Shown: positions 1 to 34,552 of the stretch, in pieces
Layout of the letters: the number at the start of each line of letters is the position of its first letter
Position numbering within the stretch: position 1 is the first letter of the stretch
Assembly: GCA_019310965.1 (NCBI GenBank)
Contig: JAFDDG010000042.1
Coordinates: 1 to 34,552, forward strand
Length of the DNA: 34,552 bases
Origin: Deltaproteobacteria bacterium
GTDB lineage: Bacteria > Myxococcota_A > UBA9160 > SMWR01
Direction: 5' to 3'
Position numbers and translations under genes: made by a program
Notes under the pieces: generated by a model
What the model saw: only the letters and a program-made list of their open reading frames with translations
What the model was told of the DNA's origin: nothing
Database searches by the model: none

Positions 1-114
1 ACGCAAGGAGCGCTGTCGGGCCCGGGGCTGCCTTCGGGCATCGCAGTCACGCAAGACGGCAGCGTCTACTTCAGCTCGGACGTGGAGGCCGCGCTCTATC
101 GGCTTCGGCCCTAG
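1..114 (+). CDS. C-terminal end of a beta-propeller protein (PQQ sugar dehydrogenase/NHL-like), partial
   Basis: The frame is open from base 1 and ends at TAG 112-114, giving 37 residues. The tail contains GLPSGIAVTQDGSVYFSSD followed by an ALYRLRP end. The pattern 'G-hydrophobic-A-V-x-x-D-G-x-hydrophobic-Y-hydrophobic-S' is the blade signature of NHL/SMP-30-like and PQQ-dependent sugar dehydrogenase propellers, and in the latter group it commonly closes the protein. The start lies outside the window, so substrate and export cannot be judged. Assignment to propeller proteins in general is fairly safe; the exact family is inference. Confidence 0.55.
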   Translation, partial: TQGALSGPGLPSGIAVTQDGSVYFSSDVEAALYRLRP

Positions 115-181
115 ACGGCTGCCGACCCGCCGCTGGCGGGGTCGATGCGCTCATGCGAAGGTGATGCCTGGGAGAGCACGG

Positions 182-1134
182 ATGGAACCCAGCGCGGCCA
201 CGGCACTTTCGATCGCCGACACGATTGCGATTCTCTTCATCGCATTTCTCGTCTGCGGACTGGCCGAGGCGGGGTACGTTCACAAACGCCTGCATGCCGC
301 AAAGCTCGCTGAATACCGCATGATGGGCAAAGGCCTGGGCTCGCTGGCTCTCGCATTTGCTCTCGTCGCGCTACTTCTCGGCCCCTTCAATACCACCATC
401 GTCGCGCTCTGGGTGACGCCTTACGCCCCCGTGCACCTGGGCCACGCACCGGTGGGCTGGATCTACGGCCTGGTCGTCTACGAGTTCGCCTATTGGATGC
501 ACCATTGGCTGGGGCACAAGGTGCGGCTCTTCTGGTGTGTGCACTCGCCCCATCATGCGCCCGAGTCCATGAGTCTCTTCGTGGGCTTCAATCACTTCTT
601 CTTCGAGTCGACCTTCTACGCACCCGTGATCATCGGGCTCCTTGCGGGCCTGCTGGGCGTGGATCCGATCGTCGTCGCGGGGATCTCGATTCTAGACATG
701 ACCACATCAGCAATCACGTGGTGGCCCGCCGTTACGGCTTCCTCGAGTACTTCATGCAGACGCCTGCCTATCACCGCGTGCACCACGCTCAGAACGTTCG
801 CTACATGGACATGAACTACAACTCCATCACGCTCTTGTGGGATTGGATCTTCGGCACGCTGCAACCCCTGGATGATGCCGAGCCCGTCACCTATGGGATT
901 ACTCGAGGTGTGGATACAGCGAGTTTCTGGGATGTCCACTTCGGCGAGTTTCGCTTGCTGTGGCGAGACATGCGAAGCGCGCCCAACCTTCGAACTGCCA
1001 TCCTGTATCTCGTGATGCCGCCGGGCTGGTCTCCAGCGGGGCCGCAGCGGACGGTGGCGGAGCTCAAAGCGCAATTGCTGCTCGCCGCGGAGGGCGCGGT
1101 CGAGTCCCCCCCAGGACCCCAGAGCGCCAGCTGA
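182..1134 (+). pseudogene. Fatty acid hydroxylase / sterol desaturase family protein, frameshifted
   Basis: This would be a membrane di-iron hydroxylase or desaturase acting on a lipid or sterol-like substrate. The first frame (start ATG 182, with GGGAG upstream; ATG 161 is the alternative) carries hydrophobic segments, then HHWLGHK and HSPHH, two of the three histidine clusters of the superfamily. That frame degrades into nonsense after about base 698. The third cluster, HRVHH, and the C-terminal region (LLWDWIFGTLQP) continue in another frame down to TGA 1132-1134. The switch lies within about 692-702, and a single missing base there would restore one protein of roughly 317 residues. All catalytic histidines are present across the two frames, so the lesion is either recent or a sequencing error. 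The downstream gene is convergent. Confidence 0.75.
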
Positions 1135-1252
1135 GCCGGCGAATGGCCGATGCCGCGCTGCAAAGGTGTTCCTTCGGCGGCGGCGCCGCGGCGGCGACCT
1201 CGTGTCGGTTGCTCCAATGGCTTGTCGGTCACGGGGGAAGCGCTGTAGGCGC

Positions 1253-2764
1253 TCAGTCGCCGGAAGTCAGCACGGCGCGTGGTGGTGTGCCGGGGAGCAC
1301 ACCGCGATTGACGAGCACGCGAATCGGCGTGTCCGGGCGATCCTTCGAGAAGATCAGTGCGTCGGTCAGCTCGTCGCCGTCGAGGTCTCCGAAGCGGATC
1401 GAGCCGTGGCTGTCGAGCGGCTGGTGGCCGGCGCGCACCTGGAAGGGTTTCTCGCCGCTGCCGAGGTAGACCTCGATGGCGTCACCGCCCGCGGAGGTCA
1501 CGCGGTCGCGTCCGCCGTCGCCATTCAGGTCGACGTCGATGCTGGGCGCGAAGCCCCGCAGCGACGTGGTCTCGAAATCGATCTCGGTGTGCATGTCGAG
1601 CTTCACCGTCGGCTGCATCGCGAAGCCGCGTTTCGGCTCTGCGCGGTAGATCGAGATCTCGATATCGATCTCCTGGGTGATCAGGGTCTCGACGAGCTCG
1701 AGGATGCTCAGGGGCATGCGCGCCTCGATCAGCTCCGGGCGGGCGTCGCCGTCGATGTCGACGATCTGGAGTGCGCTCCAGCTGTTCTCGAGCACGCTAT
1801 CGCGATCCGAGACCGCTAGGTTCCAGCTGCCGTCGCGATTCAGGTGCACCGTCGTCTCGGAGCGCGGGCTCATCAGGCCGCCGGTCGTCGACGTCACGAT
1901 CAGGTCGACGAGGCCATTGCCGTTGATATCGCTGGCCACGACTCGCACGTTTCCGGAGCCGCGAATCAGATCCTTCTCGGTGAGGCGTCCGAGGGCGAAT
2001 TTCTGGTCCGCCAGCGGTTCGAAGCCGCCGCTGGCAGTCTGGTGGAAGACCCGCAGCTCGTGTCGAGAGGCGAAGAGCAGGTCTGGGCGACCGTCGCCGT
2101 TGGCATCGCCGACTTCGATGCGAGGAAAGTCGAAATAGCTCTCGAATTCGCTCTCGCTGAGCAACGGGCCCGGGCGCTTCGGAATGAAGTAGTTGGCGCG
2201 CTGGCCGGCCGCCAGCCGCGCCACCAGCGCGCCGTCGCGTTCGAGCACGATGCACTCGCCGAGGCCCGGCACCAAGAGGCGCAATCCGTCGCCGAGGTCG
2301 CGCGCCATGTGGAGGTGATCGATGCCGCGCTCGTCGGCGCCGACGGCGGCGGTGGGGTCGCCCGGAATCACCAGCTCGCGGCGCTGCGCCGCGCGGCCGC
2401 GCAGCGAGAGCACCGAGATCGAGTGGCGCCGCAGCTGGAGGAATTCGAGGCCGGGCTCGTCGTCGAGTGCCGCGACATCGTATGCAGCGGAGTCCGGCTC
2501 GATGGGCCCCGACCAATCCGGCGAGGTTCGGAATGTGCCGCCGGGATCCTGGAAGTAGACCCGCAGCTCGCGATGGGAGCGGGGCGGGATGCCGGAGAGC
2601 GAGACCGAGTAGAGATCCGTCCGCCCGTCTCCGTCGAAGTCCGCGAAGCCGGCTGCGGCCGTGCGGCCCGGCGATGCCAGCTCGAACAGGCGAAACGGCG
2701 GCTCCTCGGCGCCCGTCGGGGCGGCCAGGAGCGTTGCCATCAGTGCCCATAGGCCGCTGCGCAT
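1253..2764 (-). CDS. Secreted FG-GAP/VCBS repeat beta-propeller protein
   Basis: The protein has 503 residues with an N-terminal signal peptide (MRSGLWALMATLLAAPTGAEE), so it should be exported. At least six calcium-binding DxDxDG-type loops follow one another, the first at residues 42-50 (DFDGDGRTD). Later ones read DANGDGRPD, DINGNGLVD, DIDGDARPE, DLNGDGGRD and DLDGDELTD. This spacing is typical of FG-GAP/VCBS propellers such as integrin-alpha-like and surface proteins. No enzymatic domain or anchor is seen. ATG 2764 was chosen over the in-frame GTG at 2782 because GGAAG sits 5 bases upstream and the signal peptide then begins normally. It is divergent from the M48 protease gene. The function is unknown. 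Confidence 0.8.
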   Translation of the reverse strand: MRSGLWALMATLLAAPTGAEEPPFRLFELASPGRTAAAGFADFDGDGRTDLYSVSLSGIPPRSHRELRVYFQDPGGTFRTSPDWSGPIEPDSAAYDVAALDDEPGLEFLQLRRHSISVLSLRGRAAQRRELVIPGDPTAAVGADERGIDHLHMARDLGDGLRLLVPGLGECIVLERDGALVARLAAGQRANYFIPKRPGPLLSESEFESYFDFPRIEVGDANGDGRPDLLFASRHELRVFHQTASGGFEPLADQKFALGRLTEKDLIRGSGNVRVVASDINGNGLVDLIVTSTTGGLMSPRSETTVHLNRDGSWNLAVSDRDSVLENSWSALQIVDIDGDARPELIEARMPLSILELVETLITQEIDIEISIYRAEPKRGFAMQPTVKLDMHTEIDFETTSLRGFAPSIDVDLNGDGGRDRVTSAGGDAIEVYLGSGEKPFQVRAGHQPLDSHGSIRFGDLDGDELTDALIFSKDRPDTPIRVLVNRGVLPGTPPRAVLTSGD

Positions 2765-2897
2765 GCCCACTTCCAATAGCACGATCGAGTGAAGTTGCCG
2801 GGTCCTCAGCGCCGTCCGTCGCCTCTCTGGGACAGGCGACGAGCTGGGGCACCTCGGACGAGATCGCTAGGGTAGGGAGGTCACGAGGGGGGTTCCG

Positions 2898-3686
2898 ATG
2901 TTGCGTTTCATGTCGTGTTTCCTGCTGGCGGCGGCCGCAGCGTGCGCCGGTTGCGTCACGTCTCCCACGGGTCGCGCCCAACTGCACCTGTTCCCGCAGG
3001 CGGAGATGGCGAAGATGGGGGTCGCCGCCTACGACGAGATGAAGTCGAAGCAGAAGGTCTCGACGGATGCGACGCTCCAGCGTCGCGCGCGCTGCGTCAC
3101 CGACGCGGTCGCAGCACAGGTGACGGGTCCCTACGCCGGGACGCGCTGGGAAGTGACCGTCTTCGAGGACCCGTCGCCGAATGCGTTCGCGCTGCCTGGT
3201 GGCAAGATTGGCGTGCACAGTGGGCTCTTCGCCGTGGCCCAGAACCAGGATCAGCTCGCCACCGTGCTCGGGCACGAGGTGGCCCACGTGCTGGCCGAGC
3301 ACGCCAACGAGCGCATCTCGACCCAGTACGCCACGCAGTCCGGGATCCAGATTCTCGACACGCTCAGCGGCGGCATGTCGCCGGGCAAGCAGCAGCTGCT
3401 CGGACTGCTCGGCGCCGGCGTCGTCGTGCTGCCGTTCAGCCGCGCGCAGGAGAGCGAGTCCGACACGATCGGGCTCGAGCTCATGGCGAGAGCCGGCTTC
3501 GATCCGACGCAGAGCGTGGCGCTCTGGCAGAACATGGCGGCGGCCGGCGGCGGGCAGCCGCCGGAGTTTCTCTCGACGCATCCGGCCCACGGGCGCCGGA
3601 TCGCGGACCTCCAGGCGGCATTGCCGAGCGCGAAGCAGCTCCGCGCGGAGGCGCGGGCGCGCGGTCTGCGCCCGCGCTGTTACTGA
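2898..3686 (+). CDS. M48 family metalloprotease, probable lipoprotein (LoiP/BepA-like)
   Basis: A 262-residue zinc metallopeptidase. The N-terminus is hydrophobic and ends in ACAGC, compatible with a lipoprotein signal with the lipidated cysteine at 16 or 19. The HEVAH zinc motif is at residues 126-130 and the third ligand is expected at Glu185 in ESESD, followed by the usual helix. STHPAHGRRI near the C-terminus is the conserved 'THP' segment of the M48 subgroup with LoiP and BepA, which act in outer-membrane protein quality control. The length fits the single-domain LoiP type, without BepA's TPR tail. A strong purine-rich ribosome site (GAGGGGGG) precedes ATG 2898. The 133 bases upstream are shared with the divergent FG-GAP gene. 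Confidence 0.9.
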   Translation: MLRFMSCFLLAAAAACAGCVTSPTGRAQLHLFPQAEMAKMGVAAYDEMKSKQKVSTDATLQRRARCVTDAVAAQVTGPYAGTRWEVTVFEDPSPNAFALPGGKIGVHSGLFAVAQNQDQLATVLGHEVAHVLAEHANERISTQYATQSGIQILDTLSGGMSPGKQQLLGLLGAGVVVLPFSRAQESESDTIGLELMARAGFDPTQSVALWQNMAAAGGGQPPEFLSTHPAHGRRIADLQAALPSAKQLRAEARARGLRPRCY

Positions 3687-3836
3687 GCCGCCTGCGCTAG
3701 CGTCGCCCGGGATGGGCGACTTCGAGCGGGAAACGCGGCTCGTCGGCGGAAGCGGTCGCTGCACGGACGCCTCTTTGCGGGTGGCGGCGTGCAGCTCTGC
3801 TGCGTGCCGAGGCCGTCCGAGGTCTGAGTCCGGCGC

Positions 3837-5960
3837 GTGACGGGTCCGCCGCCTGCTGCCGGGGCCGCGCGCTGGCCCGCTGGCGTCGCGACGCTGGGCT
3901 GTGTATTGCTGACCCTGCTCGTGGTCTTCCTGGCAGCCGGGCCTCTCACCACCAACGATCTGTGGTGGCACCTGGCTCACGGGCGTGCGTTTCTCGAGCA
4001 CGGTCTGTGGAGCGATACGGATCCCTGCCTCGCAACGGCACGGGGAGGCCCGGTGCCGCACCAGTGGCTGTTCGCAGTCGCAGTGCGTGGCGTCGAAGTC
4101 GCGCTCGGCTTGCATGGCCTGCGAGTCGTGCATGCCCTGGCGGTGTTCGGCATCGCCGGGTTGGCCTTCGGCGTGCTGCGCCGCGAGGCCGGCCGCATAG
4201 CACCCGCCGCCTGCGCCACAGCGGTCTTCCTGGTGCTCGCCTGGTATCGCCTGATCCAGCTGCGGCCGGGGCTCTTCAGCATCGCCGCGGTTCTGCTGCT
4301 CGAGGCGCTGTTGTTTGCGCCCGCGCTGCCGTCGTGGCGCCGCGTCGCGTGCGCCGTGGGCCTGATGGCCGTCTGGGCGAACGTGCACTCGGCGTTCCTG
4401 GTGGGGCCGCTGCTGGTGACCGCGGCGCTGGCGGGCATCGTGCTGCACGGGCTGGCCGGGCGCTTTGCCGGGGGGGTGGATGAGGTGTTCGATCGCGCCC
4501 GCTTCCAGCGACTTGCCAGCGCGCTGGGTCTCGGTCTGTTGGCGGCGCTCCTGAACCCGCGGGGTCTGGATCAGCACCTCAGCTTCTGGACCTCGAGTCG
4601 TGAGGGCTCGATTTGGGGTGTGGTCGACGAGTGGGCGCCGTTCGCGCCCTTCGCTCACACGAATATCGCACCCGCGGTGAGCGACCTGGCGTGGGTCGTG
4701 ACGGACGCGTTGCTGCTCGGCGTCGTGGCGCTCGCCATCGTGCGCGGCGTGCGCTTCCTGCGGTTCCGGAGTCGCGAGTGCCTCGACGCCTGGGACCCCG
4801 TGCGGCTGTGCCTCGCACTGGCGGGTTGCGTGGCGTTCCTGATATCGATCCGTTTCTCGTGGCTCGCGGTCTTTGTGCTGCTCTACGCGGTCTCGCGTCC
4901 GTGCTCTCGTGGCGCCCGACCCTGGCGCGAGTGGGCAATGGCGCTCGTCAGCCTGCTGCTCGCCGTGACTTTTCCGATGTGGGGTGGCTTTCGCGAGGCG
5001 GCGGCGGTGTTTCCTCGGGAGCCGGCCGCGTGGCTGACGGATGCCTACACCGAGCGCCGTTTCTTCGCCCCCGGCGTGGATTTCCTGGCAGAAGCCGGCG
5101 TCACCGGCACGCTCTTCCATCCCTATGGGATGGGTGGCTTCCTGTGCCACCAGCTCGGCCCCGGCCTGCGGACCTTCGTCGACGGCAGCATGAACGTCGA
5201 CCCCGACGTGGCGACGGACTACCGACAGGTGACCGCGCACGCCGGCACGTTGCCCGGGGAAACGCCGGAAGACGTGCTTCGCCGGCGCGGCGTCGATGTC
5301 TTCTTCGGCATCGGCGTGCCGGCGGGCCCACTGCGGGCTGGCGATACCGAGGCCTACACGACGACCCTGCTCGAGGGGCATCCCGGTTGGATTCTGGTGT
5401 CGCGCTCTCTGCGCCACTCGATCTACGTGCGCGACGACGCTGCGAACCTCGCCAACCGGAGACGCATCGCTGCGTGGTATGCCGCGCAGCGCGTGCCGTT
5501 CGACTCGGCGTACGGCCTCGATCCGGGCGGCGCGATCGACGCCGCGCCCGAGTGGGCAGAGACATGGCAGCTGGTGCCGCGCGGTTGGCGCGAACAGCTC
5601 GCGACGAGTGTCGCGCGGGCGCCGGGAAGAAGGGCGGCTGCACTGGAGACCGTGGGGCTCGCCTATGCGCTGGTCGGCGCGTATCCCGAGCAGATTGCAA
5701 ACGATCGCAAGACGCTCGAGGTGAGGCCTCGGGCGAAGGAGCCGCGGCGCCGGCTCGTCTTCGGGCTGCTGCACGCCGGGCGCATTGCCGAGGCGCGCTT
5801 GCAGGGCCAGGCGCTCGTGGCCCTCGACCCGCTCGATCCGCGTTCTGCCGCCTTCGCACGGGGTGTCGAGCGCGTGGCGAGTGCGACGACGGTGTCCGAA
5901 AGCAACGTCGCCCTCGCTGCCTTGCCTCTGCTGTCGAGTCGCAACCCGCTGCGCCAGTAG
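3837..5960 (+). CDS. Large polytopic membrane protein, GT-C glycosyltransferase-like, with TPR-like tail
   Basis: A 707-residue protein starting at GTG 3837. About ten or more hydrophobic segments fill residues 18 to about 390. Directly after the first segment comes a loop with TTNDLWWHLAHGR, an acidic/aromatic first periplasmic loop as found in GT-C-fold lipid-linked glycosyltransferases and related uncharacterised proteins. The C-terminal third is soluble; residues about 610-690 look like degenerate TPR helices (ALVGAYPEQIAND, LLHAGRIAEARLQG). The donor and acceptor cannot be read from the sequence, and the GT-C assignment rests on topology plus this loop only. The start is uncertain because no strong ribosome site is visible. 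It precedes the AhpD-like selenoprotein gene by about 50 bases. Confidence 0.65.
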   Translation: MTGPPPAAGAARWPAGVATLGCVLLTLLVVFLAAGPLTTNDLWWHLAHGRAFLEHGLWSDTDPCLATARGGPVPHQWLFAVAVRGVEVALGLHGLRVVHALAVFGIAGLAFGVLRREAGRIAPAACATAVFLVLAWYRLIQLRPGLFSIAAVLLLEALLFAPALPSWRRVACAVGLMAVWANVHSAFLVGPLLVTAALAGIVLHGLAGRFAGGVDEVFDRARFQRLASALGLGLLAALLNPRGLDQHLSFWTSSREGSIWGVVDEWAPFAPFAHTNIAPAVSDLAWVVTDALLLGVVALAIVRGVRFLRFRSRECLDAWDPVRLCLALAGCVAFLISIRFSWLAVFVLLYAVSRPCSRGARPWREWAMALVSLLLAVTFPMWGGFREAAAVFPREPAAWLTDAYTERRFFAPGVDFLAEAGVTGTLFHPYGMGGFLCHQLGPGLRTFVDGSMNVDPDVATDYRQVTAHAGTLPGETPEDVLRRRGVDVFFGIGVPAGPLRAGDTEAYTTTLLEGHPGWILVSRSLRHSIYVRDDAANLANRRRIAAWYAAQRVPFDSAYGLDPGGAIDAAPEWAETWQLVPRGWREQLATSVARAPGRRAAALETVGLAYALVGAYPEQIANDRKTLEVRPRAKEPRRRLVFGLLHAGRIAEARLQGQALVALDPLDPRSAAFARGVERVASATTVSESNVALAALPLLSSRNPLRQ

Positions 5961-6012
5961 CTCACGACGGGGTATCCTGGGGTTGCGCGCATCAGCAGCC
6001 GGGGAGATGTCG

Positions 6013-7269
6013 ATGCAGAGCTTCGAATACGTCGATGCACCGGTGCCGATCGACGAGGGGATCGTCGCAGCGCATCGCGAGGTCTGGCGACGCATCGCCG
6101 CCGCGGGTGCATGGTGGACCGGCGCCGAGCGGGTGGCCATCGCGGTGGAGGTGCGTCGCGCCGAGACCTGCGTCCTGTGCCGTGAACGCAAGGTGGCGCT
6201 CTCGCCCGCCGCCGTCATGGGCGAGCACGAGCCGAATGATGTGCTTTCCGCGGCGGCCGTGGACGCCGTGCATCGGATCGTGACGGATGCGCGCCGCCTC
6301 TCGAAGAGCTGGGTCGAGAAGCTAGCCGCTGCAGGGATGTCGGACGCTCACTACGTCGAGCTTCTCGGTGTGGTGGTGGCGGCCTTCTCCGTCGATGAAT
6401 TTCACCGTGGTCTCGGGCTGCCTCCGGAGCGGCTGCCGGAGCCCGGCGGCGGTGTGCCGTCGCGCGAACGCCCCGCTGGCGTCGAGCCCGGCGTGGCCTG
6501 GGTGCCGATGCTGTCGTTTCGCGCGGCGAAGACCAGCGCACCGGATCTCTACGCCGGCATGCCGATGGCGCCGAATGTGATCGCTGCCATGAGTCTGGTC
6601 CCGGACGCTGTGCGAGACCTCAAGCGGCTCTCGAGCGTGCACTACGTCGCCGACGCCGAGGTGGCGAATCCGCTCGCGCGGGGAGAGAGACTCACGCGCG
6701 CGCAGATGGAACTGGTCGCGGCGCGGGTCTCTGCACTCAATGAGTGTTTCTACTGAACCAGCGCGCACGCCACGCTGCTCCGGGTGAGCGGCACGCTGGA
6801 CGGTGAGGAGATCGATCTGAGCGCCATCAACGCGGGGCCCGCGGCCGCGGCGAGTAGCGGGGTTCCGCAAGGCGAGTTGCTGGTGGGCTTTGCCGACGCG
6901 CTGCTCGCGCGGGACGGGAGCGAACTCGTGCGCTTGCGCGAAGCGATCGCGGCAGCGCTCGGGCCCGGCGGCTTGCGGGAGACGGCGAGCGTCGCCGCCA
7001 ATTTTCAACGCATGGTGCGAATCGCCGATGCCACCGGCATTCCCCAGCAGGTGCCGCTACTGATGCTCGGTGGCGATGTGATCGAGGAGCTCGACCTGCG
7101 GCGCTTTGCTTCCGCGGACAATACTCCCGCCGCCAGTGGCGTGCAGCGCCTGCTCGGCCGGTTGCTGCGTCCGCTGGCGCCGCGCCTGATGCAGCGCGCC
7201 GCAGCGTCGCTGGAGAAGCGGAAGATCGACAAGGCGAATCGAAGCCCGGGCGCCGGACTGGGAGCCTGA
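6013..7269 (+). CDS. AhpD-like peroxidase-related selenoprotein (in-frame TGA = Sec248)
   Basis: Read through TGA 6754-6756 this is one 418-residue protein. The residues around the TGA are NECFY-U-TSAH, matching the AhpD-fold motif E-C-x-x-C-x-x-x-H with selenocysteine in place of the second, peroxidatic cysteine (C245, U248, H252). The frame stays open without interruption to TGA 7267-7269. A first AhpD-like half contains CVLC at residues 53-56, so the protein seems to hold two AhpD-type domains. AhpD proteins are helical CxxC thiol peroxidases or disulfide reductases; the true electron donor is unknown. GGGGAG at 6001-6006 sits 6 bases before ATG 6013, which favours it over ATG 6007. Stopping at the TGA would truncate the protein just before the reactive residue, and GTG 6784 would be an unlikely separate start. 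No selABCD genes are in the window. Confidence 0.82.
6757..6799 (+). promoter_or_regulatory. Candidate bacterial SECIS hairpin immediately after the Sec TGA
   Basis: The RNA can form a 7-bp stem, GCTGCTC (6774-6780) with GAGCGGC (6786-6792, including one G-U pair), closed by the 5-base loop CGGGT. The loop begins 25 bases after the TGA, inside the distance known for SelB-dependent bacterial SECIS elements, and has the exposed Gs usual for them. An outer helix CCAGCG (6758-6763) with CGCTGG (6794-6799) could extend it. It lies within coding sequence, as is normal in bacteria. Pairing was read by eye and no folding energy was computed. Confidence 0.6.
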
Positions 7270-7284
7270 CCCGAGACTGGCGTG
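7261..7284 (+). repeat. 24-base intergenic repeat, copy 1
   Basis: A 24-base stretch beginning GGAGCCTGACCC and ending AGACTGGCGTG starts just before the stop codon of the selenoprotein gene. It recurs at 19943-19966 with only two transitions. Both copies lie at the 3' end of plus-strand genes. No function is evident. Confidence 0.4.
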
Positions 7285-7288
7285 ATGC

Positions 7289-8707
7289 TCAGATGGATGG
7301 GCGCCTGTCGGCCCAGGGGTGCGCCTCTTCGAGCCGCGCCGCCAGCTGGAACAGTCGGTCTTCGCGGCCGACGGGTGCAGCGAGCTGCACGCCGATCGGG
7401 AGGCCCGCGGCGTTCCAGTCCAGGGGGAGCGAGATGGCGGGTTGGCCGGTGAGGTCGAATGCGCTGGTCAGGCTCGTCAGGCGGGCGAGCTCTTGCGCCA
7501 GCTCCGGCAGAGCGACGTTCGGCGCCAGCGTGCCCAGGCGGGGCGGCGGCACCGGCGAGGTCGGCAGCAGCAATACGTCGGCGAAGGGCTCCCACTCGTT
7601 GCAGAAGCGTCGGTTCCAATCGAAGGCGATCTCCGTCTGCTCCACGAACTGCGCGCCGTCGAGGCCGCGCCCGGCTTCCGCCATCAGCCAGCTGAACGGC
7701 TCGACGTCGTCCGGTCCGATCGGGCGCCCGATCACCTCGGACCAGCGGTCGAGATCGCGGGCCAGACCGGCGGGGATCCAGGGCCCGAGCACCACCTCGT
7801 CGAGGGCCGCCAGCGAGAGCGGTGCCACCCGGTGCCCCATCTCTTCGAGGCAAACCGCTGCGGTGTGCAACGCGCGAAGACAGTCGGGGTGCGTTTCCGA
7901 AGAACCGCTCTGTTGCACGAGTCCGATCCGGAGAGATCCCGGTTCGCGGCGCAGGGCCTCGAGGAAGGGCTCGCTCGGTGCCGGCGCGCTGTAGGGATCT
8001 CCGATCGCGGGTCCCGCGATTGCGTCGAGGATCGCCGCGCTGTCGCGCACCGAGCGAGACACCACGTGCTCGTGGGTCAGCGGCCCCCAGTACTCGCCGA
8101 AATTCGGGGCCAGCGTCGAGCGCCCCCGCGTCGGCTTCAGGCCGACCAGGCCACAGAAAGCGGCGGGCAGGCGAATCGAGCCGCCCATGTCGTTGGCGTG
8201 TCCGGCGGCCACCATGCGGCTCGCCACGGCCGCTGCGGATCCGCCGCTCGAGCCGCCCGGTGAATGCTCGCGCTGCCACGGGTTGTGGGTCGCGCCGTAG
8301 GCGAGCGGCTCGGTGGTAGCGGACAGGGCGAGCTCGGGGGTGTTGGTCTTGCCCACGAAGACGAAGCCTGCGGCGCGAAAGCGTCGTGCCAGCTCGGTGT
8401 CTTCGCGCGCCTTGTACCCGAACTCCTTCAACACGCGCATGCCGCAGTGGAAGGGGTCACCGGCCGTGTGGCAGACGGCATCCTTCACGACGAAGGGCAC
8501 GCCGTGGAAGGCGCCGGGGCCGATCTCTTCGTTGGTGACCTGGGCGATCGCCTTGTCGAAGAGCGGATGGATTACAGCGTTGAGAGCTGGGTTCAGCGTC
8601 TCGATGCGGGCGATGCTGGCTTCGACGAGCTCGACGGCGCTCACGTCGCCGCGCCGAACGTGCTCGGCCTGTGCGAGGCCGTCGAGGTCGAGCACGTCGT
8701 TGATCAC
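7289..8707 (-). CDS. Amidase signature family protein
   Basis: A 472-residue amidase-signature hydrolase, a family of Ser-cisSer-Lys enzymes that cleave amide bonds (or the GatA subunit). The pieces appear in order: FVVKDAV with the catalytic lysine, then the glycine/serine-rich SPGGSSGGSAAAVA, then GGSIRLPAAFCGLVGLKPTRGR with the nucleophilic serine. The C-terminal GQPAISLPL and GLPIGVQL segments are conserved in the family. The length suits a stand-alone amidase. GTG 8707 gives the usual family N-terminus (INDVLDLDG). A TTG at 8740-8738 overlapping the menE stop by 4 bases is an alternative start and would match the overlap pattern of the operon. It is last in the men operon; a link with quinone synthesis is not evident and the substrate is unknown. 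Confidence 0.85.
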   Translation of the reverse strand: MINDVLDLDGLAQAEHVRRGDVSAVELVEASIARIETLNPALNAVIHPLFDKAIAQVTNEEIGPGAFHGVPFVVKDAVCHTAGDPFHCGMRVLKEFGYKAREDTELARRFRAAGFVFVGKTNTPELALSATTEPLAYGATHNPWQREHSPGGSSGGSAAAVASRMVAAGHANDMGGSIRLPAAFCGLVGLKPTRGRSTLAPNFGEYWGPLTHEHVVSRSVRDSAAILDAIAGPAIGDPYSAPAPSEPFLEALRREPGSLRIGLVQQSGSSETHPDCLRALHTAAVCLEEMGHRVAPLSLAALDEVVLGPWIPAGLARDLDRWSEVIGRPIGPDDVEPFSWLMAEAGRGLDGAQFVEQTEIAFDWNRRFCNEWEPFADVLLLPTSPVPPPRLGTLAPNVALPELAQELARLTSLTSAFDLTGQPAISLPLDWNAAGLPIGVQLAAPVGREDRLFQLAARLEEAHPWADRRPSI

Positions 8708-8736
8708 GGCGGCACCATAGCAGCTGAGGCGCTGCT

Positions 8737-10209
8737 TCAAGTGATGGGCGAATGCGGGGGCCTTGCTTCGCGGTTCGTTCCGGCGGGCTCTTGCAGGCGA
8801 TGGCGCTGAAGCTTGCCGGCGGCGGTGCAGGGCAGCTCGTCGACGCTGTGAAAGCGCAGCGGCACCTTGAAGCCGGCGAGCCGCTCCCGGCAGAATGCGC
8901 GCAGTGCCTCTGCCGAGGGCGGTTCGGGCGTCGTGGCTACGATCCAGGCTACCGGGCGCTGGCCGAACTCGGCGTCGCGCACCGCGGAGACGCCGGCGGC
9001 TGCGATGTCTGGGTGCTCCGACAGCACGCTTTCGATCTCCGCGGGGTAGACGTTTTCGCCACCGGATACGATGAGATCTGCGCGCCGGTCGAAGACGCGC
9101 AGATCTCCCCGCTCGTCGAGGGCGCCGAGGTCGCCTGTGTGCAACCAGTCGCCGTCGAGTGCCGCCGCGCTGGCTTGGGGTGCGTTCCAGTAGCCCTGCA
9201 TGACATTCGCGCCGCGCACGAGGATCTCTCCGACGACGCCGGGCGCCGCCTCCTCGCCGTCGGCATCGACGATGCGCAGCGCGACGCCCGGGAGCGCGGG
9301 CAGCGCTGCGTCCGGCGCCGAGCCGGGCAGGCGGGTGGCGACCTGGGACGCCGCTTCGGTGAGCCCGTAGGTCGCCGCGATCGGCCAGCCGAGCTGCGCC
9401 GCGCGTTCGAGCAGCATCGACGAGGCGCCCGAGCCGCCGAGCAGGACGACCCGCAGCGTCTCGGGCGCGTGCCGTATTCCGCGCAGCGCCAGCAGCCGCG
9501 TCAGCATCGTCGGAACCAGGGAGACGTGTGTGATCCGCCCTGTGTCGAGCGCCTCGCTCACGGCCTCGGCATCGAACTCCGAGTGAAGGACCGCCTCGCA
9601 CCCCTGCGCTGCGCAGCGCAGCAGGATCGAAAGTCCACCGATGTGGTGGAGTGGCAGGCAAGCGAGCCAGCGATCGTCGGGTGCGGTGCCGAGATGTCCG
9701 GCCGAGGCGTCGACGCTGGCGCGCAGGTTCGCGTGGCAGAGCAGCGCGCCCTTGGCCTGCCCGGTCGTGCCCGAGGTGTAGAGCAGCAAGGCCGGGGTGC
9801 TCGTGTCGCCCTCGGGTCGCAGGACCTCCGCGCTCGCTGGCAGATCCGGCAGCGGGCGCACCGGCCGCCCGCGCGTGGCTCGGCGCACGCGCTCGGCGAG
9901 CTCGTCATCGCCGTGCAGCACCAGCTTGGCGCCGGCATGCTCGAGGCTGGCGCGCAGCTCCGCCTCCTTGTGTCTGCGGTTGAGCGGAAGCAGGATCGCA
10001 TCGCAGCGGTCGAGCGCGTGGAGCAGTGTTGCAAAACCGCCGCCGCCCGGCAGATGCGCCGCGACGACGTCGCCGCGGCGCACGCCGGCGTTGCGGAGCC
10101 AGCCGGCCAACGCGTCGGCTCGACCGGCGAGTTCGCGCGCCGTCCAGGCCTCGTCCTGCCAGCCGAGCGCCGGCCGATTGCTCGGCTCGAGCCACGGAGC
10201 GCGAGCCAT
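8737..10209 (-). CDS. menE: o-succinylbenzoate--CoA ligase (MenE)
   Basis: A 490-residue ANL-superfamily acyl-CoA ligase. It should activate o-succinylbenzoate with ATP and CoA to OSB-CoA, the substrate of MenB. Adenylation motifs appear in order: LLYTSGTTGQAKGA (P-loop), ATYGLTEAASQ, DWLHTGDLGALDERG, RRADLIVSGGENVYP, and TAAGKLQRHRL with the catalytic lysine near the end. On motifs alone it could be any medium-sized acyl-CoA ligase; the assignment to MenE rests on its place directly after menC. ATG 10209 shares one base with the menC stop (TGATG), which implies translational coupling. It is shorter than fatty acyl-CoA synthetases, as expected for MenE. Confidence 0.88.
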   Translation of the reverse strand: MARAPWLEPSNRPALGWQDEAWTARELAGRADALAGWLRNAGVRRGDVVAAHLPGGGGFATLLHALDRCDAILLPLNRRHKEAELRASLEHAGAKLVLHGDDELAERVRRATRGRPVRPLPDLPASAEVLRPEGDTSTPALLLYTSGTTGQAKGALLCHANLRASVDASAGHLGTAPDDRWLACLPLHHIGGLSILLRCAAQGCEAVLHSEFDAEAVSEALDTGRITHVSLVPTMLTRLLALRGIRHAPETLRVVLLGGSGASSMLLERAAQLGWPIAATYGLTEAASQVATRLPGSAPDAALPALPGVALRIVDADGEEAAPGVVGEILVRGANVMQGYWNAPQASAAALDGDWLHTGDLGALDERGDLRVFDRRADLIVSGGENVYPAEIESVLSEHPDIAAAGVSAVRDAEFGQRPVAWIVATTPEPPSAEALRAFCRERLAGFKVPLRFHSVDELPCTAAGKLQRHRLQEPAGTNREARPPHSPIT

Positions 10210-11336
10210 CACGTCCGCACTTCTCGGCTCGGCGCAGTCGCAAGCCGCGCGAGCGCCTGCGGTTCCGGAGTCACGCCGAGACCGCCGTCGGACGGTACGC
10301 ATAGCTCGCCGGCCGCGGGATCGGCGGTGTGGGCTAGGTCGTCGGCCAACAGCGCGCCGGTGGCGAGGCCCGCGGCGTATGCCGAGGCTGGGAGACTGGC
10401 AGCCACGTGCAGGGCCGCGCAGCGACCGATCGCGCCGTCGAGAAAGGTCGTCACCAGCACAGCGACGTCGGCCTCCCGGGCAGCGGCTGCGATGGCAGCG
10501 GTGGCGCCCGGGCCACCGATGGCGGCCGGCTTGAGCACCAGGACGTCGGCGGCGCCGGCGCGCAGCAGGCGGTGCGCGCCGGCGAGATCTCGAACGGCCT
10601 CGTCGGCGGCCAGCGGAAATGGCGCGAGCTCGCGCAGGCGGGCCATGGCATCCAGCGCATCGAAGGCCACGGGCTGCTCGAGTAGCTCGGGTTCGATCGC
10701 CGCCAGCGCGTCGATGTGTCGGGCGGCATCGCTTTCGCTCCACGCCCCATTCGCATCGAGACGCAGCGCCGCTCGGGGCGCCGCACGGCGTGCGGCCGCA
10801 ACGCGTTCCCGGTCGCGTTCGAAAGCCAGGCTTCCCACCTTCAGCTTCAGCGTGCGAAAGCCGGCCGCCAGGGCGCTCTGCGCCGCGCGCGCGACGTCGT
10901 CGGCCGTGTTGCCGGCGAGCAGCGTGCCGGTTTCGACGGCCGTGCGGGGTGTGCGGTCTCGTTCGGCTGCGAGATGCGCGGCCAACGTCGTGCCCGCTGC
11001 GCGCGCGCGGCAATCGCGCCAGGCCGTGTCGAGTGCGGCACGCGCGGCGGGGGCCGCCGCGAGGTCGCGCGCCGCCGCAGCCAGGGCCTCGTCCGGCTCG
11101 CCGATCTCGGCGCCCACGAGCCGGCGGCAGGCGGCAACCAGCGCGTTCGCAGCGGCGTCGGCGGATTCGAGGTCGAACCCCGGCAGCGGCAGCGCCTCCC
11201 CCCAGCCGCGCGCGCCATCCTGGGCCTCGATCTCGAGGAGAGCGCCCTCGCGTGCGAGCACCGGTCCGTGCGCCGTGGCGAGCGCTTCGTGAAGTGGGAG
11301 TCGCAGTGCAGTCACTCGTGCGGCTGTGAGCTTCAT
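10209..11336 (-). CDS. menC: o-succinylbenzoate synthase (MenC)
   Basis: A 375-residue enolase-superfamily protein that should dehydrate SHCHC to o-succinylbenzoate. The superfamily pattern is visible: TLKLKVGS (KxK, acid/base lysine), LRLDANGAW (first metal-binding Asp), LEQPV (Glu), AADEAV (Asp/Glu) and VLKPAAIGG (second catalytic lysine). Dipeptide epimerases and muconate cycloisomerases share these motifs, but the neighbours menA and menE make MenC by far the best call. ATG 11336 overlaps the menA stop by 4 bases (ATGA). The protein is very rich in alanine, in line with the high GC of the window. Confidence 0.9.
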   Translation of the reverse strand: MKLTAARVTALRLPLHEALATAHGPVLAREGALLEIEAQDGARGWGEALPLPGFDLESADAAANALVAACRRLVGAEIGEPDEALAAAARDLAAAPAARAALDTAWRDCRARAAGTTLAAHLAAERDRTPRTAVETGTLLAGNTADDVARAAQSALAAGFRTLKLKVGSLAFERDRERVAAARRAAPRAALRLDANGAWSESDAARHIDALAAIEPELLEQPVAFDALDAMARLRELAPFPLAADEAVRDLAGAHRLLRAGAADVLVLKPAAIGGPGATAAIAAAAREADVAVLVTTFLDGAIGRCAALHVAASLPASAYAAGLATGALLADDLAHTADPAAGELCVPSDGGLGVTPEPQALARLATAPSREVRT

Positions 11337-12232
11337 GCCGCCCAACCGAGCGCCAGGCTGAGCGCGAAGACGAGTTCGAGTCGAGCGCTCTCGGCGAGCA
11401 GTGGGTTGAGTGCGGCGCCTTCGCTCGTGCGCATGCGGTGCAGGAAGCGCAGCGCCAGTGGCGACGTGATCAGGGGCAGCAGCGCGCCGAGCGGGCCGAG
11501 CCCGGACCACCAGAGCAACACGCAGCCGGCGTAGGCGATGGCGATCAAGGCGGCGATTTCGGTGCGCACGGCGCTCTCACCCAGACGCACCGCCAGCGTG
11601 CGTTTGCCGGCGAGCGCATCGGTGGCTGCGTCGCGCAGGTTGTTCACGGCGAGCGGCACGCTGGCGAGTGCCCCGATCAGTGTGGAAACCGCCAGCACGT
11701 GGGGAGGCAGCGTCAGTGCCTGCACCCAGTAGGTGCCGCAGACGGCCACGAGACCGAAAAAGACGAAGACGGCAAGATCGCCGAGGCCGTGGTAGCCGAG
11801 GGGAAACGGGCCACCGGTATAGGCGAGACCGGTGGCTACCGAGAGGAGGCCGATGGCGACGATCGGCCAGCCGCCCACCCACACCAGATACAGCCCCGGC
11901 AGGAAGGCCGCGCCGAAGATCAGAAACGTCGCGCGGCGCATGGCCGCCGGGGTCACCCATCCGAGCTGGGTGGCGCGGGGCGGGCCCGTGCGGGCTGCGG
12001 TGTCGGCTCCCTTTTCGAAATCGAAGACGTCGTTCGCGAAGTTTGCGCCGATCTGGAGCAGCAGCGCGCCGAGAGCCGCCGCCAGCGCCGCGAGCCAGGC
12101 GTGTGCGTCGTCGGTCCAGGCGAGCGCCGTGCCCACCACCACCGGCGCCAGCGCGATGGGCAGGGTGCGCAGGCGCGCCGCCGAGAGCCAGACGGCAACT
12201 GCGCCCGGGGGCGCCGGGCTCGGTGCACTCAT
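11333..12232 (-). CDS. menA: 1,4-dihydroxy-2-naphthoate polyprenyltransferase (MenA)
   Basis: A 299-residue integral membrane UbiA-family prenyltransferase that attaches the isoprenoid side chain to DHNA, giving demethylmenaquinone. The first aspartate-rich motif is NFANDVFDFEKGAD and the second NNLRDAATDALAGKRTLA; both bind magnesium-diphosphate. About eight or nine hydrophobic helices follow the N-terminal 'RLRTLPIALAPVVVG', which is typical of MenA rather than UbiA or COX10. Start ATG 12232 overlaps the menH stop and the gene's own stop overlaps the menC start, both as ATGA. Length is normal for the family. Confidence 0.92.
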   Translation of the reverse strand: MSAPSPAPPGAVAVWLSAARLRTLPIALAPVVVGTALAWTDDAHAWLAALAAALGALLLQIGANFANDVFDFEKGADTAARTGPPRATQLGWVTPAAMRRATFLIFGAAFLPGLYLVWVGGWPIVAIGLLSVATGLAYTGGPFPLGYHGLGDLAVFVFFGLVAVCGTYWVQALTLPPHVLAVSTLIGALASVPLAVNNLRDAATDALAGKRTLAVRLGESAVRTEIAALIAIAYAGCVLLWWSGLGPLGALLPLITSPLALRFLHRMRTSEGAALNPLLAESARLELVFALSLALGWAA

Positions 12233-13062
12233 GCTGATGCACGCACGCGGACTGCGGCGTCGCACTCGGCGAGCCAGGCGTCGGCCAGCTCGAGGAAGGC
12301 GTGTGGTGCCTCCAAGTGGCAAGCGTGGCCGGCGTTCGCAACGGCCACGGCGCGCCCGCGCGGCAGCGCCGCCGCGAGCCCGTGCGCGATCTCGGCGAAC
12401 TTCGTGTCCTGCTCGCCATGCACCAGCGCCACCGGCGTCAGCAGCTGCGCGAGCAGTGGGTGGAGCGGCGGCTGCGCGCCGCTGCCCATGCCACGCAACG
12501 AGTTCGCCAGTCCGTGGGGGCGATTGCGCAGCCGCTGCGCGCGCGCGGCTGCCAGCGCCTCGGCGCCGAGGCGCCGCTGAGACTCGAACAGGGGAAGTGC
12601 CATCCACGCGTCGACGAAGCGTTCGAGGCCTTCGCTCTCGATGCGCTGGGCGAGGGCCTCGTCGTCGCGCACCCGGGCCTCGCGCGCCTTCGGGTCCGCG
12701 AGTCCCGCCGAGGCTCCCACGAGGAGTGCGGAGCGCACGCGCTCCGGCCGCCAGGCTGCCAGCGCCAATGCTGCGCGGCCGCCCATCGAGTAGCCGATCA
12801 CGTGCGCGCGCTCGATGGCACGCGCGTCGAGTGCGGCGGAAATCTGAGCCACGCAGCGTTCCATCGAGTAGGCCGCCGGCTCTCTTGGCGCCGCGCTCTC
12901 GCCGTGCCCCAGGAGATCGAGCCGCAGCACCCGGTGCCGGCCGCTCAGGCCGGCGGCGACCCCGGCCATGCTCTCGCTGCTGCCGGTGAAGCCGTGAAGC
13001 ACCAGCAGTGGCGAGCCGCGGCCTTCCTCGACTCCGTGGAGCGCCAGCTCCGGCGCGCTCAT
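12229..13062 (-). CDS. menH: 2-succinyl-6-hydroxy-2,4-cyclohexadiene-1-carboxylate synthase (MenH)
   Basis: A 277-residue alpha/beta hydrolase that should eliminate pyruvate from SEPHCHC, the MenD product. Visible features are LLVLHGFTGSSESM (oxyanion region), VIGYSMGGRAAL (nucleophile serine in GxSxG), LVHGEQDTKF (acid Asp) and NAGHACHLEAP (catalytic His). The 'HGFTGS' and 'GYSMGGR' variants are those of MenH and not of general esterases. It sits between menD and menA with ATGA overlaps on both sides (13062-13059 and 12232-12229), so translation is probably coupled. Confidence 0.9.
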   Translation of the reverse strand: MSAPELALHGVEEGRGSPLLVLHGFTGSSESMAGVAAGLSGRHRVLRLDLLGHGESAAPREPAAYSMERCVAQISAALDARAIERAHVIGYSMGGRAALALAAWRPERVRSALLVGASAGLADPKAREARVRDDEALAQRIESEGLERFVDAWMALPLFESQRRLGAEALAAARAQRLRNRPHGLANSLRGMGSGAQPPLHPLLAQLLTPVALVHGEQDTKFAEIAHGLAAALPRGRAVAVANAGHACHLEAPHAFLELADAWLAECDAAVRVRASA

Positions 13063-14852
13063 CGGGGTGCGGCTTCCGCGGCCACGGCTCCGGCGATGGC
13101 GGAGGCGATCTCGCGTCGGCGGGCGAGGGCGTGAGCCGGATCGATGGGAACCCGCAGCACGCTCACCCCGGCTTCGGCCAGGGCCTGCTTGAGCTCGGTG
13201 CGAAAGTGCTCCCAGGAGGTGATGTCGATCGCGCGCGCCGCGTACGCCCCTGCGATTGCGCAGATATCCGCGCCGTGACGCGTGCGGAAGTGCTTTTCGT
13301 AGCCCACGGCTTCGGCATGCGCCGCGACGGGCAACATCGAGAAGATCGCGCCGCCGTCGTCGTCGAGTACCACGATGGTGGCGGACAGCTCGTTGCGCCG
13401 CGCCGCGAGCAGTGCGCCCGCGTCGTGCAGAAAGGCGAGGTCTCCGGTCAGCAGCACGGTCGGGCGCGTGGCGTCGGCCGCCGCCGCGCCGAGTGCGCTC
13501 GAGAGCATGCCGTCGATGCCGTTCGCACCGCGATTGCACAGCACTCGCAGCGGCGGCGTGCCCGGCGGCAGGAACGCGTCGAGGTCTCGCACCGCCAAGC
13601 TGTTCGACACGTAGAGCGTGGCGCCGGCGGGCAGCTGCGCTCCGAGCTCCCGCACGACGCCGGGGCCGTGCAGCGTGGCATCGCTCGTCAGCTCGGCCTC
13701 CACGACGCCGAGGGCGCGGTGCTCCGCTGCGAGCGCCGCTTCGAGCCAGCGGCTGCTGCGCGGTGCGCCGAGGTGCACGCGCAGCGCGTCGCACAGCGCT
13801 CCAGGGGCGAAGGGGAGTACCTCGGAGGCGAGGTGGCTGGCGTCGTGCCAGACGCCAGCGGGATCGACGTGGAGCACGTGCTGCGGGCGGGTGCCTTCGA
13901 GCCAGAGGCGAAATGCCTTGCTGGTGGGTGTGGCGCCGAAGCGCAGCACGCAGTCGGCACGCAGGTTTTCGGCGAAGGCCTCGGCGCGCAGCAGCGCGTC
14001 GAATTGCGACACGAGCGGTGCGCACGCGGCCGCGGCGCCGCAGCGCAGCTGCGACGTGGCCTCGGCGAAGAGCGGCCAGCCGAGCGTGTGCGCCAGCTCG
14101 GCGATTGCACGGGCCTCGTCTTCGCGCACGTCGCTCGGCCCGCACACCACCACCCCGCGCTCGATGCCACGCAGCTGTTCCGCCAGGGCCCGCGCGACTT
14201 CGTTGCTCGGCGCCCGCGTCGTCTCGGCGACCCGGGTGTAGGCGCGGTCGCCGCGGCCGGCCCGCGCGAGCGCTCCCGCGTCCCCGAGGTCGCCGGCCAC
14301 CGGCGCCGGGGCCAGCGGCTCGCGGAAGGGCAGGTTCAGGTGGACGGGGCCGGGCGCCACACCGGCGGATACGGCCGCTGCCCGGCAGGCGAGTGCGCGG
14401 GCTTGGCGCAGCGCGGCGTCGCCGGGCTCGGGGACGGGCGCCTCGGCGAACCAACGCACCGCAGAGCCGTACAGCGCGTGCTGGTCGATGGTCTGGCCGG
14501 CGCCCCAATCGCGGAGCTCCGGCGGCCGGTCGGCCGTCAGCACGAGCAATGGCACGCCGGCGTGGTGTGCCTCGACGACCGCGGGATGGAAGTTGACCGC
14601 CGCCGTGCCCGAGGTGCAGACGAGGGCGACCGGCGCGCGGCTGGCCTTCGCCAGGCCGAGGGCGAAGAAGCCCGCGGAGCGCTCGTCGATGTGCGACCAG
14701 CAGCGCAGGCCGGGTTCGCGGTGCGCGGCCGCGGTGAGCGGCGTCGAGCGAGAGCCGGGGCAGATGCACGCGTGGGCGACGCCGCTGCGCACGAGCTCTG
14801 CGAAGAATGCTCGCGTGAAGGCGTGATTGCGATTCGGGGCGTCGCCCGGCAC
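13059..14852 (-). CDS. menD: SEPHCHC synthase (MenD)
   Basis: A 597-residue thiamine diphosphate enzyme that joins 2-oxoglutarate (after decarboxylation) to isochorismate, the first committed menaquinone step. CICPGSRSTPLT and HIDERSAGFFALG (Glu57 as ThDP-activating glutamate) mark the N-terminal domain. TSGTAAVNFHPAVVEA and LTADRPPELRDWGAGQTIDQ are hallmark MenD segments. The C-terminal cofactor region has NRGANGIDGMLSSALG, LTGDLAFLHD and DDDGGAIFSMLP. The start is GTG 14852, two bases after the menF stop, without a clear ribosome site, so reinitiation is likely. Length is slightly above the usual 550-580. Confidence 0.95.
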   Translation of the reverse strand: MPGDAPNRNHAFTRAFFAELVRSGVAHACICPGSRSTPLTAAAHREPGLRCWSHIDERSAGFFALGLAKASRAPVALVCTSGTAAVNFHPAVVEAHHAGVPLLVLTADRPPELRDWGAGQTIDQHALYGSAVRWFAEAPVPEPGDAALRQARALACRAAAVSAGVAPGPVHLNLPFREPLAPAPVAGDLGDAGALARAGRGDRAYTRVAETTRAPSNEVARALAEQLRGIERGVVVCGPSDVREDEARAIAELAHTLGWPLFAEATSQLRCGAAAACAPLVSQFDALLRAEAFAENLRADCVLRFGATPTSKAFRLWLEGTRPQHVLHVDPAGVWHDASHLASEVLPFAPGALCDALRVHLGAPRSSRWLEAALAAEHRALGVVEAELTSDATLHGPGVVRELGAQLPAGATLYVSNSLAVRDLDAFLPPGTPPLRVLCNRGANGIDGMLSSALGAAAADATRPTVLLTGDLAFLHDAGALLAARRNELSATIVVLDDDGGAIFSMLPVAAHAEAVGYEKHFRTRHGADICAIAGAYAARAIDITSWEHFRTELKQALAEAGVSVLRVPIDPAHALARRREIASAIAGAVAAEAAPR

Positions 14853-14854
14853 GG

Positions 14855-16237
14855 CTAGAGTTCGACCAGTGCGTGCAGCAGCGTGCGGAGCTTGAGGCGC
14901 GTCTCGCGCAGCTCCGCCTCGGGCTCGGAGCCGGCCACCAGGCCCGCGCCGGCCAGCAGGTGTGCCGTGTCTCCGCGCAGCAGCGCCGAGCGCAACGCGA
15001 CGCAGAGCTCGCCGCCGCCGCGCGCATCGACGTAGCCGACCAGGCCCGCGTACCAGCCGCGATCGCAGCGTTCGTGGGCGTCGAGCCAGGCGAGGGCCGC
15101 CGCGTACGGTGAGCCGCCCACGGCCGGCGTCGGATGCAGGCGCCCGGCCAGCTCGAGTAGCGTCGTCTCGTGGCGCAGCGTGCCGCAGAGCGGCGTCTCC
15201 AGGTGCTGCACGTTCTCCAGACGCAGCACCTGCGGTGCCTCCGGTGCGCTGAACTCATCGCAGCACTCCTCGAACGCTGCGCGCAGCGCGCGCACGACCA
15301 CGGCGTGCTCGCTCTGCTCCTTCTTGCTCTCCTGAAGTGCGCGGGCCAGCTCGGCATCCTCCTGCGGGTCGCGGCCGCGCGGCGCGGAGCCCGCCACGGC
15401 GGAGGTCTGTGCCGCTGTGCCGCAGACGCGCAGCAGCCGCTCCGGTGTGGCGCCAATGAATGTGGCGTCGCCGCGGCCAACGGCGAATACAGCACAGGCC
15501 GGATGGGCTTGGCGCAGGTTCTGGAGGCTGCGCACGACATCGAATCCGCCCGCTGTGTCGATGCGCACCGAGCGCGCCAGTACCAGCTTCTCGAGCTCGC
15601 CGGCTGCGATGTCGCGCAGCGCGCGCTCCGCCGCTTTGCAGAAGTCGGAGCCCGGCCGGTCGGCCGCCAGCTCGAAACGGGTTGCCTCGTGCGCCGCGTG
15701 GGCGCGGGTCGGACGGTCCCGCAGCAGCGTCTCCCAGTGCGCGAGGAGCGTCGCGCAGCGGGCCGCGACTTGCGCAGCCGATTCGCCGGGCTGCACCGAT
15801 GCGAAGGTTTGCACGCTGCGCTCCGCGTCGCATTCGAACCAGAGAAGCTCGGGCAAGACCAGGCGCGCGGCGGGATAGCCCTGCCAGGTAGTGCTGGGCC
15901 GAGGCTGTGCGGCGAACGCGAAGCCGCCCGTCAGCAGTGGGGCGTCGGGCCGCGCGCCGTGGACTCGCCGCAGCAACGCTCGCCGCCGCGCGTCCGCTCG
16001 TGCGAAGCGCTCCGGGCCGTCGGCCTCGATCGCCTCGCGACAGCCCAAGCCGAGCACGCGCAGACCTTCGTTCGGTCGTTCCAGGTAGAAGCGGTCCTCG
16101 ATCTGCAGTGCAGCAAATGCGAGCGGGTCGTCGATGCCGACCGCGACGTCGACGGCCACGAAGTGGGGCTCGCCATCCGCGGCGGCGCCGGCCAGGGCCG
16201 CGGCGATGCGCGCCTCGAGCTCGTCGGCCCGCCTCAT
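14855..16237 (-). CDS. menF: Isochorismate synthase (MenF)
   Basis: A 460-residue chorismate-binding enzyme that converts chorismate to isochorismate with magnesium. The conserved C-terminal half shows ELEKLVLARSVRI (base lysine region), FIGATPERLL, AGSAPRGRDPQED, QESKKEQSEHAVVV, LHPTPAVGGSP and GWYAGLVGYVDARGGGE. Anthranilate and salicylate synthases share parts of this, but the length and immediate downstream menD support MenF/EntC-type isochorismate synthase. ATG 16237 is preferred because it overlaps the menG stop as ATGA; a longer frame upstream lies inside menG and lacks family similarity. The N-terminal 130 residues are poorly conserved, which is normal for the family. Confidence 0.93.
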   Translation of the reverse strand: MRRADELEARIAAALAGAAADGEPHFVAVDVAVGIDDPLAFAALQIEDRFYLERPNEGLRVLGLGCREAIEADGPERFARADARRRALLRRVHGARPDAPLLTGGFAFAAQPRPSTTWQGYPAARLVLPELLWFECDAERSVQTFASVQPGESAAQVAARCATLLAHWETLLRDRPTRAHAAHEATRFELAADRPGSDFCKAAERALRDIAAGELEKLVLARSVRIDTAGGFDVVRSLQNLRQAHPACAVFAVGRGDATFIGATPERLLRVCGTAAQTSAVAGSAPRGRDPQEDAELARALQESKKEQSEHAVVVRALRAAFEECCDEFSAPEAPQVLRLENVQHLETPLCGTLRHETTLLELAGRLHPTPAVGGSPYAAALAWLDAHERCDRGWYAGLVGYVDARGGGELCVALRSALLRGDTAHLLAGAGLVAGSEPEAELRETRLKLRTLLHALVEL

Positions 16238-16935
16238 GCCGGCAGCTCGCCGGTCAGCAGCTGCGCCGAGCCGAACAGCATGCGCCGGTGCTGCACGTTG
16301 GCGAAGCCCGCCTTCGAGAGCGTTTCGCACAGCTCGGGAGCGGGAGGCAGGTAGACCGTCGATTGGGGCAGATACGCGTAGGCCTGGCGGTCCGACAGCA
16401 GACCGCCCACGAGGGGAACGACACGGTCGAAGTAGAATGAAAATCCGGCCCGCAGCAACGGCTGGGTGGGCCGATCCACGTCCAGCAGCGCCACCCGGCC
16501 GCCGGGCGCCAGCACCCGAGCCAGCTCCTCGAAGACCGGCGCGAGCGCCACGAAATTGCGCAGGGCGAAGCCGCACACCGCTGCGCTGACGGCTCCTCTG
16601 CGTAGGGGCAGTCGCGTTCCGTCGCCCTGCACGAAGACCGCCGGCACACCCCGTTTCTGCGCGCCGTGCAGCATCTCGCCGGCGAAGTCGAGTCCGATCA
16701 CCCGGGCCCCGCGGCGGGCGCAGAGCTCCGCCAGATCGCCGGTGCCGCAGGCGAGGTCGAGCACGATGTCGCCGTCACCGACGCCGATGGCGTCGATGCT
16801 GGCGCGCCGCCAGCGCTGGTCGAGGCCCGCCGTCATCAGCCGGTTCATGAGGTCGTAGCGCGGCGCGATGCGGTCGAACATCGCGCGCACCGACGCGTAC
16901 TTCTCGGCCTTCGAAGGGAGTGCGTCTAGCGCCAC
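16234..16935 (-). CDS. menG: Demethylmenaquinone methyltransferase (MenG/UbiE)
   Basis: A 233-residue class I SAM-dependent methyltransferase catalysing the last step, demethylmenaquinone to menaquinone. The N-terminus has FDRIAPRYDLMNRLMTAGLDQRWRR, a UbiE/MenG signature. SAM motif I is VLDLACGTGDLAEL, and VCGFALRNF and LARVLAPGGRVALLDVDRP follow. Length matches UbiE (about 230-250). GTG 16935 lies 10 bases inside the end of the merR-like gene, so the two overlap and are probably co-transcribed. In this operon the substrate is most likely demethylmenaquinone; a dual role with ubiquinone cannot be excluded. Confidence 0.93.
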   Translation of the reverse strand: MALDALPSKAEKYASVRAMFDRIAPRYDLMNRLMTAGLDQRWRRASIDAIGVGDGDIVLDLACGTGDLAELCARRGARVIGLDFAGEMLHGAQKRGVPAVFVQGDGTRLPLRRGAVSAAVCGFALRNFVALAPVFEELARVLAPGGRVALLDVDRPTQPLLRAGFSFYFDRVVPLVGGLLSDRQAYAYLPQSTVYLPPAPELCETLSKAGFANVQHRRMLFGSAQLLTGELPA

Positions 16936-17666
16936 CCGACCTCCACTTCCAGGCGGGCGTTCTCCGTCGCCTCCAGTGCCGCGCGCAGGGCGTGGTGCTC
17001 ATCCTTGCCGCGCAGACGATTCAGCGCGCGGTTCACGAGCGTGCGCTGGAAGTGCAGGGCGACCAGGCGCGTCACCTTGGGCAACAGGGCCTGGAAGATC
17101 TCGGTGACGTCCGCGTCGTCCGTGCGGTTGCGCACGTGCTCGTCGAAGAGCTCGATGCTCGCGTCGCAGAGCTCCTGCACGTGTTGGGCGTGGTCGACGG
17201 CGTGGGCCAGCAGCGTTTGGAGCGGGAAGCCCGATTCGAGCAACACCATGGCGGCACGCGTCATCTCGAGTTCGGACTCGCCGAAGCGGTCCTCACCGTC
17301 GACGAAGACGGGCTCGATCAGCCCAGCGGACTCGACGGCGCGCAGCATCGCCTCCGGCACGCCGGATTCGCTGGCCAGCTCCGCCCGTGTGAGCGTGCGC
17401 TCGCCGACCTTCTCCCGGGCCAGGGCCGTCAGCAGCTCGTGATCGTCACGCGCCTCCCGGTTCACGATGCGCGCGATCTGCGCCAGGGAGAACCCCTCCC
17501 GCTGCAGCTCGCGCACCCGCTGGAGGCGCTCGAGGTGCGGGGTGCCGTATACCGCCACTCGTCCGCGACGCTCCGGAGGCGGCACCAGCCCGCGGGCCTG
17601 GTAGAAGCGCAGCGTGTCGACCCGGATGCCCACGGCCTGGGCGAGCTCTTCGACCCGATATTCCAT
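16926..17666 (-). CDS. MerR family transcriptional regulator heading the men operon
   Basis: A 246-residue protein whose first 70 residues are a clear MerR winged helix: YRVEELAQAVGIRVDTLRFYQARGLVPP, then VAVYGTPHLERLQRVRELQREGFSLAQIARIV. Residues about 93-150 look like a second, degenerate MerR-type unit (LTRAELASESGVPEAMLRAVESAG, then FGESELEMTRAAMVLLESGFPL). The C-terminal third is helical and has no metal-binding cysteine cluster, so a metal or SoxR-type sensor is unlikely. It overlaps menG by 10 bases and seems to be the first gene of the men operon. A dyad in the promoter-like region just upstream suggests it controls its own transcription and that of the operon. The ligand is unknown. 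Confidence 0.85.
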   Translation of the reverse strand: MEYRVEELAQAVGIRVDTLRFYQARGLVPPPERRGRVAVYGTPHLERLQRVRELQREGFSLAQIARIVNREARDDHELLTALAREKVGERTLTRAELASESGVPEAMLRAVESAGLIEPVFVDGEDRFGESELEMTRAAMVLLESGFPLQTLLAHAVDHAQHVQELCDASIELFDEHVRNRTDDADVTEIFQALLPKVTRLVALHFQRTLVNRALNRLRGKDEHHALRAALEATENARLEVEVGWR

Positions 17667-17672
17667 CTCATG

Positions 17673-17701
17673 ACTCTAAGAGTGATTACTCTCATCGTCA
17701 A
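17673..17701 (-). promoter_or_regulatory. Candidate sigma70 promoter with MerR-type operator for merR-men
   Basis: On the minus strand TTGACG (17701-17696) and TAGAGT (17678-17673) are 17 bases apart and resemble -35 and -10 boxes. The spacer contains the inverted repeat AGAGT-AATC-ACTCT (17692-17679), where MerR regulators normally bind. Transcription from this -10 would start at or next to ATG 17666, giving a leaderless message; no ribosome site precedes that ATG. MerR operators more often have 19-20-base spacers, so repression rather than classic twist-activation is possible. All of this is read from sequence only. Confidence 0.45.
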
Positions 17702-17825
17702 GAAGCCGGATTTCGTGAGGATTTTCGGGGTGCACGGGCAGTTTGCGGCGCGCCCGGGAGCGCGTCAGCATGTGCGCCGTCCCCCTCACACCCCACCCCC
17801 CGCGATCCAGAGGACCCCATCCATC

Positions 17826-18716
17826 ATGGCCGAGAGCAGCGCTGCCTCCGAGTTCAACCAGTTCATCGGGACCGACGGCTACATCGTGTCGCCTGCGCTC
17901 GTGGAGGCGGTCAATTGCTCGGTCGCGCTCGAGCGGCCGCTGCTCATCAAGGGTGAGCCCGGCACGGGCAAGACCTTGTTGGCGCTGCATGTCTCCGAAG
18001 GACTCGGTCTGCCCATGGAGTCGTGGCACATCAAGTCGACCTCGAAGGCCAGCGAGGGGCTCTACGTCTACGACACCTTGCAGCGCCTCAACGACGCGCG
18101 TTTCGGCGAGGGCAACGTGGCCAACGTGCGCGACTACATCAAGCTGGGGCCGCTCGGACGCGTCTTCAAGGCGCCGAACCGGCACGTGTTGCTGATCGAC
18201 GAGATCGACAAGGCGGATCTCGAGTTCCCGAACGACATCCTGCGCGAGCTCGACGAGATGCGCTTCACCGTGATGGAGACCAGCGACGAGGTCGTGGCCC
18301 AGGAGCGTCCGGTGGTGATCATCACCTCGAATAACGAGAAGGAGCTGCCCGACGCCTTCCTGCGCCGCTGCGTCTTTCACTTCATCGAGTTCCCGGACGT
18401 TCCGCTGATGCGGCGCATCGTCGACGTGCATCACCCGAATCTCGAGGCCACTCTGCTCGACCAGGTGCTGATCAAGTTCTACTGGCTGCGCGGCCAGACG
18501 GAGCTGCGCAAGAAGCCCTCGACCTCGGAGCTCATCGATTGGATCGCAGCACTGCGCCGCGCCGGCATGAGCGTGCAGCAGGTCGAGGAGCACATTCCCT
18601 TCCTCGGATCTCTGCTCAAGAACGAGCAGGACACCGATTCGCTCCAGAGCTATGCCGATCAGGGAGGTACACTTCCCAGCGAGTGGAGCGCCCTCGGCCC
18701 GAAGTACAACCAGTAG
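17826..18716 (+). CDS. MoxR family AAA+ ATPase
   Basis: A 296-residue AAA+ ATPase of the MoxR group. Walker A is GEPGTGKT (43-50), Walker B is HVLLIDEIDKA, and sensor-type ITSNNEKELPDAFLRRC follows. MoxR ATPases act with VWA-domain partners as chaperones that insert metals or activate complexes, e.g. CoxD/CoxE for CO dehydrogenase. The VWA gene begins 27 bases downstream, so the pair is almost surely an operon. An AGAGGA about 11 bases before ATG 17826 could serve as ribosome site. No obvious client enzyme is adjacent. The gene is divergent from merR, with 159 bases between the starts. Confidence 0.92.
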   Translation: MAESSAASEFNQFIGTDGYIVSPALVEAVNCSVALERPLLIKGEPGTGKTLLALHVSEGLGLPMESWHIKSTSKASEGLYVYDTLQRLNDARFGEGNVANVRDYIKLGPLGRVFKAPNRHVLLIDEIDKADLEFPNDILRELDEMRFTVMETSDEVVAQERPVVIITSNNEKELPDAFLRRCVFHFIEFPDVPLMRRIVDVHHPNLEATLLDQVLIKFYWLRGQTELRKKPSTSELIDWIAALRRAGMSVQQVEEHIPFLGSLLKNEQDTDSLQSYADQGGTLPSEWSALGPKYNQ

Positions 18717-18743
18717 CCCGGCCCGTCGCGGCGAGGCGAACGC

Positions 18744-19943
18744 GTGTTTCTCGATCTCTTCTACGGTTTGCGCAAAGAGGGTCTGCCCGTCTCCATTCAG
18801 GAGTGGCAGATGCTGATGACAGCGCTCGAGCAGGGGCTTCACGGCTCGAGCCTGCTGAGCTTCTACCACCTGGCGCGCGCGACACTGGTGAAGAGCGAGA
18901 CCTACTTCGATGCCTTCGACCGGGTCTTCGCGAGAGTCTTTCACGGTGTCGAGGGTGAGCTCAGCCTGACCGACGAGCTCGAGCAGTGGCTCAATGACCC
19001 GAAGCAGTTCGACGGCCTCAGCGACGAGCAGCGGGCGGCGCTGCAACAGCTCGACGCCGACGAGCTGATGCGGCAGTTCCTCGAACGGCTCGAGGAGCAG
19101 GATGGGCGCCATGACGGCGGCGGCAAGTGGGTCGGCACTGGCGGCCACTCGCCGTTCGGCCATGGCGGCGAGCACCCCACCGGCATCCGGGTGGGCGGCG
19201 AGAGCCGCGGGCGCTCGGCCATGAAGGTGGCCGAGGATCGTCGCTTTGCCGACTACCGCACGGATGCGACCCTCGACATTCGCCAGACGAAGGTGGCGCT
19301 CAAGCGCCTACGCCACTTGACGCACTCAGGGCCCTTCGACCTGCTCGACATCGATGAGAGCGTGGATGAGACCTGCCGGAACGGCGGTGACATCGAGGTG
19401 GTGTTCACCCAGGAGAAGCGCAACAACGTGCGCCTGCTGCTGTTGATGGACGTCGGCGGCACGATGGATCCCTACATGGCGCCGGTGAGCCGGCTTCTCA
19501 CCGCGCTCCACGAGGAGCGCGGACTGCGCGACTTCAAGGCCTACTACTTTCACAACTGCGTCTACGAGACCGTCGGCAAGAACGCAAGGCTCCACGGTTC
19601 GGAAGCGATTCCCACCGGTGACGTGCTGCGCACCCTCGACGAGCGGTGGAAGGTGCTCTTCGTGGGCGACGCCGCCATGCATCCGGCCGAGCTGATGAGC
19701 CCGGGCGGCAACATCAACCCGCGTTACGAGACGGAGACCCGCGGCATCGACTGGCTGCTGCGCATCCAGCAGCACTTCCAGCGCAGCGTCTGGCTGAACC
19801 CCGACCCGAAGCGGACCTGGGACAGCAGTCGCACCTGCCAGGTGATCCAGCAGCTCTTCCCGATGTTCCATCTCAGCGTGGATGGTATCGAGCAGGCCGT
19901 CGCGTCCCTGGTGGGTGCGCGTCCGCAACCGTCGCTGCACTAG
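18744..19943 (+). CDS. VWA domain-containing CoxE-like protein (MoxR partner)
   Basis: A 399-residue protein starting at GTG 18744. The N-terminal half (FLDLFYGLRKEGLPVSIQEW) is the typical start of CoxE-like VWA proteins. Residues about 125-160 form a glycine/histidine-rich linker (GGHSPFGHGGEHPTG). The von Willebrand A domain begins near residue 230 with LLLLMDVGGTMDPYM. The MIDAS is D236-x-G-x-T, so the first serine of the canonical DxSxS is glycine, which may alter metal binding. The C-terminus (WLNPDPKRTW, QLFPMFHLSVDGIEQAV) is conserved in MoxR-associated VWA proteins. It should work with the upstream ATPase in maturation of an unknown client. Confidence 0.88.
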   Translation: MFLDLFYGLRKEGLPVSIQEWQMLMTALEQGLHGSSLLSFYHLARATLVKSETYFDAFDRVFARVFHGVEGELSLTDELEQWLNDPKQFDGLSDEQRAALQQLDADELMRQFLERLEEQDGRHDGGGKWVGTGGHSPFGHGGEHPTGIRVGGESRGRSAMKVAEDRRFADYRTDATLDIRQTKVALKRLRHLTHSGPFDLLDIDESVDETCRNGGDIEVVFTQEKRNNVRLLLLMDVGGTMDPYMAPVSRLLTALHEERGLRDFKAYYFHNCVYETVGKNARLHGSEAIPTGDVLRTLDERWKVLFVGDAAMHPAELMSPGGNINPRYETETRGIDWLLRIQQHFQRSVWLNPDPKRTWDSSRTCQVIQQLFPMFHLSVDGIEQAVASLVGARPQPSLH

Positions 19944-19966
19944 GAGCCCGACCCAAGACTGGCGTG
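19943..19966 (+). repeat. 24-base intergenic repeat, copy 2
   Basis: Matches 7261-7284 at 22 of 24 positions, both differences being transitions. It begins at the last base of the VWA gene's stop codon and ends about 40 bases before the transposase remnant. It might be an insertion-associated sequence or a short interspersed repeat. Confidence 0.4.
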
Positions 19967-20004
19967 GGAAGCTCCAGGCGCCGAGGCGCGCCGCTGGCAA
20001 GGCG

Positions 20005-20289
20005 CGCGATCACGTGGGCGACGAGACCTTCTACGGATTGCTGGCTCGCCATGGTGCGGACTGGTTTCCCGATGGGGATTTCGTCGCCCTGTACCGCGAG
20101 GACTTCGGACGCCCGAGCGTGCCGCCTTCGCAGCTCGCGATCGCGCTGCTTCTGCAGGCGCACGACTCCGTGTCGGATGAGGAGGCGATCTCCCGCAGCG
20201 CTTACGACCTGCGGTGGAAGGTTGCGCTGGGCTTGGATCTGGACGAGAAGCTCTGCGCGAAGAGCACGTTGCAGCGCTTCCGGGCGCAG
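20005..20289 (+). pseudogene. IS1182-type transposase, N-terminal fragment
   Basis: About 95 codons similar to the N-terminal domain of IS1182-family transposases: RDHVGDETFYGLLARHGADW, then GRPSVPPSQLAIALLLQAHD, DEEAISRSAYDLRWKVALGLD, and KSTLQRFRAQ. The first twenty or so codons of the gene and everything after RFRAQ, including the whole DDE catalytic core, are missing. The frame runs into unrelated sequence at both ends, so it is a dead fragment. It shares 65 identical bases (20033-20097) with the second remnant at 24756-24820, in the same orientation. Confidence 0.8.
20033..20097 (+). repeat. 65-base direct repeat, copy 1 (transposase fragment)
   Basis: Identical over 65 bases to 24756-24820. 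Both encode GLLARHGADWFPDGDFVALYR of the transposase N-terminus. The copies are in direct orientation about 4.7 kb apart and flank the pilY1-like gene, so homologous recombination between them could delete it. Confidence 0.85.
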
Positions 20290-20373
20290 CGTCGCAAGGA
20301 GACACCCGATCGATCGCGACCGGGTTCGCGATTGGTCGATCCTAGAATCGGCCGATGCCAAGTACCAGACGTT

Positions 20374-20396
20374 CTTGGTTCGACGCGACAACCAAG
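20374..20396. repeat. 7-bp perfect inverted repeat (hairpin) between gene remnants
   Basis: CTTGGTT (20374-20380) and AACCAAG (20390-20396) are separated by 9 bases. It lies between the transposase fragment and a truncated small reading frame. It could be an operator or a stem-loop; neither side is followed by a run of T, so a terminator is unlikely. Confidence 0.45.
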
Positions 20397-20438
20397 GATG
20401 ACTGCGCCACCCGGCACGAAACGAGGAGTACCCACCCG

Positions 20439-20504
20439 ATGGACATCACCACCCTCGCCGCCTGGGGCGAGTTCATCGGCGGCATTGCGGCGGATCTACG
20501 ATGA
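20439..20504 (+). pseudogene. 5' remnant of a small membrane protein gene
   Basis: ATG 20439 opens a 21-codon frame reading MDITTLAAWGEFIGGIAADLR, with GAGGAG about 10 bases upstream. The first 17 residues look like the start of small single-pass bacterial proteins that continue with a hydrophobic 'VVxSLIYL' helix. Here the helix is cut off after GGIA and a stop follows. The gene seems to have lost its body in the same rearrangement that truncated the nearby transposase. The family likeness is from memory and is not proven. The rest of 20505-20601 holds nothing I recognise. Confidence 0.35.
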
Positions 20505-20601
20505 CGGCCTGGCGGATCCAGGAAACGTCGGTCCGAAGCAACCGGGCAGGTCACGGGTACCATCGGATTGCATGCCATGCACGGGGATTTTCCGCAGCCT
20601 G

Positions 20602-23600
20602 CTAGAAGCGCTGCCGCCAGTAGATCATCGAGGTCGACGGGGGGTCGCGCAGCGGCGGCTCGATCGTCAGCACCTCGCCCTCGGAGGTCTGCACCACGAG
20701 CACGTCGTCCGTCGGCACGTGCCCGATGCTGATGCGCGGGTTGCTCGGAATGCCAGCGCCGATCAGCATCCGCCGGTCGCTCGCTTCCGGCGTGGCGTTC
20801 GCATCGAAGAAGCCCTTGCCGTTGGACACCTCGAAGGCGTAGAAGAAGCTCTCGCCGGGCCCACAGCTGCCCGAGGTGTCGGGCTTGTAGCTGGCCACGA
20901 GCACGTGGCTCGCGAAGATCAGTGGGTCGGTGATGAACTTCTCGCTCTCCTCGCCCACGATGTAGTAACCGACGTTACCGGGGTCCGCGTACAAGCCCGT
21001 ACTGGTGACGTCGCTCAGGTTCGACTCCGTGGCGGTGGAGGCGAAGGCCGAAGACCCGGTCGGGTGAAGATCCCGCACGACGTAGAAGCGGTTGTTGTCG
21101 TCCTTGCTGGCGTCCCCGGCGTACTGCCGATCGCGGTCCTCGCCGGTACCGAAGGCCAGCATGAGCACGCCGTTGCTGTACGAGGCCGACGGCGGATTGT
21201 ACAGGCTCCGGTAGTGGTATTGGCCACCGCCCATGTCGGCGCGCGCGGCGTCGAAGAAGACCCCGGAGTTCCAGGTGTCGATCTTCGTGTCGGCATCGCT
21301 GTCCTCGCCCACCGTGCTGATGTCCCACTTCCAGAGCTGGCCGCCCAGGTCGCCGATGTAGACGACGTCGGCGAAGCGGTCCCCGTTGAGATCGAGCACC
21401 GCTGGCTCGCTCGGCAGCGAGTACTTCATGGCCGAGGGGCCGCTGGTGCCCGCCGCGTCGAACTCGACGCTCGCGAGTACCGCGCCCGTATCCAACGCGA
21501 TCATGTAGATCGCCTTGCTCTCGCCCTTCCAGGCGAGGCTCGTCGGGTCGCCGAGATAGTCGGGATCGTTCGGGTCGCCCGTGCGCTCGAAGCCGCCGCC
21601 GACGATCGCCACCCACTGCTCCCGGCAGTCCCCGTCGCCGTCATCGACGCCACAGTGGTCTCCGCTGGCGCCCACGCCCTTCACCTTCACGCGGCTGATC
21701 ACCGGCTTCGACCAGCTCTGCCCCATGTTGCTGGACGTGAACTCCCACAAGAGCTTCGGGTACGGCCCGTGGGGAGCGCTCATCGCGGTGGGGTCGGTGA
21801 TGTCGAGCGCCAGGTAGCCGCGGCCGCCCTCCCGGAAGGCGACCACCAGCACCGTGGCCCACTCGGAGGCGGACTTGGTGGTGTCCGTGCCACTGCCGTC
21901 TCCGAGCCAGGCGTCAGCCGCCGACATGTTGCCGTCGACGAAGCCCGGAACCAGCCGCGCGCCCGTGCTGTCGAGAACCTTGGGCGTGAGCTTGGCGATC
22001 GGCAGCACCAGGCCGGGCACGTAACCGAAGAGCTCCTCGCCGGTGCCCGCGTTGAAGGCCGAGGCGTCCGACGGGTTCCACCAGGCGCCCGCGTCGAAGG
22101 CGTGTAGCAGCGCGTCGTTGGCCCCGGCGTAGACGACGCGATCGCGCTGCTCGTAGGCGGTGTGGAAGTCCGCGTAGCCGTCCTCGTGCATCAGAATCGT
22201 CGTGGGAGTTCCGACGAACTGGATGTTCGAGTGGAAGATGTCGCCGAGCACGGCGCTGCGCATCTCGCCCTTGATACTGTCGCCGTCCTCGTCGAATGCG
22301 TCCTTGCCGTGGATGTAGGCCACGATCGCATCCCGCAGATTCGTGAGGTTCGTGACCCCCGAGGCCGGATGATTCGGATACGAGGAAACCTCGGCAGCGG
22401 TGACGTCCAGATCCACGTCCGTCACGTTGCTGGTGTCGAAGTCGACGCGCACGCCCCCAATCGTCGTGTAGACATCGCGCGAGCTGTCGCTGCGCAGCAG
22501 CAGGCCCGCGTCCCAGTAGGGTGTGCGCGTGCTCTCGAACTTGCTCGTCGAGGAGTCGATCGCGTCGACGTTCACCTTGTCCTTGAGCGTCCCGTCCGCA
22601 GTCATCCGGTAGGACTCGAGATGACCCTCGTAGCTCGAGGTGTCGAAGTACCCGAAGTAGAAGGGCGTGTTCCCGGTCGAGCGGCCCGATGGCGTCGCCG
22701 GCGTCTCGATGTTGATGCCCGTCGCCGAGGGGTCGGCACAGATCCCCGCCGGGGGCTCGGGGGGCTCGCAGTAGAAGGGGTTGCCGTAGAAGGTCGCCTC
22801 GCCGCTCAGGGAGAGCGTCTCACCCGCGTAGTAGGCGCCCCGGTTGGTCGCGTCGCCGCTCACGCTGATGCCCTTGTCCACGTTGACGAACGTGCCCCAG
22901 ACATCGGCGCTGCCGCTGAGGCTCACGTCGTCGCCACCGCCGACGAGGTTGAAGATCACGTGCTGTGGCATCACGCCGTCGAGCACGATCGCGCCGTCGC
23001 CACCGATCGAGATGCCCTTGCTGACGTTGACGATGAAGTAGTCGTCACCGCCGCCCTCGAGCGTGAGGGTACCGCTCCCCAGGCTGATCTCGTTGTTGAC
23101 CCGGATCACGTTCACGCAGCCGTTTCCCGTGATCGTGCGGCTGCTCGTGATGCTCGAGATGGTCTGCGTCGGAGCCAGCGCCGCTAACGCGACCGAGGCG
23201 GCCTTGACGTCGTCCACTGGGTCGCTCATGTCCATCTGCGTCACACCGCCGTGGACGGTGCCGCTGGAGATGTCGACGCTCGTGCCCGAGTGATGGCCGA
23301 TGAAGCCGTCGATGTCGGCGTCGCCACTGATCGAGACCTTGCCGTCGTTGCCTTGATCGTTGCCGAGGCCGATGTTGCCGTTGTCGGCCCAGGCCGAGCC
23401 GCTGATGTTGACGTCCTTGAAAATCGACATCGCGGGAAAGCCAAGGGCGGCCCCGAGGGTCGGGAGCGCGTTGCAGTCGCAGGCCGAACTCGCGACTGCT
23501 GCAGCGCAACCGAAGGGCTGGCCGTAATACTGAACGTCGCCCTGGAGCTCGAGACGGGTGAGCCCCGCAATGTACGCGCCGCGACCGCCCGAGTTGCCGT

Positions 23601-24315
23601 GGAGGTAGATCTCGCCGGCGACGTTCAGAAAGGTGCCATAGCCTCCCGAGTTCCCGCCGAGGTTGACGGCGGCTCCCGGCTTGGTGATGTTGAAGATGAC
23701 CTGGTTGGGCTCGAGACCGTCGAGCACGATGTCCGTGGTGCCGCGGGTCTCGATGAAGCCATCGACGTTGACGACGAAGTAGTCCTCGGGCCCGCCCTTG
23801 AACCTCAGGATGTCGTTGCCGCGAAGATCGATGTCGCCGTTGACCTGGATCACGTTGATGCAGCCGTTGCCGGTGACCGTGACCTGGTTGTCAATGCCGG
23901 AGAAGGTCTGCGTCGCCGACATCGCAGCGAACGTCGCCGAGGCGGCAATGGCATCGGCCACCGCGCCGGTCATGTCGACCGCGGTGACGCCGCCGGCCGC
24001 CTTGTGACCGTCGATCACGGTCGCGCCCGGGTGGTGCTCGATGTAGCCATCGATGGCGGCGGAGCCCTGGAGTTCGGCGGAGCCGCCGTCCCCGACACCG
24101 ATGTTGCCGTTCTCGGCGAAGGCCGACCCTTGCAGCAGCACCGCTACGCCATCGAGTCCGAATGCGGGGTACTCGGCCGCCCGGCCGAGCGTGGGCAGCA
24201 CCGAGCAATCGCAGGCGGCGCTGGCCTGCTGGGAGAAGACCTGGGAGAAGAGCAGGCCCGCGAGCAGGTAAAGGACCGTGAGGAAGGGCGTGCGGGCGAC
24301 GGGATGCTCGGGCAT
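20602..24315 (-). CDS. PilY1-like type IV pilus beta-propeller protein with two tandem N-terminal modules
   Basis: A 1237-residue exported protein (signal peptide ending QQASAA). Residues about 33-275 and 277-515 are two copies of one module, each opening with ACDC-x-x-LPTLG. Each continues with a GNIG stretch, VTGNGC or ITGNGC, a (D/E)DYF(V/I)VNV strand, a GTF-x-NV strand and a final YYGQPF or FYGNPF. These strand-rich modules resemble DUF3494/ice-binding-like or adhesin folds. From about residue 520 on it matches PilY1/Neisseria PilC C-terminal propellers: RVVYAGANDALLHAFDAG, ELFGYVPGL, GRGYLALDITDP, WVAIVGGGF, and the calcium loop DLNGDRFAD starting at Asp975. PilY1 proteins are tip adhesins and assembly factors of type IV pili. 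GGAG lies 8 bases before ATG 24315. No minor pilin genes adjoin it, and insertion-sequence remnants flank it on both sides. Confidence 0.85.
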   Translation of the reverse strand: MPEHPVARTPFLTVLYLLAGLLFSQVFSQQASAACDCSVLPTLGRAAEYPAFGLDGVAVLLQGSAFAENGNIGVGDGGSAELQGSAAIDGYIEHHPGATVIDGHKAAGGVTAVDMTGAVADAIAASATFAAMSATQTFSGIDNQVTVTGNGCINVIQVNGDIDLRGNDILRFKGGPEDYFVVNVDGFIETRGTTDIVLDGLEPNQVIFNITKPGAAVNLGGNSGGYGTFLNVAGEIYLHGNSGGRGAYIAGLTRLELQGDVQYYGQPFGCAAAVASSACDCNALPTLGAALGFPAMSIFKDVNISGSAWADNGNIGLGNDQGNDGKVSISGDADIDGFIGHHSGTSVDISSGTVHGGVTQMDMSDPVDDVKAASVALAALAPTQTISSITSSRTITGNGCVNVIRVNNEISLGSGTLTLEGGGDDYFIVNVSKGISIGGDGAIVLDGVMPQHVIFNLVGGGDDVSLSGSADVWGTFVNVDKGISVSGDATNRGAYYAGETLSLSGEATFYGNPFYCEPPEPPAGICADPSATGINIETPATPSGRSTGNTPFYFGYFDTSSYEGHLESYRMTADGTLKDKVNVDAIDSSTSKFESTRTPYWDAGLLLRSDSSRDVYTTIGGVRVDFDTSNVTDVDLDVTAAEVSSYPNHPASGVTNLTNLRDAIVAYIHGKDAFDEDGDSIKGEMRSAVLGDIFHSNIQFVGTPTTILMHEDGYADFHTAYEQRDRVVYAGANDALLHAFDAGAWWNPSDASAFNAGTGEELFGYVPGLVLPIAKLTPKVLDSTGARLVPGFVDGNMSAADAWLGDGSGTDTTKSASEWATVLVVAFREGGRGYLALDITDPTAMSAPHGPYPKLLWEFTSSNMGQSWSKPVISRVKVKGVGASGDHCGVDDGDGDCREQWVAIVGGGFERTGDPNDPDYLGDPTSLAWKGESKAIYMIALDTGAVLASVEFDAAGTSGPSAMKYSLPSEPAVLDLNGDRFADVVYIGDLGGQLWKWDISTVGEDSDADTKIDTWNSGVFFDAARADMGGGQYHYRSLYNPPSASYSNGVLMLAFGTGEDRDRQYAGDASKDDNNRFYVVRDLHPTGSSAFASTATESNLSDVTSTGLYADPGNVGYYIVGEESEKFITDPLIFASHVLVASYKPDTSGSCGPGESFFYAFEVSNGKGFFDANATPEASDRRMLIGAGIPSNPRISIGHVPTDDVLVVQTSEGEVLTIEPPLRDPPSTSMIYWRQRF

Positions 24316-24595
24316 GGTGTTTCTCCGGCGGCTGCTCCGAGCCTCCCCCCCCCTCAGGTTCGGCGGTAGTTTTCGCGCTGGCGCAGTCGCGCGACACTGC
24401 CCTATCGGTAGCGGTGCGAATTTCCTTGAGCACGAAGAAATCTCGGCGTGCGGCCACTCCGAGGCCGCCCCGCGGGGCGGACGGGACTCGAACCCGCGAG
24501 GCTGCCGAGCGCCCTGCGCTGAGTCCGGGGACTTGACTGCGACGGTTGCGCGCGGCAACTGGCACCTGGGTGGTTGTGCGTTCTCAATAATCGTC
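24316..24595. other. Intergenic region upstream of pilY1-like gene (leader, palindrome, tRNA T-arm-like motif)
   Basis: No gene is seen. On the minus strand it should hold the promoter and leader of the pilY1-like gene; a run of nine Gs lies about 30-40 bases before its start. At 24465-24480 there is a perfect 16-base palindrome (CCGCCCCGCGGGGCGG). Adjacent, at 24481-24497, the minus strand reads GCGGGTTCGAGTCCCGT, like a tRNA T-arm with a 5-bp stem. No matching D-arm, anticodon arm or 5' acceptor strand is found upstream. A full tRNA is therefore not supported; a 3' tRNA remnant or attachment-site scar is possible. Confidence 0.4.
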
Positions 24596-24599
24596 CTAG

Positions 24600-24622
24600 A
24601 AGCCCGGCCGAGAAGTCCCCAT
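24600..24622 (+). repeat. Left terminal inverted repeat of the mini-IS
   Basis: Matches the reverse complement of 25340-25362 at 19 of 23 positions; the first 16 bases differ once. CTAG precedes it directly. Confidence 0.85.
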
Positions 24623-24755
24623 ACGGGGTGGACGATAGCCGTTTGATTCGATCGACCGGGCATGGGGGTGGTCATGCTAGGTCATCGAGAGCCGCAAGGT
24701 GATTTCTTCCGCCCGGATTACGTGTTGCGCGATCACGTCGGCGAGAAGTCGTTCC

Positions 24756-24820
24756 ACGGATTGCTGGCTCGCCATGGTGCGGACTGGTTTCCCGATGGGG
24801 ATTTCGTCGCCCTGTACCGC
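24756..24820 (+). repeat. 65-base direct repeat, copy 2 (mini-IS)
   Basis: Identical to 20033-20097. The identity stops at base 24820, exactly where the transposase deletion junction lies. Confidence 0.85.
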
Positions 24821-25339
24821 AAGGGGATGTTCGACCTCACCGACTTCCGCGTCGACTCGAGCCGGGGCGTGGCGCGCTGCCCAGCCGGGAAGCGGTCGAT
24901 TCGTCGCGACGCCGTCACGAGCAACGATCCCGGTTGGACAACCGTTTTCTCTCGCAAAGACTGTAGTCCGTGTCCGCTACGCGCACAGTGCACGAAGAGT
25001 CGTGCAGCGGCGCGCGCTGTGAGAATCACCGAGAAGACCGAAGCGATCTGGCGTTTGCGCAGACAACAGAAGACGAAGCGTTTCCGAAAGCGCCATCGCA
25101 AGCGAGTCGTGGTCAAGCACCGGATCGGCCGCATGATTCAACTCGGAGCTCGGCAAGCAAGATACTTCGGCAAGGCCAAGACCGGGTTCCCGATCGCGTT
25201 GATTGCCACCGTGGCCAACCTGATGCTGGTGGCCGCGGTTACGGGGGCGGCTTCGTCCGCCGCCTTGCCTCTCGCGCTGTTCGTCGGGATGACTTTCCTC
25301 GGGCTCCAATCGCTTGCTGAGCAGAAGGACCCTCTCAAA

Positions 25340-25362
25340 ATGGCCCCTTCTCGGCCGGGCCT
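25340..25362 (-). repeat. Right terminal inverted repeat of the mini-IS
   Basis: Reverse complement of the left repeat at 24600-24622 with four mismatches, three of them adjacent near the inner end. It overlaps the last codons of the transposase frame and is followed by CTAG. Confidence 0.85.
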
Positions 25363-25433
25363 CTAGCAGAGCTAGGACTGGCGCGACGCCCGCTGGCCGT
25401 GCGGCCCGGCGCCGGGCGTGGTACCCAGGGCCG

Positions 25434-27320
25434 ATGCCCGCCATCGCGAGTCTCGAGGATGCGCGGCTCGTACTCGGCGAAGTGTTCGGCCACGCTGAGT
25501 TTCGGGCCGGGCAGGGCGAGGCCGTCCAGGCAGCCGTGGCCGGCGAAGACGCTCTGGTGTTGCTGCCCACCGGGTCGGGCAAGTCGCTCTGCTTCCAGTT
25601 GCCGGCGATTTCGGCCTTCAGTGCGGGGCGCGGAACGACTCTCGTCATCTCACCGCTGATCGCGTTGATGCAGGACCAGGTCGACGCGTTGCGCGGGCTC
25701 GGTGTGCCGGCAGCCGCCCTGCACAGTCACCAGGGCGATGCGGAGCAGCAGCAGGCCGTGACGGAGTTCTTGCGCGGGGAGCTGGTGCTGCTCTATGTGT
25801 CGCCGGAGCGCGCGGCCAAGCCGAGCTTCCGCCGCATGCTGGCGCGGGTGCGCATCGCGCTGCTGGCGATCGACGAAGCCCACTGCGTGAGCCAGTGGGG
25901 GCACGATTTCCGGCCCGACTACCTGCGTATCCACGAGTTGCGCGAAGTCGTCGCTGCGCCGGCAGTTGCACTCACGGCAACGGCCACGCCGCTCGTCATG
26001 GACGAGATCGCGAGCCGACTGGAATTGCGGGACCCGAACGTCGTGCGCGGGGATTTCCAGCGGCCGAACCTGGCGTTCTCCGTGCAGCACCTGCGCGGCC
26101 AGGACGCGCGGCTCGAGGCGCTGCGGGCCGCGCTGGCAGCCGATGGCCTGCGCAGCCGCAGTGGTGCCGGGCGTGCCATCGTCTACTGCAGCACGCGGAA
26201 GGCCACGGAGAGCGTGGCCCGGGCGCTGCGCGCGGGTGGATTTCCGGCGACCCACTACCACGCGGGGCGCACGAAGCTCGCCCGCGAGCGCGCGCACCAG
26301 GCCTTCGCCGCCGGTCGCAGCCGCGTGCTCGTCGCGACCAATGCCTTTGGTATGGGCGTCGACTTCGCCGACGTCCGGCTCATCGTCCATTTCCAGACTC
26401 CGGGAAGTCTCGAGGCCTACTACCAGGAGGCCGGGCGTGCCGGGCGTGACGGTGCGCCGGCGCGCTGCATTCTCTTCTTCGGGCCCGGCGATCTTGCAAC
26501 CCAGCGGCGGCTCGCGGCGGCCAACCCCACCAGCAGGCTGATCGCGCAGCGCCGCAGTGCCGCGCTCGAGGCCGTGGCGTGTTACGCCCGCGAGATCCGC
26601 TGCCGCCAGCAGCTGATCTGCGCGCACTTCACCGGCAGCGACGAGCACGCGGCGTGCCGATGCTGTGACGTGTGTCTCGATGCCGACGCCGTGGCCGGCG
26701 CGCAGGCAGAAGAGGCGCCGAGCCGCCCGCCCGTGACGGAGCTGCCCTCCGAGGCCACGCAGCTCATCGTCGAGGCGGTGGATCGATTGCGGCGTCCAGT
26801 GGGCAAGACGAATCTCGCGCGGGCATTGCGGGGCAGTCGTGCGAAGTCGTTGTCGCGCGGTGGCCTGCTCACCCTGCCCGAGTACGGGAAGCTGGCCGAG
26901 TATTCCGAGGCGTCGATCGTGGCGGCCGTCGACGCGCTGCTCGCCGCGGGTCGCCTGCAGAAGACCGGGCGCAAATATCCGACGCTGTGGATTCCGGGCA
27001 AACCGGTGCGCGCGGCGCCGGGCGCGCGCACGCGGACGGGCACTGCGCAGACACCGCGGCGGCGCGGTTTCTCGACACGTGCGGGGCCGGTGGCGCGGGC
27101 GCTCGACAACTACCGCAAGCGCACGGCGCGGCGCCTCAAGTGGAAGGCCTACATGGTCTTCCAACGCAGGGTGATTCTGGCGATCGATCGCGAGCAGCCG
27201 ACGAGCCGTGCCGCCCTCGCGAGCATTCCGGGGCTGGGACCGGCCAAGATCGAGCGCTTCGGCGACGATATCCTGGCGCTCGTGCGCGAGCACGGCGGCT
27301 CGCAGCGAGATTTCGAGTAG
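25434..27320 (+). CDS. recQ: RecQ family ATP-dependent DNA helicase
   Basis: A 628-residue 3'-5' superfamily 2 helicase for recombination and fork repair. Helicase motifs in order: RAGQGEAV (motif 0), VLLPTGSGKSLCFQLPA (Walker A), LIALMQDQVDAL, LLAIDEAHCVSQWGHDFRPDY (DEAH box plus RecQ loop), ALTATATP, IVYCSTRK, VLVATNAFGMGVD, and YYQEAGRAGRDG. A zinc-binding cluster (CYAREIRCRQQLICAHF, CRCCDVC) and a winged helix follow. A C-terminal HRDC domain begins near residue 550 (ARALDNYRKRTARRLKWKAYMVFQRR). All usual RecQ domains are present. ATG 25434 starts 68 bases after the mini-IS with only a weak ribosome site. The 29-base gap to the next gene suggests an operon. Confidence 0.95.
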   Translation: MPAIASLEDARLVLGEVFGHAEFRAGQGEAVQAAVAGEDALVLLPTGSGKSLCFQLPAISAFSAGRGTTLVISPLIALMQDQVDALRGLGVPAAALHSHQGDAEQQQAVTEFLRGELVLLYVSPERAAKPSFRRMLARVRIALLAIDEAHCVSQWGHDFRPDYLRIHELREVVAAPAVALTATATPLVMDEIASRLELRDPNVVRGDFQRPNLAFSVQHLRGQDARLEALRAALAADGLRSRSGAGRAIVYCSTRKATESVARALRAGGFPATHYHAGRTKLARERAHQAFAAGRSRVLVATNAFGMGVDFADVRLIVHFQTPGSLEAYYQEAGRAGRDGAPARCILFFGPGDLATQRRLAAANPTSRLIAQRRSAALEAVACYAREIRCRQQLICAHFTGSDEHAACRCCDVCLDADAVAGAQAEEAPSRPPVTELPSEATQLIVEAVDRLRRPVGKTNLARALRGSRAKSLSRGGLLTLPEYGKLAEYSEASIVAAVDALLAAGRLQKTGRKYPTLWIPGKPVRAAPGARTRTGTAQTPRRRGFSTRAGPVARALDNYRKRTARRLKWKAYMVFQRRVILAIDREQPTSRAALASIPGLGPAKIERFGDDILALVREHGGSQRDFE

Positions 27321-27349
27321 GCTGGGCGCACGCACGGAGGGGAGACCGA

Positions 27350-28210
27350 GTGGAACGCAGAGTGGCTTTCGTGACGGGCGCGAGCCGCGGCATCGGCCGC
27401 GCCTCGAGCATTGCACTGGCGGAGCGCGGTTACGATGTGGTGATCACCGCACGCACGTTGAAGGAAGGGACGGGAGTGGCCCGCGGGTCGAGCCTGCACG
27501 ACGCGCGCGAGGTCCCGGTGTCGGGGAGCCTCGAGAGCACCGCAGCGGAGATCGAGAAGCAGGGTCGTCGGGCGCTCTCGATTCGTCTCGATCTGCTGGA
27601 CCGCGAGAGCTGCGAGCGCGCGGTGGATGACGCCCTCGAGCAGTGGGGGCGCATCGACTTGCTGTTGAACAACGGCGTCTACCAGGGGCCGGGCGTGATG
27701 GATCGATTCCTCGATGTTCCGCCGGACCAGGTCCACACGATCTTCCTCGGCAACGTCTTCAATCAGATTGCGATCACCCAGCGCGTGTTGCGCCACATGC
27801 TCGGACGCCCGGGCCGCGGAGTGATTCTGAACATGACCTCCACGTCCGGCACGATCGATCCGCCGGGCCCCGTGGGTGAAGGCGGCTGGGGCTACGTCTA
27901 TGCCGCGTCGAAGGGCGCGTTTCATCGCATGGCGGGCATCCTGCACGCCGAGCACGCCGGCGACGACATCCACGTCTTCAACGTGAATCCGGGTTACACG
28001 CCGACGGAGACGATGCGCGCGTTGGCCGGAAGCGACACCGACCTCGACGCCGCGTTCGTCGGCGTGCCGCCGGAGGCGACCGCGAAAGTCGTTGCCTGGC
28101 TCGCCGCCGACCCCGCCGCGGACGAGTGGCGCGGACAGACCGTGATCGCGCCGAAGCTCTGCAACAAGCTGGGGCTGCTGCCAGGCTGGAAGCCGCCGCG
28201 ACGACGCTGA
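27350..28210 (+). CDS. Short-chain dehydrogenase/reductase (SDR)
   Basis: A 286-residue NAD(P)-dependent oxidoreductase with a Rossmann fold. The cofactor motif TGASRGIG is at residues 9-16. LLLNNGVYQG is the N-N-x-G stretch, LNMTSTSG carries the catalytic serine, and YAASK gives Tyr184 and Lys188. The insertion at 40-60 (LKEGTGVARGSSLHDAREVPVSG) is longer than in classical FabG-like members. GTG 27350 is preceded by a strong GGAGGGGAG site. It follows recQ by 29 bases and precedes the flavin oxidoreductase by 11. The substrate is unknown; pairing with the next gene suggests a small catabolic or detoxifying unit. Confidence 0.9.
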   Translation: MERRVAFVTGASRGIGRASSIALAERGYDVVITARTLKEGTGVARGSSLHDAREVPVSGSLESTAAEIEKQGRRALSIRLDLLDRESCERAVDDALEQWGRIDLLLNNGVYQGPGVMDRFLDVPPDQVHTIFLGNVFNQIAITQRVLRHMLGRPGRGVILNMTSTSGTIDPPGPVGEGGWGYVYAASKGAFHRMAGILHAEHAGDDIHVFNVNPGYTPTETMRALAGSDTDLDAAFVGVPPEATAKVVAWLAADPAADEWRGQTVIAPKLCNKLGLLPGWKPPRRR

Positions 28211-28221
28211 CGGGAGGGAAG

Positions 28222-29292
28222 ATGCTTCGGACCGAACTCACCGAGATGCTGGGAATCCAACACCCGATCGTCCAGGCCGGGATGGGACCGTGGAACACCG
28301 AGGCGCTGGCGGTGGCCAGCGCCAACGCCGGCGCACTGGGGATCGTGAGCACCAGCGGGCTCGCCTACAAGATGAGCCCACCCACGGCCCTCGAGAAGAA
28401 GGAGGCGCTGGCGAGTACGTCTCCCTACGACCTGCTCAGGATGACGCTGGATTGGGTGGGAGAGCGAACCGCCGAGGCCGGCGGAATCTTCGGTGTCAAC
28501 ATTCCCCTGGCCCAGGAGTTTCGGGAGCTGACCGAGAGCATGATTCAGGCCACCAGTGATGCCAGGAACGAGCACAGCGACCTGGCCGATCGGCTCAAGG
28601 TGATCGTTACCGCGGCCGGGGATCCCATCCCCTGGACCGCTCCCATCAAGGAGTCGGGTGCTCTGTGGTTCCACGTCGCTCCCTCGGTGAAGCACGCGCT
28701 CAAAGGGCAGATGGCCGGGGCGGATGTGATCATCGCCTCGGGGCGGGAGGGAGGAGGGCACGTGTCCTTCCAGCCGGTCCATTCGATGGTGCTGCTGCCC
28801 GCGGTGGTCAGCGCCGTCGACCTCCCCGTGGTGGCGGCCGGGGGATTCTGCGACGGGGGCACCCTGGTGTCCGCTCTGGCCATGGGTGCGATCGGGGTGC
28901 AGATGGGTACTCGATTCATCGCGACCCAGGAGAGCGACTTCGTCCAGGTATGGAAGGACAAGATCCTCGACGCCGACGAGCTGGGGAGCGTGGTCGGCAT
29001 CTCCGTGTTCGGGCCGGCGAGGTACCTGAAGAACAAGGTCTCGCTGAGGCTGCACGAGCTCTTGAACCGGGGCTTCGAAGCCGGTTACGAGGAGGGCTTG
29101 GACCTCGAGGGCAAGGGGATCCAGCTCTCCATGGAGGGCAAGGACACGGACATGACGATCTTCTTCGGGGGAGAAGCGGCGGGCAGGATCAGCGAAGTGC
29201 CGACGGTCGCAGAGCTGCTGAGAGACGTTTCCTCAGAGGCCGAACGAGTGATCGAAAGGTTGCCCGGGTGCATTGCCTCCGAGAGTCCTTGA
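28222..29292 (+). CDS. NAD(P)H-dependent flavin oxidoreductase / nitronate monooxygenase-like protein
   Basis: A 356-residue FMN-binding TIM-barrel protein of the nitronate monooxygenase/FabK superfamily. QHPIVQAGMG and GALGIVSTSGL form the N-terminal flavin contacts. GREGGGHVSFQP contains the glycine-rich loop with the catalytic histidine, and VVAAGGFCDGGTLVSALAMGAIGVQMGTRFI binds the FMN phosphate. The exact reaction cannot be told from enoyl reductase-type members. A strong GGGAGGGAAG ribosome site precedes ATG 28222. Glycine and proline codons here use A or G in third position more often than in the neighbours, a mild hint of different ancestry. It ends convergent with cti, 91 bases apart, with no clear terminator. 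Confidence 0.88.
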   Translation: MLRTELTEMLGIQHPIVQAGMGPWNTEALAVASANAGALGIVSTSGLAYKMSPPTALEKKEALASTSPYDLLRMTLDWVGERTAEAGGIFGVNIPLAQEFRELTESMIQATSDARNEHSDLADRLKVIVTAAGDPIPWTAPIKESGALWFHVAPSVKHALKGQMAGADVIIASGREGGGHVSFQPVHSMVLLPAVVSAVDLPVVAAGGFCDGGTLVSALAMGAIGVQMGTRFIATQESDFVQVWKDKILDADELGSVVGISVFGPARYLKNKVSLRLHELLNRGFEAGYEEGLDLEGKGIQLSMEGKDTDMTIFFGGEAAGRISEVPTVAELLRDVSSEAERVIERLPGCIASESP

Positions 29293-29383
29293 GGACACGG
29301 GGCAAGCCGGCAGGCCTTCGGGTCTTCGACGGTGTCTACGACTCGCTGACTTCAGGACCGATCGAGAAGGGATCGCAGAGCGA

Positions 29384-31780
29384 TCAGCGCTCCAGCGCGA
29401 GTGGGTAGTAGCGGTTCAGGTCGTACAGCCCCGCGTGCAACGGGTCGGCTTCGCCGAGTCGCTGCTGGAACCAGTCGTAGGTCTCCCAGAAGTGCGGGTC
29501 GGACCGGTTGACCCCGTACTTGTGGAGCTTGTCCATGTACGGCTGCGAGCCGTCGAAGTTCTCGAGCATGTCGAATAGATCGGGAACGTCCTTGCCTTCG
29601 ACCACGAAGAAGTAGTTGGGGTACGACCCGATACTCATGGGCAGGAAGTCGATCGTGTCCTTCGATGGATCCAGCCGTTTCTCTTCGCCGAACATCGCGT
29701 TCACGTTGTCGTGCCAGCGATTGATCACGATCGAGAAGAGGCGATCCGAGCCCTCGAAGTCCTTTATTCGCACGTAGATGACGTTTACGTTCGAGCTGTT
29801 CTGGTGCTCGATGAAGCCGGTGCCCGGAGCCGTGAGCGCCCGGAAGCCGTTCCGGATGTCCTCGTGCGTCTCGAAGGACGTCGGCATGACGGGGACCTCG
29901 CCGTCGCCCCGGTGATAGTTGATCGGATCGAAGTCGATCCCTGCGGACGCCAGCAGGTGCTCGTCCACCACGCGTTCGATCAGCTCGCGCTTCGGGTCGT
30001 CGGTCTCGTAGACGATCCGGCTGTCGAGGTCGCTCAGCACCTCCTCGGGCGTGACGTTCTCGATCGCCCGGTCCCCCAGGTACCAGGAGCGGATGGTGGG
30101 CAGCCGATGCGCCGGGGGCAGGAACTCGATGAAGTTGAGCTCGCCCTCCACGCGCAGGAAATCCATGTAGCGCCGGACGTTGACCTGGTGGCTGAGGTTG
30201 CCGAAGACGTTGAAGCCGGCCACCAGCGAGTAGTAGATGCGCTCGAACTGCGAGTAGTCGATCACCCAGATCGTACGCGGCAATGTCCCGAGCGCGCCCC
30301 GGTGGACCGAGGCGCTGTCGAAATGCCGGTACACCGTCAGCATCGGGGCGTCACGGGCGCGCCGGCCCTGCCAGAGCGACTCGAGCCCGAAGCCTTGCGG
30401 AGTGGTGCGCTCGTAGAGGGCAGTCTTGGCGTCGTAGAAGGTCTTGTAGCGCTTCCGGTAGGCGTCGCTGAAGGTGCGGATCAGGCGCTCGTTGCTCCCC
30501 CGCTCGTCCGGAAGCGCGAGGTGCGGCGCCTGCTCGACCAGGAAGCCCGGGTCGAGGACCGTCTGGTCGTGGTCGGGGTCGCGAAACAGCACCCAGAAGT
30601 GATCGTGGATCACGTTGAGCGCCACCTGGCCCTTGCAGACCGGGCCGCGGATGAAGGTTCGGATGAAGTACTCGGCGTCGTCGAGCAGGAAGCGGTAGCG
30701 AGAGGTCGGCGGGATCTGTGCGTAGACGAGGAAGGGATTCGTGCCGGTCTCGTCGTCGAGAGCAACCCCTTGCTGCGTCTCGACCCACTCGGGCTCGATG
30801 AACAGCTCCTGGTAGCGCGCCAGCCGCTCGTCCCCGAACTCGACCACCATGTGCGTCTTGTAGACGAGGGTCGAGTGGATCCTGCGGAAGCGGTAGTAGA
30901 TCGCTTCCACGCCGGGGTCGTCGGTGGGTCGCACGGTCGCGATCACCGAGATCGGCTCGCCGGGCGTCGTCGTCGAGCGCACCAGCTCGTAGAACTCACC
31001 CGGAGCTCCGTCGCTGAAGCTCACGTGCGCCAGGAAGAAGTGCTCGTAGAGGTAGCGCCCCGTCAGCGCGTGCTTGGCGTCGTCGCGGTTGAGGAAGGCC
31101 TCCCACCTGGCGATCTGCCGAGCGGCTCCCGGCGAGGGCGTCACGAGCGCGCGCTGCTCCTCGGCAGTCGGCCCCGGCCGGCCCTGCTGGAGCCAGCCCG
31201 CGATCGTCGCGTACTCGTGGTCCGGCAGCGCCGGAAAGCCGAAGGGCATGCCGCGGTCCGGGTGGCGGCCGAGAAAAGCGCCCAGTTCCCGCCGCGTCGC
31301 CGGACAGGTGGGGCCCGCCTCGGCATGGTACTCGCCGACGGGCAGCGGCTGCCGCCGCTTCGCCTCGAGCAGCGCGAGCAGGATCGAGTTGTCGAAGCCG
31401 CGGTCGGCAGTGTTCTCGACAACGCTCGTGAAGCCCTTCGCTCGCCACTCCTCGGTGGTCTGGGCGTCCATGAACAGCCGCGTCGGGTCCTGGGACCGAA
31501 GCCGCGACGACGAGTAGACGGCCATCTTGCTGGCACCGCGATCGAGTCCCTCGTAGGAGCCCAGCTGCAGCTGGCAGGGTGCGTTGTAGCAGGAGTGGCA
31601 GACCACGCAGCGCTGGTCGAGGATCGGCTCGACGTCCTCGAGGTAGCTCAGTGTCGGCGCAGAGGTCGTGATCTCGACGGGCGGCGGCGGGACGTCGCCC
31701 ATGCAGGCGCCGAGCGACAGGGCCAGCCCGATCGTCGCGAGTGTGTTGCGTCCCCACTCGTGGCACATCTGTGACTTCAT
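29384..31780 (-). CDS. cti: Fatty acid cis/trans isomerase (Cti)
   Basis: A 798-residue periplasmic haem enzyme that turns cis-unsaturated membrane fatty acids into trans, stiffening the membrane under solvent or heat stress. The N-terminus is a hydrophobic signal with a lipobox-like LGAC (Cys26), so it may be lipid-anchored. RCVVCHSCYNAPCQL contains the c-type haem motif C58-x-x-C61-H62 characteristic of Cti. Later segments (RYLYEHFFLAHVSF, WVLFRDPDHDQTVLDPGFL, DRLFSIVINRWHDNVNAMFGEE) are typical of the family, and the length agrees with Pseudomonas Cti (about 760). No ribosome site is clear at ATG 31780; ATG at codon 5 is possible. It is divergent from the AsmA-like gene. Confidence 0.93.
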   Translation of the reverse strand: MKSQMCHEWGRNTLATIGLALSLGACMGDVPPPPVEITTSAPTLSYLEDVEPILDQRCVVCHSCYNAPCQLQLGSYEGLDRGASKMAVYSSSRLRSQDPTRLFMDAQTTEEWRAKGFTSVVENTADRGFDNSILLALLEAKRRQPLPVGEYHAEAGPTCPATRRELGAFLGRHPDRGMPFGFPALPDHEYATIAGWLQQGRPGPTAEEQRALVTPSPGAARQIARWEAFLNRDDAKHALTGRYLYEHFFLAHVSFSDGAPGEFYELVRSTTTPGEPISVIATVRPTDDPGVEAIYYRFRRIHSTLVYKTHMVVEFGDERLARYQELFIEPEWVETQQGVALDDETGTNPFLVYAQIPPTSRYRFLLDDAEYFIRTFIRGPVCKGQVALNVIHDHFWVLFRDPDHDQTVLDPGFLVEQAPHLALPDERGSNERLIRTFSDAYRKRYKTFYDAKTALYERTTPQGFGLESLWQGRRARDAPMLTVYRHFDSASVHRGALGTLPRTIWVIDYSQFERIYYSLVAGFNVFGNLSHQVNVRRYMDFLRVEGELNFIEFLPPAHRLPTIRSWYLGDRAIENVTPEEVLSDLDSRIVYETDDPKRELIERVVDEHLLASAGIDFDPINYHRGDGEVPVMPTSFETHEDIRNGFRALTAPGTGFIEHQNSSNVNVIYVRIKDFEGSDRLFSIVINRWHDNVNAMFGEEKRLDPSKDTIDFLPMSIGSYPNYFFVVEGKDVPDLFDMLENFDGSQPYMDKLHKYGVNRSDPHFWETYDWFQQRLGEADPLHAGLYDLNRYYPLALER

Positions 31781-31978
31781 GCCGCGAGTCTACTGGACTC
31801 GTCGCTCATCGGGCGCTGCTGCTCGGTCGCCGCCTTCTCCAATACTTGGATGGCCATCGTGCGGCTGGACGTTGTGCAGCCGAGAACCTAGCCGCGGCCA
31901 GCAGTGGCGCGATACCTGGAGATCGAGTCTTCATCGCGCGTTTCCCCCTCTGTGACGTGATGAGATCATGGCGCGCGG

Positions 31979-32004
31979 CCGAAGATCGAGCCCATTGTCT
32001 TCGG
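31979..32004. repeat. 7-bp inverted repeat in the cti/asmA-like intergenic region
   Basis: CCGAAGA (31979-31985) and TCTTCGG (31998-32004) flank 12 bases. It lies in the 260-base divergent region, 37 bases before the AsmA-like start and 199 bases upstream of cti. It could be an operator or a leader hairpin; the sequence does not decide. Confidence 0.35.
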
Positions 32005-32040
32005 CACGACGAGGTCGCATTTCGCCGCCAGCACGTCAGA

Positions 32041-34374
32041 ATGACCGTCCAGATGTCCCGGCGAGTTCTGATCTCTCTCGCGGCGCTGGCGGCGCTCGTC
32101 ATCGTCGCGGTGGGGATCGGCGTGACGCTCCGGCTCCTCGGCAGCCGTGGCATGCTCGCGATGGGCCTCTCCGGCTTGACGGGTCGAGAGATCCACGTCG
32201 AGGGCCCGGCGACCCTTCGGCCGGGCCTCGTGCCCGCTCTTCGGATCGAGGGTGTCACGGTCGAACCCGCCGAAGGATCGGCTCTGCACAGCGCGCGTAT
32301 CGGGCAGCTCGATCTCGTCTTTGCGCTGTGGCCCCTGGTGCGAGGTGACTTCGAGGTGCACCGCCTCGAGATCGACGACGCGCGCGTGGTGGTCGTGCCG
32401 TCGGCCGTCGAGGCGGACACGCCAGCGGAGCCCAGCGGGCGCTACTCCCTGAAGGAGGCCGATGTGCGCAACCTGGAGCTGGAGATCCGGCGCGGCGGCG
32501 ATGCGGAGCCGACGGTCGCCCGGCTCGCGCGGCTGAGCCTCGGCCGTCCGGACGAGGGGCTGGGCGTCGAGGTGAGCGCCGCAGGAACGGTCGAGGACTT
32601 CGACTTCGATCTCCGCGGCCGCTACGCCCGAAGCGGCCCCGCCTCCGAAGCCTCGGGCCCGCCTTCCATCGAGGTGGAGGGAACGCTCGCCGGTGCGCGT
32701 GTCTCCGCCAACGGATCGCTCGACCTCTCGCCGGAGAGCCGCTCGCTCTCACTCCGGGTCCGTGCCGAGGCGCCTCACCTTCAGGCCTTCTCGCGCCTCG
32801 CACAGCTCGACCTTCCCACGATCGGCCCCGTGCACGCATCGGGGCTCGTCGAGCTGCGAGGCGGGACCCTCGGCGTCTCCGACCTCGACCTGCAGATCGG
32901 AAGCCGGGACACCGCCTGGCTCGACGTGACCGGCACCGTGCGAGACGTCGCGAAGCAACGCGAGTTCTCGCTGGACGCCAGCTTCGGCTTCGATGACGTG
33001 CGCCTGTTGGCGCCCCTGGTCCGCGATCCGCCGCACATCGGCCGGATCGTCGGGAAGGCCAGCGTTCACGATCGCGCCGGTCCACGTCGCATCGAGGAGT
33101 TCACACTCGAGGGCGGGCAACCGGGCATCTTCGAGATCGATTTGGAGGGCCGCTTCGACGACATCGGGCGAGTGCACGGTCTCGACGCGCAGCTCGATCT
33201 GAAGGCGCGCGACCTGGCGGTCCTCGGCGAGCTCTTCCGGCGCACGCTCCCGCCGGTCGGTCCCGTCGAATTCGCCGGAAAGGTCATGGCGCAAGAAGGC
33301 GCACTCAGCGCCAAGCACTTCTCGGCGCGTCTGGACCGGACGCGCTTGCAGGGATCCGTCAGCGGCAATTTCGGGCCCGAGCAACGGCCTCGCGTCACGG
33401 CGCAGATCGACGTGCCGGAGCTCTACCTCGACGACCTCGGCATCGAGCCCGAGCCGGACGCGGGCACCGCCGAGGCGTCGCATTCCGCGGCCCCTGGCCG
33501 GCAGCTCTTCAGCGACACCCCGCTCGATCTCGCCTGGAGTCAGAGCATCGACGGCCAGCTCAGCGTTCGCTCCAGCCGCGTTCTGGGCATCGGCGGACCG
33601 CTGCTGAACGGCCTCGAGCTCGACGCCCGCCTCGAGAACGGCCGGCTCTCGCTGCGCCACAGTGTGGTTGGCGTCGACGGGGGCTCGAGCCACGGCTCGC
33701 TAGAGCTCGATTCCCGCGCCTCGCCGCCGACGCTGGCACTGAAGGCCAGCGCGAGGGATGTGGTCCTGGGCCGCCTCGTCGAGCAGATCGACGCGGACCG
33801 GCCATGGTCGGGTCGGTTCGATGCGGAGCTGGATCTGCGCAGCCGGGGCGTCTCGCCCCGCGCACTGGCGGCGGGCCTGGAAGGATCGGTCGTGGCGTCC
33901 TGCGGCGGTGGGACGATCGCCACCGCGCACGCGGGGCTCCTGACGAGAGACCTCTTCCAATCCGTTCGCCACGTCCTCGGCGGGAGCCAGCAGGCGGAGG
34001 TGTTGAACTGCCTGCTCGTCGACTTCGAGTTCCACCAGGGCCTCGGCACCGCGCGCACCCTGCTCCTCGACGCGCAGGACATCGTGATCGTGGGAGAAGG
34101 CGAGATCGACCTCGGCCGCGAGACGCTCGCCCTGCGCCTGATCCCCAGACCTCGCCGGGCGAGTCTCCTCAGCACTGCAGCCACCGTAAGGATCAAGGGC
34201 CCGCTGACGAGTCCCGAGGTGAAGACCGAGAAGCACAGCTTCCTGGGACACACGACGAACGCGATGTTTCACAACATCGAGTCGCTCACGGGCGTGCGCC
34301 GGGCGTGGGGGATCCTCCGGGGCGGCGCATCCGACCGCTCACCCTGTGCGAAGTTAGCGGGCGCAACGCCCTAA
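32041..34374 (+). CDS. AsmA-like envelope protein
   Basis: A 777-residue protein with one N-terminal membrane segment (about residues 7-28, LISLAALAALVIVAVGIGVTL) and a long periplasmic beta-rich body. GREIHVEGPATLRPGLVPALRIEGVTV and LDLVFALWPLVRGDFEVHRLEIDDARVVV are the AsmA N-terminal signature. LFQSVRHVLGG, CLLVDFEFHQGLG and RLIPRPRR, followed by VRIKGPLTSPEVK, are the typical C-terminal AsmA block. AsmA/TamB-like proteins are thought to bridge the envelope and carry phospholipids to the outer membrane. No good ribosome site is seen; ATG 32053 is an alternative start. A membrane-lipid role would suit its divergent neighbour cti, which is inference. Confidence 0.85.
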   Translation: MTVQMSRRVLISLAALAALVIVAVGIGVTLRLLGSRGMLAMGLSGLTGREIHVEGPATLRPGLVPALRIEGVTVEPAEGSALHSARIGQLDLVFALWPLVRGDFEVHRLEIDDARVVVVPSAVEADTPAEPSGRYSLKEADVRNLELEIRRGGDAEPTVARLARLSLGRPDEGLGVEVSAAGTVEDFDFDLRGRYARSGPASEASGPPSIEVEGTLAGARVSANGSLDLSPESRSLSLRVRAEAPHLQAFSRLAQLDLPTIGPVHASGLVELRGGTLGVSDLDLQIGSRDTAWLDVTGTVRDVAKQREFSLDASFGFDDVRLLAPLVRDPPHIGRIVGKASVHDRAGPRRIEEFTLEGGQPGIFEIDLEGRFDDIGRVHGLDAQLDLKARDLAVLGELFRRTLPPVGPVEFAGKVMAQEGALSAKHFSARLDRTRLQGSVSGNFGPEQRPRVTAQIDVPELYLDDLGIEPEPDAGTAEASHSAAPGRQLFSDTPLDLAWSQSIDGQLSVRSSRVLGIGGPLLNGLELDARLENGRLSLRHSVVGVDGGSSHGSLELDSRASPPTLALKASARDVVLGRLVEQIDADRPWSGRFDAELDLRSRGVSPRALAAGLEGSVVASCGGGTIATAHAGLLTRDLFQSVRHVLGGSQQAEVLNCLLVDFEFHQGLGTARTLLLDAQDIVIVGEGEIDLGRETLALRLIPRPRRASLLSTAATVRIKGPLTSPEVKTEKHSFLGHTTNAMFHNIESLTGVRRAWGILRGGASDRSPCAKLAGATP

Positions 34375-34424
34375 TCGGCACATGCGCGCGGCCGGCCGTC
34401 GGCTTTCACGGCACGTTCCGGAAA

Positions 34425-34439
34425 GGCGTCGGCGACGCC
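34425..34439 (-). terminator. Possible intrinsic terminator after the amidohydrolase gene
   Basis: GGCGTC and GACGCC form a 6-bp GC-rich stem around a 3-base loop, 3 bases downstream of the amidohydrolase stop. On the minus strand the stem is followed by TTTCC, a short T tract. It could also halt transcripts from the AsmA-like gene on the other strand, but that side lacks T residues. Confidence 0.35.
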
Positions 34440-34442
34440 CCT

Positions 34443-34552
34443 CTAGCTCTCGAAGGAGCGCTTCTCCGGACCGATGCGCGCGACGAGCGGCGCCAGCTTC
34501 TCCACGTCGAAGCCATAGAGCTCCGCCGCGTTGCCGCCGAGCATGGCATCGC
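34443..34552 (-). CDS. C-terminal end of an amidohydrolase family (amidohydrolase_2) protein, partial
   Basis: The minus-strand frame enters from the window edge and ends at TAG 34445-34443. The 35 visible residues read AMLGGNAAELYGFDVEKLAPL and end GPEKRSFES. The segment '(I/M)LGGNAA-x-LYGFD' is the well-known closing helix of amidohydrolase_2 (ACMSD-like TIM-barrel) metal-dependent hydrolases. Metal ligands and substrate region lie outside the window. Confidence 0.7.
   Translation of the reverse strand, partial: DAMLGGNAAELYGFDVEKLAPLVARIGPEKRSFES

Follow-up and report, generated by a model that had tools for sequence, protein, structure and literature searches.

The window, i.e. the whole stretch of 34,552 nucleotides that was analysed, harbors a gene of the NCBIfam family NF041238 whose in-frame TGA probably encodes selenocysteine (Sec). 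The gene and the features discussed below are located as follows:

6001 to 6006, plus strand: GGGGAG, read from the sequence as a likely ribosome-binding site, 6 nt before ATG 6013
6013 to 7266, plus strand: putative selenoprotein gene, family NF041238, 418 codons, Sec at codon 248, stop TGA 7267-7269
6169 to 6180, plus strand: N-terminal C-x-x-C (Cys53, Cys56), present in 30/30 class loci and 78/79 GTDB loci
6709 to 6711, plus strand: Glu233, at the place of the AhpD proton-relay glutamate, in 39/39 rows of alignment A3
6745 to 6747, plus strand: Cys245, first residue of C-x-x-U and proposed resolving cysteine, in 39/39 rows of A3
6754 to 6756, plus strand: TGA probably read as Sec (residue 248), from the frame and the conservation among relatives
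6766 to 6768, plus strand: His252, at the place of the AhpD relay histidine, in 39/39 rows of A3
6774 to 6792, plus strand: SECIS-like hairpin, stem 6774-6780 with 6786-6792, loop CGGGU at 6781-6785

The frame from ATG 6013 to TGA 7267-7269 has TGA 6754-6756 at codon 248 as its sole interruption, after which 170 sense codons follow. As a preliminary description had stated, the TGA thus lies in frame with about 170 codons behind it, and the junction reads NECFY-U-TSAH with a CFY-TGA-T motif. Since 138 ORFs of 90 aa or more are listed for the six frames of the G+C-rich window, many of them overlapping on both strands, continuity of the frame behind the TGA carries little weight by itself; the case for Sec rests on the relatives of the protein. 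Besides ATG 6013 there is a second in-frame ATG at 6007. On the same strand, a 707-codon frame (3837-5960, plus), for which Pfam and NCBIfam gave no match, ends 52 nt before the selenoprotein start.

Further features of the window include, on the minus strand, a menaquinone-type cluster (11333-16576) with a UbiA prenyltransferase, an alpha/beta hydrolase, MenD (13059-14852, 478.6 bits) and a chorismate-binding enzyme, as well as a fatty acid cis/trans isomerase (29384-31780, 792 bits). Two IS1182-like transposase remnants (19882-22107 and 24662-25366, both plus strand; model 11-114 and 348-487) show a 98-nt direct repeat (20004 and 24727; 93%), and arms resembling terminal repeats lie at 24596-24622 and 25340-25366. 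Between these remnants sits a 1357-codon frame (20602-24675, minus strand) that matches a PilY1 beta-propeller and contains repeats spaced by about 744 nt.

Joined across the TGA, the protein matches NF041238, titled “alkylhydroperoxidase-related (seleno)protein” and also named AhpD_rel_CFYUT, over the entire model (1-357 of 357) with 444.1 bits at a curated cut-off of 175 bits, and the protein after the TGA is conserved over the whole model. In Pfam only CMD is matched, in the C half (26.9 bits, cut-off 23). The family exceeds its cut-off in 57 of 90 genomes of the same class, at 92 places with one TGA inside each, and all 30 of these loci that were read base by base in addition to the window carry C-F-Y-TGA-T-x-x-H together with the N-terminal CxxC. 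In GTDB genomes, kinship was confirmed for 259 stretches, from which 79 distinct loci were retained, every one with the TGA at the same codon, i.e. C-F-[YF]-(TGA)-T-x-x-H; the class and GTDB sets overlap, sharing for instance contigs of 853,772 and 84,454 bases, and are therefore not independent. Moreover, one of the two search patterns of the GTDB scan has Cys at the Sec place, so that the scan should if anything favor Cys forms. Going by record titles, relatives occur in MAGs of Myxococcota, Deltaproteobacteria, Gammaproteobacteria, Rubrivivax, Candidatus Binatia and Thermoanaerobaculia. Alignment A1 comprises 20 of the 30 class loci, and A3 comprises 36 of 41 loci tried out of the 79, the other five containing a further stop within the matched range. 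Two or three family copies, each with a TGA, lie close together in convergent or tandem order at L128, L078, L094 and L133; further multi-copy genomes are G083 (contig 12), G046 (contig 80) and G045 (contig 267). Family fragments with an internal TAG in G068 (contig 62, 273338-273906, minus strand) stay below the cut-off and are perhaps a decayed copy.

The gene is a further member of a selenoprotein family that has already been published. In the literature, a hypothetical protein 1 with CXXU is described with four sequences from the Sargasso Sea selenoproteome (PMC1088965, 2005), this protein is equated with NF041238 and other AhpD-like CxxU families are listed (PMC13188914), and AhpD-like 1 and 2 are listed as well (PMC2398784). 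The earlier remark that AhpD-fold proteins with CxxU are on record as bacterial selenoproteins agrees with the latter two sources.

Two protein searches (best 120 of 664 and best 120 of 1012 matches) yielded 238 distinct proteins including the window's own truncated record (P0002), which starts at the same Met as ATG 6013. Among these best matches 236 of 238 end at the Sec codon, 235 with CFY/CFF and one (P0004) with SFY, and these records therefore lack half of the active site. P0004, a 76-79% kin of the window protein, ends NESFY with Ser for the conserved first Cys of CxxU, which could be a sequencing error. The search for homologs with Cys at position 248, as proposed beforehand, was successful: relatives align across the TGA, and two of the 238, P0017 and P0026, are full-length Cys forms. 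In a tree of 99 rows, built from the residues before the Sec place (248) only and leaving out L103, L117, L133 and L112, both Cys forms fall into a 15-row clade (support 100/98), whose other rows end at CFY and, judged by this motif, presumably stop at a TGA. P0026 pairs with the CFY-ending row P0122 (99/86), and two changes are needed. The position of both Cys forms inside a CFY-ending clade points to a loss of Sec rather than a gain.

It is very improbable that translation normally ends at TGA 6754-6756, or that this codon arose by nonsense mutation, leaving a protein of 247 residues followed by a separate or dead ORF. Such a reading could appeal to the 8 of 16 listed window genes, the selenoprotein gene included, that have TGA as stop, to the nearly uniform ending of the database proteins, and to an ORF from GTG 6784 that could be annotated separately. 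However, conservation at the protein level continues past the TGA across the whole model and includes residues like His252, the full-length Cys forms exist, and a mutation would not have struck the same codon in all 79 GTDB loci. The same TGA in all GTDB loci and in the 30 class loci is in favor of the preliminary description, which had held a chance nonsense mutation improbable. An organism-wide reading of TGA as Trp or another residue would also leave the frame open, but is next to inconceivable, as TGA ends the selenoprotein gene itself plus seven other listed genes, the full-length relatives have Cys and not Trp at this place, and the genome harbors tRNA-Sec, SelA, SelB and SelD.

This machinery, whose presence had been suggested as a check, was found completely in the genome (90% complete): SelB with 276.5 bits (cut-off 242), SelA with 515.3 bits (cut-off 268), SelD with 256.2 bits (cut-off 125) and tRNA-Sec with a score of 70.5 (cut-off 47) and anticodon tca. 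Among the 57 family-bearing class genomes SelB is over the cut-off in 48; in the other nine no SelB exceeds it, and eight of these nine have SelA. Likewise, tRNA-Sec is over the cut-off in 10 of 15 named family-bearing genomes; of the five with none over the cut-off, two have SelB and three showed neither. These gaps may be due to incomplete draft genomes. In the host, SelD makes up the C-terminal portion of a 740-codon frame that begins with a Pyr_redox_2 domain (L017, 1393-3615, minus strand), an Ndh-SelD type fusion like that in PMC2398784. The host genome also has a second AhpD-like CxxU frame (L050, 3044-3622, minus strand, TGA 3389-3391; G000 contig 152), which reads DCFY-TGA-TQSH, matches TIGR01926 with 94.9 bits (cut-off 81.8) and has a hairpin after the TGA.

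A conserved hairpin with codon constraint also follows the TGA of the window gene, where inspection for a SECIS element had been advised. The window and the 79 loci gave 80 rows; as L103 repeats L102, 79 sequences were used for loop and codon counts, and as L117 has an N, 78 rows for the pairing, shuffle, RNAalifold and codon-redraw tests, with L133 entered by its second family copy. A 5-nt loop closed by four standard pairs, located 21-33 nt after the TGA, was found in 78 distinct sequences; with codons drawn anew from the synonymous ones of the respective gene, 11.3 would be expected. Of the 79 sequences, 33 have the loop CGUGC, 21 CGUGU, 11 CGGGC and six CGGGU. Within the hairpin the codon CTC is used in 77/79 (background 31%), CGN codons are CGT or CGG in 75/75 (background 37%) and the Ser codon is AGC in 74/79 (background 29% of Ser), whereby the sequences behind all hairpin counts are related and no independent trials. 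For the 7-pair stem of the window, 84.8% of cells pair versus 80.5% in shuffles and at most 49.3% in slid controls; 17 cells are changed on both sides versus 8.4 in shuffles, which applies to three of seven pairs versus 2.0 (reached by 22 of 500 shuffles), and the two outermost pairs are unformed in 35 and 39 of 78 sequences. Covariation is modest (RNAalifold term -0.15). On its own, the window RNA favors an alternative, longer fold (-25.5 kcal/mol for 6757-6801), and the low fold z of -2.51 for 68 nt from 6748 (2/200 shuffles as low) belongs to this fold and not to the conserved hairpin. The latter becomes the energy minimum only if the 9 nt directly behind the TGA are omitted; these nucleotides would be covered by a ribosome that decodes the TGA. 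For finding members, GCUC-CGKGY-GAGC or a near variant of it, placed 21-33 nt behind the TGA, offers a strict signature. Homologs across the TGA, the sel genes with tRNA-Sec and this hairpin together support the probable Sec proposed at the outset.

The protein had also been described as AhpD-like. This holds for the active site, as the C half has Glu-x11-Cys-x2-Cys-x3-His with Sec for the second Cys, and the spacing of Glu233 to Cys245 is that of Glu74-Cys86 in YP_296737.1. It does not hold in the sense of a plain AhpD, since the model of the 418-residue protein predicts a single chain with two AhpD-like halves. From M. tuberculosis AhpD, we take Sec248 to be at the place of the peroxidatic and not of the resolving Cys. 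In the model, the C half keeps helix 229-242, the CxxU, helix 246-262 and the complete site. The N half lacks the AhpD relay, with Val/Ile/Leu at the Glu place and Lys/Arg/Gln at the His place. Its CxxC is absent in a single GTDB locus, L112, where the frame is open for just 198 codons upstream. A Foldseek search gave no match under E 0.001.

We consider it rather probable that the TGA encodes Sec and that the two AhpD-like halves serve to reduce organic hydroperoxides. The fold is predicted, and we infer the chemistry, the substrate and the role of the N half. Glu233 and His252 of the C half would activate the Sec248 selenolate, which would attack the organic hydroperoxide; the selenenic acid would then be resolved by Cys245 to a Cys-Sec selenylsulfide, and an outside thiol system would reduce Cys245-Sec248 again. 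The N half, having a CxxC without proton relay, might be an electron-relay or structural site. Insertion of Sec would need SelB and tRNA-Sec at the hairpin 6774-6792, and without selenium the product would end at 247 residues. The peroxidase role is not backed by any conserved gene neighbor. A different reaction of such an AhpD-fold selenoprotein, for example thiol-disulfide exchange or a reductive dehalogenation like that of the debrominase Bmp8, is rather unlikely.

Going beyond the hydroperoxide-reducing double AhpD, we tentatively consider a bacterial sestrin-shaped selenoenzyme, in which the C-half selenol would be the peroxidatic site and the N-half dithiol would pass electrons or sense state. 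Selenium would then be near-obligatory, because both Cys forms sit in a presumably Sec-containing clade and look like late losses. If true, the protein would be a mirror image of sestrin, whose N half has retained the chemistry, and would show the role of a fused AhpD pair before one half loses its cysteines.

Compared with known systems, nothing sets the window protein apart from NF041238 and the Sargasso hypothetical protein 1, with the same full-length match (444 bits), CxxU motif and Sec place, except for a C end that is longer by one helix in the model (376-410). With the AhpD alkylhydroperoxidases (6k40 of D. radiodurans; 2prr, YP_296737.1) its C half shares Glu-x11-Cys-x-Tyr-(Cys/Sec)-x3-His and the predicted fold, whereas it has Sec for the second Cys and a second AhpD-like half fused in front. 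The TIGR01926 AhpD-like and CMD-like CxxU selenoproteins also have CxxU in the AhpD core, but are single-domain, and the window protein reaches 33.7 bits on TIGR01926, below the cut-off of 81.8. In Pfam matches of 39 members and in PDB sequence matches, each up to E 10, sestrin was absent, and a literature search, with most subscription papers beyond its reach, found no paper tying NF041238 or any selenoprotein to the sestrin fold. Section 5 of PMC11429811 defines sestrins by an acidic hinge (DDYDY) in place of the C-half helix-turn-helix and an N-half active site; neither is found here. That paper also reports sestrin-shaped, fused AhpD dimers from bacteria, in two of which the C half has both cysteines and the N half lacks them; its text contains the stem “selen” once, for selenomethionine. 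Once NF041238 is known, the selenoprotein itself is to be expected. What deserves further attention is the double fold that resembles sestrin. In the predicted model the two halves are arranged as in sestrin 2 (for sestrins and bacterial fused AhpD dimers, see PMC4674687 and PMC11429811), which has its active site in the N half, whereas the Sec site of the window protein lies in the C half. In contrast to the two bacterial analogs without N-half cysteines, its N half keeps the CxxC, and this double-AhpD, sestrin-like architecture would be a bacterial test case for the division of work in fused AhpD pairs.
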